Origin: an uncultured beta proteobacterium
GTDB lineage: Bacteria; Pseudomonadota; Gammaproteobacteria; Burkholderiales; Burkholderiaceae_C
Direction: 5' to 3'
Assembly (NCBI GenBank): GCA_903905735.1
Contig: CAIVHU010000312.1
Location: forward strand, 1 to 64,000
Length of the DNA stretch: 64,000 bases
In this document: positions 1 through 64,000 of the stretch, piece by piece
Position numbering within the stretch: the first letter of the stretch is position 1
How the letters are laid out: every line of letters starts with the position of its first letter
Notes under the pieces: model-generated
The model's input: only the letters and a program-made list of their open reading frames with translations
Told to the model about the DNA's origin: nothing
Database searches by the model: none
Made by a program: the position numbers and the translations under genes

Positions 1-301
1 GATCAATGCCGCGCCTGGAGGCACCAAAAAACTCGTCGCTTGACGCGCAAATTACGAAGAAAATAATCGCCTAAAAACTAGTACGCTCTAAGTTATTGAT
101 TCTTAAAGGTATTTTGAGACGGTTGTTAAAGTCCGGTTAATCGGGCAATCAAAGCACCAATGAACTACCGGTTATGGCGTGCGCGTGCAAGCTTAGCTTA
201 AATGTTTCTCCACACCAAATGGGTGCGCTGCGGCGCGCTGGGATGCTCTTAAAGTCATGGATCCCGGATCAAGTTCGGGATGACAGCCGAGGACTTTCAC
301 G
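1..301. other. Intergenic, no gene seen
   Basis: No convincing coding sequence is visible in these 301 bases on either strand. The left part is AT-rich and unremarkable. The right part holds a palindromic repeat at 254-284 just past the stop of the DUF4149 gene. The stretch may contain the end of the neighbouring transcript to the left, which lies outside the window. Confidence 0.6.
254..284. repeat. REP-like palindromic repeat (GGATCCCGGATCAAGT type)
   Basis: The sequence reads GTCATGGATCCCGGATCAAG and continues to GGGATGAC. The arms ATCCCG and CGGGAT pair, with an outer GTC/GAC. I recall this motif as a widespread dispersed palindrome in proteobacterial intergenic regions. Here it sits 18 bases past the DUF4149 stop, where it could act as a transcription terminator or mRNA-stabilising hairpin. 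Its mobility is not testable from one copy. Confidence 0.6.
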
Positions 302-727
302 TTAATTGGCTTTGCCAGCCAACAGCTTTTTAAACGTCAGTCCAGCGCAAAACCATTGCGCAAAATAAAGCACCATTCCAACGCTGTGCCACAGCGGCAA
401 ATTCTGGCGTGCCACGATGCGCGGTGCCACAGCAAACTCTGACAACAAAGCCAGCAGCATGCCAGTAACTATAAACATAGTAGCTGCTTGCGCCCGTTCT
501 ATAAGGGCTAGAGGCTGATTTGACCTTGAAGTCATCAACAACAACAAGCCGCACACCACCGCGATCCAGGTTTGCGCGGTGAACAGCTTGGCAGCCATGT
601 TGCCCGCGATCGCCGGACTGGGCAAGTTGGCAAACAGCATGGGCACCACATAAAAACCCACTGTGGTCAGGCTGCCCCACCACAGGGCTGCGATCCAGAC
701 TGAGGCGGATGGCAGGAAATTTTTCAT
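302..727 (-). CDS. DUF4149 domain membrane protein
   Basis: A 141-residue hydrophobic protein with about four membrane segments (roughly residues 8-30, 45-65, 80-100 and 115-135). The N-terminal pattern WWGSLTTVGFYVVPMLFANL is typical of DUF4149 proteins, small inner-membrane proteins of unknown function. It lies 48 bp downstream of greA on the same strand, an arrangement I recall from related betaproteobacteria. Residues about 67-84 are encoded by a copy of the dispersed repeat described at 475-528, so part of one loop and helix is repeat-derived. The start is ATG; no clear ribosome-binding site is seen. Confidence 0.8.
   Translation of the reverse strand: MKNFLPSASVWIAALWWGSLTTVGFYVVPMLFANLPSPAIAGNMAAKLFTAQTWIAVVCGLLLLMTSRSNQPLALIERAQAATMFIVTGMLLALLSEFAVAPRIVARQNLPLWHSVGMVLYFAQWFCAGLTFKKLLAGKAN
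475..528 (+). repeat. Dispersed repeat, copy A (inside DUF4149 gene)
   Basis: Contains the pattern TAGTAGCTGCTTGCGCCC, a short loop, then AAGGGCTAGAGGC and GATTTG. The arms GCGCCC and GGGCTA pair imperfectly. It matches the other copies at 4686, 7353, 8795, 25653, 26470 and 59671. It is read antisense in the DUF4149 gene and gives the peptide PLALIERAQAATMFIV. Confidence 0.65.
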
Positions 728-775
728 GGGAAAAAGGGCAGGCGCATCACAGGTCTGGATGACGTGTCCAACCGC

Positions 776-1252
776 TCAGCAATAACTGACGCTGATGACT
801 TCCCAGCGGCGCAGGCCACCGGGTGCCTGCACTTCTGCCACATCGCCCTCTTCCTTGCCAATCAGAGCGCGGGCAATCGGGCTGTTGATGTTGACCAGGC
901 CGAGTTTGATGTCGGCTTCGTCTTCGCCCACGATCTGGTAGGTGACGCGGTCACCGGTGTCTTCATCTTCCAGCGCCACCGTGGCCCCAAACACCACGCG
1001 GCCATCGGCGTGCAACTCAAGCGGATCAATGATTTGTGCGGCCGACAACTTGCCTTCAATTTCCTGGATACGCCCTTCCACAAAACCCTGCTTGTCCTTG
1101 GCGGCGTCGTATTCGGCGTTTTCGCTCAGGTCACCTTGCGCGCGCGCCTCGGCAATCGCCATGATCACGGCGGGCCGCTCAAACGCCTTGAGCTGGTGCA
1201 ACTCAGCCTTGAGTTTGTCTGCGCCGCGTTTGGTAATGGGAAGAGTCGCCAC
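776..1252 (-). CDS. greA: Transcription elongation factor GreA
   Basis: GreA rescues backtracked RNA polymerase by stimulating cleavage of the nascent RNA 3' end. The protein has the N-terminal coiled coil (residues about 1-75, with [14 protein letters not shown] and the acidic tip [14 protein letters not shown]) and the C-terminal FKBP-like domain, ending in [15 protein letters not shown] chose the GTG at 1252 because GGAG lies 7 bases upstream and the product is 158 residues, the usual GreA length. A TTG farther upstream at 1267 has less support. It follows carB after a terminator-like hairpin, so it may have its own promoter. Confidence 0.95.
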
Positions 1253-1310
1253 GGGAAGCTCCGTCAAAAAAATAGATCAACAGGACGGTTCAAGTCCTCT
1301 ACAAAATGAA

Positions 1311-1336
1311 ACCGCCGAACGTTGCCGTCCGGCGGT
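1311..1336 (-). terminator. Hairpin between carB and greA
   Basis: On the minus strand an 11-base arm (ACCGCCGGACG) and its partner (CGTTCGGCGGT) enclose a GCAA tetraloop, with one G-T wobble. A moderately T-rich stretch (TTCATTTTG) follows. It sits 43 bases past the carB stop, so it probably ends or attenuates the car transcript before greA. The T-run is weak. Confidence 0.6.
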
Positions 1337-1378
1337 ATGGCCGAATTATGCCGCGATTTTGATTCGCGGCCGAAGGTT

Positions 1379-4300
1379 TCAAGCCTTCAATTGCGCATGC
1401 ATCTCCTGCACCGAGATCACGTCCAGCGAGTCCATGCAACGCATGCCCTCCACCGCAGCCTCAGCACCCGCGATGGTGGTGAAGGTGGTCACGCGGTTGA
1501 GCAGCGCCGAGGTACGGATCTGGCGCGAATCGGCAATCGCATTGCGGCGCTCTTCCACGGTGTTGATCACGAGCACAATTTCGTCGTTTTTCAGCATATC
1601 GACGATGTGCGGGCGGCCCTCGGTCACCTTGTAAACCACACCGCAAGGCACGCCGGCGGCATTGATGGACGCCGCCGTGCCCTTAGTGCCAACCACTAAA
1701 AAATTCATAGCTGTCAGCGCACGCGCTACCTCGATCGCCTGTGGTTTGTCACTGCCTTTGACGGAGATGAACACCTTGCCGCTGGGTGTGCCGTCGGCCT
1801 TGAAGGGGCGCGGCAGCTTGGAACCGGCACCCATTTGTGACTTGACAAACGCTTCACCAAACGTCTTGCCCACGCCCATGACCTCGCCGGTGGATTTCAT
1901 CTCCGGGCCGAGGATGGTATCCACGCCGGGGAACTTGACGAACGGAAACACCGCTTCCTTGACGCTGAAATAAGGTGGGTGCACCTCTGCGCCGATACCC
2001 TGCGCGTCCAGCGTCTGACCGACCATGCAGCGCGCCGCCACTTTGGCGAGCTGGATGCCGGTGGCTTTGGAGACAAACGGCACCGTACGCGAGGCACGCG
2101 GGTTCACTTCGAGCACAAAGATGATGTCCTGACCGTCTTTTTGCTGGATGGCGAACTGCACATTCATCAGCCCGACCACATTCAGCCCTTCGGCCATGGC
2201 TGCGGTCTGGCACTTGAGTTCGTCCACTGTGGCCTGTTTGAGGTAATACGGCGGCAGCGAGCAGGCTGAGTCACCGCTGTGCACACCGGCTTGTTCGATG
2301 TGTTCCATCACACCGCCGATGAAGACGCGGCCGACCGAGTCGCGAATCGCATCCACATCGCATTCGATGGCATCGTTCAAAAAGCGGTCCAGCAGCACCG
2401 GCGAGTCATGGCTCACCTTGACCGCTTCGCGCATGTAGCGCTCCAGGTCACGCTGTTCGTGCACGATCTCCATGGCACGGCCGCCCAGCACATAACTGGG
2501 GCGCACCACCAGCGGGTAGCCCAGCGAAGAGGCTTTTTCAAGCGCTTCAGGCTCTGTGCGGGCGGTAGCATTGGGCGGCTGTTTGAGTTTCAGTTCACGT
2601 AGCAGGGCCGAGAAACGTTCGCGGTCTTCGGCCGCGTCGATCATGTCGGGGCTGGTGCCGATGATCGGCACGCCGTTGGCTTCCAGATCCAGCGCCAGTT
2701 TCAACGGGGTCTGGCCGCCGTATTGCACGATCACGCCAGTGGGCTTTTCCTTGTCCACAATTTCCAGTACGTCTTCGAGAGTGAGCGGCTCGAAATACAG
2801 GCGGTCCGAAGTGTCGTAGTCGGTGGAAACGGTTTCCGGGTTGCAGTTGACCATGATGGTCTCGTACCCGTCTTCACGCATGGCCAACGCGGCATGCACG
2901 CAGCAGTAGTCAAACTCGATGCCCTGGCCGATGCGGTTCGGGCCACCGCCCAGCACCATGATCTTTTTGCGGTTGGTAGGCTGTGCCTCGCACTCCGAGC
3001 CTTCAGCCTCGTAGGTGGAGTACAGGTAGGCGGTGTTGGTGGCGAATTCTGCCGCGCAGGTGTCCACGCGCTTGTAAACCGGGCGCACGCCCAGCGCGTG
3101 GCGGCGGGCACGTACGGCGGTGTCGGTGGTTTTGAACTGCTTGGCCAAGCGGCGGTCCGAGAAGCCTTTTTGCTTCAGGGCACGCAAGGTGGCCGCGTCA
3201 ATGCTGTCGAGCGCGGTACCAATGGCGGGTTGCGGCAGGTGTTCAATTTCCAACTCGATCTTGACGATCTGTTCGATCTGCACCAGAAACCATTTGTCGA
3301 TTTTGGTGATGTCAAACACCTCATCGACACTCCAACCCGCCGCAAAGGCGTCGCCCACGTACCAGATGCGCTCCGGGCCGGGTTCACCCAGCTCTTTTTC
3401 GAGCAATTCACGGTCTTGTGTCTTCTCGTTCATGCCATCCACGCCGACTTCCAGGCCGCGCAGCGCTTTCTGGAATGACTCCTGGAAGGTGCGACCCATG
3501 GCCATCACCTCACCCACCGACTTCATTTGGGTGGTCAGGCGGCTGTCAGCGGCGGGGAATTTCTCGAACGCAAAGCGCGGGATCTTGGTCACCACATAGT
3601 CGATGGACGGCTCAAATGATGCTGGCGTTGCACCGCCGGTGATTTCGTTGCGCAACTCGTCCAGCGTGTAGCCCACCGCCAGCTTGGCCGCGACCTTGGC
3701 AATCGGGAAGCCGGTAGCTTTGGAAGCCAGCGCCGAGGAACGCGACACGCGCGGGTTCATCTCGATGACCACCATGCGGCCGTCTTTGGGGTTGATCGAG
3801 AACTGCACGTTCGATCCACCCGTGTCCACACCAATCTCGCGCAGCACCGCCAGGGACGCGTTACGCAGGATCTGGTACTCCTTGTCAGTCAGCGTTTGCG
3901 CCGGGGCCACGGTAATCGAGTCGCCGGTGTGTACACCCATCGGGTCCAGGTTTTCGATCGAGCAGACGATGATGCAGTTGTCTGCCTTGTCGCGCACCAC
4001 TTCCATCTCGTACTCTTTCCAGCCGAGCAGCGATTCTTCAATCAGCAGCTCGTTGGTGGGCGAGGCTTCCAGGCCGCGTTTGCAGATCACTTCAAATTCT
4101 TCCGGGTTGTAGGCAATGCCGCCGCCGGTGCCGCCCAGCGTGAAACTCGGGCGGATCACGGTGGGGAAACCGACGGTGCGCTGCACATCCCAGGCCTCAG
4201 CCATGCTGTGGGCGATACCCGAACGCGCCGAGCCCAGCCCAATTTTGGTCATCGCATCCTTGAACTTCAGACGGTCTTCGGCCTTGTCGATGGCTTCCGG

Positions 4301-4678
4301 GGTGGCACCAATCAGCTCGATGGCTTTGCCAGTAGCGGCTCCGGTGTATTTGTCGAGCACACCGTTGTGCCACAAATCCAGCGCGCAGTTCAGCGCGGTC
4401 TGGCCGCCCATGGTCGGCAGGATCGCGTCCGGGCGCTCTTTGGCGATGATTTTTTCCACCGTCTGCCAGGTGATCGGCTCAATGTAGGTCACGTCCGCCG
4501 TGGCCGGATCGGTCATGATGGTGGCCGGGTTGCTGTTGATCAGGATGACCTTGTAACCCTCTTCACGCAGCGCCTTGCAGGCCTGCACGCCAGAGTAATC
4601 AAACTCGCAGGCCTGGCCGATGATGATGGGGCCGGCACCAATGATCAGGATGCTCTTGAGATCGTTTCTTTTCGCCAT
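1379..4678 (-). CDS. carB: Carbamoyl-phosphate synthase large subunit
   Basis: CarB makes carbamoyl phosphate from bicarbonate, two ATP and ammonia passed by CarA, feeding pyrimidine and arginine synthesis. The two homologous halves are visible: the first begins [20 protein letters not shown], the second [20 protein letters not shown] near residue 560. Each is followed by an ATP-grasp region ([23 protein letters not shown]), and there is a C-terminal MGS-like allosteric domain. The start at ATG 4678 (MAKRNDLKS) replaces a longer reading frame because it matches the family start; length is 1099 residues. The 58-base gap to the upstream lysE gene is mostly a dispersed repeat. Confidence 0.97.
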
Positions 4679-4685
4679 TTTTATA

Positions 4686-4732
4686 TACCAAATTGGCCTG
4701 TAGCCCTTATGCAACGGGCGACAAGCGCTATC
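4686..4732 (-). repeat. Dispersed repeat, copy C (lysE-carB gap)
   Basis: Read on the minus strand it contains GATAGCGCTTGTCGCCCG, then CATAAGGGCTACAGGCC and AATTTGG, matching the other copies. It fills nearly the whole gap between the LysE-family gene and carB, and its left flank overlaps the lysE stop codon. It may form a hairpin in the car transcript. Confidence 0.65.
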
Positions 4733-4736
4733 AAAA

Positions 4737-5417
4737 TCAATTTATATTCGCGGTGGCCAGCTTGCCACCAAACCACAGGAACAAGGCCCCTACCCCACCT
4801 GAGAGACTGGCCGAGAGGCGCTTGCGCCGGGCAAAACCCTGCGCCAGGCGGGCACCCGCCAGAATCAGCGCCGAGAGATATAGGGCGCTGAAAAACATCA
4901 GAATCGCGCTGAGGACCAAAAACGGCAGCTCCGGGTGTGCGTAACCGGCGTCGATGAACTGCACGAAGAACGACAGCAAAAACAAAATCGCCTTCGGGTT
5001 GAGCAGGCTGATCACCAGCGCGCGACGAAACGGGTAGCGCATCGAGGCGCGGTCCTGGCTGACTTCTTCCGAGGAACGCGGAGCCGCCTGCAACTCGGTA
5101 GAAGCGGCCGAATTCCACGCCGCCCAGGCAGCGCGCAGCAGTTGCACACCAATCCAGCCCAGGTATGCCGCACCAGCCACTTTGACCACCATGAACATCG
5201 CCGGGTAAGTGTGCAGCGCCCCGGCTGCGCCCGCAGCGGTGAGCATCAGCAGCACCGTGTCACCCACGAACACACCAAACGCCCCTTGAAACCCGGCCTT
5301 GACCCCGCGCGCAGTCGCCACCGACAACACATACATCGAATTCGGCCCAGGCAGCAAAATGATGCCGAACGCGCCAATCACGTAGGTCCAAATGTCGGTG
5401 ACACCGTAAAAACTCAC
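4737..5417 (-). CDS. LysE/RhtB family amino-acid exporter
   Basis: A 226-residue protein of the LysE/RhtB translocator family, inner-membrane exporters of amino acids and related metabolites. The N-terminal signature is visible ([20 protein letters not shown], about residues 10-30), as is the conserved [12 protein letters not shown] segment near residue 145. About six membrane segments are expected. Its ATG overlaps the carA stop by four bases, indicating translational coupling. Placement between carA and carB suggests co-expression with arginine and pyrimidine precursor synthesis; the substrate cannot be told from sequence. Confidence 0.9.
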
Positions 5418-6601
5418 GCGCGCGCCTCCATCGAGGTGATGAACCGGTCAAACAGGTAGCCAATGTCGTGCGGGCCGGGTGAGGCTTCCGGGTGGCCCTG
5501 GAAACAAAACGCCGGTATGTCGGTGCGCGCCAGGCCTTGCAGCGTGCCATCGAACAGGCTCACATGCGTGGCGCGCAGGTTGGCGGGCAGAGTCTTTTCA
5601 TCCACCGCAAAACCGTGGTTCTGGCTGGTGATGCTGACACGGCCACTGTCGAGGTCTTTGACCGGGTGATTCGCACCGTGGTGGCCAAACTTCATCTTGA
5701 AGGTTTTGGCACCGCTGGCCAAGGCCATGATCTGATGCCCCAGACAGATGCCGAAAGTGGGTATGCCGGATTCGATCAGTTCGGCCGCAGCGGCAATGGC
5801 GTAGTCACACGGCTCGGGGTCACCGGGACCATTGCTGAGGAAAATGCCATCCGGCTGGTACTTCAGCACGTCAGCCGCCGAAGTTTGCGCGGGCACCACG
5901 GTGACCTTGCAGCCGCGCTGTGCCAACATGCGCAGGATGTTTTTCTTGACACCAAAGTCAAACGCCACCACGTGAAAACGCGGCGCAGTTTGTTCGCCAT
6001 AGCCGGGGCCGTTGTCCAAAGCCGGGTTGAATAGCTCCCATTCGGTCTGCGTCCAGGGGTAAGACGTGGTGCTGGAGACCACCTTGGCCAGGTCAGTGCC
6101 CGCCATGCTGGGTGCGGCTTTGGCCAAAGCTACGGCTCTCTCGATGGCGCTCGGCGTCGCTGTTTCACCAGCCGCCAGCGCCAGAATGCAGCCGTTTTGT
6201 GCGCCTTGCGTGCGCAATTGGCGCGTGAGCTGGCGGGTGTCGATGTTGGCGATGGCGACAGTGCCTTCAGCCACTAGGTACTCGCTGAGCGTTTGCGTTG
6301 AGCGGAAGTTGGAAGCCAGCAGCGGCAAATCCTTGATGATCAGACCGGCAGCGTGGACCTTGTCGGCCTCCACGTCTTGCGGGTTGACACCGTAGTTGCC
6401 GATGTGCGGGTAGGTCAGTGTGACGATTTGCTGGCAGTAGCTCGGGTCGGTCAGGATTTCCTGGTAGCCGGTCATGGAGGTGTTGAACACCACCTCGCCC
6501 ACGGTGGCGCCTGGAGCACCAATGGAATGACCGATGTAGACCGTGCCGTCTGCGAGCGCCAGAATGGCGGGTGGGGTATTTCCCTTGAGAGACAAAAGCA
6601 C
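5414..6601 (-). CDS. carA: Carbamoyl-phosphate synthase small subunit
   Basis: CarA is the glutaminase subunit that hydrolyses glutamine and channels ammonia to CarB. The N-terminal CPSase small-chain domain ([20 protein letters not shown]) is followed by a class I glutamine amidotransferase domain. The nucleophile is in [12 protein letters not shown] and the histidine/glutamate pair in [14 protein letters not shown] chose the GTG at 6601 because GGAGAA lies about 8 bases upstream and [20 protein letters not shown] is the usual family start. It gives 395 residues. It is first in the carA-lysE-carB run. Confidence 0.95.
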
Positions 6602-6789
6602 TGGGTTCTCCGAAAGTGTTGCGGGTACGCCCAAGCACGCTCAAGAGAATCCTCTTGGAACTGCGATAAATCGGGAAGGGGCTTGCTGCTGCTATGAGCG
6701 TACGCGGGTGCGAAAGTGGCTGCAATTATAGCCGAGGGCACCCGCCATGAGCCCTCCGAAAGCGGCCATGCCTTGCACTGAAGCAGGGT

Positions 6790-7587
6790 TTACCCGAGGT
6801 GTGCTGTGGCGCTGGCGTGCAGGCAAATGGCCGCGGCCGTGGCCACGTTCAACGACTCTTCCCCACCTGGCTGGGCGATACGCACATGCTGCGTGGCGCG
6901 CGCGTCCAGCTCTGCGCAGATCCCCTGCCCTTCATGCCCCAGTGCCCAGGCACAGGGCATGGGCAGCTCTTTATTTCGTAGCAAATGATGCAGGAAACTG
7001 CCCCGGTGGGAACTGGTGACCAGCAGTGGCAACGCGAGCTGATCCAGCACCGCCAGGTCCGCACCTTCCAGCAATTGAAGACCCCAATGCGCCCCCATGC
7101 CAGCGCGTAACACCTTCGGTGCCCACAGCGCCGCCGTGCCTTTGAGGGCAATCACCTGCTTGAAGCCAAATGCCGATGCGCTGCGCAACATCGCACCCAC
7201 ATTGCCTGCGTCCTGCACACGGTCGAGGATCAGCGTGGCGACCCCAGCCTGAACCGGTGGTTGAACCGGCAGATCAAACACAAACCCCATGCGCGCGGGC
7301 GACTCCAGAGCGCTCAAGGTTTCATACAAAGCATCGGCAACCACTATGTTCCTGGTAGCTATCTGACCGTATTCCGTAAGGACTAGCGGCCAATATGACT
7401 CAGAAAAAATACCCAGAGCCGGTTGCACGCCACGAGCCACCGCAGCGCGTACCAGGTGGTCGCCTTCAGCCCAGAAGCGGCCCTGCTTGCGGTAATCGGT
7501 GTTGCCATGGGCCAGGCGTTTGAGCACTTTGAGCAAAGGGTTGTCGCGCGAGCTGATCGCGGTGAGAGCCGTCACAGGTGCACTCAC
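6790..7587 (-). CDS. TrmH/SpoU-family RNA methyltransferase
   Basis: A 265-residue SPOUT-class methyltransferase that transfers a methyl group from S-adenosylmethionine to rRNA or tRNA. An N-terminal substrate-binding domain (residues about 10-100) is followed by the SpoU fold, with [32 protein letters not shown] and the C-terminal [17 protein letters not shown] knot motif. The ATG overlaps the rnhB stop by four bases. Residues about 62-78 come from dispersed repeat copy E, in the linker region. RlmB-like specificity is possible but not provable here. Confidence 0.88.
7353..7400 (+). repeat. Dispersed repeat, copy E (inside RNA methyltransferase gene)
   Basis: Contains GGTAGCTATCTGACCG, then CGTAAGGACTAGCGGCC and AATATGA. 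It is read antisense in the methyltransferase and gives [16 protein letters not shown], in the same reading frame as copies A and F. Confidence 0.6.
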
Positions 7588-8348
7588 AGCAGCGCCGCCA
7601 GGCCCAGCTTGGCAGGCAGCGCCACGCCGGGTGCCGCTTGTTGGGCCACATTCAACGCTGGCGCGCTGACATCACAGGCCAGAGCCGCGCGCACCGGTGC
7701 AAACGTCTTGCGGTGCAGCGGGCTGGCACCCTGCGCCTGCAGCGCGGCCAGATGTTGCGCCGTGCCATACCCCTTGTGCTGGGCGAAACCGTAGGCCGGG
7801 TACTGGACGTCCACCTCGTCACACCAGCGGTCGCGCGTGACCTTGGCCAGTATGGAAGCCGCCGATATCGCCGCAATCAACGAGTCGCCCTTGACAATCG
7901 CCTCGCAACGCATGGGCAGCGACGGCAGGCGGTTACCATCCACCAGCACCAGCTTGGGAGGCAGGCGCAGTCCCAAAACGGCGCGGCGCATGGCCAGCAG
8001 CGTGGCTTGCAAAATATTCAGGCTGTCTATCTCTTCCACGCTGGCCTGGGCCACCGAAAAACACAAGGCTTTGCCACGAATCTCGTCATACAGGCGCTCA
8101 CGCTTGCGTGCCGTGAGCTGTTTGGAGTCTGCCAGCCCTTTGATAGGGTTCAGATCGTCCAGAATCACCGCTGCAGCCAGCACTGGCCCGGCCAACGGGC
8201 CGCGACCGGCCTCGTCCACGCCAGCCACCAGCCCGTTGGCACCCCATTGCAGCGCGACTTGCTGCATGCTGCGCTGGCGGGCGCGGCGCGCTTTGAGGGG
8301 TTTGGTTGGCTTGTGGGGCTCAGGCTTGGAGGACGTTGGCGATGGCAT
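7584..8348 (-). CDS. rnhB: Ribonuclease HII
   Basis: RNase HII cuts the RNA strand of RNA-DNA hybrids and removes misincorporated ribonucleotides. The active-site pattern [20 protein letters not shown] is clear, with the first catalytic Asp and Glu in DEAGRG and a later Asp in LVDGNRLP. The frame from 8348 has a basic N-terminal extension of about 27 residues; a second ATG at 8267 gives 227 residues, nearer the usual length. The extended frame overlaps the end of lpxB by 29 bases, and its stop overlaps the next gene. Both starts are plausible. Confidence 0.92.
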
Positions 8349-9486
8349 CGGCAGCTAGGGTGGAGGTGTCGCGCTGCAAATCGGCGTGCAGCGCAGTAAA
8401 ACGTTGTTCAAGACGCTGTATTTTCGCAGGGTCATGGGCCGGTGCGTCCAGCCAGGCCAACACTTCTTTGGCCAGCGCTTGCGGCGTGGCGGCATCCTGC
8501 AGCAGTTCCGGCACCACAAACTCGCGGCACAAAATGTTCGGCAAACCCACCCACGGCTGCAGCCGCTTGCGCTTCATCAACTGCCACGACAGCGCGCTCA
8601 TGCGGTAGGCAATCACCATGGGGCGCTTGAACAGTGCGGCCTCCAGCGTGGCGGTGCCGCTGGCGATCAGCGTGACATCGCAGGCGGCCAGCACGGTGTG
8701 CGACTGCCCTTCGACCACCCGCAGCACCTGCCCCAAGCCACTGGCGGCCGCAGCAACTTCTATACGGCTTTTGAGTGAAGGGATCGCAGGTACTATGAAT
8801 TGCGTAGCTGGTCGCCTTTGATGGATAAGGGCTGCAGCCTGAAAAAACACTTGAATCAGGTGCCGTACTTCAGAGTCGCGGCTGCCCGGCAGGATGGCAA
8901 CCATCGCGCCATGTTGATCCAACCCGAGCTTGGTGCGCGCCTGCGCCCGGTCCGGCTGCATCGGAATCAAGTTGGCCAGCGGGTGCCCGACATAGGTGGC
9001 AGGGATGCCGTGGCGGCCCAACAACTCCGGCTCAAACGGAAAGATACACAACACATGATCGACGCTGCGTTTGATCTTTTCAAGCCGCTCAGGCCGCCAG
9101 GCCCAGACCGAGGGGCAGACAAAATGCACGGTCTTGATGCCCTGCGCCTTTAACGCCGCTTCCAGGTCCAGATTGAAATCGGGCGCATCGACACCGATGA
9201 ACACATCGGGTGGGCTGGCCAACAAGCGCTTTTTGAGCTGGGTGCGGATGCCGACAATCTCACGGTAGCGGCGCAGCACCTCCCAGCCAAAACCGTGCAC
9301 CGAAAGTTTGTCGTGCGGCCACCAGGCCTTAAACCCGCGTTGGGCCATCTGCGGGCCGCCGATACCAAAACTGTGCATCTCAGGCCAGCGCTGTTTCATG
9401 CCGTCCAGCAGCAACCCGGCCAGCAGGTCGCCAGAGGTTTCACCAGCAACCAACGCCGCATTGAGCACTTTTTTATCTTTCAGCAT
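8320..9486 (-). CDS. lpxB: Lipid-A-disaccharide synthase
   Basis: LpxB joins UDP-2,3-diacylglucosamine and lipid X to give the lipid A disaccharide at the inner membrane. The 388-residue protein shows the family start [29 protein letters not shown] and [13 protein letters not shown], and the GT-B nucleotide-binding part with [12 protein letters not shown]. It follows lpxA but is separated by 129 bases holding a large hairpin, unusual in this compact cluster. Residues about 215-230 are encoded by dispersed repeat copy F. Confidence 0.96.
8795..8846 (+). repeat. Dispersed repeat, copy F (inside lpxB)
   Basis: Contains GCGTAGCTGGTCGCC, then GGATAAGGGCTGCAGCC. It is read antisense in lpxB as [16 protein letters not shown], the same frame as copies A and E. 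It matches the others more loosely than copies A and C match each other. Confidence 0.5.
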
Positions 9487-9493
9487 GCGTCCA

Positions 9494-9569
9494 GCAAGGT
9501 AGGGACTCTGGGCGGCCGACGATTTCTGGTACCCCAGTATGAGGAGGCCGCCCAGAGTCCCTGCCTTGC
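9494..9569. repeat. Long inverted repeat before lpxB
   Basis: Two 24-base arms (9494-9517 and 9546-9569) are complementary with a single mismatch, enclosing a 28-base loop. The loop itself carries a small CTGG/CCAG palindrome. It lies between lpxA and lpxB, ending 7 bases from the lpxB start codon and about 3 bases from the only SD-like GGA. It could be a transcription attenuator, a processing site, a translation control of LpxB, or a small non-coding mobile element. Confidence 0.85.
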
Positions 9570-9615
9570 GGGTTCAAAGCACAAAAGCCTGGATCGACCC
9601 AACATGCAGAAAAAA

Positions 9616-10410
9616 TCACCGGACAATGCCACGCTGCGGCGAGGATTGCTCCAGGAATGAGAGCATCATCTGCACATCCAGCAAGGACTCTGGGTGGTTT
9701 TCTGTCAAACCGGCAATGCGCTCCATGGCTACCTGCAGCGTCAGGTCATCACGGTACAGCGCCTTGTGCATGGCCTTCACCGCTGAAATACGATCAGCAG
9801 AAAACCCCCGGCGGCGCAAGCCCTCAAAGTTCATCGACCGCGCTGCCGCAGGCTGCCCCTGACACATGACAAACGGTGGCAGGTCAGCAAACAGCAGAGT
9901 GCACATGGCCGTCATACTGTGTGCGCCGATGCGTACAAACTGGTGCACCACGGTAAACCCGCCAAAAATGACCCAGTCGCCGACGTGCACATGACCCGCC
10001 AACTGCGTGTTGTTGGCAAAAATGGTGTCGTTACCCACCTGGCAGTCGTGCGCCAGATGCACATAGGCCATCAGCCAGTTGTCGTCACCCACGCGGGTCA
10101 CGCCCACATCACCAGGTGAACCAATGTTGAAGGTGCAAAACTCGCGGATGGTGTTGCGGTCGCCAATGACCAATTCACAAGGCTCCCCGGCGTATTTTTT
10201 GTCCTGTGGAATGGCCCCCAGCGAGGAGAACTGAAAAATCCGGTTGTCACGGCCAATGGTGGTGTGGCCTTCAATGACTACATGCGGACCCACCGTGGTG
10301 CCCGCACCAATCTTGACGTGCGGCCCGATAACGCTGTACGGCCCGACCGTGACTGAGCTGTCGATTTCGGCAGCGGGGTCAACAATGGCGGTGGCGTGGA
10401 TGGCAGTCAC
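9616..10410 (-). CDS. lpxA: UDP-N-acetylglucosamine acyltransferase
   Basis: LpxA adds the 3-hydroxyacyl chain from ACP to UDP-GlcNAc, the first step of lipid A synthesis. The left-handed beta-helix hexapeptide repeats are obvious ([20 protein letters not shown] onward), with the catalytic His region [13 protein letters not shown] near residue 120. I chose GTG at 10410 ([12 protein letters not shown]) because a GAGG lies about 9 bases upstream; an in-frame TTG at 10428 would overlap fabZ. Length is 264 residues, close to the usual 262. Confidence 0.95.
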
Positions 10411-10420
10411 GTGCCTGCCC

Positions 10421-10858
10421 TCAAGCAACTTTGCGCATGGCGCAGGTCAGTTCGGCTTCCACGGCAATGTTGCCGTCCACATCAGCACGCGCCTTGAACT
10501 TGAAAATGCCAGCCTTCATGCGCAACAGTTCCACATGCAGAATCAACTGGTCACCAGGCTCCACAGGTTGTTTGAAACGCGCGCCGTCGATACCGGCAAA
10601 GTAATACACCATGTCATCGGTGGGCGACGTATCCAGCGCATCAAACGCCAGCAAGGCCGCCGCTTGCGCCAACGCTTCGAGCATCAGCACACCCGGCATC
10701 ACCGGGCGGTGCGGGAAGTGACCCTCAAAGTAGGGCTCGTTGATGGTTACATTCTTCAGCGCCCGAATGGACTTGCCCTTGTCGATCTCCAGCACCCGGT
10801 CCACCAGCAAAAACGGGTAACGGTGCGGCAACTGCTTGAGAATTTGGTGGATATCCAT
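10421..10858 (-). CDS. fabZ: 3-hydroxyacyl-ACP dehydratase FabZ
   Basis: FabZ dehydrates 3-hydroxyacyl-ACP in fatty-acid elongation. The 145-residue hot-dog-fold protein has [13 protein letters not shown] and the active-site helix [20 protein letters not shown], with the catalytic His and Glu. An AAGG lies 8 bases before the ATG. It sits between lpxD and lpxA, so one transcript sets the partition of hydroxyacyl chains between phospholipid and lipid A. Confidence 0.97.
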
Positions 10859-10873
10859 GAGTCTGACCTTTTT

Positions 10874-11872
10874 TTAATTGGAAGAAGTATTGGGTGTGAG
10901 CAGCTTGACCTGGGCTTCCAGCGCACGGATGCGTTCGCGCAGGCTGGCCAGCTGCTTGACCGACGCGGCGTTTTTTTCCCAGGCGGCGTTGTCGTCTATA
11001 GGGAACATGCCGGTGTAATGGCCGGGCTTGAGGATGGATCGGGTGGCCACCGACGCGGCTGAGATATTGACACCGTCGGCCAGCGTCAGATGCCCCAGCA
11101 CCACCGCGCCACCGCCAACGGTGCAATGCGCGCCAATGTGCGCGCTACCCGCCACACCAGCACAGCCAGCCATGGCGGTATGCGCGCCAACAAACACGTT
11201 GTGGCCAATCTGGATCAGGTTATCGAGTTTGACCCCGTCTTCAATCACTGTGTCTTGCATCGCACCCCGGTCAATGCAGGTGTTGGCACCAATCTCAACG
11301 TCATTGCCAATGCGCACATTGCCGAGCTGTTCGAACTTTTCCCAAGTGCCGTTGTTCGGTGCAAAGCCAAAACCGTCGGCACCAATGACGACACCGGGGT
11401 GCAGCAGGCAGCGCTCGCCAATCGTGCAGTTTTCGCTTACCGTGACGCGCGATTTGAGAACTGTGTCAGCCCCAATCATTGCACCCGCCTCCACCACACT
11501 CAAAGCGCCGATGCGCGCCGTGGGGTGAATATTGGCCTGGGGGTCAATCACGGCAGAAGGGTGAATCAGCGCAGCAGCAATCCGGGGCAAACTCTTCTTC
11601 CAGAGCTGTGTGGCGCGGGCGAAATACAGGTACGGGTTGTCAGTGACGATACAGTCTCCGCGCGATTGCGCCAATTCCCGCATCGATTCACCCACGATTA
11701 CACAGCCGGCTTTGGAACCTTCCAACTGCTGCCGGTATTTGGGGTGGCTCAGAAAACTCAGGTGCTGCCGCTGCGCTGTCTCTAACGGTGCCAAACCTTC
11801 AATCAGCCTGTCAACATCACCAAACAGCTCGCCCCCGAGCGATTCGACGAAGGCTCCAGCACGCAAAGCCAC
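10874..11872 (-). CDS. lpxD: UDP-3-O-acylglucosamine N-acyltransferase
   Basis: LpxD adds the second hydroxyacyl chain, on nitrogen, in lipid A synthesis. The 332-residue protein has the N-terminal uridine-binding domain (residues about 1-100) and then hexapeptide beta-helix repeats ([20 protein letters not shown] onward). The active-site His region [20 protein letters not shown] is near residue 240, and the C-terminal helix ends ALEAQVKLL. The start is GTG at 11872. It follows skp by 22 bases. Confidence 0.96.
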
Positions 11873-11894
11873 CTGCGGCCGACCTTTCGCCTGC

Positions 11895-12410
11895 TTACTT
11901 GGTTGCTGCGGGCACGTTGAGTGCCTTGATGACCTTGTCGGTCATGTCAATACTGGGATTCACATAGACCGCATCCTGAAAAATGATGTCGTATTTTTCA
12001 GCAATCGCGATTTCTTTGATCGCCTTGTTGGCACGCAGGATGACCTGCTGCAACTCTTCATTTTTGCGGGCGTTCAGGTCTTCCTGGAACTCGCGGCGTT
12101 TGCGCTGAAAATCGCGATCCTGTTCCAGAATCTGCTTCTGGCGCATTACACGTTGCGCCTCTGGCAGAGTGGGTGCGTCACGCTCGAACTTGTCGGCCGA
12201 AGCCTTAATGCTGGCACCAAGTTCGGTCAGGTCTTTTTCACGCTTGGAAAACTCCTGCTCCAGCTTGGTTTGCGCAGCCTTGGCGGCAGCAGCCTCCTTG
12301 AGCACCCGGTCGGTGCTGACGAAACCGATTTTGACTTCATCGGCCTGCACTGCCGTCAGACAAAACCCACTTGCCAGCACCAAGGCCAGCTGACGTAAAT
12401 ATTGATTCAT
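11895..12410 (-). CDS. skp: Periplasmic chaperone Skp/OmpH
   Basis: Skp holds unfolded outer-membrane proteins in the periplasm and hands them to BamA. The 171-residue protein starts with a signal peptide (about residues 1-23, ending TAVQA), then [14 protein letters not shown], and a long charged helical region (residues about 45-125) typical of the Skp tentacles. Its ATG shares one base with the bamA stop (TAATG), so translation is coupled. Confidence 0.92.
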
Positions 12411-14710
12411 TAGAAACTCGTCCCGATTTGAAATTGCATGGTCTGTATTTTATCGCCGTCATACTTTTTGATCGGCTTGGCGATCGCCAGGCGCAGCGGA
12501 CCCACTGGTGAAATCCAGCTGATACCCACACCCACAGACGACCTGAGCGCACTGGCATTTTCGTTGATTGCCAGGCCGCCATTGTTACCACCCACCATTC
12601 CGAGATCGACAAAACCATACATGCGCAGCGAACGGTCATTGCCGGCACCTGGAAAGGGTGTCAGCATTTCAACGTTCATGTTCATCTTGCGGTTGCCACC
12701 GATCGATGTGCCGGAGATGTCCTGTGGCCCCAATGTGCCCTGCTCAAAACCCCGCACCGAACCCAGACCACCACCAAAGAAATTCTTGAACACCGGGTAA
12801 GAACGGTCACCCATGGCCCTGCCCGCACCCACCTCGGCGTTGAACGCGACAGTATATTGCTTGCTCAAAGGCAGGTATTGCTGAAACTGGTAGGTGGTAC
12901 GCAGGTAACGTGCGTCACCCGCAAACGACCATTCGGCGTTGGCGCGCTGGTATCTGCCGCTGGTGGGCGCCAAGGCACTGTCCCGACTGTCACGCGCCCA
13001 ACCCATCGTGAATGGCACGGCCTTGCTGGTCAAACCGTACTCGTTGGCGTAATCGGCATAAGAAGTCGGGAGCAGTGTTCCCGGCTCAATCGTCGTCTGT
13101 TCGACTCCAGCACCAAAAAATACGGTATCGATTTCTGTGAACGGCACACCAAACCGTAACGATCCACCTGTCGTCACCAGCTTGTAATAGCTCTGATCCT
13201 GATACGGGCTGCTGGTTCTCTGATAAACGTCGATAGTTCGGGAGACACCGTCAGCTGTGAAATAGGGGTCGGTGGTGCTGACATCCAGCACACGGTTGAT
13301 CTTACTGGTATTGACTTGCAATCCCAGGGAATTTCCCGAACCAAACGCGTTGTCCTGCTTTAAACCAAACGACAGACCCAGACCATCAGCACTGGAGAAC
13401 CCCGCACCCAGGCTCAAGCTGCCGGTGGGTTTCTCGGTCACGTTCAGCGTCAAATCCACCTGATCGGGCGCGCCAGGGACTTCTTGCGTCTCTACCGCCA
13501 CGTCTCCAAAATAACCCAGACGGTCCACCCGGTCGCGTGACAGACGGATCTTGTCGCCGTCATACCAGGAAGACTCCAACTGACGGAATTCACGGCGAAC
13601 TACCACGTCGCGCGTGCGGGTGTTGCCCGCCACGTTGATTTTGCGCACATAAGCTCGACGCGACGGGTTAGCCTGCAGGGTCAAGGCCACCAGATTGTTG
13701 ACGCGGTCAATTTCCGGCACGGCTTCAACACGCGCAAAAGCGTAGCCAAAGTTACCAAAGTAATCGGTAAAGGCTTTGGTGGTTTTGGCGACCTCGTCAG
13801 CGTTATAGGCCTGACCGGGGCGGATCGTCACTAGCGACTTGAATTCGTCGTCTTTGCCAAGGTAATTGCCCGCCAGTTTCACACCGCTGACGACGAAGCG
13901 ATCCCCTTCGGTGATGTTGATGGTGATACCTATGTCAGTCTTGTTGGGGTCAATCGCCACCTGGGTGGAATCGACCTTGAACTCCAGATAGCCGCGCGTC
14001 AGGTAATAGGAGCGCAGGGTTTCAATATCGGCGTTGAGCTTGGCACGCGAGTAGCGGTTGGACTTGGTATACCAGCTCAACCAGCCTCCTGTGTCCAGAT
14101 CAAACAGGCCGCGCAAGGTGGATTCGGAAAATACCTTGTTGCCGACGATGCGTATCTCGCTGATCTTGGCGGGTTCGCCTTCGATGACGTTAAAGGTCAG
14201 GTTGACACGGTTGCGTTCGATGGGTGTCACGGTGGTGACCACTTGCGCTGCGTACAGGCTGCGGTTGATATATTGGCGCTTGAGCTCCTGCTCAGCGCGG
14301 TCGAGCTGTGCCTTGTCAAAAGGCCTGCCGTCAGCCAAACCGACATCGCGCAGGGATTTCACCAGCACGTCCTTGTCAAATTCCTTGACGCCGACAAACT
14401 CCACATTGGCGACTGTGGGCCGCTCTTCCACCACCACCACCAGCACGTCACCATTGACCTCAATGCGCACGTCCTTGAAAAGGCCCAATGCAAACAGGGC
14501 ACGGATGGCAGCAGCGCCCTTGTCATCGTTGTAGGTGTCACCCACGTGAACCGGCATCGATACGAATACCGTGCCGGGTTCGACACGCTGCAGACCTTCA
14601 ATGCGGATATCTCGCACGGTAAAAGGGTCAACAGCCCAGGCTGCCGGTGCAGCCATAACCAAAGCGGCCACCGCAGCGAGTGCGTTCAGGCGAAAACGAT
14701 TGAATTGCAT
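12410..14710 (-). CDS. bamA: Outer-membrane protein assembly factor BamA
   Basis: BamA is the central insertase for beta-barrel outer-membrane proteins. The 766-residue precursor has a signal peptide (residues about 1-26) and five POTRA repeats; the first begins VRDIRIEGLQRVEPGTVF. A C-terminal Omp85 barrel carries the family VRGF motif (GLGSVRGFEQGTLG) and ends in FQIGTSF with the terminal aromatic residue. It lies between rseP and skp, the standard order. Confidence 0.97.
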   Translation of the reverse strand: MQFNRFRLNALAAVAALVMAAPAAWAVDPFTVRDIRIEGLQRVEPGTVFVSMPVHVGDTYNDDKGAAAIRALFALGLFKDVRIEVNGDVLVVVVEERPTVANVEFVGVKEFDKDVLVKSLRDVGLADGRPFDKAQLDRAEQELKRQYINRSLYAAQVVTTVTPIERNRVNLTFNVIEGEPAKISEIRIVGNKVFSESTLRGLFDLDTGGWLSWYTKSNRYSRAKLNADIETLRSYYLTRGYLEFKVDSTQVAIDPNKTDIGITINITEGDRFVVSGVKLAGNYLGKDDEFKSLVTIRPGQAYNADEVAKTTKAFTDYFGNFGYAFARVEAVPEIDRVNNLVALTLQANPSRRAYVRKINVAGNTRTRDVVVRREFRQLESSWYDGDKIRLSRDRVDRLGYFGDVAVETQEVPGAPDQVDLTLNVTEKPTGSLSLGAGFSSADGLGLSFGLKQDNAFGSGNSLGLQVNTSKINRVLDVSTTDPYFTADGVSRTIDVYQRTSSPYQDQSYYKLVTTGGSLRFGVPFTEIDTVFFGAGVEQTTIEPGTLLPTSYADYANEYGLTSKAVPFTMGWARDSRDSALAPTSGRYQRANAEWSFAGDARYLRTTYQFQQYLPLSKQYTVAFNAEVGAGRAMGDRSYPVFKNFFGGGLGSVRGFEQGTLGPQDISGTSIGGNRKMNMNVEMLTPFPGAGNDRSLRMYGFVDLGMVGGNNGGLAINENASALRSSVGVGISWISPVGPLRLAIAKPIKKYDGDKIQTMQFQIGTSF

Positions 14711-14756
14711 GGTGAAAATGAAGAAATTTAGGTTGTGCAGAGCGGCACAACAACAG

Positions 14757-16118
14757 TTAGCCGAGCAAGCGGGTGATATCGTTAAAAAAGGCGATCAACA
14801 TCATGACCATTAAAAGCGCGATGCCTCCTCGCTGCAAACCTTCCATCCAGCGTTCAGACACTGGCTTACCTGTCGCGCCCTCCCAAAGATAATACATCAG
14901 GTGACCTCCGTCGAGCACAGGCAGAGGCAGCAAGTTCAGCACACCCAGGCTGACACTGACCAAAGCCAGAAACGTCAGGTATTGGATCACACCCATGCCG
15001 GCGGACTTGCCGGCAAAGTCGGCGATGGTGAGCGGGCCGCTGATGTTTTTGAGGGAGGCCTGCCCGATGAGCATCTTGCCCATCATCTTGAGCGTCATGG
15101 TCGAAATATCCCAGGTCTGGACAATCCCGCGCCAAATGCCTTGCACGGGCCCGTAAGTCACCGTGACCATGGCCGGTCGTGAACCGACAAAAGCACCTAT
15201 CCGCCCGACCGCGACCCCGTTGTCCATGACCACTTTCGGGGTCACGGCCAGTTCAAGCAATTGACCGCCGCGCAGCACGGTCCAAAGTTGTGGCTGTATC
15301 TGGCCGCTGGCTGCCCCAGAGTTGCGGATATATTGACGCAATTGCTGGCCGTCTTGCATGGGCTGTCCATTGACCGATTGCACTTCATCACCCTGGCGCA
15401 AACCTGCCTGCGCAGCAGCACCGTCGGCTTGGAGTTTGCCAATCGTCGGTTGCGTCAACGGCGAATCAATACCGATGCGGTTGAACAACTCGGCATCTAC
15501 CTGTGTGGTGTCCAGCGTGGACAAGGGCAACAGGACCTCGCGCTCGGCTTGGCCAGCTTTGGTGACCACCAGGCGCACGTCCTGACCATCCAGCGCGCCC
15601 CGGGTCAGCACCCAGCGCATATCATCAAACGATGCCACCGGCTCCAGTTCAGCACCAGATGCGCCCATGCGCAAGACACGCTCACCACCAGCTAACCCAG
15701 CTTGACTGGCCAGGGATGCCGCAGGCGGCGGACTCAATATTGCTTCTGGGACCACGACGCCGATCCAGTTGACCAAGGCATACAGCGCGACCGCCAACAC
15801 CAGATTAGCCAATGGGCCAGCCACGACGATGGCAGAGCGCCGGCCAAGCGTCTGGTTGTTGAAAGCCAAGTGCTTTTGCTCGGGCGGTACCGGGCCTTCG
15901 CGCTCATCGAGCATCTTGACGTAACCGCCTATCGGGAACAGAGCCAGCACAAATTCGGTTGACGTGGGACTGGACTGCCAGTGCAGCAGCGGCTTACCAA
16001 ACCCGATTGAAAAGCGCAGCACCTTGACACCACAGGCCACCGCCATGCGGTAGTGGCCATACTCATGGATGGCGATCAATAACGCAATGGCGACGATGAA
16101 CGCAGGAAGTGTCAGCAT
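14757..16118 (-). CDS. rseP: Site-2 protease RseP
   Basis: RseP cleaves anti-sigma factor and signal-peptide remnants inside the membrane, linking envelope stress to sigma-E. The 453-residue protein has the zinc motif HEYGH at residues 19-23 in the first membrane helix, two PDZ regions (about residues 115-200 and 205-290), and the second metal site NLLPLPVLDGGHLMYY near residue 400, followed by membrane helices. It follows dxr by 20 bases on the same strand. Confidence 0.96.
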   Translation of the reverse strand: MLTLPAFIVAIALLIAIHEYGHYRMAVACGVKVLRFSIGFGKPLLHWQSSPTSTEFVLALFPIGGYVKMLDEREGPVPPEQKHLAFNNQTLGRRSAIVVAGPLANLVLAVALYALVNWIGVVVPEAILSPPPAASLASQAGLAGGERVLRMGASGAELEPVASFDDMRWVLTRGALDGQDVRLVVTKAGQAEREVLLPLSTLDTTQVDAELFNRIGIDSPLTQPTIGKLQADGAAAQAGLRQGDEVQSVNGQPMQDGQQLRQYIRNSGAASGQIQPQLWTVLRGGQLLELAVTPKVVMDNGVAVGRIGAFVGSRPAMVTVTYGPVQGIWRGIVQTWDISTMTLKMMGKMLIGQASLKNISGPLTIADFAGKSAGMGVIQYLTFLALVSVSLGVLNLLPLPVLDGGHLMYYLWEGATGKPVSERWMEGLQRGGIALLMVMMLIAFFNDITRLLG

Positions 16119-16138
16119 GCGGGGGTATCAATCGGCCA

Positions 16139-17350
16139 TCAGCGACACAAGGCGCGCACCACGCGTTCGGCAGCGCAGCGCGAGAGGGCGTCCAGGTTCA
16201 ACAAATCTTCCAGTGAACCCGGTGGCGCGGGGATCACCGCGCCCAAGGTATCCATGTTGACCGCATGGATCTGGTCAAATCGAATCTTGCCGCTCAAAAA
16301 GGCGGCCACAGCCACCTCGTTGGCCGCATTCAACACGGCGGTGCTACCCGGTGCTGCCTCCAAAACAGACCAGGCGAGCTTCAAGCCTGGAAAACGTTCG
16401 CCGTGACCGTGTGAATCGATGGACTCAAAGGTCATGTCCGCCATGCGGCTGAAATCCAGCGCGGTGGCACCCGAGGTCACCCGATCCGGCCACGACAGGC
16501 CGTAGGCGATGGGCACCTTCATGTCAGGCGTGCCGAGTTGGGCAATGACGGAGTGGTCGCGGTACTGAACCATGGAGTGAATCACGCTTTGGGGATGGAT
16601 CACCACCTCGATTTGCTTCGGCTGCACACCAAACAGGTAACGCGCCTCAATGATCTCGAGCGCCTTGTTCATCATCGTGGCCGAATCGACCGAAATTTTG
16701 CGCCCCATCACCCAGTTGGGGTGCGCACAGGCCTGGTCTGGCGTGATGCCCGGAAAATCTGCGGGATCTCGGCGACGAAATGGCCCGCCGGATGCCGTCA
16801 GGATGATCTTATCGATCTGACTCGCCCAGGTGTTGGCATCGTCCGGCAGCGACTGGAACACCGCCGAGTGCTCACTGTCAATGGGCAGCAATTTGGCACC
16901 GCCCGTTGCCACTGCCTGCAAAAAGTAATCACCACCGACCACCAGCGCTTCTTTGTTAGCCAGCAGCAGGCGTTTGCCTGCGCGCGCTGCGGCCAGACAG
17001 GAAGCCAGGCCGGCAGCCCCGACAATGGCCGCCATGACGGTATCGACGCGTTCATGTTCTGCTATTTCTTCAATAGCTTTAGGTCCAGATAGAACACGGG
17101 TTAGAAGACCTTTTTCTTGACATTTCTGTTCAAGTTGCCGACCATGCTCCACGCTGGCCATGACTGCAAAAGCAGGTTTGAACTGCACGCATTGTGCCAG
17201 CATTTTGTCAACCTGTGTCGCCGCACTCAATGCAAAAACTTCAAAACGATCCGGGTGCAAGGCAATCACTTCCAGCGTGCTGACGCCAATCGACCCGGTC
17301 GAACCAAGGATGGCGACGCGTTGTTTTTCCAATTCAGTTTGTTCGGACAT
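16139..17350 (-). CDS. dxr: 1-deoxy-D-xylulose 5-phosphate reductoisomerase
   Basis: Dxr turns DXP into MEP with NADPH, the committed step of the non-mevalonate isoprenoid pathway. The N-terminal Rossmann motif VAILGSTGSIGVSTLEVI, the LANKEALVVGG segment, the metal/substrate region LPIDSEHSAVFQ and the SGGPFR loop are all visible. I preferred ATG 17350 (403 residues), with GAGAG about 6 bases upstream, over an in-frame TTG at 17362 that overlaps the cdsA stop. Confidence 0.96.
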   Translation of the reverse strand: MSEQTELEKQRVAILGSTGSIGVSTLEVIALHPDRFEVFALSAATQVDKMLAQCVQFKPAFAVMASVEHGRQLEQKCQEKGLLTRVLSGPKAIEEIAEHERVDTVMAAIVGAAGLASCLAAARAGKRLLLANKEALVVGGDYFLQAVATGGAKLLPIDSEHSAVFQSLPDDANTWASQIDKIILTASGGPFRRRDPADFPGITPDQACAHPNWVMGRKISVDSATMMNKALEIIEARYLFGVQPKQIEVVIHPQSVIHSMVQYRDHSVIAQLGTPDMKVPIAYGLSWPDRVTSGATALDFSRMADMTFESIDSHGHGERFPGLKLAWSVLEAAPGSTAVLNAANEVAVAAFLSGKIRFDQIHAVNMDTLGAVIPAPPGSLEDLLNLDALSRCAAERVVRALCR

Positions 17351-17358
17351 GAAAACTC

Positions 17359-18204
17359 TCAAAAAGATATCAGCATCATCGCCAATGGCAGGGTTGGCAG
17401 GAGCGCATCAACCCGGTCCAACACACCACCGTGCCCAGGCAGCAGCACACTGCTGTCTTTCACCCCGGCACTGCGCTTGACCAAGGACTCCACCAAATCA
17501 CCCACGACGCTCATCGCGGCCATGAACACCACCGCGATCAGCATGAAGCTCAGCCCCTTGGCGGCAAGCCGCGTATAGAAACTGGGCACAGTGACGCCTC
17601 CCGCAGCATCGGCAAAACGCCAGGCCATGGCCATAAGCATCACGCCCACCATGCCGCCCCACACGCCTTCCCAGCTTTTGCCAGGGCTGATCGAGGCAGC
17701 CAGCTTATTGCGGGTAAAGCGCCCGCCCAATGCACGACCAGAAAAATATGCCCCAATGTCGGCCATCCAGACCAGCGCCAGAACAGACAACAAAAAGTTG
17801 ACACCCAGCAGCCGTGCCTGCGCCACTGCCAGCCAGGTGGTACATAGAGCCGCCAGCCCCAGCACCAGACGCACGGGCCGGAAGTAATTGGCCCATGCTG
17901 GCACACCGGCCTTGAGAATCCAGGCTCCTGCAAGCACCCAAAGCGACCCCGCTACCAGCCAGACACGTGGCAACTGCTCAGCCAAAAGCCCGGACCACCA
18001 CATTCCCGCACACACAACGGCACAGAGGGCACCTGCCACCAGCGATGCGGTCATGCGCAAGCCATTCATTCGCGCCCATTCCCAAGCACCTGCAGCGATG
18101 AAAATACCAGCGATGAGAAAGAAGGGCTCGGGTTTTGCATAAAAAAGTGCCGGCAACAGCACCATCAGCAACACCAGCGCGGTCAACACGCGTTGTTTGA
18201 GCAT
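17359..18204 (-). CDS. cdsA: Phosphatidate cytidylyltransferase
   Basis: CdsA makes CDP-diacylglycerol from phosphatidate and CTP, the entry to all phospholipids. The 281-residue protein is mostly membrane helices and carries the family signature near the C-terminus, SVVGDLVESLVKRSAGVKDS followed by LPGHGGVLDRVDAL, with its conserved acidic and basic residues. It follows uppS after 6 bases. Confidence 0.95.
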   Translation of the reverse strand: MLKQRVLTALVLLMVLLPALFYAKPEPFFLIAGIFIAAGAWEWARMNGLRMTASLVAGALCAVVCAGMWWSGLLAEQLPRVWLVAGSLWVLAGAWILKAGVPAWANYFRPVRLVLGLAALCTTWLAVAQARLLGVNFLLSVLALVWMADIGAYFSGRALGGRFTRNKLAASISPGKSWEGVWGGMVGVMLMAMAWRFADAAGGVTVPSFYTRLAAKGLSFMLIAVVFMAAMSVVGDLVESLVKRSAGVKDSSVLLPGHGGVLDRVDALLPTLPLAMMLISF

Positions 18205-18210
18205 GGGAAC

Positions 18211-18939
18211 CTAGGGGGTGGCTGCCGATGTGGGTTCGCCATCGAGCTGGTCCGAAGTCATGCCAAAGCGCCGCTCACGCTGGGCAAAAGAGGCAATCGC
18301 CTCATCCAGCGCCGCTTCATCAAAGTCCGGCCACAACACATCAGTAAAGAAAAATTCAGAATAGGCCGCCTGCCAGAGCAGAAAATTGCTCATCCGGTGT
18401 TCCCCGCCAGTGCGGATGAGCAGATCCGGATCCGGCACGTGCGCCAAGGACATGGCGCGGTTCAGGTTCGCCTCGCTGATCGGCAGACCCTGGTCTGCCA
18501 CTTTCTGGGCGGCTTGCGCCACATCCCAACGACCACCGTAATTGAAACAGGCGTTGAGAATCAGGCGTGTGTTACCAGCGGTCGCGGCTTCGCCCTCTTC
18601 CATGCTGCGCAACACCCTGGGCGATAAACCGCGACGGTCGCCGACAAAGCGCAGTTGAACGCCGTCTTCCTTCAGTTGCTTAATCTCGCGCGACAAGGCC
18701 ATGGCAAACAAATCCATCAGGCCAGAGACTTCTTCGGTCGGGCGTTTCCAGTTCTCAGAAGAGAAGGCAAACACCGTCAGCACCCGGATACCCCGGGCAT
18801 CGCAGGCTCTGGCACAGCGCTTGAGCGATTCAACGCCCTGTCTGTGGCCTGCAATACGTGGCAAAAAACGTTTGTTCGCCCAACGCCCATTGCCATCCAT
18901 CACGATGGCAATGTGGTGAGGAACCTGGTCGTAGGCCAT
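18211..18939 (-). CDS. uppS: Undecaprenyl-diphosphate synthase
   Basis: UppS extends farnesyl diphosphate with eight cis isoprene units to form the lipid carrier for peptidoglycan and O-antigen. The 242-residue protein has the motif HIAIVMDGNGRWANKRFLPR with the catalytic Asp, TVFAFSSENWKRP, and the C-terminal DLLIRTGGEHRMSNFLLWQA plus SEFFFTDVLWPDF. It is packed between frr and cdsA. Confidence 0.97.
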   Translation of the reverse strand: MAYDQVPHHIAIVMDGNGRWANKRFLPRIAGHRQGVESLKRCARACDARGIRVLTVFAFSSENWKRPTEEVSGLMDLFAMALSREIKQLKEDGVQLRFVGDRRGLSPRVLRSMEEGEAATAGNTRLILNACFNYGGRWDVAQAAQKVADQGLPISEANLNRAMSLAHVPDPDLLIRTGGEHRMSNFLLWQAAYSEFFFTDVLWPDFDEAALDEAIASFAQRERRFGMTSDQLDGEPTSAATP

Positions 18940-18945
18940 GGTCGG

Positions 18946-19506
18946 TCAGACCGCCATGATGTCTTGCTCTTTGCTAGCCACCAACTGATCAATGACCACC
19001 ACATGCTTATCGGTCACTTTTTGAATATCTGCTTCGCAGCGCTTTTGTTCGTCCTCAGAGGCCAATTTGTCTTTCACCAGCTTTTTGACGGCTTCATTGG
19101 CATCACGTCGCAGGTTGCGTACGGCAATCTTGGCCGTTTCACCCTCGTTGCGGACCAATTTGGTGAGTTCCTTGCGGCGCTCTTCCGACATGGCCGGCAT
19201 CGGTACGCGAATCAAATCACCCATGGAGGACGGGTTCAGACCGAGGTCGCTGTCGCGAATGGCTTTTTCAATCTTGGCGCCCAGACCTTTTTCCCAGGGC
19301 TGGACGCTGACCGTGCGATTGTCGATCAGTGACACATTGGCCACTTGGCTGATTGGCACCAACGCACCGTAATAGTCCACATGCACCGTGTCCAGAATGG
19401 CCGGATTGGCGCGCCCGGTGCGAATCTTGGTCAAATTGTGCTGGAACGCGGCAATGGACTGATCCATCTTGGTCTCAGCGGTCCGTTTGACATCTGAAAT
19501 TGGCAT
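18946..19506 (-). CDS. frr: Ribosome recycling factor
   Basis: RRF, with EF-G, splits the post-termination ribosome. The 186-residue protein has the family length, the helical core ([20 protein letters not shown]), [20 protein letters not shown] and [26 protein letters not shown] lies about 7 bases upstream of the ATG. Confidence 0.97.
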
Positions 19507-19563
19507 CTTCTACTCCTCACTCCACAATCATGATCTCAGCGAAAGAAATGAATTGTCGCTCGC

Positions 19564-20286
19564 TCAGGCAAACACCAGGGTGCCTTCGTCTTCGCCCAGA
19601 ACCACCCGCTTGAGCGCACCATGCTTGAAAATCGAAAACACCTTGATGGGCAGTTTTTGGTCGCGGCACAACGCAAAGGCGGTGGCATCCATGATGCCCA
19701 GATTTTGCGATATCGCATTATCAAAAGATATCTTGCTGTACCGCGTCGCCGTGGGATCTTTTTTCGGATCAGCCGTGTAAACCCCATCCACCTTGGTGGC
19801 CTTGAGCACGATTTCAGCACCAATTTCGGCACCCCGCAACGCCGCAGCAGTGTCGGTGGTGAAAAACGGGTTTCCGGTACCGGCCGCAAAAATCACCACT
19901 TTGCCTTCTTCAAGGTACTGCAGCGCCTTGGGCCGAACATAAGGCTCCACCACCTGCTCAATCGCAATCGCCGACATCACCCGCGCTGTGAGCCCGGCCT
20001 TGTTCATGGTGTCACCCAAGGCCAGCGAATTCATCACAGTGGCCAACATGCCCATGTAATCTGCCGTGGCGCGGTCCATGCCGACCGAGCCACCGGCCAC
20101 GCCCCGGAAGATGTTGCCGCCGCCAATCACCACCGCCACCTCGACACCGAGCTTGGTCACTTCCACGATTTCGTCCACCATGCGCACGATGGTGTCACGG
20201 TTGATACCAAACTGGTCATCGCCCATGAGCGCCTCGCCAGACAACTTGAGCAGGATGCGCTTGTAGGCAGGCTTGGCTGTGGTCAT
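19564..20286 (-). CDS. pyrH: UMP kinase
   Basis: PyrH phosphorylates UMP to UDP and is the bacterial hexameric UMP kinase. The 240-residue protein has [51 protein letters not shown] and [13 protein letters not shown]. The ATG at 20286 is preceded by AGGAGAA at a good distance, so a longer frame is rejected. It lies between tsf and frr, the usual order. Confidence 0.97.
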
Positions 20287-20333
20287 GAGGTTCTCCTGTG
20301 TCGTGTGGGGTTGGCGAACTGGCAAGAGAGAGC

Positions 20334-21257
20334 TTAAGCCGCTTGCTGGGCAGCCGCTACCTGGGCAGCCACTTCGGCAGCAAAGTCATCTACCTTCTTC
20401 ACAATGCCTTCACCCACCACATACAGCGTGAATGCTTTCACGCTGGTGCCGGTGGCCTTGAGCATCTGCTCAACGCTTTGCTTGTCGTTCTTGACGAAAG
20501 GCTGGTTGAACAGGGAGACTTCCTTGAGGTATTTCTGCACGCCACCTTCGATGCGTTTGGCCACAATTTCAGCTGACTGAACGGGTTTGCCCGCTGCGGT
20601 TGCAACGGCAGCATCTTCAGCCGCCTTCGCGGCTGCCACAGAGCGCTCACGCGCCACCAGTTCGGCGGGTACGTCGTCGCTTGACAAAGCCACGGGCTTC
20701 ATGGCGGCCACATGCATGGCCACATCTTTAGCTGCAGTCTCATCGCCTTCAAACTCGACCACGACGCCAATGCGGGTGCCGTGCAGATAGGCAGCCAGCT
20801 TGTTGCCGCTGGCGAAACGCTTGAAGCGGCGGAAACTCATGTTTTCACCGATCTTGCCAATCAGACCCTTGCGTGCATCTTCCAGCGTGGGGCCAAAGCC
20901 TTCCTGTTCGTAAGCGCAAGCACCCAACGCGGCCAGGTCAGCAGGGTTGTTCTTGACGATCAAGGCTGCGGCCGCGTTGGCCAAGGCCAGAAAACTGTCA
21001 TTTTTGGTGACAAAGTCGGTTTCGCAGTTCACTTCAAGCAGGGCGCCCACATCGCCTTCGACAGCGTAAGTCACAACGCCTTCGGCGGTGACACGGCTGG
21101 AGGCCTTACCGGCCTTGCTGCCCAAACGGACCCGCAGAATCTCTTCCGCCTTGGCCATATCGCCTTCAGCTTCGGTCAAAGCGCGCTTGCATTCCATCAT
21201 CGGCGCATCTGTCTTGCCACGTAGTTCAGCCACCATGCTTGCGGTAATTGCAGCCAT
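20334..21257 (-). CDS. tsf: Elongation factor Ts
   Basis: EF-Ts exchanges GDP for GTP on EF-Tu. The 307-residue protein has the N-terminal UBA-like domain and signature ([20 protein letters not shown]), the core [20 protein letters not shown], and the dimerisation region ending in [24 protein letters not shown] is placed before the ATG. It follows rpsB after a terminator-like hairpin. Confidence 0.97.
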
Positions 21258-21301
21258 TTTTTTTATCTCCGGAAATCAGTTCAGTTAATGAAAATCAAAT
21301 T

Positions 21302-21332
21302 AAAAAAAAAGGGCACCTAAGCCCCCTTTTTT
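21302..21332 (-). terminator. Terminator or attenuator between rpsB and tsf
   Basis: On the minus strand an A-run and GGGGGC pair with GCCC and a T-run around the loop TTAGGT, followed by about nine T residues. This is the shape of an intrinsic terminator. As tsf has no obvious separate promoter, it probably lets through part of the rpsB transcript. Confidence 0.75.
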
Positions 21333-21347
21333 GGGGTGGCGAAAACT

Positions 21348-22100
21348 TTAGGCAGTCGCCTCGTTCACTTCCACAAATTCATCAGCGCTCTCGGCAGCCA
21401 CAGCCTTGACCACGTCGTCAACGGCGTTCGAGCGGCCTTCAATGATGGCATCCGCAATGCCGCGAGCATAAAGCGTGACGGCCTTGGAGGAGTCATCATT
21501 ACCCGGAATCACGTAATCAATGCCTTCCGGTGAGTGATTGGTATCGACCACGCAGACCAGCGGGATACCGAGTTTCTTGGCTTCAGCAATGGCAATCTTG
21601 TGGTAACCCACGTCGATTACAAAAATCGCGTCCGGCAGAACAGTCATGTCCTGAATGCCGCCGATGTCTTTTTCGAGCTTTTCCAGCTCACGGGCAAACA
21701 TCAGTTGCTCTTTCTTGCTCATGGCGTCCAGACCGGCTTCCTGCTGGATTTTCATGTCTTTCAGACGCTTGATGGAGGTTTTGACCGTCTTGAAGTTGGT
21801 CAACATGCCACCAAGCCAGCGCTGATCAACATAAGGAACACCTGCGCGCTGCGCTTCAGCAGCCACGGTTTCACGGGCTTGGCGCTTGGTGCCTACCATC
21901 AACACGGTGCCGCGCTTGGCAGAAATCTGGCGCACGAACTTGGCAGCTTCCTGGAACATCGGGAGCGATTTTTCCAGGTTGATGATGTGGATTTTGTTGC
22001 GATGGCCAAAAATGAAGGGGGCCATCTTGGGATTCCAGAAGCGGGTTTGGTGACCAAAGTGGACACCGGCTTCCAGCATGTCGCGCATAGTAACTGCCAT
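21348..22100 (-). CDS. rpsB: 30S ribosomal protein S2
   Basis: S2 is a protein of the small ribosomal subunit. The 250-residue product has [27 protein letters not shown]-type substrate loop [20 protein letters not shown], and [17 protein letters not shown]. The ATG at 22100 is preceded by GGAG; the longer frame to 22112 is not needed. It is first in the rpsB-to-rnhB cluster. Confidence 0.97.
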
Positions 22101-22250
22101 GTATAACTCCAAAGGTTAAGTCTAAAATCCAGCTCGTTTTGCTCCGTTCAGGCACTTTATTGCCTTGACTGAAGCAACACCTTGATGAAACTGGTTTGCG
22201 ATTTGCTTTGCAGCTCCCTAGCGGAGCCAGACAAGCTTCAAAGCCTGTCG

Positions 22251-22279
22251 AGTATAGCATTGGCGGGCTCGTTATCCGA
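22251..22279 (-). promoter_or_regulatory. Possible rpsB promoter
   Basis: On the minus strand TATACT (22251-22256) is a good -10 hexamer. TCGGAT, 17 bases upstream (22274-22279), is a poor -35 match. The start point would leave a leader of about 145 bases before rpsB, long enough for autoregulation by S2, which is known in other bacteria. Beyond this and the HDOD start I see nothing else in the 22113-22404 gap. Confidence 0.4.
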
Positions 22280-22404
22280 TCACTTTGCCAAGCAGCTGCC
22301 TACCTTGTCTTCTGTTGTCCCACGGACTCGTTACCATAGACGGATGATGTGACTGGTATCCTCAAACGACAAAGCCGATCGACCCACAGTGCAAGCGATA
22401 CAAC

Positions 22405-23256
22405 ATGCAGACGATGCCCCCAGATCTTTCGCAAAAACTCACTACGGCGGTTGACAGGATGCCTGCCTTTCCCAAAAGCGTTGAGAAGATCCTGCAACTT
22501 ACCCGTGATGTGAACTGCACGCCCAAAGACATCGTGCAGGTGATCGACAAAGACCCGGTGGTCACCGTCAAAATCCTGAAAGTGGTGAATTCGGCCTATT
22601 ACAGCCTGCCGCGGCAGATCACCTCGGTGAACCACGCCGTGGTCTATCTGGGCTTTAACACCATCAAGAACCTGGCGCTCGGCATTGCGGCCATCGGCAT
22701 GATGCCAAAGAACAATGCGGCTGGCTTTGATGTGGACCAATACCTACTCCACTCACTGTCCACCGCTGGTATCGCCAAAAAACTGGCCACGCAAACCGGC
22801 GGGGCCGACCCTATGGACTGCTTTATCGCCGGATTGCTGCACGATTTTGGCAAGGTGGTGTTCGCACAGTTTTTGCCACAGGAATTTCGCCAGGCGCTGG
22901 TTTTAAGCCAGGCGGACGGTTCGTCGCTGCACGAAGCGCTACGCAAGCTGGTGGGCGTTGATCACGCGGTGGTGGGTGCCATGCTGGTCGAAAAATGGCG
23001 CTTTGCGCCCGAGTTAATCAGCACCATCTCGCACCAGTATGAGGCTGAAAAGCTCGATACCGGTTTATTTGCCTGCGTTTTCACCGCCAACCAGATCAGC
23101 AAACATCTGGGTTTTGGCTTTGGCGGGAACCCCTATGTTCACCAACTGCCCGAGCAGGTGGCCAAGCGCATGGGTGGTACGCTTGACGCGCTGATCGCCG
23201 CATCGGATGATTGGGATACGGTTTTCGAGGACGCAAAATTGTTTGCCAAAGTATGA
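22405..23256 (+). CDS. HDOD domain signalling protein
   Basis: A 283-residue protein made almost wholly of an HDOD domain (PF08668 type), an HD-related output domain found in bacterial signalling. Visible parts are VKILKVVNSAYYSLPRQITS and VVYLGFNTIKNLALGIAAIG, both characteristic. LLHDFGKVVFAQF retains an HD pair, and VGVDHAVVGAMLVEKWRF follows. There is no receiver or GGDEF domain attached. The next gene (metallo-beta-lactamase fold) starts 10 bases later, so the two are probably co-transcribed; the partner and signal are unknown. Confidence 0.88.
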   Translation: MQTMPPDLSQKLTTAVDRMPAFPKSVEKILQLTRDVNCTPKDIVQVIDKDPVVTVKILKVVNSAYYSLPRQITSVNHAVVYLGFNTIKNLALGIAAIGMMPKNNAAGFDVDQYLLHSLSTAGIAKKLATQTGGADPMDCFIAGLLHDFGKVVFAQFLPQEFRQALVLSQADGSSLHEALRKLVGVDHAVVGAMLVEKWRFAPELISTISHQYEAEKLDTGLFACVFTANQISKHLGFGFGGNPYVHQLPEQVAKRMGGTLDALIAASDDWDTVFEDAKLFAKV

Positions 23257-23266
23257 CAGGCGCAGC

Positions 23267-24154
<888 letters not shown>

Positions 24155-24157
24155 GCC

Positions 24158-25654
24158 GTGCAAAAAATCACCCCCGGCCAGCGCCACCCGTTGCACGGGG
24201 TGAGCCCGACAAGGCGCATCGAACAATCTGCCGCAGCACAGTTGTCGCCCCACACGCTGATGCAGCGCGCCGGGCTGGCTGTGGCGCGTCTGGCATTGGC
24301 CATCGCTCCCCACGCGCAGCGCATCTGGATCGCCTGCGGCCCCGGCAACAATGGCGGAGACGGACTGGAAGCTGCCGTTCATCTGAAAATGTGGGGCAAA
24401 CAACCGATCGTGACTTGGCTTGGCAGCCCGGCATCAGCGTCTGAAGACACTTCTGCTGCTTACCAGCGACTGCTGGAGGCCGACCTCTCTGTCGAAGCAG
24501 CTCCCAGCGGCAACTTTGACCTGTGCATTGATGCCTTGCTGGGCATAGGCAGCCAATTGCGCGAGCCGCAGGGCCAGATGGCGGACTGGATCTGCCAAAT
24601 CAACGCCAGCGCCGTGCCGGTGTTGGCGATCGATTGTCCCACCGGCTTGTACGCCGACACCGGGCAAACCACCGCGCTGCACGTCAAAGCCAGCCACACC
24701 CTGAGCTTGCTGACGCTCAAACCCGGGCTATTGACCGCCCAAGGGCGCGATGCCGCTGGCAGTGTCTGGCTCGATGCGCTGGGGCTGGAATCTGGCGTGC
24801 TGACTGAACTTGCACCCACCGCCTACCTGAATCCTGCGCCGACCGATGTCGCCCGGCTGCACGCATCACACAAAGGTAGCTATGGCGATGTGGCAGTGAT
24901 CGGCGGTGCCTCCGGCATGACTGGTGCCGCTCTGCTGGCAGCCAGGGCTGCATTGCACGCGGGCGCGGGGCGGGTTTTTGTGGGTTTGCTCGACGACAGC
25001 GCATTGACCGTGGATGTGCAGCAGCCGGAGTTGATGTTTCGACCGGTCAAGTCGCTGGATTTTTCTGCCATGACGGTGGTCTGCGGCTGCGGTGGCGGGC
25101 AAACTGTGCGGGCCGTTTTATATGCGATTTTATCCTCTTCAGCCCGCGTAGTACTTGATGCAGACGCTCTGAATGAAATAGCATTTGCCAGCGATTTGCA
25201 AGCCGCTTTGACGGCCCGCGCCGTGCGCCAAGCGGTCACTGTGCTGACACCCCACCCGCTTGAAGCTGCGCGCTTGCTGGCCGTGACCGCCACACAGGTC
25301 CAAACCGATCGGCTGGCTGCAGCGCAGACTTTGGCAAGGCGCTTTGCCTGCACCGTGGTGCTCAAAGGCTCGGGCAGCGTCATCACCAGCCCGGGGCAAA
25401 CACCGGTGATCAACCCGACCGGCAATGGCCGACTGGCCACGCCAGGCACCGGTGATGTGCTGGCAGGTTGGGTGGGCGCGCAACTGGCTGCGGGCCAGAC
25501 GGCGTTCCATGCGGCCTGCCGCGCGGTCTATTGGCATGGCGCTCTGGCAGATGCCTGGCCACCCGGCGCGGCGCTGACAGCCGGTCGCTTGGCACGGGGT
25601 CGTGCTCTTCAGCCCGCACCTATCCTGTCAGTCCAGCCGTTGTTTACTATATAA
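24158..25654 (+). CDS. nnr: Bifunctional NAD(P)HX epimerase/dehydratase
   Basis: A 498-residue fusion that repairs hydrated NADH and NADPH. The N-terminal YjeF_N epimerase part (residues about 15-215) has CGPGNNGGDGLEAAVHL and AIDCPTGLYADTGQ. The C-terminal ADP-dependent dehydratase part (residues about 225-490) has HKGSYGDVAVIGGASGMTGA, LTPHPLEAARLL and NGRLATPGTGDVLAGWVGA. Translation starts at GTG 24158, three bases past the upstream stop. Confidence 0.94.
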   Translation: MQKITPGQRHPLHGVSPTRRIEQSAAAQLSPHTLMQRAGLAVARLALAIAPHAQRIWIACGPGNNGGDGLEAAVHLKMWGKQPIVTWLGSPASASEDTSAAYQRLLEADLSVEAAPSGNFDLCIDALLGIGSQLREPQGQMADWICQINASAVPVLAIDCPTGLYADTGQTTALHVKASHTLSLLTLKPGLLTAQGRDAAGSVWLDALGLESGVLTELAPTAYLNPAPTDVARLHASHKGSYGDVAVIGGASGMTGAALLAARAALHAGAGRVFVGLLDDSALTVDVQQPELMFRPVKSLDFSAMTVVCGCGGGQTVRAVLYAILSSSARVVLDADALNEIAFASDLQAALTARAVRQAVTVLTPHPLEAARLLAVTATQVQTDRLAAAQTLARRFACTVVLKGSGSVITSPGQTPVINPTGNGRLATPGTGDVLAGWVGAQLAAGQTAFHAACRAVYWHGALADAWPPGAALTAGRLARGRALQPAPILSVQPLFTI

Positions 25655-25702
25655 ATAGTAGCTATTAGCCCTTTACACATAATGTATAGAGGCCGATTTC
25701 TT
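25653..25702 (+). repeat. Dispersed repeat, copy B (3' of nnr)
   Basis: Contains AAATAGTAGCTATTAGCCC, then ATAATGTATAGAGGCC and GATTTC. It overlaps the nnr stop region and lies between the convergent nnr and SDR genes, where it may serve as a terminator for either. Confidence 0.65.
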
Positions 25703-25710
25703 ATATAAGT

Positions 25711-26466
25711 TCAGCCGCGTCCAGCAAAGGGCATGTTGGTCGCCATCACTGTGTGGAACATCACATTGGCACTTAAAGGCAGGTTGGCCATGTACAGCAC
25801 CGACTGCCCAACCACCGCCACATCCATCACCGGTTCCACCGCAATCTGACCGTTGGGTTGCAAGATGCCCGTCTGCATCTTTTGCGCCATGCCGGTGGCG
25901 GCGTTGCCAATGTCGATCTGCCCCACGGCGATGCTGTATTTGCGTCCGTCCAGCGAGGCGGATTTGGTCAGGCCAGTCACCGCGTGCTTGGTAGCGGTGT
26001 AAGGCATCGAGTTCGGCCGAGGGGTGGTGGCGGAGATCGAGCCATTGTTGATGATGCGTCCGCCCTGCGGTATCTGGGCTTTCATCACCCGAAACGCCTG
26101 ACGCAGGCACAGAAACATGCCAGTCAGGTTCACGCCCACCACGGTTTGCCACTGGGCCAGCGTCAAATCTTCCAGCAGCACACCGGGCGCGCTGGTGCCA
26201 GCGTTGTTGAACAGCACATCGACGCGACCAAAAGCCCGCACCGCCGCCGCGAACAAGGCCACCACCGAGGCTTCGTCCGACACGTCGGTCGGCACCACCA
26301 AGGCGCGATCCGTTGCGCCACCCAGCGCGGCGACGTCGACCAGAGCCGATTCACGCCGCCCGGCAAGCACTACCCGATAGCCGTCCTGCAGAAACGCCAG
26401 GGCAGCGGCCTTGCCAATACCCGAACCTGCGCCGGTGACCACAGCGACTTTGGGAGGTTGAGTCAT
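25711..26466 (-). CDS. SDR family oxidoreductase
   Basis: A 251-residue short-chain dehydrogenase/reductase using NAD(P)H. The nucleotide motif [20 protein letters not shown] and NNAGTSAPG are present, and the catalytic Ser-Tyr-Lys set appears as NGSISAT and [11 protein letters not shown] start at ATG 26466 ([12 protein letters not shown]); the longer frame to 26499 reads through a dispersed repeat. The substrate is unknown. It lies downstream of rnr on the same strand. Confidence 0.9.
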
Positions 26467-26469
26467 ATC

Positions 26470-26521
26470 AATTTCGATAGCTATTCGCGCTTTATCCATA
26501 AAGGCTAGCGCCTGTTTTTAC
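26470..26521 (+). repeat. Dispersed repeat, copy D (rnr-SDR junction)
   Basis: Contains GATAGCTATTCGCGC, then CATAAAGGCTAGCGCC and GTTTTT. It bridges rnr and the SDR gene and supplies the last four codons and the TAG stop of rnr. Confidence 0.6.
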
Positions 26522-28787
26522 GACTTTTTTCTTTGGATTTGGCTGCCACAGGAGCGTGCCTTGCCGATTTGGCTCCCGGTGCAGACGGCTTGGAGGCACG
26601 TGCCAGTGGCTCGGACATCTTGCGACTGCGTCGCCCCGATGGCATGACTTCTGATTCGACGTCAAATCCGGCACGTTCGTTGCCATCGCCCTTGTCTTTG
26701 ACCGCGCGTGATGCCAGCGCTTCGCCTTCCTGCACCAGCCGGAAATCAATGCGCCGCCCGTCTAGATCGACCCGGCTGACCTGCACCCGCACCCGCGTGC
26801 CCAGCGCGTAGCGCATGCCGGTGCGCTCACCGCGCAACTCCTGGCGTGCCTCGTCAAAGCGGTAATACTCGCCGCCGAGTTCGGTGATGTGCACCAGGCC
26901 CTCGACATACATCGCATCCAGCGTGATGAACAGGCCAAAACTCGTGACCGAGCTGACCACGCCCGAGAACTCTTCGCCCAGGTGCTCGCGCATGTATTTG
27001 CACTTGAGCCAGGCTTCCACGTCGCGGCTGGCTTCGTCGGCACGGCGCTCGTTGGCGCTGCAATGCAGCCCGGCGGACTGCCAGGCCTGCATGTCGGCAC
27101 TGAGTTTGAGCGGCTTTTGACCGGGCACGGCCACCTTGGAGGCCAAATTTTTCTCCAGTCGCTTGGACAGCTTGGCGTGCGCTTCCCCCGGTGTGGGCAG
27201 AACGGGCAAAACGTACTTGCTTTTGGCCAGAATCGCCTTGATGACACGGTGCACCAGCAAGTCTGGATAGCGTCGGATAGGACTGGTGAAGTGGGTGTAA
27301 GCCTCAAACGCCAGGCCAAAGTGGCCGCTGTTGATCGGTGTATAGATCGCCTGCTGCATGGAGCGAAGCAACATCGAATGGATTTGCGCGGCATCCGGCC
27401 GGTCTTTAGTGGCGTTGGCAATGGCCTGAAACTCGCCCGGCGACGGGTCGTCGCTGATGGTCAGGCCCACACCGGTCACCTTCAGGTAGTTGCGCAACAC
27501 CTCTTTTTTCTCCGGCGTGGGGCCTTCATGCACGCGGTAAAGCCCGGCGTGTTTGCCCTGGGCGATGAAATCGGCACTGCACACATTGGCGGCCAGCATG
27601 GCTTCTTCGATCAGCTTGTGCGCGTCGTTGCGGGTGCGCGGCACGATCTTTTCGATGTGCCCGGCTTCGTCGCAAACGATTTGCGTCTCGACCGTCTCGA
27701 AATCGACCGCACCTCGGCGCGCACGCGATTTGAGCAAGGCCCGGTACACATCGTGCAAATGAATCAGATCGTTGATGCGGTCCTTACGCTTGAGCGCTTC
27801 CGGGCCACGCGTGTTGGCCAGAATTGCCGCGACTTCGGTATAGGTGAAGCGCGCGTGGCTCCACATGACCGCCGGGTAAAACTGGTACGCCGAGACCTCG
27901 CCGTCTTCCGACACCAGCATGTCACACACCATACACAGGCGTTCGACCTCGGGGTTCAGTGAACACAAGCCGTTGGAGAGTTTCTCGGGCAGCATCGGGA
28001 TCACGCGGCGCGGAAAATACACGCTGGTGGCGCGGTCATAGGCATCCACATCAATGGCCGAACCGTTTTCCACATAATGGCTCACATCGGCAATCGCCAC
28101 CAACAAACGCCAGCCAGATGTGGCCGCCCTGCCCTTGCCAATTTTGGTGGGCTCGCAATACACCGCGTCGTCAAAGTCGCGTGCGTCTTCGCCGTCAATG
28201 GTGACCAGCGGCACATCGGTCAGATCAACCCGCTGGCGCTTGTCCTGCGGGCGCACTTTGTCAGGTAAAGTGCGCGCCTGGGCAATGCAGGCCTCAGAGA
28301 ATTCATGCGGCACGCTGTATTTGCGCACGGCAATTTCGATCTCCATGCCGGGGTCGTCAATCTCGCCCAGTACTTCCTTGACACGACCGACCGGCTGACC
28401 AAACAGTGAAGGCGGTTCGGTAAGTTCAACCACCACCACCTGCCCGGCTTTGGCCAGGCCAGTCGCGGCTTTGGGAATCATGATGTCCTGGCCGTAGCGC
28501 TTGTCTTCCGGTGCGACGATCCAGATACCGCTTTCATGCAGCAGGCGGCCAATGATGACCTGGCTGCTGCGCTCGACGATCTCAACTACACGACCTTCGG
28601 GTCGGCCTTTGCGGTCGCTGCGCACGATGCGCACCTTGACGCGGTCTTTATGCAAGACCGCGCGCATTTCGTTGGGTGGGAGATAAATATCGGCTTCGCC
28701 GTCATCCCGGGTTACAAAACCATGGCCATCGCGATGACCTTGAACAATACCTTCAACTTCTTCCAGCAATGCGCTGGTTTGCTTCAC
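26505..28787 (-). CDS. rnr: Ribonuclease R
   Basis: RNase R is a processive 3'-5' exoribonuclease that degrades structured RNA. The roughly 760-residue protein has cold-shock-like domains ([20 protein letters not shown] near the start), the RNB catalytic region ([19 protein letters not shown] with the acidic active site, then DYRV-type [16 protein letters not shown]), an S1 domain and a basic tail. The open frame runs to 28847, inside the divergent tRNA-Leu gene. I therefore prefer GTG 28787, though no clear SD supports it. The final codons come from a dispersed repeat. Confidence 0.93.
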
Positions 28788-28819
28788 ATTTTTGATACAA
28801 TGCCTTTCTTTCCTGAAAT

Positions 28820-28904
<85 letters not shown>

Positions 28905-28917
28905 ATATAAATGAATT

Positions 28918-28951
28918 CTGGTTGGTTTCGATGACACCAACCGGATGTTTT
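28918..28951 (+). terminator. Terminator of tRNA-Leu
   Basis: A stem (TGGTTGG with CCAACCGG, one G-T pair) around the loop region TTTCGATGACA, followed by GATG and seven or more T residues. It lies 14 bases past the tRNA. Confidence 0.7.
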
Positions 28952-28960
28952 TTTGAACTG

Positions 28961-28989
28961 AAAGCCGCTGTTTCAATAGCGGCTTTTTT
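28961..28989. terminator. Bidirectional terminator, tRNA-Leu/rimO
   Basis: A perfect 9-bp stem (AAAGCCGCT with AGCGGCTTT) with an 8-base loop. T residues follow on the plus strand, and the complement of an eight-T stretch follows after a few bases on the minus strand. It can stop rimO transcription and back up the tRNA terminator. Confidence 0.8.
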
Positions 28990-29018
28990 GTTTCTGCGAT
29001 AGATGCCAACGACAGCTA

Positions 29019-30404
29019 TCAAATGGGTTGCGCCACCAGATCGTGGCCTTGGGCACCCACAATGCGTGCCCGGGTAAATTCACCTACCTTCAACGTCTTG
29101 CTGATTTTTTCGGGCGGCAAGAGTTTCACCACGCCATCAATCTCTGGCGCATCGGCATACGACCGACCCATGCCGCCCTTTTTACCCAGACCCGGCGCGT
29201 GATCCACCAGAATCTGCATGGTGGCACCGACTCGTCTGTGCAACTTGGCTGCGGATACTTCCTCAGCCACTGCCATGAATGCGCCGCGACGTGCTTCGCG
29301 CACTGCCTCGGGCAGCATGCCTGGCAGCTCATTAGCCGTTGCACCCTTGACCGGGCTGTAGGCAAAACAGCCCGCCCGGTCAATCTGCGCTTCACGCATA
29401 AAGTCCAGCAGATGCGCAAACTCTTCCTCGGTCTCACCCGGAAAGCCCGCGATAAAGGTGCTGCGAATCACCATCTCGGGGCAAGCCTCGCGCCAGCGCA
29501 GGATACGTTCCAGATTTTTTTCACCGCTGGCGGGGCGCTTCATGCGTTTGAGCACGTCCGGGTGGCTGTGCTGAAACGGCACATCCAGATACGGCAACAC
29601 CAGGCCGGAAGCCATCAGCGGCAGAATATCATCGAGGCTTGGGTACGGGTACACATAGTGCAAACGCACCCAGGCACCATAACTCTGCGCCATATCGCCC
29701 AGCGACTGCACCAATTCCAGCAAGCGCGTCTTGATGGGTTTGCCGTTCCAGAAACCGGTGCGGTATTTCACGTCCACACCATAAGCCGACGTGTCCTGGC
29801 TGATCACCAGCAACTCTTTCACACCACCTTCAAACAAAGCCTGCGCCTCTTTCAACACATCGCCAATCGACCGTGACACCAGGTCACCGCGCATCGACGG
29901 GATGATGCAAAAGGTACAGCGGTGATTGCAGCCTTCGCTGATCTTGATGTAGGCGTAATGCCGTGGTGTGAGCTTGATGCCCGCGCTGCCAAAGGCATTA
30001 GGCACCAAATCCAGAAACGGATCGTGCGGCTTGGGCAGGTGCATGTGCACCGCGTCCATCACCTCTTGGGTCGCCTGAGGTCCAGTCACGGCCAAGACGC
30101 TCGGGTGCATTTGTCGCACCAGATTGCCACCGGCATCACCAGACTTTGCACCCAGGCAACCTGTGACGATCACTTTACCGTTTTCGGCCAGCGCTTCGCC
30201 AATCGTGTCGAGACTTTCTTTCACCGCGTCGTCGATGAAGCCGCAGGTGTTGACAATGACCAGATCCGCACCCTGGAAGGTTTTGACCGTCTGATAACCC
30301 TCGGCACTCAACTGCGTCAGGATCAACTCTGAGTCCGTCAATGCCTTGGCGCATCCTAGCGATACCATACCTATACGCGGGATTCTTTCTTTTATTTCGT
30401 TCAT
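29019..30404 (-). CDS. rimO: Ribosomal protein S12 methylthiotransferase
   Basis: RimO is a radical-SAM enzyme that adds a methylthio group to an aspartate of ribosomal protein S12. The 461-residue protein has the N-terminal cluster cysteines ([31 protein letters not shown]), the radical-SAM motif [18 protein letters not shown] and a C-terminal TRAM domain. Its ATG (30404-30402) overlaps, on the opposite strand, the likely start of the recombinase gene. The first 12 codons look unlike the usual family start, and no SD is seen, so its 5' end may have been rebuilt by integration of the element. Confidence 0.95.
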
Positions 30405-32058
30405 GGGGCGTAGTTTGACAGGTCTTGTATACAGCTATATGCGGTTTAGCGATCCGCGCCAAGCAACGGGTCACAGTAGTGAGCGCCAGTTGGCATACGC
30501 TGCCAAATGGGCGACCGAACATGGTCTCCTCCTGGACGAATCGCTTTCGATGCGAGATGAGGGCTTGTCGGCCTATCACCAGCGGCACGTCAAATCAGGG
30601 GCGCTTGGGGTCTTTCTGGGGGCAGTTGAACAGGGTCGAATTCCGGTGGGGTCAGTGCTGGTAGTGGAGGGCCTCGACCGCCTCTCGCGGGCTGAACCGA
30701 TCCAGGCGCAAGCCCAATTAGCTCAGATTGTAAATGCAGGCATCACAGTAGTCACCGCCAGTGACGGCAAGGAATACAGCAGGGAGCGGCTCAAGGCCAA
30801 TCCGATGGATCTGGTCTATTCGCTTTTGGTGATGATCCGTGCCCATGAGGAGAGTGACACCAAAAGTAAACGGGTGCTGGCCAGCATTCGGCGGCAGTGC
30901 GAAGGCTGGATCGCCGGTACTTACCGGGGCCTGATCCGCAACGGCAAAGACCCGGTGTGGCTGCACCAAGTGGACGGCAAGTGGGAAGAGATACCCGATC
31001 GGGTTGCAGCCGTGCGCGAAGGCCTGCGCCTATATTTGATGGGCTACGGGGCCACCAAGATCATTGAACGCCTGACCGAGCAGAAACTATCCCTCACCGG
31101 GCGCGGCCCCCAGGCGCTACAGATCTACCGCCTCGTCAAGCAGCGGGCTCTGATCGGCGAAAAAGAGCTGACTCTAGGGTCCGAAAGTTACCAACTGCCA
31201 GGGTACTACCCTGCCCTGCTGACCACGGCCGAGTGGGACGGCCTACAGTTAGCGAACAGCGGCCGTGGACGACGCAAGGCCAAGGGACCAGTGCCCCATA
31301 TTTTGACCGGCTTGGGCATAACGGTGTGCGGTTATTGCGGCCGCGCCATGGTTGGGCAAAACATCGGCACCCGCAATCGGGATGCTCAGGGCCGCATCCA
31401 GGACGGTCACAGACGTCTGCAATGCACCAGCTACTCACACGGAGGGTGTCAGGTCAGTGGATCGGTATCCGTTGCACCCTTCGAGCGAGCGCTAATGACC
31501 TACTGCTCGGACATCGTAAACCTACAGGCCCTGTACGGCGCCGACCGGTCTGCAGGCCCGCTGGCGTCTCTGACGCACGCCAGACAGCAACTGGTAGACG
31601 TGGCAAACAAGCTGGAGCGCCTGACAGATGCAATGTTGGCCAGCAGCGAGGACGGAGTGCCGCTAACTTTCGCCAAACGCGCCCGGGAGCTGGAGGCTGA
31701 ACAGCAGCGGCTGATGGCCACGGTACAGGCAGCAGAGCGCGATCTGACGGCGACCGCCCGCACGGACATCAAGGGCACCGATGACGCATGGAAACGCCTA
31801 GTGGACGGAGTGGAATCCCAAGACTATGACGCTCGCCTGCAGACGCGGCAGCTGGTGGCAGACACCTTCGAACGCATCGTCATATACCATCGTGGCGTGC
31901 GTCCAACCCCTGATGGGGAAAAAGGGCCGGTGGACATGATTTTGCTGGCAAAGGGCGGCACAGCGCGGCTGCTGCGGGTCGACCGCAAGGGAAAATTAAT
32001 CATGTCTGAAAGTCTGGCTGAAAGCGTGACACCAAACGACAAAAGGCCCACCGCGTGA
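30403..32058 (+). CDS. Large serine recombinase (integrase)
   Basis: A 551-residue site-specific recombinase. The N-terminal resolvase/invertase domain shows [20 protein letters not shown] (nucleophilic Ser in RFS) and [14 protein letters not shown] recombinase domain follows (about residues 170-270), then a zinc ribbon with CGYCGRAM and CTSYSHGGC, and a coiled-coil tail near residue 400. The start could be ATG 30403 or TTG 30415. It lies at the exact boundary with core gene rimO and reads away from it, as expected of the integrase of an element inserted there. It has no visible SD at ATG 30403. Confidence 0.92.
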
Positions 32059-32179
32059 GGGATTGAGGCATTGCACCAAATTGAGTGTTTCTAATTATTA
32101 TGCCCAGAAAGTCAAGCGAAGCGCGACGCGGCTGTTTGTCCGGGGTCTCGGGGCACCGCCATGAGCAGGGGGCCGATGC

Positions 32180-32230
32180 CAAGTTTTTGCGCAGCAAAAA
32201 CGTGGGCACGAGGCCCTTACCCTGCACAGT
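32180..32230 (+). other. Candidate origin of transfer (oriT)
   Basis: A perfect 8-bp inverted repeat, GTTTTTGC (32183-32190) and GCAAAAAC (32194-32201), is followed by a GGGC/GCCC pair. Next comes TTACCCTGC (32217-32225), which resembles the IncP-type nick region YATCCTG/C; the predicted nick lies after 32224. In R388, oriT lies next to the stbABC operon, and here a StbA-like operon with repeat arrays lies just to the right. No relaxase gene is in the window, so this remains an inference. Confidence 0.35.
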
Positions 32231-32270
32231 GAGTCTTGCCCTCCTCCCAAGCTGCTGTTGAATTGACTCA

Positions 32271-32456
32271 CCTGTCATTGCGACTGTCGCTGTATTTTGG
32301 GTTTGCTGTCGGTTCGCCTGTCAGGCTACCTGTCATCAATGGATGCTTGAAGTTGATTCGTCTGTCGGTACGCCTGTCATTGCATTTTGGTTTACCTGTC
32401 GATTCGCCTGTCAGAGCGACTGACACAAATGTCTCGTCGCCTGTCGTACTTCTGTC
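32271..32456. repeat. CCTGTC array 1 (iteron-like)
   Basis: Eleven CTGTC motifs, mostly CCTGTC, all in one orientation, start at 32271, 32283, 32305, 32317, 32329, 32361, 32373, 32395, 32407, 32440 and 32451. The spacings are 11-12, 22 or 32-33, so the motifs face one side of the helix, with an underlying period of about 34 bases. The surrounding bases (GAATTGACTCACCTGTCA; TGCTTGAAGTTGATTCG) recur in array 2. The 32059-32590 gap otherwise holds only the candidate oriT. Confidence 0.85.
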
Positions 32457-32590
32457 AACTTGACCTACCAAATCATCCGTGGTGGTTTTCAAAGAGAGCA
32501 ATTGCCGACCAATTCGGCTTAGCCGTAGGCACCCGGCTGGAACCGGACCGAATGTCGGCACAGCACTGATAGAGCTCGCCAGCGATGAAG

Positions 32591-34417
32591 CTAGAGCATG
32601 GCCGACAAGCGCACCATCCAGCCTCTGACCTCGCCATTCGGGTCTCGCTCGGCGAGTCTGTCGGCAGTCATGTAAGGGAAGACCTTGCTCGCCAAGAGTT
32701 TCTTGACTGTGCTGTCCTTCATTGGTGCGCCAACCGAGTGCGCCGCGTGTAGTCCCAAGGCGACAGCCTTTGGCACAGCATGCCCGTCGGCGTTCAGGTG
32801 ATCGGCCACGTTGACGACAACCCCAAGCGCGTCTTTGATGGCGTCAGGGTGGAGGTAGCTTTCGATTTCATGCTTCAACATTTGGGTAGCCCACGAACCA
32901 TCCTGGCGGGCGTTAACAGCGGCAACCGCGTTGCCATAGTTTGGAACGTCGCTGTCGTAGATGTGCGCCTCCTTGCGGCCAAGATCTGTCAAGTAGCGCT
33001 CGGCAACCCAGTGCTGCAGAGTTGACCCGCCGGAGGGTACGAATGCGAAGCGACGATCCCTAGAGAGATCTGGCAGGTTTGGATCGGCGATGTGCAGAGC
33101 ATGGCTCAGGTTTTTCAGCGCATCGATGTCCGTCGGCCCTTCAACGCAGATCAGGACCTTCACCCGGCTGTCCGCCACAAGGCCGAGTGCCGCAGCAACG
33201 TGCTCGAAAACATCGACACCGGATTCAACGCAAGGCTTCTTCGCTGAGTTGCGCGTGACGTAACGGATGCTGTCTGTAGGCAGTTCTGCCGCGAAGCCGG
33301 GGCTGTGTGTGGTCAGGATGACTTGGCAGCAGTCATCCCCGGCCAGCGCCTTGAAGGATTCGATCAGGATCTTCTGGTTGTTGGGGTGCTGGGCGGTCTC
33401 GGGTTCTTCAATTGCGTAAATGATGCTGCGTGCTTTGTCGCCGCTGGCGAGGCGCCGTTCGGCCGCAGCTTTGAAGAAACTGACGAGGATCAGCCGGCGA
33501 ATACCGCTTCCGCGTTTATTCAGCGGGATGCCGTCGTCGGTTTCCATGTTGACCGAGAAAAGGCCCTTCCACTTTGAAAGCGTGGGCGGAGTGAACTGAG
33601 GAGTCAACTCCTTCGCGAGGTTCGGATCGATTGACTTAAGTGCGTCGTGCGTCAGGCTGGCTATCTCTTCGGTCTTTTGCCGGACCTTGACTTGGATCGC
33701 ATCGATTTCCGTTTGCAGTTCAGCCAGCGCCTGGGCCACAGCGGCCATCATTGGAGCCTGAACTTCCCCGTCAGAATCCTTGCTGTTTCGGTCGCTCTGA
33801 AACAGAGCAAACAACGGTAGGTGCGCTTGTAACTGATCCCAAACCTTCTTGCCGTCCTCCTTGCCCTTGCTCAGTGGGATTACGACCTCGGCAAGTCGCA
33901 AGTCTAGCTCGCTGCTCCAAAGCGCCTGCCTCATGCCGGGATTGCCCTTCAGTGCAACGTCCAGCCCCTTCTTCTTAACGAGTGCCTGGAGATCCTTCTC
34001 TTTGAGGTCGAGTAGGTTTTCCACACCAGGCGCCGTGGGGTGGTGAGCCAGCAGGCTGACCTCCTCAGCCGGCTTGGCGGCCTTGCAGTCGAATACCTTG
34101 CGGATCTTGAGGGTGGCGGCGGCCGTAAGCAGGTACTCAGCAGCGAGCGACGTTGTTGCACCTGCGTCGAGGGTCAAGCTGGGCGGCAATTCGGAGAACT
34201 CGCAAGTAATCGACACCTTTGTGTCACCACTGTAAACGTTTGCATCGCCCGACTCGATCTTGACGGTCTCGTTGTTGAAGAAGATCTCCAGCGCCTCAAG
34301 GACCGACGACTTGCCGATGTCGTTTTTGCCGATGAAGGTGGTAAGGTCATCGAACCAGACGGTGACTTCGTTTTGGTAGCACCTGAAGTTCACAATCGAA
34401 ATGCTTTTCAGTCGCAC
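32591..34417 (-). CDS. OLD-family ATP-dependent endonuclease
   Basis: A 608-residue protein with an N-terminal ABC/SMC-like ATPase (MRLKSISIVNFRCYQNEVTV; Walker A GKNDIGKSS at residues 30-38; LIYAIEEPETAQHPNNQ as Walker B and adjacent region) and a C-terminal TOPRIM domain (KVLICVEGPTDIDALKNL). OLD nucleases act in phage defence and DNA processing. No UvrD-like gajB lies beside it, so it looks like a stand-alone class 1 type. The GTG at 34417 has AGGGAGA 8 bases upstream, a decisive SD. It sits between two copies of the CCTGTC array, as inserted cargo would. Confidence 0.85.
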   Translation of the reverse strand: MRLKSISIVNFRCYQNEVTVWFDDLTTFIGKNDIGKSSVLEALEIFFNNETVKIESGDANVYSGDTKVSITCEFSELPPSLTLDAGATTSLAAEYLLTAAATLKIRKVFDCKAAKPAEEVSLLAHHPTAPGVENLLDLKEKDLQALVKKKGLDVALKGNPGMRQALWSSELDLRLAEVVIPLSKGKEDGKKVWDQLQAHLPLFALFQSDRNSKDSDGEVQAPMMAAVAQALAELQTEIDAIQVKVRQKTEEIASLTHDALKSIDPNLAKELTPQFTPPTLSKWKGLFSVNMETDDGIPLNKRGSGIRRLILVSFFKAAAERRLASGDKARSIIYAIEEPETAQHPNNQKILIESFKALAGDDCCQVILTTHSPGFAAELPTDSIRYVTRNSAKKPCVESGVDVFEHVAAALGLVADSRVKVLICVEGPTDIDALKNLSHALHIADPNLPDLSRDRRFAFVPSGGSTLQHWVAERYLTDLGRKEAHIYDSDVPNYGNAVAAVNARQDGSWATQMLKHEIESYLHPDAIKDALGVVVNVADHLNADGHAVPKAVALGLHAAHSVGAPMKDSTVKKLLASKVFPYMTADRLAERDPNGEVRGWMVRLSAML

Positions 34418-34692
34418 GGACAATCTCCCTGAATCGGCGATGAGTTCGCCATGTTTTGAACGTCGCCGGATGATATGACAGTCCAGATATTCAATCGGAG
34501 AGATCGCTGCCTTGTGGGGCGCCATGTGGCTTGGCATTTGTCTGTTTGATGGTGTGCCCGGACTGCTATAGGCGGCCCGAAGGCAGGCCTTCATCGACGC
34601 CAGCTTGTGGCCCAGACTAGTCCTCGCAGTCGACCTTCTGCAGTGTTAGCGGCCACCAAATTTACACCGCTTGCAACAGATGAATTGATTCA

Positions 34693-34841
34693 CCTGTCAG
34701 CGCACCTGTCACTGCATTCAGGCTCAGCTGTCGGCTCGCCTGTCATCGGCTGCTTGAAATTGATTCGCCTGTCAGCGCACCTGTCGTACATGGTTGTGTC
34801 GCCTGTCGAGCCGCCTGTCACGCCAGGACTTGCGACCTGTC
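34693..34841. repeat. CCTGTC array 2 (iteron-like)
   Basis: Nine motifs, eight CCTGTC and one GCTGTC, start at 34693, 34705, 34727, 34739, 34768, 34780, 34802, 34814 and 34836. The spacings are 12, 22, 12, 29, 12, 22, 12 and 22. This is a 34-base unit carrying two hexamers. The last motif ends 3 bases before the stbA-like start codon, so it covers the operon's promoter region. The rest of the 34418-34844 gap shows no gene. Confidence 0.85.
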
Positions 34842-34844
34842 GGT

Positions 34845-35507
34845 ATGGGAATCATGCAAAGCATCCGCTCACAAATCGACGCCATTCTCCGCGCAGAAAC
34901 TGAACTCGCGCAAAAGGATGACCCCGCCCTGATCGTGCGGTCGGCCTTCGAGGTCATTGAGGACTATTTAAGCAAAGGCATGTCACTGGAACGAATCGCC
35001 TCTGCGCTTCAAAAACACGACATCAAAATCACCAAAGGCCACCTGGTGCGTCACCTCGGCATCCTGCGTGAAGAACACGGGTTTGCGCCGTTAAAAAGAG
35101 GCAGGAAACCCAAAACACCTGACGTATCAACACTGACTCCAATAGCGCCTCGCATGAAAAGTCAGCCGATCGCGTCCGTCATGGACCCAAGCGAGGCACC
35201 CTGCCCTGTCCAGGATGTTGATGTTCAACCCACAGCCACCGAAGCCATACAACTCGCTGTGAGCCAAGCCGCCTTTCCAGACGACATCACCCGGCTCAAG
35301 TTCATCGAAGTCAAAGGCCAATGGCTGGATGTCACCAAGATGAATATCGATGACTACCTGACCGTCTCCAAAACCATACCGGCCAACGCAAAGATCCCGG
35401 AGGGCATGTTCGACATCATCGCCGCAGAAAACAGGATACGCGGCATGTACGAGCGCGCCTTACTTCAGTACGACGCCGCCATCGCCAAGTGGAAATCAAG
35501 CCAATAG
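34845..35507 (+). CDS. StbA/TraK-like DNA-binding protein
   Basis: A 220-residue protein. The N-terminal part (about residues 5-85) is helical with a likely helix-turn-helix (MSLERIASALQKHDIKITKG, HLVRHLGILREEHG) and a basic stretch KRGRKPK. A Pro-rich linker and a C-terminal helical part (residues about 145-220) follow. Its position right after a repeat array and before a ParA-like and a membrane-tailed gene matches stbABC of R388 or traKLM of RP4, where the first protein binds repeats near oriT. I assign it by layout and HTH form, not by clear sequence identity. A second ATG at 34854 is possible. Confidence 0.6.
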   Translation: MGIMQSIRSQIDAILRAETELAQKDDPALIVRSAFEVIEDYLSKGMSLERIASALQKHDIKITKGHLVRHLGILREEHGFAPLKRGRKPKTPDVSTLTPIAPRMKSQPIASVMDPSEAPCPVQDVDVQPTATEAIQLAVSQAAFPDDITRLKFIEVKGQWLDVTKMNIDDYLTVSKTIPANAKIPEGMFDIIAAENRIRGMYERALLQYDAAIAKWKSSQ

Positions 35508-35543
35508 CACCGAGCACAAATTTCAACAACCCAAAGGATGGTC

Positions 35544-36302
35544 ATGATCAAATCGTATTTTGTAGACGGCGACAAAGGCGGCGTGGGCAAAAGCTTCGTT
35601 TCCCGCTGCCTGGTTGACAGCTTCATCAACCATGAAGTCTCGGGCATGCCGAAAATTGACAGACTGATCGTCATTGACGCCGATCCCATGAACCCGGATG
35701 TGGTGTGTGACAACGGCTACAAAAATGAGACCGTCAACCACATTCATGTCATCGGCCTGCAACGCCCGATCAAATCGGAAGACGACTGGCTCAATCTGAT
35801 CAACGAACTGGCTGAAACCCAGATCCATGAAGCAGATGAAATCCGTCTGGTTTTTTCCTTGCCATCTGCAGCCGGTCTTTACATCACGGAGTCGGTGTTA
35901 AGCCTGATGGCACTGATGAATCCGACACCGATCTGGGTGATGGGCATCGATGCGTCGAGCACGAATCAGCTGGAGGCCCGCGTTGGCAAAAGCCCCGTGT
36001 TTTACCAAAACGGAGTGGTGCTGATCAATCTGAAGCACGGACCGGCCAAGGCTTTTGAATTCTGGGACAAATCAAGCATCCGCAAGACCCTCTTGAGTGG
36101 CGAAGACTATGCCTGGTCGGAGCTGGAGTTGCCTGCCATGATGCCGCGCGCCGCCGAGTTGATCGGGTCCATGCCCCTGCACACCGTCATCGACCAAGGT
36201 CATTTACCTGGATCTGGCGTGGCCATCGGCACCCGTACGGTCGCTCAAACCTACCGTGGCATTGCTGGGCGCAAACTGGCTGCCCTGGAGTCGTCAAAGT
36301 GA
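35544..36302 (+). CDS. ParA-like ATPase (StbB/TraL-like)
   Basis: A 252-residue P-loop ATPase of the ParA/MinD class. The deviant Walker A is at the very N-terminus (FVDGDKGGVGKSFVSRCLVD) and RLIVIDADPMNPDV gives the second motif. The N-terminal compactness recalls R388 StbB and RP4 TraL. Such proteins position plasmid DNA or assist conjugation. AAGGA lies 5 bases before ATG 35544. It follows the StbA-like gene by 36 bases and overlaps the next gene by four (GTGA). Confidence 0.75.
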   Translation: MIKSYFVDGDKGGVGKSFVSRCLVDSFINHEVSGMPKIDRLIVIDADPMNPDVVCDNGYKNETVNHIHVIGLQRPIKSEDDWLNLINELAETQIHEADEIRLVFSLPSAAGLYITESVLSLMALMNPTPIWVMGIDASSTNQLEARVGKSPVFYQNGVVLINLKHGPAKAFEFWDKSSIRKTLLSGEDYAWSELELPAMMPRAAELIGSMPLHTVIDQGHLPGSGVAIGTRTVAQTYRGIAGRKLAALESSK

Positions 36303-36910
36303 GCGGTGCTGGCGATGAAGATCGGCGCGTCAACAACGCCATTTCCGGAATCATCGCATCAGTGCCCGCTGCAGCGCCTGGCCGCCGCGCCGGCACTTTG
36401 GTCGACGAATTGGCAGCCCGGCTTGCACCCGCTGGCCTGCCCTCTGATGTGCAACTCATTGTCGATGTGGCGGTGCGTGCCGGTATGGGTGAGAGCGACC
36501 CCAACTGGATCTGGCTCCTGCCAGTATTGCTCCGCCAGGTACCGGCTGCCGCCATGCGCATCGAGTTTGAAGCGCTGTCTGGCGCCTTGGTCAAAGGTGC
36601 GCCGGGATTGGCAAAAGGACAGGGTCACGATGATGACCACTTTGAGTCGATCTTGGCCATGATGACGGCCATGCGTGGCGAATTGCAAAAGTTTCCGCGC
36701 CGTGTCTCTGAGACGCTAAAACCTGCAGTGACTGAGGCGGTTATAGACGCCTTGGAGGCGGCGCCAGGTCGGGTCAAAGTGGATTTAGACGATACCAAGC
36801 TGCTGACTACAGCCCGTGAGGCTTTCACATCGCTTTACGTCTTGGCCGCGGTCGGGCTGGGTGCGTTTTCAACTGTGGCGGCTTTCATCCTTGGTGCCAA
36901 ATTTGGCTGA
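36299..36910 (+). CDS. StbC/TraM-like membrane-tailed protein
   Basis: A 203-residue protein beginning at a GTG that overlaps the upstream stop. The N-terminal two thirds are soluble and helical, with HFESILAMMTAMRGELQKFP and VSETLKPAVTEAVIDALEAA. The last about 25 residues form a membrane anchor (LYVLAAVGLGAFSTVAAFIL). The third position in a stbABC/traKLM-like operon suggests StbC or TraM; their biochemical role is not known in detail. Its stop overlaps the start of the transglycosylase gene (TGATG). Confidence 0.6.
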   Translation: MSGAGDEDRRVNNAISGIIASVPAAAPGRRAGTLVDELAARLAPAGLPSDVQLIVDVAVRAGMGESDPNWIWLLPVLLRQVPAAAMRIEFEALSGALVKGAPGLAKGQGHDDDHFESILAMMTAMRGELQKFPRRVSETLKPAVTEAVIDALEAAPGRVKVDLDDTKLLTTAREAFTSLYVLAAVGLGAFSTVAAFILGAKFG

Positions 36911-37509
36911 TGGGAGCCGCCGTGCTGGAGCTCTTGCTGATGTGTGCACCCGCCGTCGACCCGGTCACCATGGCCGCTGTGGTGAAGCAGGAATCTGGTG
37001 GCCAGCCTTGGGTGGTCAACAACAACACAAGCAAAAAATCAGTGGTCTTTGCGTCCAAAGCGGCAGCCGTGGCCGCCGCGCTGACGGCTATTGGCCGTGG
37101 CGACAGCGTGGATCTGGGCTTGGCGCAAATCAACAGCAAGAATTTGCCAGCGCTGGGACTGGCCGTGGAACAGGTGTTTGACCCCTGCACCAACCTGGCT
37201 GCTGGTGCAACCATTCTGGCTGCAAACTATGCCAAAGCGGGCTCCCTTGGTGGTGCGCTGAGCCTGTACAACACCGGTCGCCTTGATTCAAACATCGGGG
37301 CAGCCTACGCCCGCAAGGTGTTTGGGCAGGCGGGCGTGCAGGTACCCGCGATCCCCGGCGGGAAACTGGCAGAGCTACCAAAAGTGCCTTCTTCTTTTGA
37401 CACCAACCCTGCCAACCTGGCAGCCGTTCGGCTGACGATTACGCCGTCACCGTTGGCTGCCGGCCTTTCGCCGGTGAAGACGGCTTTACAGCCCGCGAGT
37501 TGGCGCTGA
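36910..37509 (+). CDS. T4SS lytic transglycosylase (VirB1/TrbN-like)
   Basis: A 199-residue soluble lytic transglycosylase-like protein that opens peptidoglycan for the secretion channel. The catalytic Glu lies in MAAVVKQESGGQPW (about residue 28) and the second motif is SVDLGLAQINSKNL. A further signature is GGALSLYNTGR. The N-terminus (GAAVLELLLMCAPAVDP) may be a short export signal. It is the last gene of the stb-like operon and overlaps the oppositely oriented gene at 37439 by 71 bases. Confidence 0.85.
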   Translation: MGAAVLELLLMCAPAVDPVTMAAVVKQESGGQPWVVNNNTSKKSVVFASKAAAVAAALTAIGRGDSVDLGLAQINSKNLPALGLAVEQVFDPCTNLAAGATILAANYAKAGSLGGALSLYNTGRLDSNIGAAYARKVFGQAGVQVPAIPGGKLAELPKVPSSFDTNPANLAAVRLTITPSPLAAGLSPVKTALQPASWR

Positions 37510-37993
37510 ACCGCTTTTGGGCTCGGGCAATGATGTCTTTCTTGAGCTGCGATAACACCGCCCGGCCATTGGCCCCTGTGAAGCCAAAGGTCTCTCCCAG
37601 GTCGCTGCCCGCCAGATGGTTCAGCTCGTCGAGCTGATCGAGCTCGCTGCCAAACATGTGCTCGAATTGCAGGCGCCGCTCCAACTGATCGGCCTGCTCA
37701 TCCGGCGATTCGAAGGCATCAGGAAGCTCGATCTGGCCCTCATCGTCATCGGTATCCGACCCAGCCAGTCGCCTTCCACTGCCACCCAGACTCTCCAGGT
37801 TGTTGCCCCTGATTTTGTGCTTCAACAGCTCGAACAGCGCGCCTTCATGACCCGGGACAAAGATATCCAGGCTCTTGCCCTGCGACTGCCGCGATAAATA
37901 AAAAACAATCATCTCCTGTTCAATATCCAGGGCGTCTTCACGTAGTTTAAAAGACCATTTCTTTGACAACGATTTGAAATGATTGATATCCAT
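37439..37993 (-). CDS. Hypothetical protein, acidic middle
   Basis: I do not recognise this 184-residue protein. It starts MDINHFKSLSKKWSFKLRED, has a helical N-terminal third, an acidic middle (GSDTDDDEGQIELPDAFESP) and a basic tail with RAVKPSSPAKGR. The N-terminal helix pattern loosely recalls sigma-factor region 2, but I do not call it that. It converges on and overlaps the transglycosylase gene by 71 bases and faces away from the rest of the transfer operon. Confidence 0.6.
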   Translation of the reverse strand: MDINHFKSLSKKWSFKLREDALDIEQEMIVFYLSRQSQGKSLDIFVPGHEGALFELLKHKIRGNNLESLGGSGRRLAGSDTDDDEGQIELPDAFESPDEQADQLERRLQFEHMFGSELDQLDELNHLAGSDLGETFGFTGANGRAVLSQLKKDIIARAQKRFSANSRAVKPSSPAKGRQPTVTA

Positions 37994-38025
37994 GAAGTAC
38001 CACCTTTTAGGATCCAGTTAAATGT

Positions 38026-38382
38026 CTATGCCAAGACTGGTATTGCATCTTTGTTAATTTTGATTAACTTATCGACTTGCTTCTTAAGCAATTCTGGCAA
38101 TTGAGCGAATTCTTCCAAACGACTGAATTTCGTCACCAAGGCCTTGAGCGCGGCTTGCAGTGCCTTTAGAGTAATTTTCCAGGTACGGGCTTGACCAAAT
38201 TTCTGCCAAGTTCTACTCAGCAAGAATGCCTTCTGCAGCAATTTTTGATGTACCTGATATTTATTGACTGCCGCTACAAACGCAGAATCACTGTTACAAA
38301 TGATCTTAAGCGTTTGTAATTTCCTCTGTTCGCCAGTAGCGGCTGTTTTGATAAGGCCACTAGCAAGATCCGCCACCTTCAT
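38026..38382 (-). CDS. Hypothetical small basic protein
   Basis: I do not recognise this 118-residue protein. ATG 38382 has AAGGA about 7 bases upstream and is preferred over a longer frame to 38481. The protein is Lys-rich and helical (ARTWKITLKALQAALKALVT; LLKKQVDKLIKINKDA). The coding DNA is AT-richer than the neighbours. It probably shares a transcript with the gene at 37439. Confidence 0.5.
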   Translation of the reverse strand: MKVADLASGLIKTAATGEQRKLQTLKIICNSDSAFVAAVNKYQVHQKLLQKAFLLSRTWQKFGQARTWKITLKALQAALKALVTKFSRLEEFAQLPELLKKQVDKLIKINKDAIPVLA

Positions 38383-38602
38383 TTCTATTCCTTCAAAAGT
38401 CGTGATGTCTGTAAATGTACAGAGTGGCCACAATTTCACAAGCGAAATAAATACCTCAAAATAAGGCAAGAGTCTGGCCAATATTCAGACAGCCGACAGC
38501 AAGCGTTCGACCGCAATACCCCTGTGATCTTGTCGGCTATTCGGATTGTCATGGCCTTGAAAACGGATGCGCCTTGTGCTTGCGGATGGGCGGTATGCAG
38601 GC

Positions 38603-39568
38603 ATGAGCACACAGCAGCACACGTCCAGCCATGAATTCCATCGCCGCTCGCACGATGCGCTGCAGCGCGCCCTGGGCGCTGACATCCTGGCGGCCCTGGC
38701 TGATGACCGGGTGGTGGAGATCATGCTCAATCCGGCAGGCGACCTCTGGACAGACTCCCACACCGGGGGCATGCAATGCATCGGTGCAATCGACCGCGTG
38801 CGCGCCATGGCGATAGTGGCCACCGTGGCGGCCATGTTGGGGACCACGGTCACAGCCGACAACCCGATTCTTGAATGCGAGTTGCCCCTGGACGGATCGC
38901 GGTTTGAAGCCTTGATCCCGCCGGTCGTACCGGCGCCAACGTTTGCCCTCAGAAAAAAAGCATCGTTGATTTTTGGCCTGGATGACTATGTCCGCACAGG
39001 CGTCATGACTGCGCAACAAGCTGCCGTGATCAAGACAGCGGTTGCAGACAGAAAAAACATCCTGATCGCGGGTGGCACTGGCAGTGGCAAAACGACGCTG
39101 GCCAATGCCGTCCTGAATGAGATCTCTTTGATCTCACCAGACCACCGGCTGGTCATTATTGAGGATGTTCTGGAACTGCAATGCAGCGTCAGAAATACGG
39201 TGTTTTTAAGGACATCGCCTCATATTGATCAATTCAGCTTGCTGCGAGCAACGCTCAGATTAAGACCTGACCGAATTATTGTCGGTGAAGTGAGAGATAA
39301 ATCAGCTTTAGCCTTGCTCAAGGCATGGAATACAGGCCATCCCGGCGGGATTGGCACGGTTCATGCCAATTCGACTGGCGCAGCCTTGATCCGTATCGGT
39401 CAGTTAATTCAGGAAGCAGGTGTGCCAGCTGCGCCTGAATTAATCAGTGAGGCAGTCAATATCGTCGTGTCGATTCGTCGAAATTCTAAAGGTCGAATTA
39501 TTGATGAAGTCGCCGAAGTCACTCATTGGTCAAGTGCCGTCGGTTTCGAACTGAGACGGCTTGGGTAA
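38603..39568 (+). CDS. trbB: Conjugal transfer ATPase TrbB (VirB11)
   Basis: TrbB is the hexameric secretion ATPase at the base of the mating channel. The 321-residue protein has the family N-terminus (LGADILAALADDRVVEIMLN), Walker A LIAGGTGSGKTTLANAV at residues about 154-170, the Asp/His boxes (DHRLVIIEDVLELQC) and LRLRPDRIIVGEVRDKSALA with GGIGTVHANS. ATG 38603 matches the usual length. It opens the trb run, but a replication module separates it from trbC. Confidence 0.94.
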   Translation: MSTQQHTSSHEFHRRSHDALQRALGADILAALADDRVVEIMLNPAGDLWTDSHTGGMQCIGAIDRVRAMAIVATVAAMLGTTVTADNPILECELPLDGSRFEALIPPVVPAPTFALRKKASLIFGLDDYVRTGVMTAQQAAVIKTAVADRKNILIAGGTGSGKTTLANAVLNEISLISPDHRLVIIEDVLELQCSVRNTVFLRTSPHIDQFSLLRATLRLRPDRIIVGEVRDKSALALLKAWNTGHPGGIGTVHANSTGAALIRIGQLIQEAGVPAAPELISEAVNIVVSIRRNSKGRIIDEVAEVTHWSSAVGFELRRLG

Positions 39569-39685
39569 ATTCAATTGCAAAGCGAGTTCTCCCAATATCC
39601 GATTTATATCTAGTGCATATTCACCTCTTCGCCACACATACTAGTTTCACATCTACACCCATACTCATGCCCAGACTCATCCCCT

Positions 39686-40150
39686 ATGAAACCCAACCAG
39701 ATTTCAGATATTCATATTTTGACGGTCTTTTTTCAGAAAACATATGGCAAAGCGATGCTGTTTTGCGAATTCGCAATTGTCGGCCTCTTACAATTTGAGG
39801 TGCTGGTGGGTCATGCTTATGGCCAGGCAGCGTGTCTTGTGGTTGGCATGGTGTTGGTCAAGTTGGCACACCTCGCCACATTCAAAGGGATCGGCCGGGC
39901 TGCTCAGATGGAGAAAGCCAGCCAACAAAAATACAGGGCTGAAGATGCTCACCGTCAAAAAATCATCGGCGTTTTGCGCCGCGCTGCAGCCGCCCGGGTT
40001 TGGGCTCAGACATCGGGTGTTTGGTCTGCCATAAAAGCCATCCTTGCAGCTGAACTGCAGGTGCGCTCCATCGTCAAATCGGTCCTGTGCGCTGTGACCG
40101 AGACGCTCACACCGAGGCTTTTCCCGTGCCCGCCGATTGCCCGCGCGTAA
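39686..40150 (+). CDS. Hypothetical membrane protein
   Basis: I do not recognise this 154-residue reading frame. It has one or two membrane segments (LFCEFAIVGLLQF and AACLVVGMVLVKLAHLATF) and then a basic helical part. No SD is seen at ATG 39686; an inner ATG at 39755 is possible. It lies between trbB and the AlpA-like gene in the same direction. It may be real but the evidence is only its open frame and membrane pattern. Confidence 0.4.
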   Translation: MKPNQISDIHILTVFFQKTYGKAMLFCEFAIVGLLQFEVLVGHAYGQAACLVVGMVLVKLAHLATFKGIGRAAQMEKASQQKYRAEDAHRQKIIGVLRRAAAARVWAQTSGVWSAIKAILAAELQVRSIVKSVLCAVTETLTPRLFPCPPIARA

Positions 40151-40219
40151 GCGCTGGCGGGTTATCGATCCCGTTCGCTGGCTGCGTGGGCGCGCAAAAC
40201 CTCCATTTGTTCTCGCAGG

Positions 40220-40240
40220 GATCAACTTTCAAAGTTGATC
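40220..40240. promoter_or_regulatory. Perfect 21-bp palindrome before alpA-like gene
   Basis: Two perfect 10-base arms, GATCAACTTT and AAAGTTGATC, flank a single C. The palindrome ends 3 bases before the ATG at 40244 and separates it from the only SD-like sequence, GCAGGGA. It looks like an operator for autorepression of the rep genes; with so small a loop a DNA site is likelier than an RNA hairpin. Confidence 0.7.
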
Positions 40241-40243
40241 AAT

Positions 40244-40555
40244 ATGCAAAGTTTGGAACTTTTGACTGCCGAAGATGTGGCGGTCATTCTCAAGATTAGT
40301 GGTTCATCTGTTTGGAATTGGCATTACGGACGCAAAAAATCGCCCGTTGGCTTCCCTCCCCCAGTCAAGATTGGTGCATCGGTTCGCTGGCGGTCATCAG
40401 ACATCGAACTGTTCATTGCGGGTTTGCCGCCCTCGACCACCGGACGGATCCCCATGCCTGGACTGCCGCAAGCGGCACCAAGCACACTGGTGCTGGTGAA
40501 GCCAGTGCGTGGCCGGGGTCGGCCACGCAAGAACCAGACTGGCGCGTCAGGGTGA
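40244..40555 (+). CDS. AlpA/MerR-type helix-turn-helix regulator
   Basis: A 103-residue DNA-binding protein. The HTH is clear: LLTAEDVAVILKISGSSVWN followed by FPPPVKIGASVRWRSSDIEL, the pattern of excisionase/AlpA-type winged HTH proteins. A Pro-rich linker and basic tail (RGRGRPRKNQTG, an AT-hook-like GRPRK) follow. It overlaps the TrfA-like gene (TGATG), so it probably controls replication initiator synthesis, perhaps through the palindrome just upstream. Confidence 0.75.
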   Translation: MQSLELLTAEDVAVILKISGSSVWNWHYGRKKSPVGFPPPVKIGASVRWRSSDIELFIAGLPPSTTGRIPMPGLPQAAPSTLVLVKPVRGRGRPRKNQTGASG

Positions 40556-41436
40556 TGCGTCCAAAACGGACTTTTGAAGAAAACCTGGCGCTGGCCAAAG
40601 CCCGTGGGCAGCCCGCTGGGTCGCTACAGGCAATTGGCGCTGGCCAGCCTGGTGACCTCCAGTTGCCCCTATGGGCGGAAGTCTGCCGGGGGGTGCCCAA
40701 TAGCATTCTAAGATCTGCCCTTTTTGGGCTGGTGCGTCATGGACAGCGGTCTTTCCAGCAGCGTGTGGAAAAAGCCAGCGTGGATGGCATCAAAATCATT
40801 CACACCGGACCGCAACTCGATCAAGCCGATCTGGATGTTTGGGAACAAGCCCTGCAGTTGGCCAGAACGGGCGGTCTGGGGTGCAGGATTCAGTTCACAG
40901 CGTCACACTTCTTGAAGAGCATCGGGCGCGGCAGCGGCAAAAGCCAGCATGAGTGGTTGAAAGGCGCTTTTGCTCGGCTGGCGGCCAGCGTGGTGGAAAT
41001 CAAGGATGGCCGCCGGACCTACTTCGGATCGCTTCTGAGCCATGGCGGCCGGGATGATCAGACTGGCCGCTACGTCATAGAAATGAATCCAAAAATTGTC
41101 GAGCTTTATGGATTGGATGGTTGGTCGAGTGTGGAATTTGGTCAACGCATGGCGCTCAAGAGGCGCCCCTTGGCCCAATGGTTGCATGGGTACTACAGTT
41201 CCCATGCCCGTCCCTTTCCGGTGAAAGTGGAAACGCTTCAGCGGCTATGTGGCAGCCATAACCACGCGCTCAAGGGATTCCGGCAGGACCTGAGGGAGGC
41301 CCTGGACAGACTGGTTGATGTCACCCACTGGACCTGGGAAATCGATGACTCCGACTTGGTGCACCTGTCCAAACTGCCAACAGCGAGTCAGTCAAGGCAC
41401 CTGCTCAAGCGAAAGCGTTCAAGCGATTCGGCTTGA
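40555..41436 (+). CDS. TrfA-like replication initiator
   Basis: A 293-residue protein resembling TrfA of IncP plasmids, which binds iterons and recruits DnaA and helicase. Typical segments are VPNSILRSALFGLVRHGQRS, GPQLDQADLDVWEQALQLAR, CRIQFTASHFLKSIGRG and a second winged-helix part with GRYVIEMNPKIVELYG and FPVKVETLQRLCGS. The ATG overlaps the alpA-like stop. An iteron origin starts about 160 bases downstream, which supports the call independently. Confidence 0.82.
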   Translation: MRPKRTFEENLALAKARGQPAGSLQAIGAGQPGDLQLPLWAEVCRGVPNSILRSALFGLVRHGQRSFQQRVEKASVDGIKIIHTGPQLDQADLDVWEQALQLARTGGLGCRIQFTASHFLKSIGRGSGKSQHEWLKGAFARLAASVVEIKDGRRTYFGSLLSHGGRDDQTGRYVIEMNPKIVELYGLDGWSSVEFGQRMALKRRPLAQWLHGYYSSHARPFPVKVETLQRLCGSHNHALKGFRQDLREALDRLVDVTHWTWEIDDSDLVHLSKLPTASQSRHLLKRKRSSDSA

Positions 41437-41593
41437 GTCCCTGCGTCAGCATTCATGGTCTGCGGCAACCCGAAGATCATGAAACTTTTTTCCCGTCAAT
41501 TCAAGTCACTGTAACTGGGTGGATCAGCTGTAGGCCTGGCACCTTGGCAGTCGCGCGGCTACCCTGGAGCGACCGCCTGAACGACGGCAAAAG

Positions 41594-41815
41594 TTATCCA
41601 CAGGGCACGGCATGGCAGGTACCTTTGACCACGGCATTGCAGATACCGGCACGGCATAGCGCATACCAAACCACGGCATTGCAGGTACCAAAGCACGGCA
41701 TTGCAGATACCGAGAGCGATCAAAATCGGTCAATTTTTTTAATCAAATCACAAGGTTACAGAAAAACAAAACAGTTGCTAATCTGTCTTTAATCTTCTTT
41801 AATCTGTCGACAGGC
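41594..41815. other. Iteron-type plasmid replication origin (oriV)
   Basis: A perfect DnaA box TTATCCACA lies at 41594-41602. Five 18-base iterons of consensus CACGGCATTGCAGRTACC begin at 41606, 41630, 41650, 41672 and 41694. The spacings are 24, 20, 22 and 22, about two helical turns each. An AT-rich stretch (41721-41800) with two TTTAATC-type direct repeats could be the unwinding region, and a CTGTCGACAG palindrome ends the block. It lies between trfA and trbC. The 41433-41792 open frame across it is not a gene. I see nothing further in 41816-41970 except the trbC SD. Confidence 0.88.
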
Positions 41816-41970
41816 ACAGTCACGGGGGCGGTTCAGGATGCAAACAAGGCGGGCACCCTGACCTCTTGCTGCGCCACCTCAGCACAAAACGACCCTTTTT
41901 CTCACTTGCACGCCAGCGGTATCAAGCACCAGCCAAACAGGCCGGTGTCTTTTTGCAACTGGAGTAGATC

Positions 41971-42312
41971 GTGCATCTTCAAACAACCAAGCTCGCCGGG
42001 TCCCTGAACAAGCTGGCCACGCCGGTCATCTCGGGCCTGGCTGCCCTGTCCACTGAGCTGGCCCATGCTGGCCCCGCCCTGCCCTGGGACGGCCCCATCA
42101 CCACCGTGGTCAACAACCTGACTGGCCCGGTGGCCACTGGCATATCGACCGTGGCTTTCCTGGCAGCGGGTGCAGCGCTGATTTTTGGCGGTGATGACCT
42201 GGGTGGGATTGCAAAGAAGCTGCTGTACGTGGTGCTCGGTGTGGCATTGATCGTCTTCGGTGCCAATTTTCTGAGCATGATCGGCCTGGTCAACAGCGGT
42301 GCGCTCATCTGA
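41971..42312 (+). CDS. trbC: Conjugal pilin TrbC (VirB2)
   Basis: TrbC is the pilin precursor of P-type transfer systems. The 113-residue protein has a leader (about residues 1-33, ending ELAHA) and two membrane segments (GISTVAFLAAGAALIFGG and LLYVVLGVALIVFGANFL). It starts at GTG 41971 with GGAG six bases upstream, a strong signal. It begins the second part of the trb run. Confidence 0.85.
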   Translation: MHLQTTKLAGSLNKLATPVISGLAALSTELAHAGPALPWDGPITTVVNNLTGPVATGISTVAFLAAGAALIFGGDDLGGIAKKLLYVVLGVALIVFGANFLSMIGLVNSGALI

Positions 42313-42335
42313 TGTTGCCGCTTTGACAGTCCATC

Positions 42336-42659
42336 ATGGTCCATCAAAATTCAGAGAACAACAGCGACTTTTCTGTGCCGCTGCACCCATCCTTGCTCAG
42401 GCCGATGCTGCTTCTGGGCGCTGAGCGGGAACTGATTCTGGCACTGGGCATCGTGGCCGGGGTGTTCATCGTGTCCTTGTTTCAACTCTGGGCCGCTATT
42501 TTTGGCCTGGTCTTGTGGGCTGTTGGCGCCTGGGTGTTGACGCGTGCGGCGAGTTTCGATCCCCTACTCTCCAAGACTTTCGGGCGCAGTTTGCGTTACC
42601 GCACGCTCTACAAGAGCGCGGCAACCCCGTTTGCCCCGCCTCGCAGGTATGGAGAATGA
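42336..42659 (+). CDS. trbD: Conjugal transfer protein TrbD (VirB3)
   Basis: TrbD is a small inner-membrane component. The 107-residue protein has the family pattern VPLHPSLLRPMLLLGAEREL and two membrane segments (about residues 35-70). It overlaps the start of trbE by four bases (ATGA). Confidence 0.87.
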   Translation: MVHQNSENNSDFSVPLHPSLLRPMLLLGAERELILALGIVAGVFIVSLFQLWAAIFGLVLWAVGAWVLTRAASFDPLLSKTFGRSLRYRTLYKSAATPFAPPRRYGE

Positions 42660-45106
42660 GCATGCTCATGAAAGAATTTCGCAGCCATGCGCAGGGTTTG
42701 CCAGATCTGTTGCCTTGGGCAGCGCTGATCGATAACGGTGTGGTGCTCACCAAATCGGGTGGGTTGCTGGCAGGTTTTGAATACCGTGGCCCGGACCTGG
42801 ACAGTGCCACCAAAGAAGAGTTGGCGGCGGTGTCGGCGCGCATCAACGCCGCCCTGGCACTCGATGACGGCTGGAGCCTGCATGTGGATGCCGTGCGCCG
42901 TCAATCCCCTGGATACCCATTGGATGGCGCGTTTCCAGACCGCACCACCCGGCTGCTGGACGATTGCCGCCGCCTCGCTCATGAAGGCGAATGGGCAGGG
43001 TTTCAAAGTGACTACAAGCTGGTCATGTGCTGGCATCCAGACCCGGATGCTGCAGCCAAAACGGAGATGCTGTTTGTCGATGGTGCACAAAAAGCCGGTG
43101 TTGCTCAGCGCAGTCTGCTCCGATTCAAAACCATGCTGACCGAAGTCGAGGCACGGCTGGCCGGAACGCTCAAGATTCGTCGCCTGCAAGACACTGCCGA
43201 CCCCGAAACCGGGGTGGTGAGGAGTCCGCTTCTGGCGCATCTGGCAGCCTGTGTGGCTCTGGAGCCGCGCTCGAACTTCACCATGGGCACGGTACCGATG
43301 TATCTGGACTCGGTGCTGGGTCAACACGACTTTGTGACCGGCTTTGAGCCCCGGATTGACAGCAAAACAGCTCTCTGCATTGCCGTGACGGGCTTTCCTG
43401 GCGCAAGCTTTCCTGGCATCCTGGACTTTCTTTCTCGCCTGCCTGTTGAATACCGCTGGTCAAATCGGTTTATCTTCATGCCGGTGCGAGAGGCAGACAA
43501 GGAACTGGGTAAGTACCGCTCCAAGTGGGCGCAAAAGCGGCTGTCCCTGATGAACTTGATGCGCTCAAGCCAGGGTGGCGATGTCACGCATGTGAATGCA
43601 GACGCCGACGGTATGGCTACCGATGCGGTTGCGGCCATGGCCGAGGCCAGCAGCGGCCTGGTGCGTTTTGGCTACTACACCAGCGTTGTTTTGCTCTCCA
43701 GCACCCTGGTGCAGCCGTTGCGTGAGGCGGCTCAGTTTGTCATCAAAACAATCACCCATGCCGGTTTCTCTGCACGGGTCGAATCCGTCAATGCGGTGGA
43801 GGCCTATTTGGGCAGCATGCCTGGCAACCTGTTTGCCAATGTGCGCCGCCCGCTGGTCAACACCTTGAACCTGGCGCACTTGCTGCCCCTGACGGCGATT
43901 TGGGCCGGACCGGATGTCCACCCGTGTCCGTTCTATCCCGCGCTGTCAGCGCCCTTGCTGCAGGCCAAAACCGATGGCGCCACACCTTATCGACTTTGTC
44001 TGCACGCTGGCGATCTGGGTCATACCGCCATCATTGGTCCGACAGGCTCCGGCAAGTCCACCCTGCTGGCCACGCTGGTGGCGCAACATTTCCGCTATTG
44101 CGGCGCGCAAGCCTTTGTTTTTGACAAAGGCTATTCCATGTTTCCCCTGGTGGCGGCTGCCGGTGGCCAGCATTACGACATCGCAGGCGAAGCTGAGCAC
44201 ATCACCTTTTGCCCACTAGGCCAGATAGACAATGACGCTGAGCGCAGCTGGGCGGCTGAGTGGCTGGAGAGCCTGGCTGAGTTGCAGGGCGTGGCCATGT
44301 CGCCGGAATTACGCAAGGAGCTGTTTCGGGCGGTCAACCAGTTGGCGGCATCCACCGACAGCGCACAACAGCGCACGCTGTCCAACTTTCTGCTGACCTT
44401 GCAGGACAACCGGCTGCGAGAAGCGCTGGAATACTACTCGCTGCGCGGTGTTGCAGGTCGGTTGCTGGATGCCGAAAGTGATGGCCTTCAGAGCGACATC
44501 TTCCAGGTGTTTGAGCTGGAGCACCTGATGTCGCGCGGCGAAAAGATTGTTTTGCCGGTCCTGGCTTATCTGTTTCACCGGCTTGAACAGCGCTTTCAGG
44601 GTCAGCCGACCTTGTTGGTGCTGGATGAAGCCTGGGTCATGCTGGGCCACCCCGCCTTCAGGGCCAAGTTGCGCGAGTGGCTCAAGGTACTGCGCAAATC
44701 GAATGTGGCAGTCATCTTTGCCACCCAATCCCTGAGCGATTTGTCGCACAGTGGCATCAACGATGTGATTTTTGAGTCTTGCCCTTCAAAAATCCTGTTG
44801 CCCAGTCCACAAGCCCAGACCGAAGCCTTAAGCGGCCTGTACCAGGCGATTGGACTCAACCGGCGGCAAATCCAGATCGTCAGTAACGCCGTGCCAAAAC
44901 GCCAGTATTACCACCTGCACCCGGACGGCTCGCGCGTGTTTGAGCTGGGACTCACCCCGCCAGAAATCGCTTTTGTTGGGGCCAGTGGACGTGAGGATCT
45001 GGCGCGGATTCGGCATCTGCAAAAGCTGGATGCGCGCGGGTGGCCATCAGCCTGGCTGCGTGAGCGCGGGCAGTTCGATGCCGCGCGTTTGTGGGAGTCC
45101 TATTGA
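42656..45106 (+). CDS. trbE: Conjugal transfer ATPase TrbE (VirB4)
   Basis: TrbE is the large VirB4-type ATPase driving pilus assembly and export. The 816-residue protein has the family N-terminal half (SHAQGLPDLLPWAALIDNGV), Walker A IIGPTGSGKSTLLATLVAQH near residue 465 and Walker B PTLLVLDEAWVMLGHPAFRA near residue 655, then IFATQSLSDLSHSG. Start candidates are ATG 42656 and ATG 42662; GGAG is better spaced for the second. Confidence 0.95.
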   Translation: MSMLMKEFRSHAQGLPDLLPWAALIDNGVVLTKSGGLLAGFEYRGPDLDSATKEELAAVSARINAALALDDGWSLHVDAVRRQSPGYPLDGAFPDRTTRLLDDCRRLAHEGEWAGFQSDYKLVMCWHPDPDAAAKTEMLFVDGAQKAGVAQRSLLRFKTMLTEVEARLAGTLKIRRLQDTADPETGVVRSPLLAHLAACVALEPRSNFTMGTVPMYLDSVLGQHDFVTGFEPRIDSKTALCIAVTGFPGASFPGILDFLSRLPVEYRWSNRFIFMPVREADKELGKYRSKWAQKRLSLMNLMRSSQGGDVTHVNADADGMATDAVAAMAEASSGLVRFGYYTSVVLLSSTLVQPLREAAQFVIKTITHAGFSARVESVNAVEAYLGSMPGNLFANVRRPLVNTLNLAHLLPLTAIWAGPDVHPCPFYPALSAPLLQAKTDGATPYRLCLHAGDLGHTAIIGPTGSGKSTLLATLVAQHFRYCGAQAFVFDKGYSMFPLVAAAGGQHYDIAGEAEHITFCPLGQIDNDAERSWAAEWLESLAELQGVAMSPELRKELFRAVNQLAASTDSAQQRTLSNFLLTLQDNRLREALEYYSLRGVAGRLLDAESDGLQSDIFQVFELEHLMSRGEKIVLPVLAYLFHRLEQRFQGQPTLLVLDEAWVMLGHPAFRAKLREWLKVLRKSNVAVIFATQSLSDLSHSGINDVIFESCPSKILLPSPQAQTEALSGLYQAIGLNRRQIQIVSNAVPKRQYYHLHPDGSRVFELGLTPPEIAFVGASGREDLARIRHLQKLDARGWPSAWLRERGQFDAARLWESY

Positions 45107-45278
45107 CTGTGACAGGTCAGCAAAAGAGCGCCTGGCCCGACGCTTGCACAGGCACCCCCCCTGTGTCACCACAGTTTTACAGGTTGTTTGACTGTGGGAG
45201 GGCCATTTTCAGAGGCGGCCCATCGCCAACTTGCGAGCAGCCGGTATGGGGCAACCGAATTCACAAAAGGACATCCCC

Positions 45279-45980
45279 ATGAAGCTTCAAAAGCCGATGA
45301 CCAGCGCTGCATTGGCGGCGACATTGGTTTTGGCATCGATGCCAGCAGCGCAAGCCGGTGGCGGCGGGTTTGCGGGCGCGATGGAGTCGACACAGTTGAT
45401 GAACAACGCTGAGCTGGTCAGTATTTATGCCAACAACATCGAACAGCTACAGCAGCAAATCCAGATGTACCAGAACATGTACCAAAACACGCTGGGCATT
45501 CCGATCCAGGCGTGGAACAGCATCGTCAGCCGGTTGAATTCGCTGGTCAGCACGATTCAGAACACCCAAGGGATTGTGAATGCCACCGTGAATGCTATCT
45601 CCAACATGCAAACCACCTTTGGCAATGGCCATCTGCTGGCGAACCACCAGCAAAACCTGGTGGACTGGAGCAAAGGTCTCAACAACCAGATCGGCGCGGC
45701 ATTGCAGCAGCTGGGCATGAACGCAAACAACTTTTCGACGACACAAAGTGCCTTGCAGCAAATTCAGCTGGCCTCCCACACGGCGGCCGGGCGGCTGCAG
45801 GCGATTCAGGCGGGTAACCAAATTGCCGGCATCATGGTCAATGAAACTCAGGCGCTGCACGGCACCATCATTGCGGCCGAACAGGCGCGGCTCAATGCCA
45901 TTGCCAAGCAGGAAAACGAAAAGTTCCAGGACGAACTGCTGTACCGCAACTTCTTTCGCAACCACTCCGGCCAATACTGA
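45279..45980 (+). CDS. trbJ: Conjugal transfer protein TrbJ (VirB5)
   Basis: TrbJ is a periplasmic VirB5-like component of the mating channel. The 233-residue precursor has a signal peptide (about residues 1-26, ending MPAAQA), then a long helical region rich in Gln and Asn (NNIEQLQQQIQMYQNMYQNT). AGGA precedes ATG 45279. A 172-base gap separates it from trbE, with inverted pieces such as CTGTGACAGG and CCTGTGTCAC that may be regulatory. Confidence 0.88.
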   Translation: MKLQKPMTSAALAATLVLASMPAAQAGGGGFAGAMESTQLMNNAELVSIYANNIEQLQQQIQMYQNMYQNTLGIPIQAWNSIVSRLNSLVSTIQNTQGIVNATVNAISNMQTTFGNGHLLANHQQNLVDWSKGLNNQIGAALQQLGMNANNFSTTQSALQQIQLASHTAAGRLQAIQAGNQIAGIMVNETQALHGTIIAAEQARLNAIAKQENEKFQDELLYRNFFRNHSGQY

Positions 45981-45994
45981 CTTGGGTGCTGGCG

Positions 45995-47725
45995 ATGCGT
46001 GCAACGCTTTTTTTGCTGCTGTTTGGTTTGACACCGATGGCCCATGCTGCGGGCATGATGGACACGCTCGTCAGTCAGGTTCAAAGTGCCTCCGGTGGCT
46101 GGATGTCGACGGCGCTGGGTTATGCCACCAACTTGTTTTTTGGACTGGCGGCGCTTGAATTCGCCTGGTCAGCCATCCAGCTCACCCTCAAAAAATCAGA
46201 GCTTTCCGAGATCATGGTCGGGACCTTGTTCAAGGTCATGTCTCTTTCGTTTTTTGCCATGGTCCTGATCAAGGCACCCGAGTGGATTCCTGCCATCATC
46301 AACTCGTTCAAGGCGGCCGGGGCCGGTGTCGGGGGCAGTTCCGTTTTATCGCCCTCGGCCGTGTTTGACCAAGGCTTGCAAGTGGCCGCCAGCCTGATGC
46401 AGTTCTCCAACGACGCCGCACCCAGCACGGGCAGCATGATCATCAACACCTTGACTAATTCCGGTCAGGGCCTTGGCAAGTTTATGTTGAGCGCCATCAT
46501 TGTGGGCGTGGCCTCTGTGTTCATCATTTTGGGCTACGGTCTGATTGCGGTTCAACTGCTGATCACGCTGGTCGAGTCGTATTTGATCATTGGCGGCGGC
46601 GCCTTGATGCTCGGGTTTTCTGGCTCGCGCTGGACACACAATTTGTCCGAGAAATACTTTGGTTATGCGATCTCCGTCGGCGTCAAGCTGTTCACGATCT
46701 ACTTGATCATCGGCTTTGGTGACAGCTTCACCCAGGCGCTGAAAGACACCATTGCGGCTGCCTACGCGGCGCATCCTGAAGGCCCGAGTTTTGGTGACTA
46801 TTTGGGTGTGGGTGGCGCGTCGCTGTTTTATGGGGTGACGGGCTACATGGCACCGGGCCTGGCGGGGTCAATGCTCAATGGCACGGTGGCGATGTCGCTG
46901 CAAAGCGCTGGCACGGCCGCTGGCATGGTGGGCGGCGCGCCGGTGGCGGCGGCATTGGCCAGCAGTGCCGCCGGTGCGCGTGCTTTGGGGCTTGCAGGTG
47001 GTGCCATCGGTGCATTGCTGCCGGTTCAAAGAGCTGCCGGGGCCATTGGTGGCTCATCGGCGGGCTTTGGCTTCGCTGGTGGCATCGGTGGTGCGGTCGG
47101 TCCCGTTAGTCCAGGCAGTTCCGTCAACCCCGGCGGTCCAGGCCATCCCTTTTGGTCTGCTTCTGCACCAAGCAAGCTCGGGCGTGCGGGCAGTGCCAGC
47201 AGCGCAACTAGCGAAGGCACCAGCAAGGCGACTTCAATGGCGTCTTCGGGTTCACCTGACTTATCCATTGCAGCAAGCCCGACCCGCCCGTCTGAAGGGA
47301 CTCGTGCGCCAGATGCAGTCCCTGGTTCTCCTGGCGCGACACCCAGCCCGTCTGAGCTTCAGAGGGCAGGACCCGGTATGAACGCAAGTCATGCAGGTAA
47401 TGCAAGCAACGCAAGCTATCCAACGATGGGCCAAGCCCAAGCCCCCGGTTTTGTTGACCCGCGTTTTGATCCGTCTGCCATGCAAGGGGGTGGCGCCAAG
47501 CAAAGCACGAATGAAACCGGCGGCACCTCAGCGGATACTTTTGAGGCACGGTCTTTTCAACAGCGCTTTGAGGCCGACTACACACCCAAACCCGGCGGTA
47601 TGGCCGATAAGTTCAACAACTTTTCGAAGCGGCTGCAACACGCTGCCGATCGCAGAAAACCGCACTGGGTCAATGATGGCCATCTGGGTCACGCTCCTGG
47701 CTTGCGCATGGGGCTCGACGCTTGA
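45995..47725 (+). CDS. trbL: Conjugal transfer protein TrbL (VirB6)
   Basis: TrbL is the polytopic VirB6-like inner-membrane channel component. The 576-residue protein has a signal-like N-terminus, about six membrane segments within residues 40-330 (for example FVIILGYGLIAVQLL-like region near residue 175), and a long low-complexity Ala/Gly/Ser/Pro tail from about residue 370. I start at ATG 45995; a GTG at 45986 is also in frame. No trbK gene is seen before it. Confidence 0.9.
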   Translation: MRATLFLLLFGLTPMAHAAGMMDTLVSQVQSASGGWMSTALGYATNLFFGLAALEFAWSAIQLTLKKSELSEIMVGTLFKVMSLSFFAMVLIKAPEWIPAIINSFKAAGAGVGGSSVLSPSAVFDQGLQVAASLMQFSNDAAPSTGSMIINTLTNSGQGLGKFMLSAIIVGVASVFIILGYGLIAVQLLITLVESYLIIGGGALMLGFSGSRWTHNLSEKYFGYAISVGVKLFTIYLIIGFGDSFTQALKDTIAAAYAAHPEGPSFGDYLGVGGASLFYGVTGYMAPGLAGSMLNGTVAMSLQSAGTAAGMVGGAPVAAALASSAAGARALGLAGGAIGALLPVQRAAGAIGGSSAGFGFAGGIGGAVGPVSPGSSVNPGGPGHPFWSASAPSKLGRAGSASSATSEGTSKATSMASSGSPDLSIAASPTRPSEGTRAPDAVPGSPGATPSPSELQRAGPGMNASHAGNASNASYPTMGQAQAPGFVDPRFDPSAMQGGGAKQSTNETGGTSADTFEARSFQQRFEADYTPKPGGMADKFNNFSKRLQHAADRRKPHWVNDGHLGHAPGLRMGLDA

Positions 47726-47734
47726 GGCAGCGCC

Positions 47735-49234
47735 ATGGATGCGCTGCACCAAGCGGAGAACTACCTCGTGGCCCGAGGTTGCGATATCCATAAGGTCAAA
47801 AACCATTTGATCGAATTTCGTCTGCCCGGTGAAACCAGCCGAACGCCCGGTGGGCGGCTGTCCGTGGCACGAGACGGTAAGTTGACGATGTGGCACCGCT
47901 ACGCAGAGAAAGGGCTCGCAGCAGGCTTACCCTGGCTTGCCGCGGGCAACATTCCAATTGGCAACACATCAACCCCGGCGCTCAAGACGCATGTCGACCA
48001 GTTGACCGTCCACCCAGAGCTGACGCCACTGGCCAAAGTGTCCAAATTTTCGTTTTTGCCGGGGCAACGGCGTTCGTATGACCCGGAAAAAGTGTGGCGT
48101 GCGGCCGATGCATCTTTGCAGGCGGCAGGGCTGATTGCGTCGCGCTTGCATGGGCGCTATCACGATGGCTCGGATCAAAAGCCGGTCTACAAGCTGCTGG
48201 TGTCCGACGACGGCCTTGCAACCGCTTTTTCGTTTCGTGGCGACATCGATCTCCCTGCACCGTGGCGGGCAGGTAGGCAAACCAGTGATGGCAAGAAAAC
48301 CATGTTTGTCACGGGACGCGACTTGGGGCTGGATGGCGATCTTGCACCGTCCCGGTCTTCACCTGCTTTACCGCGCCGAGCGACCCCGCCTGAAATTCAT
48401 CCGGTCAATCTGGACTTGAATCGAGACACCATCAATTCATGGTTGGCTGCTGAAACACCGCCCGCTGATCATCGGCACCTTGTCAAAGCTCATGCCGTTT
48501 TGGACGGCTCGGATTTGCGGGTGTATGCCAGAGATCATAGATTTGCTGGCGCGATGCTGGCACCCATGTTTCGCCCTGATCCGCTGGGCATGCCGGGCAT
48601 GGTGGAGTTGTGCGGTGTGCAACACCTGATGCCTAAGGTCGCGTTCAGTACCGACAAAATCATGGCCAAAGGTTCTCGGACCGTCGGTGCTTTCCTGCCC
48701 CTTCCCTCGCCTGATTCGTTGATGAAGGTGATGACCGACGAAGGGCTTGCCCCAATTCAAGCTTGGCTGGCAGTGGCGAATACATCCAAGCCGCTGGTGA
48801 TCTGCGAAGGAGTGGCCACAGGACTTGCGATTCAACAAAGCGGCGCAGGCAACACGCTGTGCGCCTTGTCGTCCAACAATGTGATGGCCGTCGCCAAATG
48901 GGTCAAAGAAACCGGCCTGTCGGACGTGTTTCCAAGTGTCGTCATTGCAATCGATCACGACATTGGCCGCGATGCAGCCGGAAGGCTCAAATCAAATGCC
49001 ATCGAACGCGCCTTGGAGGCTGCCAAGGTGACGGGCTTTGCTTTAGCGGTTCCGCCGGCCACCAGTCAGGTTGGTGCCGATGCGCGGGACTTGCTCGGCC
49101 AGGGCGGTCCGCAAGCGGTGCGTGACTTTATCGCCAGCGCTGCTCCGGATGCGGAAGTGGAGAAAGCGAGGGCTGACATTTTTTTGCCTGTCAAAGAAAG
49201 TCAACTGGCCGCTGAGCCTGAATTCGAACGGTGA
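47735..49234 (+). CDS. TOPRIM-domain primase-like protein
   Basis: A 499-residue protein starting 9 bases after trbL. Its C-terminal half has a TOPRIM pattern: KPLVICEGVATGLAIQQSGA with the conserved Glu, then PSVVIAIDHDIGRDAAGRLK with an acidic pair. The middle (residues about 240-345) resembles the conserved part of plasmid-borne primase-like proteins. I see no zinc finger or helicase domain. In conjugative elements such proteins may prime complementary-strand synthesis in the recipient; that role is inferred. It interrupts the trbL-trbF order. Confidence 0.72.
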   Translation: MDALHQAENYLVARGCDIHKVKNHLIEFRLPGETSRTPGGRLSVARDGKLTMWHRYAEKGLAAGLPWLAAGNIPIGNTSTPALKTHVDQLTVHPELTPLAKVSKFSFLPGQRRSYDPEKVWRAADASLQAAGLIASRLHGRYHDGSDQKPVYKLLVSDDGLATAFSFRGDIDLPAPWRAGRQTSDGKKTMFVTGRDLGLDGDLAPSRSSPALPRRATPPEIHPVNLDLNRDTINSWLAAETPPADHRHLVKAHAVLDGSDLRVYARDHRFAGAMLAPMFRPDPLGMPGMVELCGVQHLMPKVAFSTDKIMAKGSRTVGAFLPLPSPDSLMKVMTDEGLAPIQAWLAVANTSKPLVICEGVATGLAIQQSGAGNTLCALSSNNVMAVAKWVKETGLSDVFPSVVIAIDHDIGRDAAGRLKSNAIERALEAAKVTGFALAVPPATSQVGADARDLLGQGGPQAVRDFIASAAPDAEVEKARADIFLPVKESQLAAEPEFER

Positions 49235-49332
49235 AATCAGACACCAACAAATCGCGCAACGAGCCGTTGGGTGTTCAGGTCACAAGCCGCTAGGTTTGCT
49301 AGGCATCTATCGGTTGATGGTGCGTAATAAAT

Positions 49333-49379
49333 GATATGAAACATAGGTTATTATTCTCTTATATCCCATGTTTTGTATC
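49333..49379. promoter_or_regulatory. Inverted repeat before abiEi
   Basis: GATATGAAACATAGG (49333-49347) and CCCATGTTTTGTATC (49365-49379) form an imperfect inverted repeat with 12 of 15 positions paired, around an AT-rich centre. It ends one base before the GTG proposed as the abiEi start. Known AbiEi antitoxins repress their own promoters by binding inverted repeats, so this is a likely operator. Confidence 0.55.
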
Positions 49380-49380
49380 A

Positions 49381-50004
49381 GTGAATCCCAAGAATCAACC
49401 ATCCCAGCGCAATCGTGCTGTGGCCCATCTGCAGGCCGCGGGTATGTCGCGACTGAGTGAATTGACGGCAAAGGGCATTACTGCAGCGACGGTGTCGCGC
49501 CTTGAGCGAGAGGGCGTTCTCGTTCGCCTTGCCCGAGGACTGTATCAGTTGGCAGACGCGTCTCTCGATGTGAATCACACCCTTGCCGAGGCCTCCAAAC
49601 TTGTTCCCAAGGGGGTCATCTGCCTGACGTCGTCCCTGGCGTTCCACAGTTTGACTGACCAGATTCCTGCCAAGGTCTGGATGGCCATTGGTTCCAAAGA
49701 TTGGCACCCCACATTTGCATATCCGCCGGTTCGTTTCGCTCGTTTTTCAGGGCCACGCCTGCTGCTTGGTGTTGAGAGACACGTCATTGACGGGGTATCC
49801 GTGCCGATCTTCAGTGTGGCTAAAACCATTGCCGACTTATTCCGGTACCGGCAGACCGTGGGCATCAACGTGGCGCTGGAAGGACTGCGCGAGGCACTCA
49901 GACAAAAAAAGGCTTCGCCCGCCGACATAGCAAGAGAGGCGGTTGACGCCAAAGTCTGGAAAGTCATGGCGCCGTACATGAGTGCGTTGACATCCCATGG
50001 CTGA
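49381..50004 (+). CDS. abiEi: AbiEi-type antitoxin/repressor
   Basis: Antitoxin of a type IV AbiE pair. The 207-residue protein has an N-terminal winged HTH (GMSRLSELTAKGITAATVSR, LEREGVLVRLARGLYQLAD) and a C-terminal domain with VPKGVICLTSSLAFHSLTDQ and FSVAKTIADLFRYR, the standard family layout. I prefer GTG 49381 because the ATG at 49336 lies inside the inverted repeat and adds an odd hydrophobic leader. No clear SD is seen. It overlaps the toxin gene by 8 bases. Confidence 0.85.
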   Translation: MNPKNQPSQRNRAVAHLQAAGMSRLSELTAKGITAATVSRLEREGVLVRLARGLYQLADASLDVNHTLAEASKLVPKGVICLTSSLAFHSLTDQIPAKVWMAIGSKDWHPTFAYPPVRFARFSGPRLLLGVERHVIDGVSVPIFSVAKTIADLFRYRQTVGINVALEGLREALRQKKASPADIAREAVDAKVWKVMAPYMSALTSHG

Positions 50005-50869
50005 GCCCAAGAAACCGCGAGACGTCGGCACTTCGGTGCGCGCCCGCCTGCTGACGCTGGCACGCCAGAAGGGGCAGTCCTTTGACCTTTTGCTGACGCG
50101 CTATGCCAATGAGCGACTTCTGCATCGGCTCAGCCTGTCGCCCCATCGCGATCGGTTCGTACTCAAGGGCGCGATGTTGATGACAACTTGGTTCGATGAT
50201 CCGCACCGTCCGACCCGCGACGTTGATTTTCTGGGTTACGGCGATTCGGCTCCGGATGCGATGCTCGCCACGTTTCGTGAGATCTGCGCCATTGAGGTCA
50301 ACGACGGCATGGTGTTCGACATCGATGCGCTGCGCGTGGAGTTGATCCGCGAAGAGCTTGAGTATGGTGGCTTGCGTCTTCGCACCACTGGGGGGCTCGC
50401 CGGTGCGCGTATTACCGTCATCATTGACATCGGCTTTGGCGACGCCATTGAACCCGGCATTGACGAGGTCAATCTGCCGGTCCTGCTCGATCTGCCGCAG
50501 CCTAGACTACGCGTCTATGCCCGCGAGACGGTGATTGCGGAAAAATTTCAGGCCATGGTCATGCTTGGATTAGCCAACAGCCGTATGAAGGATTTCTATG
50601 ACGTGTGGATTCTGAGTCGGAGCTATGCATTTGATGATGACCGCCTGCCTCGGGCCATCGCAGCGACGTTTGCACGGCGCGGCACGGCTATTCCGCGTGA
50701 GACACCCTTGGCATTGACGCGGGCTTTTGCATTGGATTCAGGCAAGCAGCGACAGTGGGCGGCTTTCGTTCGCGATTTGGCCATCGACATCCCGGCTCTT
50801 GAAACGGTGGTGACAGACCTCGCCGAATTTTTGATGCCAAACGCGCAAAGTGCAAGAGAGCGGTCTTAG
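49997..50869 (+). CDS. abiEii: AbiEii-type nucleotidyltransferase toxin
   Basis: A 290-residue DUF1814/AbiEii protein, a nucleotidyltransferase toxin that halts growth when the antitoxin fails, causing abortive infection or stabilising mobile DNA. The active-site block is LKGAMLMTTWFDD plus PTRDVDFLGYGD, with the later conserved ETVIAEKFQAMV and RMKDFYDVWIL. It is translationally coupled to abiEi and lies between primase and trbF, breaking the trb order. Confidence 0.88.
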   Translation: MAEPKKPRDVGTSVRARLLTLARQKGQSFDLLLTRYANERLLHRLSLSPHRDRFVLKGAMLMTTWFDDPHRPTRDVDFLGYGDSAPDAMLATFREICAIEVNDGMVFDIDALRVELIREELEYGGLRLRTTGGLAGARITVIIDIGFGDAIEPGIDEVNLPVLLDLPQPRLRVYARETVIAEKFQAMVMLGLANSRMKDFYDVWILSRSYAFDDDRLPRAIAATFARRGTAIPRETPLALTRAFALDSGKQRQWAAFVRDLAIDIPALETVVTDLAEFLMPNAQSARERS

Positions 50870-51049
50870 CTTGATCGGCTGGGTCCCCGAAACTGCCGCA
50901 GTTGCTGCAATTGCCGCAATTCTTTTGCCCCTCAAAGGATAGGTTTTACGTCGTTTGGCACTGCGCTGCGTACCAAAACGATCGACGTCCATTTTGTGGT
51001 GCTTGCGCCAAATCGGTATCTGGCAACAGCACTCAAAAAGGACGCCTGC

Positions 51050-51703
51050 ATGTCAGAACAAAATCCCTACCTCAACGCCCGCCGGGAGTGGGATGAGCGC
51101 TACGGTGGATTGATCTCACGCGCGCGCAACTGGCAACTGATGGCCGCTGGCTCCTTGGCGGTCGCGGTGGTGGCCGTGGTGGGTATTGCGTTTGTCGGAT
51201 CCCAATCCAAGATCCAGCCGTTTGTGGTGGTCACCGACCAACTCGGCTCGCCAGTTGCGGTGGCTCGTCCCGCGCCGGTGGCCAGGGCTGACTTTGACAA
51301 GCGGCTGATGGTGGCTCAACTGGCGGCCTTCATCAAGGATGTGCGCTCCATGCTGCCCGATGCGGTTGCCCAGCAGGTCTCACTCAACCGGGTGTACGCC
51401 ATGGCGGGGCGCGATGTGGCTGGATTCTTGAATGATTTTTTCAAAGACAACTCACCTTTCTCCGTCGATGGTTCGGTCACCCGCGTCGAGGTTTCGTCCG
51501 TCATTCCTCAAGGCGGTGAAACCTACCAGGTGTCCTGGGTAGAAACCAAAGCCAGGCCCGGCGCGACGGCTGTGGCGCAGCACTGGAAAGCCATCGTCAC
51601 GGTCGGGGTTGACGCCAAGCTGGCAGAAAACCCCAAGGTCGCGCTCTGGAACCCGTTTGGCATCTACGTCAAATCCATCTCCTGGGCCAAAGAAGTTCTG
51701 TAA
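51050..51703 (+). CDS. trbF: Conjugal transfer protein TrbF (VirB8)
   Basis: TrbF is a bitopic VirB8-like scaffold of the channel. The 217-residue protein has NPYLNARREWDERYGGLISR at the start, one membrane helix (about residues 28-48) and a periplasmic NTF2-like domain, with WNPFGIYVKSISWAKEVL at the end. AGGA precedes ATG 51050. The 180-base gap from abiEii has imperfect direct repeats of TTGCCGCAA but no gene. Confidence 0.92.
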   Translation: MSEQNPYLNARREWDERYGGLISRARNWQLMAAGSLAVAVVAVVGIAFVGSQSKIQPFVVVTDQLGSPVAVARPAPVARADFDKRLMVAQLAAFIKDVRSMLPDAVAQQVSLNRVYAMAGRDVAGFLNDFFKDNSPFSVDGSVTRVEVSSVIPQGGETYQVSWVETKARPGATAVAQHWKAIVTVGVDAKLAENPKVALWNPFGIYVKSISWAKEVL

Positions 51704-51714
51704 AGGCCGTCATC

Positions 51715-52794
51715 ATGAAAAAACCCTTCACTCCCCTCAACACCCTCATCACCCTGGCCGCACTCACCTCAGCTGCCAGCGCATTTGCACAGCCAACGGC
51801 TGCCACTTCAGCAACCCAGCCTGCCACCTCTCAAACCCCAGCAGTTGAAGCCATCACCTTACAACCCACCCCAGCCAAGCAACAGGTCACGGCATCTCCA
51901 GACGTGTCAGCGCCCTCTCCTATGCTGCCAACAGCCAAAGCACAGGTTAAAAAACTTCCTGCCGCCGAGGCTGCAAGGCTTGCTGCAGCGCAACGCTGGG
52001 AACAAACGGGTGTGGCCGAGGCCTTGGTCAGTGCCGGTGGCGCGGTCGAATACCCCTATGGCTATTCACGTCCCACGATCACATGTGCGCCTTTGCACGT
52101 CTGCTCGATTGCACTGCAAGCAGGTGAAGCTGTCACCAGCGTGTCGATGGGCGACACGGTAAGGTGGTTATTGCAGACCGCAACAGCCGGGGCAAAGCCG
52201 GTGATGATGGTCAAGCCAACACAGGCAGGCCTGTCAACCAATCTGGTGGTGACCACAGACAAAGGCCGCATCTATTACGTGCACCTGGTGTCCAGTAAAA
52301 CCGAATACGTCCCAATGGTGAGTTGGTATGACCCGGCGGCCATGACCCGCGACTTGAGTGCTGAGGCGCAAGCGTCAGCTCGACAGCAAGCGGAACTTGA
52401 GGCATCGATGGCTGCTACCAAGATGGCCGCCGAACAAGCCAAAGCCCAAAGGGTCGTGGCTGACAAGACGGTTGGCAAGCTTGATCCAACAACGCTGGAT
52501 TTTGGCTACAACTGCAATGGTGAAGCAGCGTTCAAGCCGACTCGTGTTTTTGCCAATGCCACGCACACGTTTATTCAGATGCCACCCGGTACATCGGCCA
52601 GCGATGCACCGGCGGTGTTCAATGTCTCCAACAATGAAACCGAGCTGCTGAATTCCCGGCTGGTGAATGGCTACTACATCGTCGACGGCAAGCCCGCCAA
52701 GCTCAGTCTGATGTTGGGGGTCGGTGACAAGGCGCAAACCGTTCAGTGCCAAAAATCACAACCCAACGGTTTGTCTCGCTGGGGCGGCCAATGA
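51715..52794 (+). CDS. trbG: Conjugal transfer protein TrbG (VirB9)
   Basis: TrbG is the periplasmic/outer-membrane VirB9-like part of the core complex. The 359-residue precursor has a signal peptide (residues about 1-25, ending SAFA), a Thr/Ala/Pro-rich spacer, then VEYPYGYSRPTITCAPLHVC and the C-terminal domain FGYNCNGEAAFKPTRVFANA. It starts 11 bases after trbF and overlaps trbI (ATGA). Confidence 0.92.
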   Translation: MKKPFTPLNTLITLAALTSAASAFAQPTAATSATQPATSQTPAVEAITLQPTPAKQQVTASPDVSAPSPMLPTAKAQVKKLPAAEAARLAAAQRWEQTGVAEALVSAGGAVEYPYGYSRPTITCAPLHVCSIALQAGEAVTSVSMGDTVRWLLQTATAGAKPVMMVKPTQAGLSTNLVVTTDKGRIYYVHLVSSKTEYVPMVSWYDPAAMTRDLSAEAQASARQQAELEASMAATKMAAEQAKAQRVVADKTVGKLDPTTLDFGYNCNGEAAFKPTRVFANATHTFIQMPPGTSASDAPAVFNVSNNETELLNSRLVNGYYIVDGKPAKLSLMLGVGDKAQTVQCQKSQPNGLSRWGGQ

Positions 52795-54281
52795 TGTTCA
52801 GATTCGGCAAACAGCCCCAGGCAGACGATGCTGCTGACATTGAGGCCGCAGCCATGGATGGCCCGGGGCAGCCGCTGGAAATTCAGCCACCGCCGCCTGG
52901 CACCAAGCGGTTGTCCAAAAAGGGCCAGTTTCTGCTTTTGGGCGGCGCCTCCACGGTGGCATCGGCCATCTTGATTGGGGTGATGATCAGCGGCAAACGC
53001 GGTGATGATGCTGACTCACAAAAACAACTGACCGCCAGCGACGCACCAGGTCAAACGGTACCGTACAAGGAAAACGTGGAGGACATCCAGCGCAGGGCAA
53101 CCATTGCCGCTGCAGCGGCTGGACATCAAGCCACCCTTCAAACGGCTGATGGTCAGCAAACTGGTCCTTTGGCCAGCCGCTCGTCCAATGCCGTGGGCAA
53201 CTCTGGCAGCACCCGAACTGCCGGTGGTGGTGCCTCACCGCCCTCGCCCGCTGAGGCCCACCGGTTGTGGCTGCAAAAGCGCAAGTATGAGCGTCTTCAG
53301 GGTCAAATCATGGCGTCTGACTCAGCCGAAACGGCAGACATCAGCAAAGGCGGTGCTGCGCTGGCGGCCAGATCGGCTGCAGGCGGCATCATGGCCGTAA
53401 ATGCTGATGGTGAGGATGTGGACGGCGGTGCGAATCAAAGGCTGTCCGCCGCCCAAGGGCGTGCTGTGAACGCGCGTGCGAATGCCACGGCGGACGCCAT
53501 GCGCATGGCGAATTTGCCAGCCAGTGTGACCGGCACCAGCAAACCTGCAGGAAATTCACCTGCCTCTGTTGCTTCTGTTGCTTCTGTTGCTGCTGTCGTT
53601 CCTGCCGGTCTTGACCCCGCAGTAGCTGCCCAAGCCCGCAATAAGGCCTTCATGAAGGAAGCGGCTGATAGCGGCTACTTGCCAGAATGGCTCAAACCTA
53701 AGTTGGGCGAATTTGAGTTGACGGCGGGTTCCGTCATCCCCGCCGTCATGCTGTCTGGCATCAATTCCGATCTGCCTGGCACCATCGTTGCGCAGACCCG
53801 CCAAACGGTCTATGCCACCCACGACCCTGACGCGGTGGTTATCCCGCAAGGCTCGCGCCTGATCGGCAGGTACTCTGCTGATGTCGCCTATGGTCAATCA
53901 CGGGTGCTGGCCGCTTGGGATGAATTGATCTTGCCCAATGGTTCGCGCCTTGCCTTGCGCAGCATGGCGGCGGCCGATGGCCAAGGTCAATCCGGCATGG
54001 AGGATCAGGTGAATAACCACTTCTGGAAAACCTGGTCATCGGCACTGCTGGTGTCGTTCTTGGGGGTTGCCGCGCAACAGTCGCAACCGCAAAACCAGGG
54101 TGCATTCAACACACCATCCGGCTCGGCTCAAGCATCGGCTGCGGCCATGAATTCCCTTAGTGACGTGAGCTCAAAGATTTTGCAAAAGAGCTTGAACGTT
54201 TCCCCCACGCTGCAAATCCGCCCCGGCATGGCATTCAACGTCATGGTCAACCGCTCAATCATCTTGCCAAGCTACCGGTAA
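52791..54281 (+). CDS. trbI: Conjugal transfer protein TrbI (VirB10)
   Basis: TrbI is the VirB10-like protein that spans both membranes and opens the outer pore. The 496-residue protein has a cytoplasmic start, one membrane helix (FLLLGGASTVASAILIGVMI, about residues 45-65), a Pro/Ala/Ser-rich periplasmic linker and the C-terminal TrbI domain (LTAGSVIPAVMLSGINSDLP, VVIPQGSRLIGRY, LQIRPGMAFNVMVNRSIIL). It is the last trb gene and converges on the gene at 54259. Confidence 0.94.
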   Translation: MMFRFGKQPQADDAADIEAAAMDGPGQPLEIQPPPPGTKRLSKKGQFLLLGGASTVASAILIGVMISGKRGDDADSQKQLTASDAPGQTVPYKENVEDIQRRATIAAAAAGHQATLQTADGQQTGPLASRSSNAVGNSGSTRTAGGGASPPSPAEAHRLWLQKRKYERLQGQIMASDSAETADISKGGAALAARSAAGGIMAVNADGEDVDGGANQRLSAAQGRAVNARANATADAMRMANLPASVTGTSKPAGNSPASVASVASVAAVVPAGLDPAVAAQARNKAFMKEAADSGYLPEWLKPKLGEFELTAGSVIPAVMLSGINSDLPGTIVAQTRQTVYATHDPDAVVIPQGSRLIGRYSADVAYGQSRVLAAWDELILPNGSRLALRSMAAADGQGQSGMEDQVNNHFWKTWSSALLVSFLGVAAQQSQPQNQGAFNTPSGSAQASAAAMNSLSDVSSKILQKSLNVSPTLQIRPGMAFNVMVNRSIILPSYR

Positions 54282-54597
54282 TTTGGATGATTGAAATCGG
54301 GATGCGGTGCGGCAAGGAAACTTGATCGATACCCAGTCTGCCACTCGTGGCCAACGGCAGGGCCTGTAGCAGCGTCAACGCGCCGGTGGCTTGGGTTTCC
54401 TTGGCTTTTTTCAAAACCAGAATCTGCTCTGATTGGGCAACTTGGCTTTGCTGCATTTGCGTTGCGGTGTTGATCAGTGCGGTGGGATGGCTTGTCACAA
54501 GTTGACTTTGACCTGGGTGATGACTTCCCCGTGGTTTGTGGGCGAGGTTGACCTTGCGCTGGGATTGCAGGGGAATCTCGTTGGGCGCAACGCTCAC
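54259..54597 (-). CDS. YjfB-like putative motility protein
   Basis: A 112-residue reading frame starting at a GTG that overlaps the sbcC stop (GTGA). Residues about 34-80 (LINTATQMQQSQVAQSEQIL, then LKKAKETQATGALTLLQALP) closely follow the pattern of the YjfB family, small proteins of unknown role labelled putative motility proteins. The first 32 residues look disordered, and an inner GTG near residue 33 gives a size closer to the family. Its 3' end overlaps the trbI stop region. Function here is unknown. Confidence 0.5.
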   Translation of the reverse strand: MSVAPNEIPLQSQRKVNLAHKPRGSHHPGQSQLVTSHPTALINTATQMQQSQVAQSEQILVLKKAKETQATGALTLLQALPLATSGRLGIDQVSLPHRIPISIIQITGSLAR

Positions 54598-57500
54598 GCC
54601 ACCACAACCCGGCTCACCCCGCCCGCCTGACGCATCACCTGCACCCGCGTGCCGATGCGCTCAGTCATCTCTTGTACATGGGAGATCACCCCAACCTTGC
54701 GACCCAGAGCCTGCAAGTTGTCAAGCGCATCCATCGCCACTCGCAGTGACTCCGCATCCAGACTGCCAAAGCCCTCGTCAATAAACAGCGACTCCACCTT
54801 GACCCTGTGCGACGACAGCGATGCCAAGCCCAAAGCGAGTGCCAGCGACACCAGAAATGACTCGCCGCCCGACAGTGAATGGACTGAGCGCACCTCGTCG
54901 CCCATGTCCTGATCAACGACAAGCAGGCCCAGCGTGTCCTTGATGCGCTGCAAGCGGTACCTGCGACTCAGGTTTTGCAAGTGGCTGTTGCCATAGCCAA
55001 GCAAGATGTCCAGTGTGTATTGCTGGGCGAAGTTGCGAAACTTCTTGCCGTCAGCCGAACCGATCAGGTCGCTGAGTTGCGACCAGACTTTTGATGTGGC
55101 AGTTTGCTTGTCAATGGCAACCCGAAGTGATTCAGAAATCGATAGGCGGTCATCATCGCGGGCGAGTTCAAGTCTCAAGTTGGACAGTGCCTCGTTGGCC
55201 AGCTCCAACTCCTGAGCCACCTGAGTCAGGGTTTGCTGCAAAACCCCGGGGTCTTCGTTTTCCGCTCTGGTGGCCTCGTGCTCGGCAAGAGATTCCTTGC
55301 GGGTCTCCAACACGGCCTGGGCAGCACCTACGGACTGCACCAGTTGCTGTAGCGTCTCTCGCTCTTGCGTCAGCCACTGTGCGGGCACTTTCAGCAAAGC
55401 TTCGAGTTCATCCAGCGTCAGCGCTGACCATGCCGCAGCGGCCTCCTGTACCATTGCGTCTCGTTGTGCCTGTGCCAACGCATTGAATTCTGCCAACCAG
55501 GCGCTGAGTTGCGCACCTGCGATGTCGCGCGCCTCCCGATGCTGCATAAGCTGAACACCATTCAAGCGAACAGCTTCGAGCAGTCGCGTGACATCACCTT
55601 GCGCCTGGAGCAGCGTCGCCTGAGCTTGCGCCACCGCTTTCCTAGCAAAGTCAACGGAAGTAAACAACTCGTTCTCGACATCAAAAATCGGTCTGCCGCC
55701 AAACAGCGCCGCACGTTCATTTCGGCGATTGATCAGCTCAGCCTCTACCGTGGCGCGCAAGTCAGATTGAACCTTGAGTTGCTGAGCCGCCAGGTGGCAG
55801 GCGTTGACATAGCCACTGATCTGGACCTGCAAAGCTGCAATGGATGCACCCAGAATAGCTTTTTCCTGCTGTCTTTCACTCCAATCATTGGCTTGATCAC
55901 GGCATTCGGTGACAAAAGCGTCCGGATTTTGAACCCAATTCTGGCGCCAATCAGGAGTGGCAAAAGCTCCGTCAAGTTGCGCCTGAACCTGATTCAGCTG
56001 CGACTGGCCCTGTTCTAGCTGCTGTTGTGCCGCTGCAATGGATTGAGATGTCACCGTGCTTCTGATTTCTAGCTGGGTCAAGACATCCCGTGCCGCATCG
56101 ACAGCTTTCTTGGCGAGATCCAGCGTGGTTTGAGCTGCTTCCTTGAGCTTGAGTTGGCTTCTGTGCGCCTTTTCCTGTTTACCCAACTGGTCCAAACCAG
56201 CTTTATTGCTGACCTGCTGTGAGTCAAGCCACTCAAATCGGTCAGGCTCTGGCACTGCATCGACCTCAGACCGCAAGACCAGCGTATTCCAGTCGGCAAG
56301 TACCCCAGCCAGGCCAATGTCAAGTTGCGCCAAGTCCTTAACCAGTTGCTGGAGCTGCTGCTCGGCACTGGCTTTGCTGGTCGTCGCCGAAGCGGATCGT
56401 TGCAACAACGCATCAAGAGATTTGCGCTTGTCCTTGACCTGATCCTGCAGGCTCTTGAGCATCGCATCCGCCACTGGCGAGTGTGTTGCGTAAGGGTGCT
56501 CCAGCGAGCCGCACACCGGGCAGGGTTGATCAACTTGCAAGGCAGTGCGCAAGGTTTCGGCACCTTTGCTGGCCGCCAACTTGGCCAGACTGAGCGACTG
56601 TTCAGCGGTTGACAGGTCTTGCTCCAACAAGGGCTGAAGCTTGGCAACATCCAGCAGATCCTGATTGCAATTTGACAGCAGCGATTCCTGCGCCTGCTGC
56701 TGTTCGCGCTGTTTGACTTGCTGGCTGTGCACATCGCAGCGTTTTTGCCAAAGTTGCGCCGCTGTTTGCAAGTGATCACGACGATCCTCAAGCAGCTGTT
56801 TATCGTGGGTCAGTTTGTCGATATCTACGGCGGCACAAGCCTGGGTCAGTTCATCAAGCTTTTCCCCTGCCGCACTCAAATGTCCATTGGCAGTGCCCAA
56901 ATCGGCAAGTGCCTTTTCCTGTGCCTTGGTGATGCCTGTGGCGGTTGCCGTTAGTTCTTTGATCTCCTTTGCCGTTTTGTCGAGCTGCGTCTGGTGTCCC
57001 TGCGCTTGAGCAAACAAGGATTCCCACAGTTGCCAGCGTTCTGCCAGGGGTTTCAACTGCCCATGCTGGGCGATCCACGAATCGATCAAGGCCAACTCAG
57101 AGTTCGACTGTGCCAGTCGTTTGTCAGCTTCGTTTTTTTGTGATTGCTCTGCCTGAAAGTGTCGCTGGGCATCGTCTTGCGCCTTGCTGGCGGCTTTAAA
57201 CTGCGGCACTACAGCGTTGATGGTGGCATCCAGCGCTTTTGCAGCATTGATGTCTGCTTGCGCCAGCACTGTGCGGGTCTCCGCTGCGGCCAGTTGGTTC
57301 ACCGCTTTCTTGTGAGCGGCTTCATGGATGACGACGCCGGCGTTTGCCTCATCCAGAGCCTTCTGGCTGTCCGACTGCGTTTTCTCAGTGTCTGAAATCT
57401 GCTGGGTCAGGCGCTCAAGCTCCACCCACATCGGTCGCGCTGGTTGCACCTGCTCGACTCGGGTCAACTGTGCAAATCTGGGGGCAGCCAGGTCCCGCTC

Positions 57501-58367
57501 CATCGTTGCTGCTTCCAGTTTTTGGCTAGCGTCGGTTTGAGTTGCTTTGAGCTGATCCCACTGCTGGTGCCAGCGCAGGTTTCCCTCAGTCACAGCTTTG
57601 CGATCGCCCAGCACCTTGATGCTGTCGGTTTGCGCCTGGCGCTGAATCTCTTTTTCTTCGCGGACCTCGGGCAATAGCGGTGCCTGGTCCTTGAGTCTGG
57701 ATTGCAGGAGTTCGAGCTTTTCGTTCTCTGATTTCATCCTGGCAAACGCCTGTTTTGAAATCTGCGAGAAGGTCTCGGTGCCGGTCAGCGTCTGCAACAG
57801 TTCGGCGCGTTCATCGTCCGTGGCTTTGAGAAAGGCGGCAAAGTCATTTTGGGCCAGTAGCACGGCGCGGGTGAACTGGTCAAAGTTCAGACCGATGAAC
57901 GACTCAATCAGGCGCAAGGTTTCGGTTTTGCGGTGGTCTCCCAGCACTTGGCCATCATGAATGCGGGTCAGGCTGATGTCACTGTTTTGCAGTTTGCCCT
58001 CGGCTTTATTGCGTGAGCGCCGCACGTTCCAGCGTGACCGGTAGGCAACACTGTCGCTGCCGACAAAGTCCACCTCAGCAAACCCTTCGGCAGCGCCACG
58101 CCGCAGGATGGTGCGCGGGTCAGAAGGTGTGATCGAGTTGTCGCCCACGTCGGGCACGCTCTCGCCTTTGCTGGTGGCCTTGGCAAGTCGCGGGGTGTGT
58201 TCGTAAAGGGCCAGGCACAAGGCATCCAACAGGGTGCTTTTGCCAGCGCCGGTGGCACCGGTGATGGCATACAAGCCAGCGGATGCCAGAGGCTCAGACT
58301 GAAAGTCGATCTCAAACTCAGCAGACAGCGAGGCCAGATTCTTGCCCCGGATGGCGAGGATCTTCAT
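54594..58367 (-). CDS. sbcC: Exonuclease subunit SbcC
   Basis: SbcC is the SMC-like ATPase of the SbcCD nuclease, which opens DNA hairpins and processes ends. The 1257-residue protein has Walker A YAITGATGAGKSTLLDALCL near residue 35, long coiled coils around a zinc hook (QPCPVCGSLEHP near residue 615), and the C-terminal ABC signature SLSGGESFLVSLALALGLAS with Walker B FIDEGFGSLD. Its ATG overlaps the sbcD stop by four bases. Confidence 0.94.
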   Translation of the reverse strand: MKILAIRGKNLASLSAEFEIDFQSEPLASAGLYAITGATGAGKSTLLDALCLALYEHTPRLAKATSKGESVPDVGDNSITPSDPRTILRRGAAEGFAEVDFVGSDSVAYRSRWNVRRSRNKAEGKLQNSDISLTRIHDGQVLGDHRKTETLRLIESFIGLNFDQFTRAVLLAQNDFAAFLKATDDERAELLQTLTGTETFSQISKQAFARMKSENEKLELLQSRLKDQAPLLPEVREEKEIQRQAQTDSIKVLGDRKAVTEGNLRWHQQWDQLKATQTDASQKLEAATMERDLAAPRFAQLTRVEQVQPARPMWVELERLTQQISDTEKTQSDSQKALDEANAGVVIHEAAHKKAVNQLAAAETRTVLAQADINAAKALDATINAVVPQFKAASKAQDDAQRHFQAEQSQKNEADKRLAQSNSELALIDSWIAQHGQLKPLAERWQLWESLFAQAQGHQTQLDKTAKEIKELTATATGITKAQEKALADLGTANGHLSAAGEKLDELTQACAAVDIDKLTHDKQLLEDRRDHLQTAAQLWQKRCDVHSQQVKQREQQQAQESLLSNCNQDLLDVAKLQPLLEQDLSTAEQSLSLAKLAASKGAETLRTALQVDQPCPVCGSLEHPYATHSPVADAMLKSLQDQVKDKRKSLDALLQRSASATTSKASAEQQLQQLVKDLAQLDIGLAGVLADWNTLVLRSEVDAVPEPDRFEWLDSQQVSNKAGLDQLGKQEKAHRSQLKLKEAAQTTLDLAKKAVDAARDVLTQLEIRSTVTSQSIAAAQQQLEQGQSQLNQVQAQLDGAFATPDWRQNWVQNPDAFVTECRDQANDWSERQQEKAILGASIAALQVQISGYVNACHLAAQQLKVQSDLRATVEAELINRRNERAALFGGRPIFDVENELFTSVDFARKAVAQAQATLLQAQGDVTRLLEAVRLNGVQLMQHREARDIAGAQLSAWLAEFNALAQAQRDAMVQEAAAAWSALTLDELEALLKVPAQWLTQERETLQQLVQSVGAAQAVLETRKESLAEHEATRAENEDPGVLQQTLTQVAQELELANEALSNLRLELARDDDRLSISESLRVAIDKQTATSKVWSQLSDLIGSADGKKFRNFAQQYTLDILLGYGNSHLQNLSRRYRLQRIKDTLGLLVVDQDMGDEVRSVHSLSGGESFLVSLALALGLASLSSHRVKVESLFIDEGFGSLDAESLRVAMDALDNLQALGRKVGVISHVQEMTERIGTRVQVMRQAGGVSRVVVA

Positions 58368-59605
58368 GCGGTAACGCTCACTTCCTCGGGGGCATTCACC
58401 AGTTCGGTGAAGGCGGCCATGATGTCGGCAGGGGGTGCCACTTGATAGCGGTGCTGGTACAGGCGCTCAAAGTAGTCGGTGGGTGCCAGTGCGTTGAGGT
58501 CATCCACAGAAATGGCCGGTGCTGCCATGCCGGAGTCGCTTTGCGCAGTCGATGTTTCAATGCGGACCAGCCGCACCGGTTTGCCTTCCAGGGCAGCCTC
58601 CACCAGCGCGCGTAGTCCTGGCTCGGGTTGGTTGAGCAGAACCCGAACCTGCAGGTAGGGCCACTGGGCTTCTGGTCTGTCGGGCAGGTCAAGTGTCTTC
58701 AGGGCTTGCTGCACGGCTTCAATGGGCGCGGGCTGGGGTGGGACGCGCAGCAGGTCAACACTTCGAGGAATGCGGATGTCACGGGTTTGCGTCACAGTTT
58801 CGCCGTCGAGATCAATGACGACAACCTGATGGGGGTAGTCCATTTCCGAAAACGACATGGGCAGCGGACTGCCGCAGTACCGCCGGGTGGTATCACCGCC
58901 GATCTTTTGTGCCAAATGCAGGTGACCCAATGCCACATATGCGATTTGCGGGTCAAACACACTGGCCGACAGCGCCTCAATGCCGCCGATGACGATGCGT
59001 CGCTCGGATTCTTCAGAGACCTGGCCGCCTGTCATGTGACAGTGGCCCATGGCAAGGATCGCCTGACCAGCGCTGCGCTTGGAAGCAGCCAACTCGAACG
59101 TCTGGCGGTAGAGCAGCTCAATGCCCGCCATGTAGGGGTCGGCGCTGCCTTCCACCCGTGGCACATCGCCCGGTCGCAAAAACGGCATGGCGATGCACCA
59201 GGCGGCGACATCCCCGGTGCGGTTCTTGATGGGCACCACCAGGCGCTCCAGATCGATGCTGTCACCCATACGGTTGACATACCCGACCACACTGGCATCG
59301 AACCGGGTCAGAAACGGTGCTGGTGCTTCCAGGCGACCAGGAGAGTCGTGGTTGCCAGCGGTCATCACGATGTTGAGGTGCGGCACCCGGGTTCGGGCTT
59401 CGGTCAGAAAGCGGTAGAGCTGTGTTTGCGAGGCGGCTGAAGGGTTGGTGTTATCAAACACGTCACCGGCAATCAACAGGGCGTCAACCTGCTCGGCCTC
59501 CAAAGTGTCGAGCAGCCAACTCAGGAACTGCGCGTGTTCAAAGCCACGTTCAAACTGATGCAGGGTCTGGCCGAGGTGCCAGTCGGAGGTGTGGAGGATG
59601 CGCAT
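58364..59605 (-). CDS. sbcD: Exonuclease subunit SbcD
   Basis: SbcD is the Mre11-like metallophosphoesterase nuclease. The 413-residue protein has the metal-binding motifs HTSDWHLGQTLH, LIAGDVFDNTNP, TAGNHDSPGR and LAMGHCHMTGG, then a capping domain of usual size. It is first in the sbcD-sbcC-yjfB-like run on the minus strand. A host-type dispersed repeat lies just upstream of its start. Confidence 0.95.
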   Translation of the reverse strand: MRILHTSDWHLGQTLHQFERGFEHAQFLSWLLDTLEAEQVDALLIAGDVFDNTNPSAASQTQLYRFLTEARTRVPHLNIVMTAGNHDSPGRLEAPAPFLTRFDASVVGYVNRMGDSIDLERLVVPIKNRTGDVAAWCIAMPFLRPGDVPRVEGSADPYMAGIELLYRQTFELAASKRSAGQAILAMGHCHMTGGQVSEESERRIVIGGIEALSASVFDPQIAYVALGHLHLAQKIGGDTTRRYCGSPLPMSFSEMDYPHQVVVIDLDGETVTQTRDIRIPRSVDLLRVPPQPAPIEAVQQALKTLDLPDRPEAQWPYLQVRVLLNQPEPGLRALVEAALEGKPVRLVRIETSTAQSDSGMAAPAISVDDLNALAPTDYFERLYQHRYQVAPPADIMAAFTELVNAPEEVSVTA

Positions 59606-59670
59606 TTTCGGCTGATTCCCTGAATTTTGTTTTGATGAACCAGTTATGACAGTCGCTCAAATGATATAAA

Positions 59671-59717
59671 ACGCGTAGCTGTAGTCGCTCTAAAGTCGAG
59701 GGCTACATGCCAATTTC
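59671..59717 (+). repeat. Dispersed repeat, copy K (upstream of sbcD)
   Basis: Contains GCGTAGCTGTAGTCGCTC, then GAGGGCTACATGCC and AATTTC, closest to copy C. It is the only copy I see to the right of rimO, and it fills most of the sbcD upstream gap (59606-59726). Confidence 0.6.
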
Positions 59718-59726
59718 ATTCGAATT

Positions 59727-60140
59727 TCATGGAACAGCTACACCAGCGGATTGCTTGGATGATTCCAACTTCTTTAACCGGCCAATGGCAAGCTGTTTGA
59801 CGATATCGACTTCGTCGTCGAAGAGTCGTCGCAATACCCAAGGTTGAACATGATCACTAAGAGTTGCTGCTGCGCGCTGCAACCAGTCCGTAGACGTTGA
59901 AGCTTCCTTAGTCCGCTCTGCGACCTCGCGCTCCTGCAACAAACCCAATGCCCTCATTGCCGAAGGCAAATCACTCAAGCCAATCGTCGAGAAGTCGCGT
60001 TGGGTTGAAGCCGACTCATTGGCCATTTCAGTCAGTAAATCCGATGTACTGGCGGCATTTTTCCGCATATAAACAGTAATTCCGCTGTCAATAAGATCTG
60101 CAAATTTATGTTGAGTGGATTTATTCATCTTAATATTCAT
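59727..60140 (-). CDS. Hypothetical protein
   Basis: I do not recognise this 137-residue protein. It is Ser/Thr-rich and helical, with KFADLIDSGITVYMRKNAAS near the start and LLQEREVAERTKEASTSTDW in the middle; no membrane segment or signal is seen. ATG 60140 and ATG 60128 are both possible, neither with an SD. It lies between the VWA gene and sbcD in the same direction, with a gap of about 100 bases before it. Confidence 0.55.
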   Translation of the reverse strand: MNIKMNKSTQHKFADLIDSGITVYMRKNAASTSDLLTEMANESASTQRDFSTIGLSDLPSAMRALGLLQEREVAERTKEASTSTDWLQRAAATLSDHVQPWVLRRLFDDEVDIVKQLAIGRLKKLESSKQSAGVAVP

Positions 60141-60243
60141 TCAATTTAAATAAATGATTACCTGAATATTCCGCGACCAATTGGAGTAGCGGGATAGCAG
60201 CAAAGCCATGCAGAACATTTTGGGTTGATATCTCACTCATTGC

Positions 60244-61422
60244 TTACCCGCCACGCGATGGGGCTGACACCATCCGCGCCACTTCCCCAAAAGGAAAGCC
60301 AGTGGACTCCAGCCCGCCAGGCATCACCACCCATAGTACGGGCGATTCCGGTGGTGCCCGTGGAAACGAACCATATCCATCGGTGAAATAAATGCTCAAA
60401 AGCAGGGTGCCGCCGCGCTCCTGCTGTGCAACCCAACCAAAGAATGGTTCAAAGGCGGTGCCACCGCCGCCCCTGGCTTTTGGCATGGGAGCATCTTTAC
60501 TGAACTCATATGGGCCGTACAACGCTGCATCGGAAAAAAACAATGTCCCACGAATCTGTGGATAGGCATCCAGAATGCCCTGGATTTCACCTATAAAAGC
60601 GCCAAGCTCGGCGCTGCCGATGGAGCCGCTGGTGTCGATGCAGATAGCGACTTCAACCGATTCGCCGACAACATCCTCAAGATACAGCTTGCGGTGAATG
60701 AAGCGCCGGTCGAAACCGCCAAAGTCATATGGCGTGGCCACCATGAATTGCCACAGAATCTCGCGCCAAGTCAGGCTTGGGTTGGTGGCACCGTCAAATT
60801 CGCGCAAACCGTCAATCCCGTTTCTCCCAAAGCCACGGGCCATACGCCTTGCTACAGCTGCTGCCTGTTGGAGCGCAGAAGACCAATGCCGATCTAGCTC
60901 CGTTACAGAACGAATGAGGAGACTTCCAGAAGAAGATCCTTCCCCACTCTCAGAACCACTTTCACCAATTTCCAGATCAAATAGAGAAATATCTGGCAAT
61001 TTGTACCGGCCACTCAAAAGTTGTTCATATACGTCATCAACGCTTAGATGAGACAGCTTGACCATTTCCACTCCTCCAGATGGAAGGGAATAGTCCGTGT
61101 CGCTACGAATCATTCCATTGACAACGATATCAGCCGCGATGTTCCATATGTGAGGATCCCTCTGAAGACGCCGACCGATGTGGCGAAGTGCGACATGCAG
61201 CAACTCGTGAACAAAAAGTCCACAAAGCGCCTTCCGGTCAAGCTTCCTTATGAAGTTTGGATTGAACCAAATTTTTCTTCCATCGGTGGATGCAGTTTGA
61301 ATTCGATCTGACACGACAAATTCCGCATACAACGCCAAGGTACCGAAAAAAGGGTGATCACCTCGAATTCGTAATTGAACACCCTTTAACTTTCTAGAAG
61401 AATCATCAATCAAATCTTTCAT
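60244..61422 (-). CDS. DUF2201 VWA-like putative metallopeptidase
   Basis: A 392-residue two-domain protein. The N-terminal domain carries a zinc-protease-like motif FVHELLHVALRHIGRR (H72, E73, H76) followed by IWNIAADIVVN. A Ser/Glu-rich linker lies near residues 152-167, and the C-terminal VWA-like domain has the MIDAS pattern CIDTSGSIGSAEL (D263, S265, S267) and FTDGYGSFPRAPP. Genes of this class usually pair with a MoxR AAA+ ATPase, and the end of one lies three genes upstream here. MoxR-VWA pairs remodel protein complexes or insert metals; the target is unknown. It starts 19 bases past the LRV-like gene. Confidence 0.85.
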   Translation of the reverse strand: MKDLIDDSSRKLKGVQLRIRGDHPFFGTLALYAEFVVSDRIQTASTDGRKIWFNPNFIRKLDRKALCGLFVHELLHVALRHIGRRLQRDPHIWNIAADIVVNGMIRSDTDYSLPSGGVEMVKLSHLSVDDVYEQLLSGRYKLPDISLFDLEIGESGSESGEGSSSGSLLIRSVTELDRHWSSALQQAAAVARRMARGFGRNGIDGLREFDGATNPSLTWREILWQFMVATPYDFGGFDRRFIHRKLYLEDVVGESVEVAICIDTSGSIGSAELGAFIGEIQGILDAYPQIRGTLFFSDAALYGPYEFSKDAPMPKARGGGGTAFEPFFGWVAQQERGGTLLLSIYFTDGYGSFPRAPPESPVLWVVMPGGLESTGFPFGEVARMVSAPSRGG

Positions 61423-61441
61423 AGATATGATGAAGGCACAA

Positions 61442-62026
61442 TCAAAGTAGACCTTCTTCGCAGGTTATTTCGACACCGGTATCAAGCCGCAAGATGGCGT
61501 TAATCATCTTTACAGGCGTATGCGGATTTTTTACCACACCTTTTAAGACACTCGAACTAAATGAATTTCTCTTTTTATAAAAATTGTAAGCCCAAACAAC
61601 TATAGATTGCGGGCATTCCTTTTGTTCCAAAATTTTGGCAAGCGATGATTCGTAAAGATTTTCTAAAAAACCAGGATTTTCCAAAATCACAAGATCAAAT
61701 GCAGGATTTAACAGAAATGCCCGTGGATATTCATCTGCGAGATTATTGAGAATTTCCAGCGGAGTATTAGGATTCCCTGTAACACACTCGCGAGTTATGT
61801 CATCTGAACTATATGACAGTTTTTTAAGAGTGTCTGCACCCGCACGTTTGCTAGACGCAATAAGTCTGTCAATTTCGACACTTGTACCCACCAATGATTC
61901 CAACTCATCCACAGTACACAACGAATCCCGAATGCGACTCGCAAGGCTCTCATTACTATTCAATGCTTCGGTCATTATGCTTCCGATCAAATCAATGTTC
62001 ACAGAGAAATACTTCTCTTTCCTCAT
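61442..62026 (-). CDS. Variant leucine-rich-repeat-like protein
   Basis: A 194-residue helical protein. It carries repeat-like segments of the form SSDDITRECVTGNPNTPLEI with LNNLADEYPRAFLLNPAFDL, and later SVLKGVVKNPHTPVKMINAI. The phrase V-x-x-NP-x-TP recurs, as in LRV/Armadillo-like alpha solenoids of bacteria. I infer a protein-binding scaffold. AGGA precedes ATG 62026, and the gene overlaps the DUF4246 gene by 35 bases; an inner ATG at 61975 would remove the overlap. The coding DNA is AT-rich. Confidence 0.6.
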   Translation of the reverse strand: MRKEKYFSVNIDLIGSIMTEALNSNESLASRIRDSLCTVDELESLVGTSVEIDRLIASSKRAGADTLKKLSYSSDDITRECVTGNPNTPLEILNNLADEYPRAFLLNPAFDLVILENPGFLENLYESSLAKILEQKECPQSIVVWAYNFYKKRNSFSSSVLKGVVKNPHTPVKMINAILRLDTGVEITCEEGLL

Positions 62027-63608
62027 AGCTTTCCTTGTGCAACTTTCTCTCAGCCATCAACGCAAGCCGATTCCTAAGCGCATCATCTAAAGACAGGACT
62101 CCTTGTTGCTGAGAAACATTTGCAGTTGAAACAATGGGGTGCTCTGGATTTACGAGCCAGAATACAACAATGCGTCTCGTTGCATCCGCTCCATCTGAGG
62201 AATACATACTGCTTAATCGATGAATATGAGAATTCGGAAAAACCACAACACGATTTGCCGGAGTTTTCAAACTTCCTAGAGGCCGCACATCACCGCCTCC
62301 CATTTTGTCTGTTGGGCGATTTGCATTTTGCGGCGTCGAAGATATTAAATCATCTCCCTCATCCGCGAACAGAAATCTGCGAAACTCGATTTCAGCACCG
62401 GCAAAATTATCGTCGCGCTGAACAATGCAAAGGGCTGTCGCAAGGACTTCCTCGTGAGACATGCCTTCGACATGCCAAACACCATCGAAATTTTCTTCGC
62501 GATTTACTCTGTACTCCACGATTTTCGTGACAACCTGTAGTGTTCTATTCCTTAAGGAAATGGATTTGATGCCTTTTTCTACTCCGTCAACGCCATAAAA
62601 GTCATTTCTCAAAGATGAGCAAACTGACTCAAACATCGGCAGCACACTCTCAAACATGCGCTCCAATATGCTGTAAACGCCAGAATATTTATTTCGATCC
62701 AAATTATTAATATACGACTCAATCCTCGCCTTGCCATCTTCCGAGATAAAAAACTCTGCTGGCAACCATTGATAAATAGAGTCTTCATACTCCCGCCCCC
62801 AAAAATCTTTATCTCCATGTTCCGACTCTTTAGCCCCTTCACTTTTTCCTAAAGGATCTCCCGGACTTCCATTAACTTTGGAAATCCCTTTAACGTAGCA
62901 GTACATGGACGGGTGAACGATATCTCGTACAACCTTGCCAGACCCTGGATGGAAGTCAGCCGGTTCATTTTTACAAATTTCATCTAGTGACTCATTCAAA
63001 TTTCGAACCAATGCCGCAGGTAATATTCGGTCGGACCATGCAACATTTTCAACTTTAGTGCTTTTTGCGTGTACATTCTTAAACGCGTTCATGGCCTTTG
63101 TTGATATAACTGAATATCCATCAATAAAGCCTTTAAGCTGACCGCTTAGATAGTAGTCTCCTTCTTGCTTTTCGTATAGCTTCGCTTTGATTCTTCCTGA
63201 AGTTAAATTAATTCCAGATTTCAAATCATCTGCTTGGGTCGAATTTTTTTTCACAAAACTGGTGGGGGCTTTTACGGAAAATTTCACAATGAAACCACTG
63301 GTTTCACTATTGAACTCTGACAACGTTGAAAAGTCAAAAACTTTGCCTATGTACTCGTTATCTTCATCATCAATTAAATCCAATTCACTCAGCTTCTTTC
63401 GAATAGCGATCATCTGCTTTGATTCAGCAATCTTTCGAAAAATAGTGCCTATTCCAATCGAAACTCCCATAAAATCAACACCAACCACCTCAACGGTGTC
63501 ACCAAGTTCTGGAGCATACAAATATTTATCAGGGCACAAGCGTCCAAGGGGGCTTGCATAATCCGTGAACTCATTAAAAAAATTAAATTTAGCTACTTTA
63601 TTTTTCAT
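61992..63608 (-). CDS. DUF4246 protein, 2OG-Fe(II) oxygenase-like
   Basis: A 538-residue protein whose C-terminal two thirds match the pattern of DUF4246, a family I know mainly from fungi. Typical pieces are DSIYQWLPAEFFISEDGKAR with ESYINNLDRNKYSGVY, then GVWHVEGMSHEEVLATAL, RVVVFPNSHIHRLSS and RRIVVFWLVNPEHPIVSTAN. H379 and E381 (HxE) with H463 could bind iron, and R478 or R479 could bind 2-oxoglutarate. The first about 190 residues are not recognised. GGAGG precedes ATG 63608. It follows the MoxR gene by 32 bases. Enzyme activity is inferred. Confidence 0.7.
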   Translation of the reverse strand: MKNKVAKFNFFNEFTDYASPLGRLCPDKYLYAPELGDTVEVVGVDFMGVSIGIGTIFRKIAESKQMIAIRKKLSELDLIDDEDNEYIGKVFDFSTLSEFNSETSGFIVKFSVKAPTSFVKKNSTQADDLKSGINLTSGRIKAKLYEKQEGDYYLSGQLKGFIDGYSVISTKAMNAFKNVHAKSTKVENVAWSDRILPAALVRNLNESLDEICKNEPADFHPGSGKVVRDIVHPSMYCYVKGISKVNGSPGDPLGKSEGAKESEHGDKDFWGREYEDSIYQWLPAEFFISEDGKARIESYINNLDRNKYSGVYSILERMFESVLPMFESVCSSLRNDFYGVDGVEKGIKSISLRNRTLQVVTKIVEYRVNREENFDGVWHVEGMSHEEVLATALCIVQRDDNFAGAEIEFRRFLFADEGDDLISSTPQNANRPTDKMGGGDVRPLGSLKTPANRVVVFPNSHIHRLSSMYSSDGADATRRIVVFWLVNPEHPIVSTANVSQQQGVLSLDDALRNRLALMAERKLHKESYEEREVFLCEH

Positions 63609-63640
63609 TTTTCCTCCAGATTGTTAAATTTGAGATTTGA

Positions 63641-64000
63641 TTAAATAGAAAAGGCCAAATCACGCATATTCCGTGAAAATTCTTTTAATTTCGAATTGCC
63701 ACTAATTAATTGAACCAGGTCACCAAACTGACCGCGCTCGCGCAGTATCCTGAATAGGTCACTTGCATAGAACTGGACCCACTCGGCTCCAGCTTTCGCA
63801 ATGAGCCACTGCAATGCGTTGACGCCCCTCTCGGCGGAGTCTGTGCGAACTAGCAGACCCAGAACAGTCGCATAGCGCGCTGAGGACTCGGTAGGAAATT
63901 TAACTTTCCCTGATCCGTCCAAAATGGACTCCAGATCCGGAAGATTTTCGTAAATGCTGCAAAAGGCATTGAACTCTTCGGAGGGGCCCGGGCCGACCGC
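63641..64000 (-). CDS. MoxR-family AAA+ ATPase, C-terminal part
   Basis: The frame is open to the window end, so only about 119 C-terminal residues are seen. They begin AVGPGPSEEFNAFCSIYENL and continue PDLESILDGSGKVKFP, then TESSARYATVLGLLVRT. This fits the region after the ATPase core in MoxR proteins that pair with DUF2201/VWA partners. The Walker motifs would lie outside the window. It is the first visible gene of the cassette read toward 60244. Confidence 0.65.
   Translation of the reverse strand, partial: AVGPGPSEEFNAFCSIYENLPDLESILDGSGKVKFPTESSARYATVLGLLVRTDSAERGVNALQWLIAKAGAEWVQFYASDLFRILRERGQFGDLVQLISGNSKLKEFSRNMRDLAFSI

Follow-up and report, generated by a model that had tools for sequence, protein, structure and literature searches.

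Four genes are packed on the minus strand at the end of the window (the whole 64,000-nucleotide stretch analysed, C312:1-64000, from a contig of 65,678 bases). Three of them, encoding a MoxR AAA+ ATPase, a short LRV-type solenoid protein and a DUF2201 protein that joins a metallopeptidase-like domain to a vWA domain, form a trio that recurs in other bacteria. It is best read as a variant within the MoxR-vWA ternary systems known from the literature. We give roughly even odds (a probability of about 0.5) to the proposal that the trio works as an LRV-guided, ATP-driven protease or remodeller, placed as an accessory behind BrxL, with the fourth gene, DUF4246, as a local addition. The genes are:

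60244..61422, minus strand: DUF2201 protein, with an N-terminal metallopeptidase-like domain (HExxH) and a C-terminal vWA domain with complete MIDAS
61442..62026, minus strand: LRV-type solenoid protein, short at 194 aa; its homology is to the N-terminal region of longer LRV proteins
61992..63608, minus strand: DUF4246 protein, 538 aa, with a putative HxE...H/Arg metal-oxygenase site (PF14033, 2e-54)
63641..64000, minus strand: 3' part of the MoxR AAA+ ATPase (whole gene at contig 64642-63641, 333 aa)

The initial annotation of this DNA, which proposed a four-gene system, had the coordinates, strand and spacing of the run right, as seen from the ORF coordinates: the MoxR stop at 63641 is separated from DUF4246 by 32 bases, DUF4246 and LRV overlap by 35 bases, and 19 bases lie between LRV and DUF2201. 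Extension of the sequence past 64000, as it had suggested, revealed the upstream gene to be a complete MoxR AAA+ ATPase. This protein matches AAA_5 (8.2e-9) and AAA_3 (2.8e-6) in Pfam, has the Walker A motif GPPGIGKS, and is 72–76% identical to the MoxR of five Burkholderiales records, the best being Limnohabitans. A PDB search with a MoxR profile matched Midasin alone. Among 298 other genomes of the family, one has a close MoxR (E 1e-75); its frame, viewed by eye, is cut, with 270 aa open, on a contig of 5,968 bases.

The last gene of the run matches DUF2201_N (6.4e-29) and DUF2201 (2e-15) in Pfam. The HExxH and MIDAS residues originally noted in it are present, as H72-E73-H76 and as D263, S265, S267, T322 and D348. 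H72, H76, D98 and the MIDAS residues are kept in all 39 aligned proteins, and E73 in 37, with a different residue in L117 and L136. D98 may, at a guess, be a further metal ligand beside the HExxH. Structure-search matches lie mainly in residues 241–388, where a vWA fold is predicted; the N-terminal domain is little covered, with no zincin among the matches, and a PDB search with a DUF2201 profile matched nothing. We know of no demonstrated peptidase activity for DUF2201.

The solenoid protein matches no Pfam family even at E 5 and is without a long repeat array. Its assignment comes from phmmer, which relates it to a Limnohabitans protein (L059, 3e-41) and to a protein of locus L060 (3e-38), both of which carry LRV by Pfam. 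The NP-x-TP motifs mentioned in the initial annotation number two, NPNTP and NPHTP. Short LRV genes directly before MoxR are also found in L061 (171 aa), L062 (188 aa) and L064 (177 aa). Of 99 LRV ORFs, 10 contain in-frame tandem DNA repeats; for other ORFs of at least 300 aa the figure is 7 of 392.

The distribution of the trio was followed in the best 80 of 203 MoxR relatives, less two (L068 and L115) with no MoxR ORF passing the filter. Within these 78 loci a vWA protein is found in 73, LRV in 54 and both in 50, the last group coming from Cyanobacteria, Chloroflexi, Deinococcota and Burkholderiales; the pairing of MoxR-vWA with a solenoid that was originally proposed is thus recurrent. Where at least 3 kb is available on both sides of MoxR, vWA is present in 56/56 loci and LRV in 40/56. 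In 65 loci an ORF of at least 120 aa occupies the place directly before MoxR, and in 39 of these it is LRV; LRV counts at other places are 0–6 (positions -6 to -2) and 1–11 (positions +1 to +7). No LRV was found in 24 of the 78 loci, and ten chosen loci without it directly before MoxR have an unrelated mix of genes there. In Synechocystis the LRV gene lies about 4 kb away, on the opposite strand; in strain PCC 6803 all three genes of the trio are present on pSYSA. A more distant MoxR-DUF2201 group has LRV in none of 20 control loci, picked by hand from the matches, two being from one genome. Literature searches found no account of the trio and, judged by title, nothing on the function of DUF2201; papers retrieved under Pfam and COG accessions were, again by title, unrelated.

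BrxL lies directly upstream of MoxR on the same strand, with 185 bases between them. This contig carries just the BrxL end of BREX. On another contig of the genome, C310, PADLOC matches BrxA, BrxB, BrxC, PglX, PglZ and BrxL. The trio thus has a defence setting here; the initial annotation had taken the neighbouring mobile DNA as a hint of defence or stress response. The four genes are neighbours of BREX type I, not members: they sit directly 3' of brxL, but the module is not a BREX core gene. The main text of a BREX type I paper refers to MoxR-vWA just once, as a comparison, and nowhere mentions DUF4246, LRV, 2OG or metallopeptidase (PMC12839542). In Limnohabitans, the nearest relative, the Druantia gene DruE is directly upstream of the LRV gene.

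MoxR-vWA ternary conflict systems are described as a chaperone pair with a sensor-like third component, examples of the latter being VMAP, iSTAND, FtsH, beta-propeller, iSTAND2 and TERNS3 (PMC7159879, PMC8195603). The trio resembles them in its MoxR ATPase, its vWA co-chaperone with MIDAS and its sensor-like third protein. It differs in that the third component is an LRV solenoid, and the window proteins have no Pfam match to the published third components at E 0.1. Effectors are typically placed C-terminal of the vWA in the systems described, whereas here the DUF2201 match stops at residue 384 of 392 and the peptidase-like domain is N-terminal; LRV and DUF2201 are absent from the main text of the 2020 ternary-system paper. 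MoxR and DUF2201 pairs on plasmids, in genomes and in phages consist of these same proteins, whose genes neighbour each other in several records, but the control loci noted above are free of LRV and the window LRV protein is unmatched in the phage collection. RavA-ViaA and NorQ-NorD are also described as a MoxR AAA+ protein with a vWA partner, acting on client enzymes or inserting metal. To our knowledge they lack both an HExxH domain and a solenoid partner, and their MoxR proteins presumably belong to other subgroups.

From the gene set, its recurrence and its conserved residues we infer a possible mechanism, in which the LRV repeats would recognise a target, either a protein or a protein-DNA complex, and the vWA/MIDAS domain would dock a peptide of that target on the MoxR hexamer. 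Driven by ATP hydrolysis, MoxR would then pull or remodel the target, and the HExxH domain would cut it, or become unlocked to cut. Behind BrxL, such a module could provide an accessory layer of defence, or protein quality control under phage attack. The DUF4246 protein, a putative iron/2-oxoglutarate-type enzyme, may have been gained at this locus as an extra client or effector rather than a core part. More speculatively, LRV-MoxR-DUF2201 could be an undescribed class of solenoid-guided, ATP-driven immune protease, which can dock as a second layer behind restriction-type systems such as BREX and Druantia and can take on new enzymes, here an oxygenase modifying a phage or host target; we put this forward tentatively and think it rather unlikely.

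MoxR-vWA pairs occur commonly, and a client is known for few of them. The trio, whose protease-like, ATPase and peptide-docking sites are intact and whose repeat protein looks like a recogniser, is a defined and cloneable set. Its copies behind BREX and Druantia offer a handle on whether phage defence involves a regulated protease driven by the MoxR family, and the copy with DUF4246 would be a natural experiment in which an enzyme is added to a MoxR-vWA machine.

The DUF4246 match is well above threshold (185.7 bits, against a curated cut-off of 26.7 for PF14033). The protein differs from the family in having residues 1–185 outside the Pfam match and in its MoxR-DUF2201 neighbours. The HxE...H plus Arg set seen in the initial annotation corresponds to H379, E381, H463 and R478, which are invariant in 4/4 aligned DUF4246 proteins and which, by the HxD/E...H plus Arg motif, make up a putative Fe(II)/2-oxoglutarate oxygenase site. 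A single-sequence structure model reached a pLDDT of 34.7, too low to bear on the double-stranded beta-helix fold of such oxygenases, a sequence search of the PDB gave no relative, and no literature on DUF4246 was found. The family is absent from all 78 close-MoxR loci, from 39 whole genomes with MoxR loci (a search without positive control), and from 398 other genomes of an order sample and 397 of an overlapping phylum sample, in both of which it did match its own genome. It is unmatched in the phage collection. Viral contigs queried with single DUF4246 and DUF2201 sequences gave no relatives; the phage collection does hold relatives of DUF2201. Three plasmid copies of DUF4246 were found, of which two are annotated, with no neighbour named MoxR or VWA, and one is in an unannotated record. 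The window protein is thus the only member seen beside MoxR-DUF2201.

The AT-richness first reported for the whole run is clear for LRV (39.7% GC) and DUF4246 (41.4%), and only mild for MoxR (52.7%) and DUF2201 (51.1%, with 44–48% in the 5' half and 54–58% in the 3' half); the flanks are at 57.8% (BrxL) and 61.0% (SbcD). Because the AT-rich block is the middle of the cluster, it is by itself no argument for transfer of all four as a unit, and movement as one AT-rich block was rejected, the GC being stepped and not uniform. Comparison with four relatives by halves found no clear break: the vWA protein is 60–65% identical over residues 1–150 and 59–74% over 170–392, and MoxR 82–86% over 1–170 and 63–66% over 170–333, a drop also seen in MoxR when relatives are compared with each other, in two of three pairs.

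These data bear on two alternatives. A dedicated four-gene system, in which DUF4246 is an enzyme matured or gated by the MoxR-vWA pair, with its target picked by the solenoid, would suit the tight gene run with its overlap between DUF4246 and LRV, the conserved metal-site residues, and the description of the MoxR-vWA pair NorQD as inserting iron into an enzyme (PMC9976466, PMC13036017). As far as searched, DUF4246 and DUF2201 are rarely adjacent elsewhere, an outcome that the initial annotation had named as refuting its proposal, and DUF4246 stands beside MoxR-DUF2201 nowhere else in the loci, genomes, phages or annotated plasmids. The four-gene system was rejected on this co-occurrence and we consider it improbable; since the pair and LRV occur without DUF4246, maturation of this enzyme is not their general function, though possible at this locus. 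Alternatively, DUF4246 and the short, AT-rich LRV gene might be chance passengers in a decaying MoxR-DUF2201 pair. The GC steps and the length of the LRV gene would fit, and the cut MoxR of the other family genome indicates that decay does occur; but here the four reading frames are all open and lie tightly together, LRV genes of 171–188 aa recur before MoxR, and the active-site residues of DUF4246 and DUF2201 are intact, which makes this very unlikely.

A third alternative is that the trio is a general chaperone or protein-quality set, found behind BREX and Druantia through the usual crowding of accessory genes in islands. Phage records, lytic phages included, hold 638 MoxR relatives (1e-20) and 368 DUF2201 relatives (1e-5), adjacent to each other in cyanophage S-TIM5, so the pair as such is no host defence system. 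Among 72 hand-picked same-strand neighbours, counted without a background set, the Pfam families met most often are also non-defence ones, with six matches for pentapeptide repeats and five for short-chain dehydrogenases. For the same 72 neighbours PADLOC gave 69 families at 1e-8, with no more than three members in any of the 25 families listed; we claim no defence enrichment, because the output counts families rather than proteins and has no background set. Against a chaperone set, close MoxR is rare and patchy in the family, unlike a housekeeping gene, and the tandem repeats in some LRV genes would suit a changing recognition role. We regard a chaperone set as a real possibility, although not a probable one, and retain the LRV-guided protease or remodeller as the preferred reading.

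As for the wider surroundings, SbcD and SbcC were set apart from the module because none of the BREX, module or conjugation queries lies beside SbcD in the stretches fetched from three other genomes of the genus. The mobile DNA described beside the run is borne out for approximately 36–54 kb of the window, which carries conjugation genes.

The four frames packed on the minus strand (MoxR, contig positions 64642-63641; DUF4246, 63608-61992; LRV-like, 62026-61442; DUF2201, 61422-60244) have the strand, gaps and overlap described in the initial annotation, as confirmed by rechecking the coordinates. The window comprises the first 64,000 bases of the 65,678-base contig C312, and when the sequence was read beyond this point, MoxR proved to be a complete AAA+ ATPase of 333 residues. 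The observation of four packed genes is sound, but their interpretation as a four-gene system is not: it is without support, since DUF4246 is absent from all 78 loci containing close MoxR relatives. What recurs is a three-gene module, LRV-MoxR-DUF2201, located here behind BREX. No published description of this module was found in the open literature searched.

These loci were obtained by scanning a MoxR alignment against 84,980 species genomes, which gave 203 relatives. The best 80 of the 203 were kept, and MoxR could be placed in 78 of them, the other two being left out. Within this selection DUF2201 is present in 73 loci, LRV in 54 and both in 50. The next same-strand ORF of at least 150 residues beside MoxR is DUF2201 in 67/78 loci and LRV in 48/78, and where at least 3 kb is available on both sides of MoxR the figures are 56/56 for DUF2201 and 40/56 for LRV. 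LRV is the ORF directly before MoxR in 39 of the 65 loci having an ORF at that place, compared to 0-6 loci for each place farther upstream and 1-11 for places after MoxR. By contrast, none of 20 hand-picked control loci, whose MoxR-DUF2201 pairs belong to a more distant group, contained LRV (Fisher p 5e-9, a value that ignores kinship between loci, the two groups also differing in taxonomy). A close MoxR occurs in 1/298 other genomes of the family, as a truncated frame. In a plasmid search, the closest relatives of the window DUF2201 were on Synechocystis pSYSA and Thermus oshimai pTHEOS01. MoxR adjoins DUF2201 in both, and an LRV protein is encoded nearby: in pTHEOS01 its gene lies immediately 5' on the same strand (a weak match, 8.8e-6), and in pSYSA about 4 kb away on the opposite strand.

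DUF4246 is the odd one out of the four genes. Apart from the genome of the window, it was found in 0/398 genomes of the order sample and 0/397 of the overlapping phylum sample; it was likewise found in 0/39 genomes behind the MoxR loci, in a search in which no positive control matched, and had no match in phage records. A plasmid search with DUF4246 found it in three plasmids, two from Streptomyces and one from Embleya; two of these records are annotated, and neither lists MoxR or VWA among the gene names within 6 kb, while the third is unannotated. Rare pairs of DUF4246 with MoxR/DUF2201 may exist outside the genomes sampled. One possible role of the DUF4246 protein is that of a MoxR-vWA client; another is that of an enzyme that is simply co-expressed.

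The truncated BrxL gene at the contig end (PADLOC, 1.9e-118) ends 185 bases before the MoxR start on the same strand, and the cluster therefore follows a BREX gene, one that lay beyond the sequence available to the initial annotation. Contig C310 of the same genome carries BrxA, BrxB, BrxC, PglX, PglZ and BrxL, and its final 126 bases are identical to the C312 sequence from the BrxL stop onward. Ahead of this stretch the two BrxL genes (at 6828-7676 of stretch L002, and at the end of C310) differ at 92/838 bases. Two BrxL alleles or copies lead into one common sequence, which may reflect a mixture of strains or the presence of another copy of BREX. Between pglX and pglZ on C310 lie a gene for a 365-residue AAA ATPase (13207-14304 of stretch L143), with an AriAB-like PADLOC match (1.3e-26), and further small genes.

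In Limnohabitans sp. 2KL-1, the source of the closest relative (MoxR 76% identical, among the best 80 of 203), the gene order is DruE, WGR-LRV, MoxR, DUF2201, WGR-LRV, the DruE being that of Druantia type III (PADLOC E 0). In locus L060 the upstream genes encode a TIR protein, an NAD-dependent DNA ligase with WGR (as its tail) and BRCT domains (4743-7370), and a WGR-LRV protein, near the MoxR-DUF2201 pair. Locus L061 has TIR and ligase genes (the latter at 3575-6220) that resemble these by eye, together with an ankyrin-DUF4132 gene, and a protein resembling Mokosh (MkoA 1.8e-49) is encoded at one Synechococcus locus. Against a general defence setting, the top Pfam families among 72 hand-chosen neighbours are pentapeptide repeats and short-chain dehydrogenases, and PADLOC found no family in more than three of the same 72. 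In ten selected loci lacking LRV directly before MoxR, the genes at that place are also unrelated to one another and include a trypsin-like protease and a tRNA synthetase.

Two papers (PMC7159879, PMC8195603) place MoxR-vWA pairs at the regulatory core of predicted conflict systems that also include a third component resembling a sensor, and a 2026 BREX survey (PMC12839542) describes the iSTAND kind as one whose vWA protein carries peptidase effectors. The analogy would make the LRV protein the sensor and MoxR-vWA an ATP-driven loader, with the HExxH domain as a putative effector. The LRV ORFs (n=99) range from 171 to 1425 residues, and 10/99 contain in-frame tandem DNA repeats, most commonly of 78 bases, versus 7/392 other ORFs of at least 300 residues; such repeats might fit a changing recogniser. 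The pSYSA LRV gene (L035 7100-7903) has about ten tandem 78-base units with an 87% match.

The rest of the window contains a mobile element ending beside SbcCD genes.

Conjugation, plasmid and SbcCD genes in the window
36,910-54,281: conjugation/plasmid genes (mobile element)
36910: transglycosylase
38567: VirB11-like T2SSE
40312: TrfA
42515: VirB4/TraG-like
45986: TrbL
49336-50869: type IV toxin-antitoxin inside the conjugation region, AbiEi antitoxin-like (1.3e-7) and AbiEii nucleotidyltransferase toxin (3.6e-49)
52746: TrbI
54594-59605, same strand as the module and after it: SbcC and SbcD, named by eye

At E 1e-60 SbcD occurs in only 4/40 genomes of the genus sample, including that of the window, in which contigs C224 and C341 each carry a further partial SbcD allele and both begin at residue 192. 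A 137-residue frame between DUF2201 and SbcD (59727-60140) has no Pfam match over the cut-off. In L061, SbcD-like and Rad50/SbcC-like genes (12256-16028; by eye, weak PADLOC matches) lie between DUF2201 and an LRV-matching gene.

Phage records contain 638 MoxR relatives at 1e-20 and 368 DUF2201 relatives at 1e-5, and no match to the window LRV protein at 0.01. In cyanophage S-TIM5 (L148 4995-7135), MoxR adjoins an unnamed DUF2201 relative.
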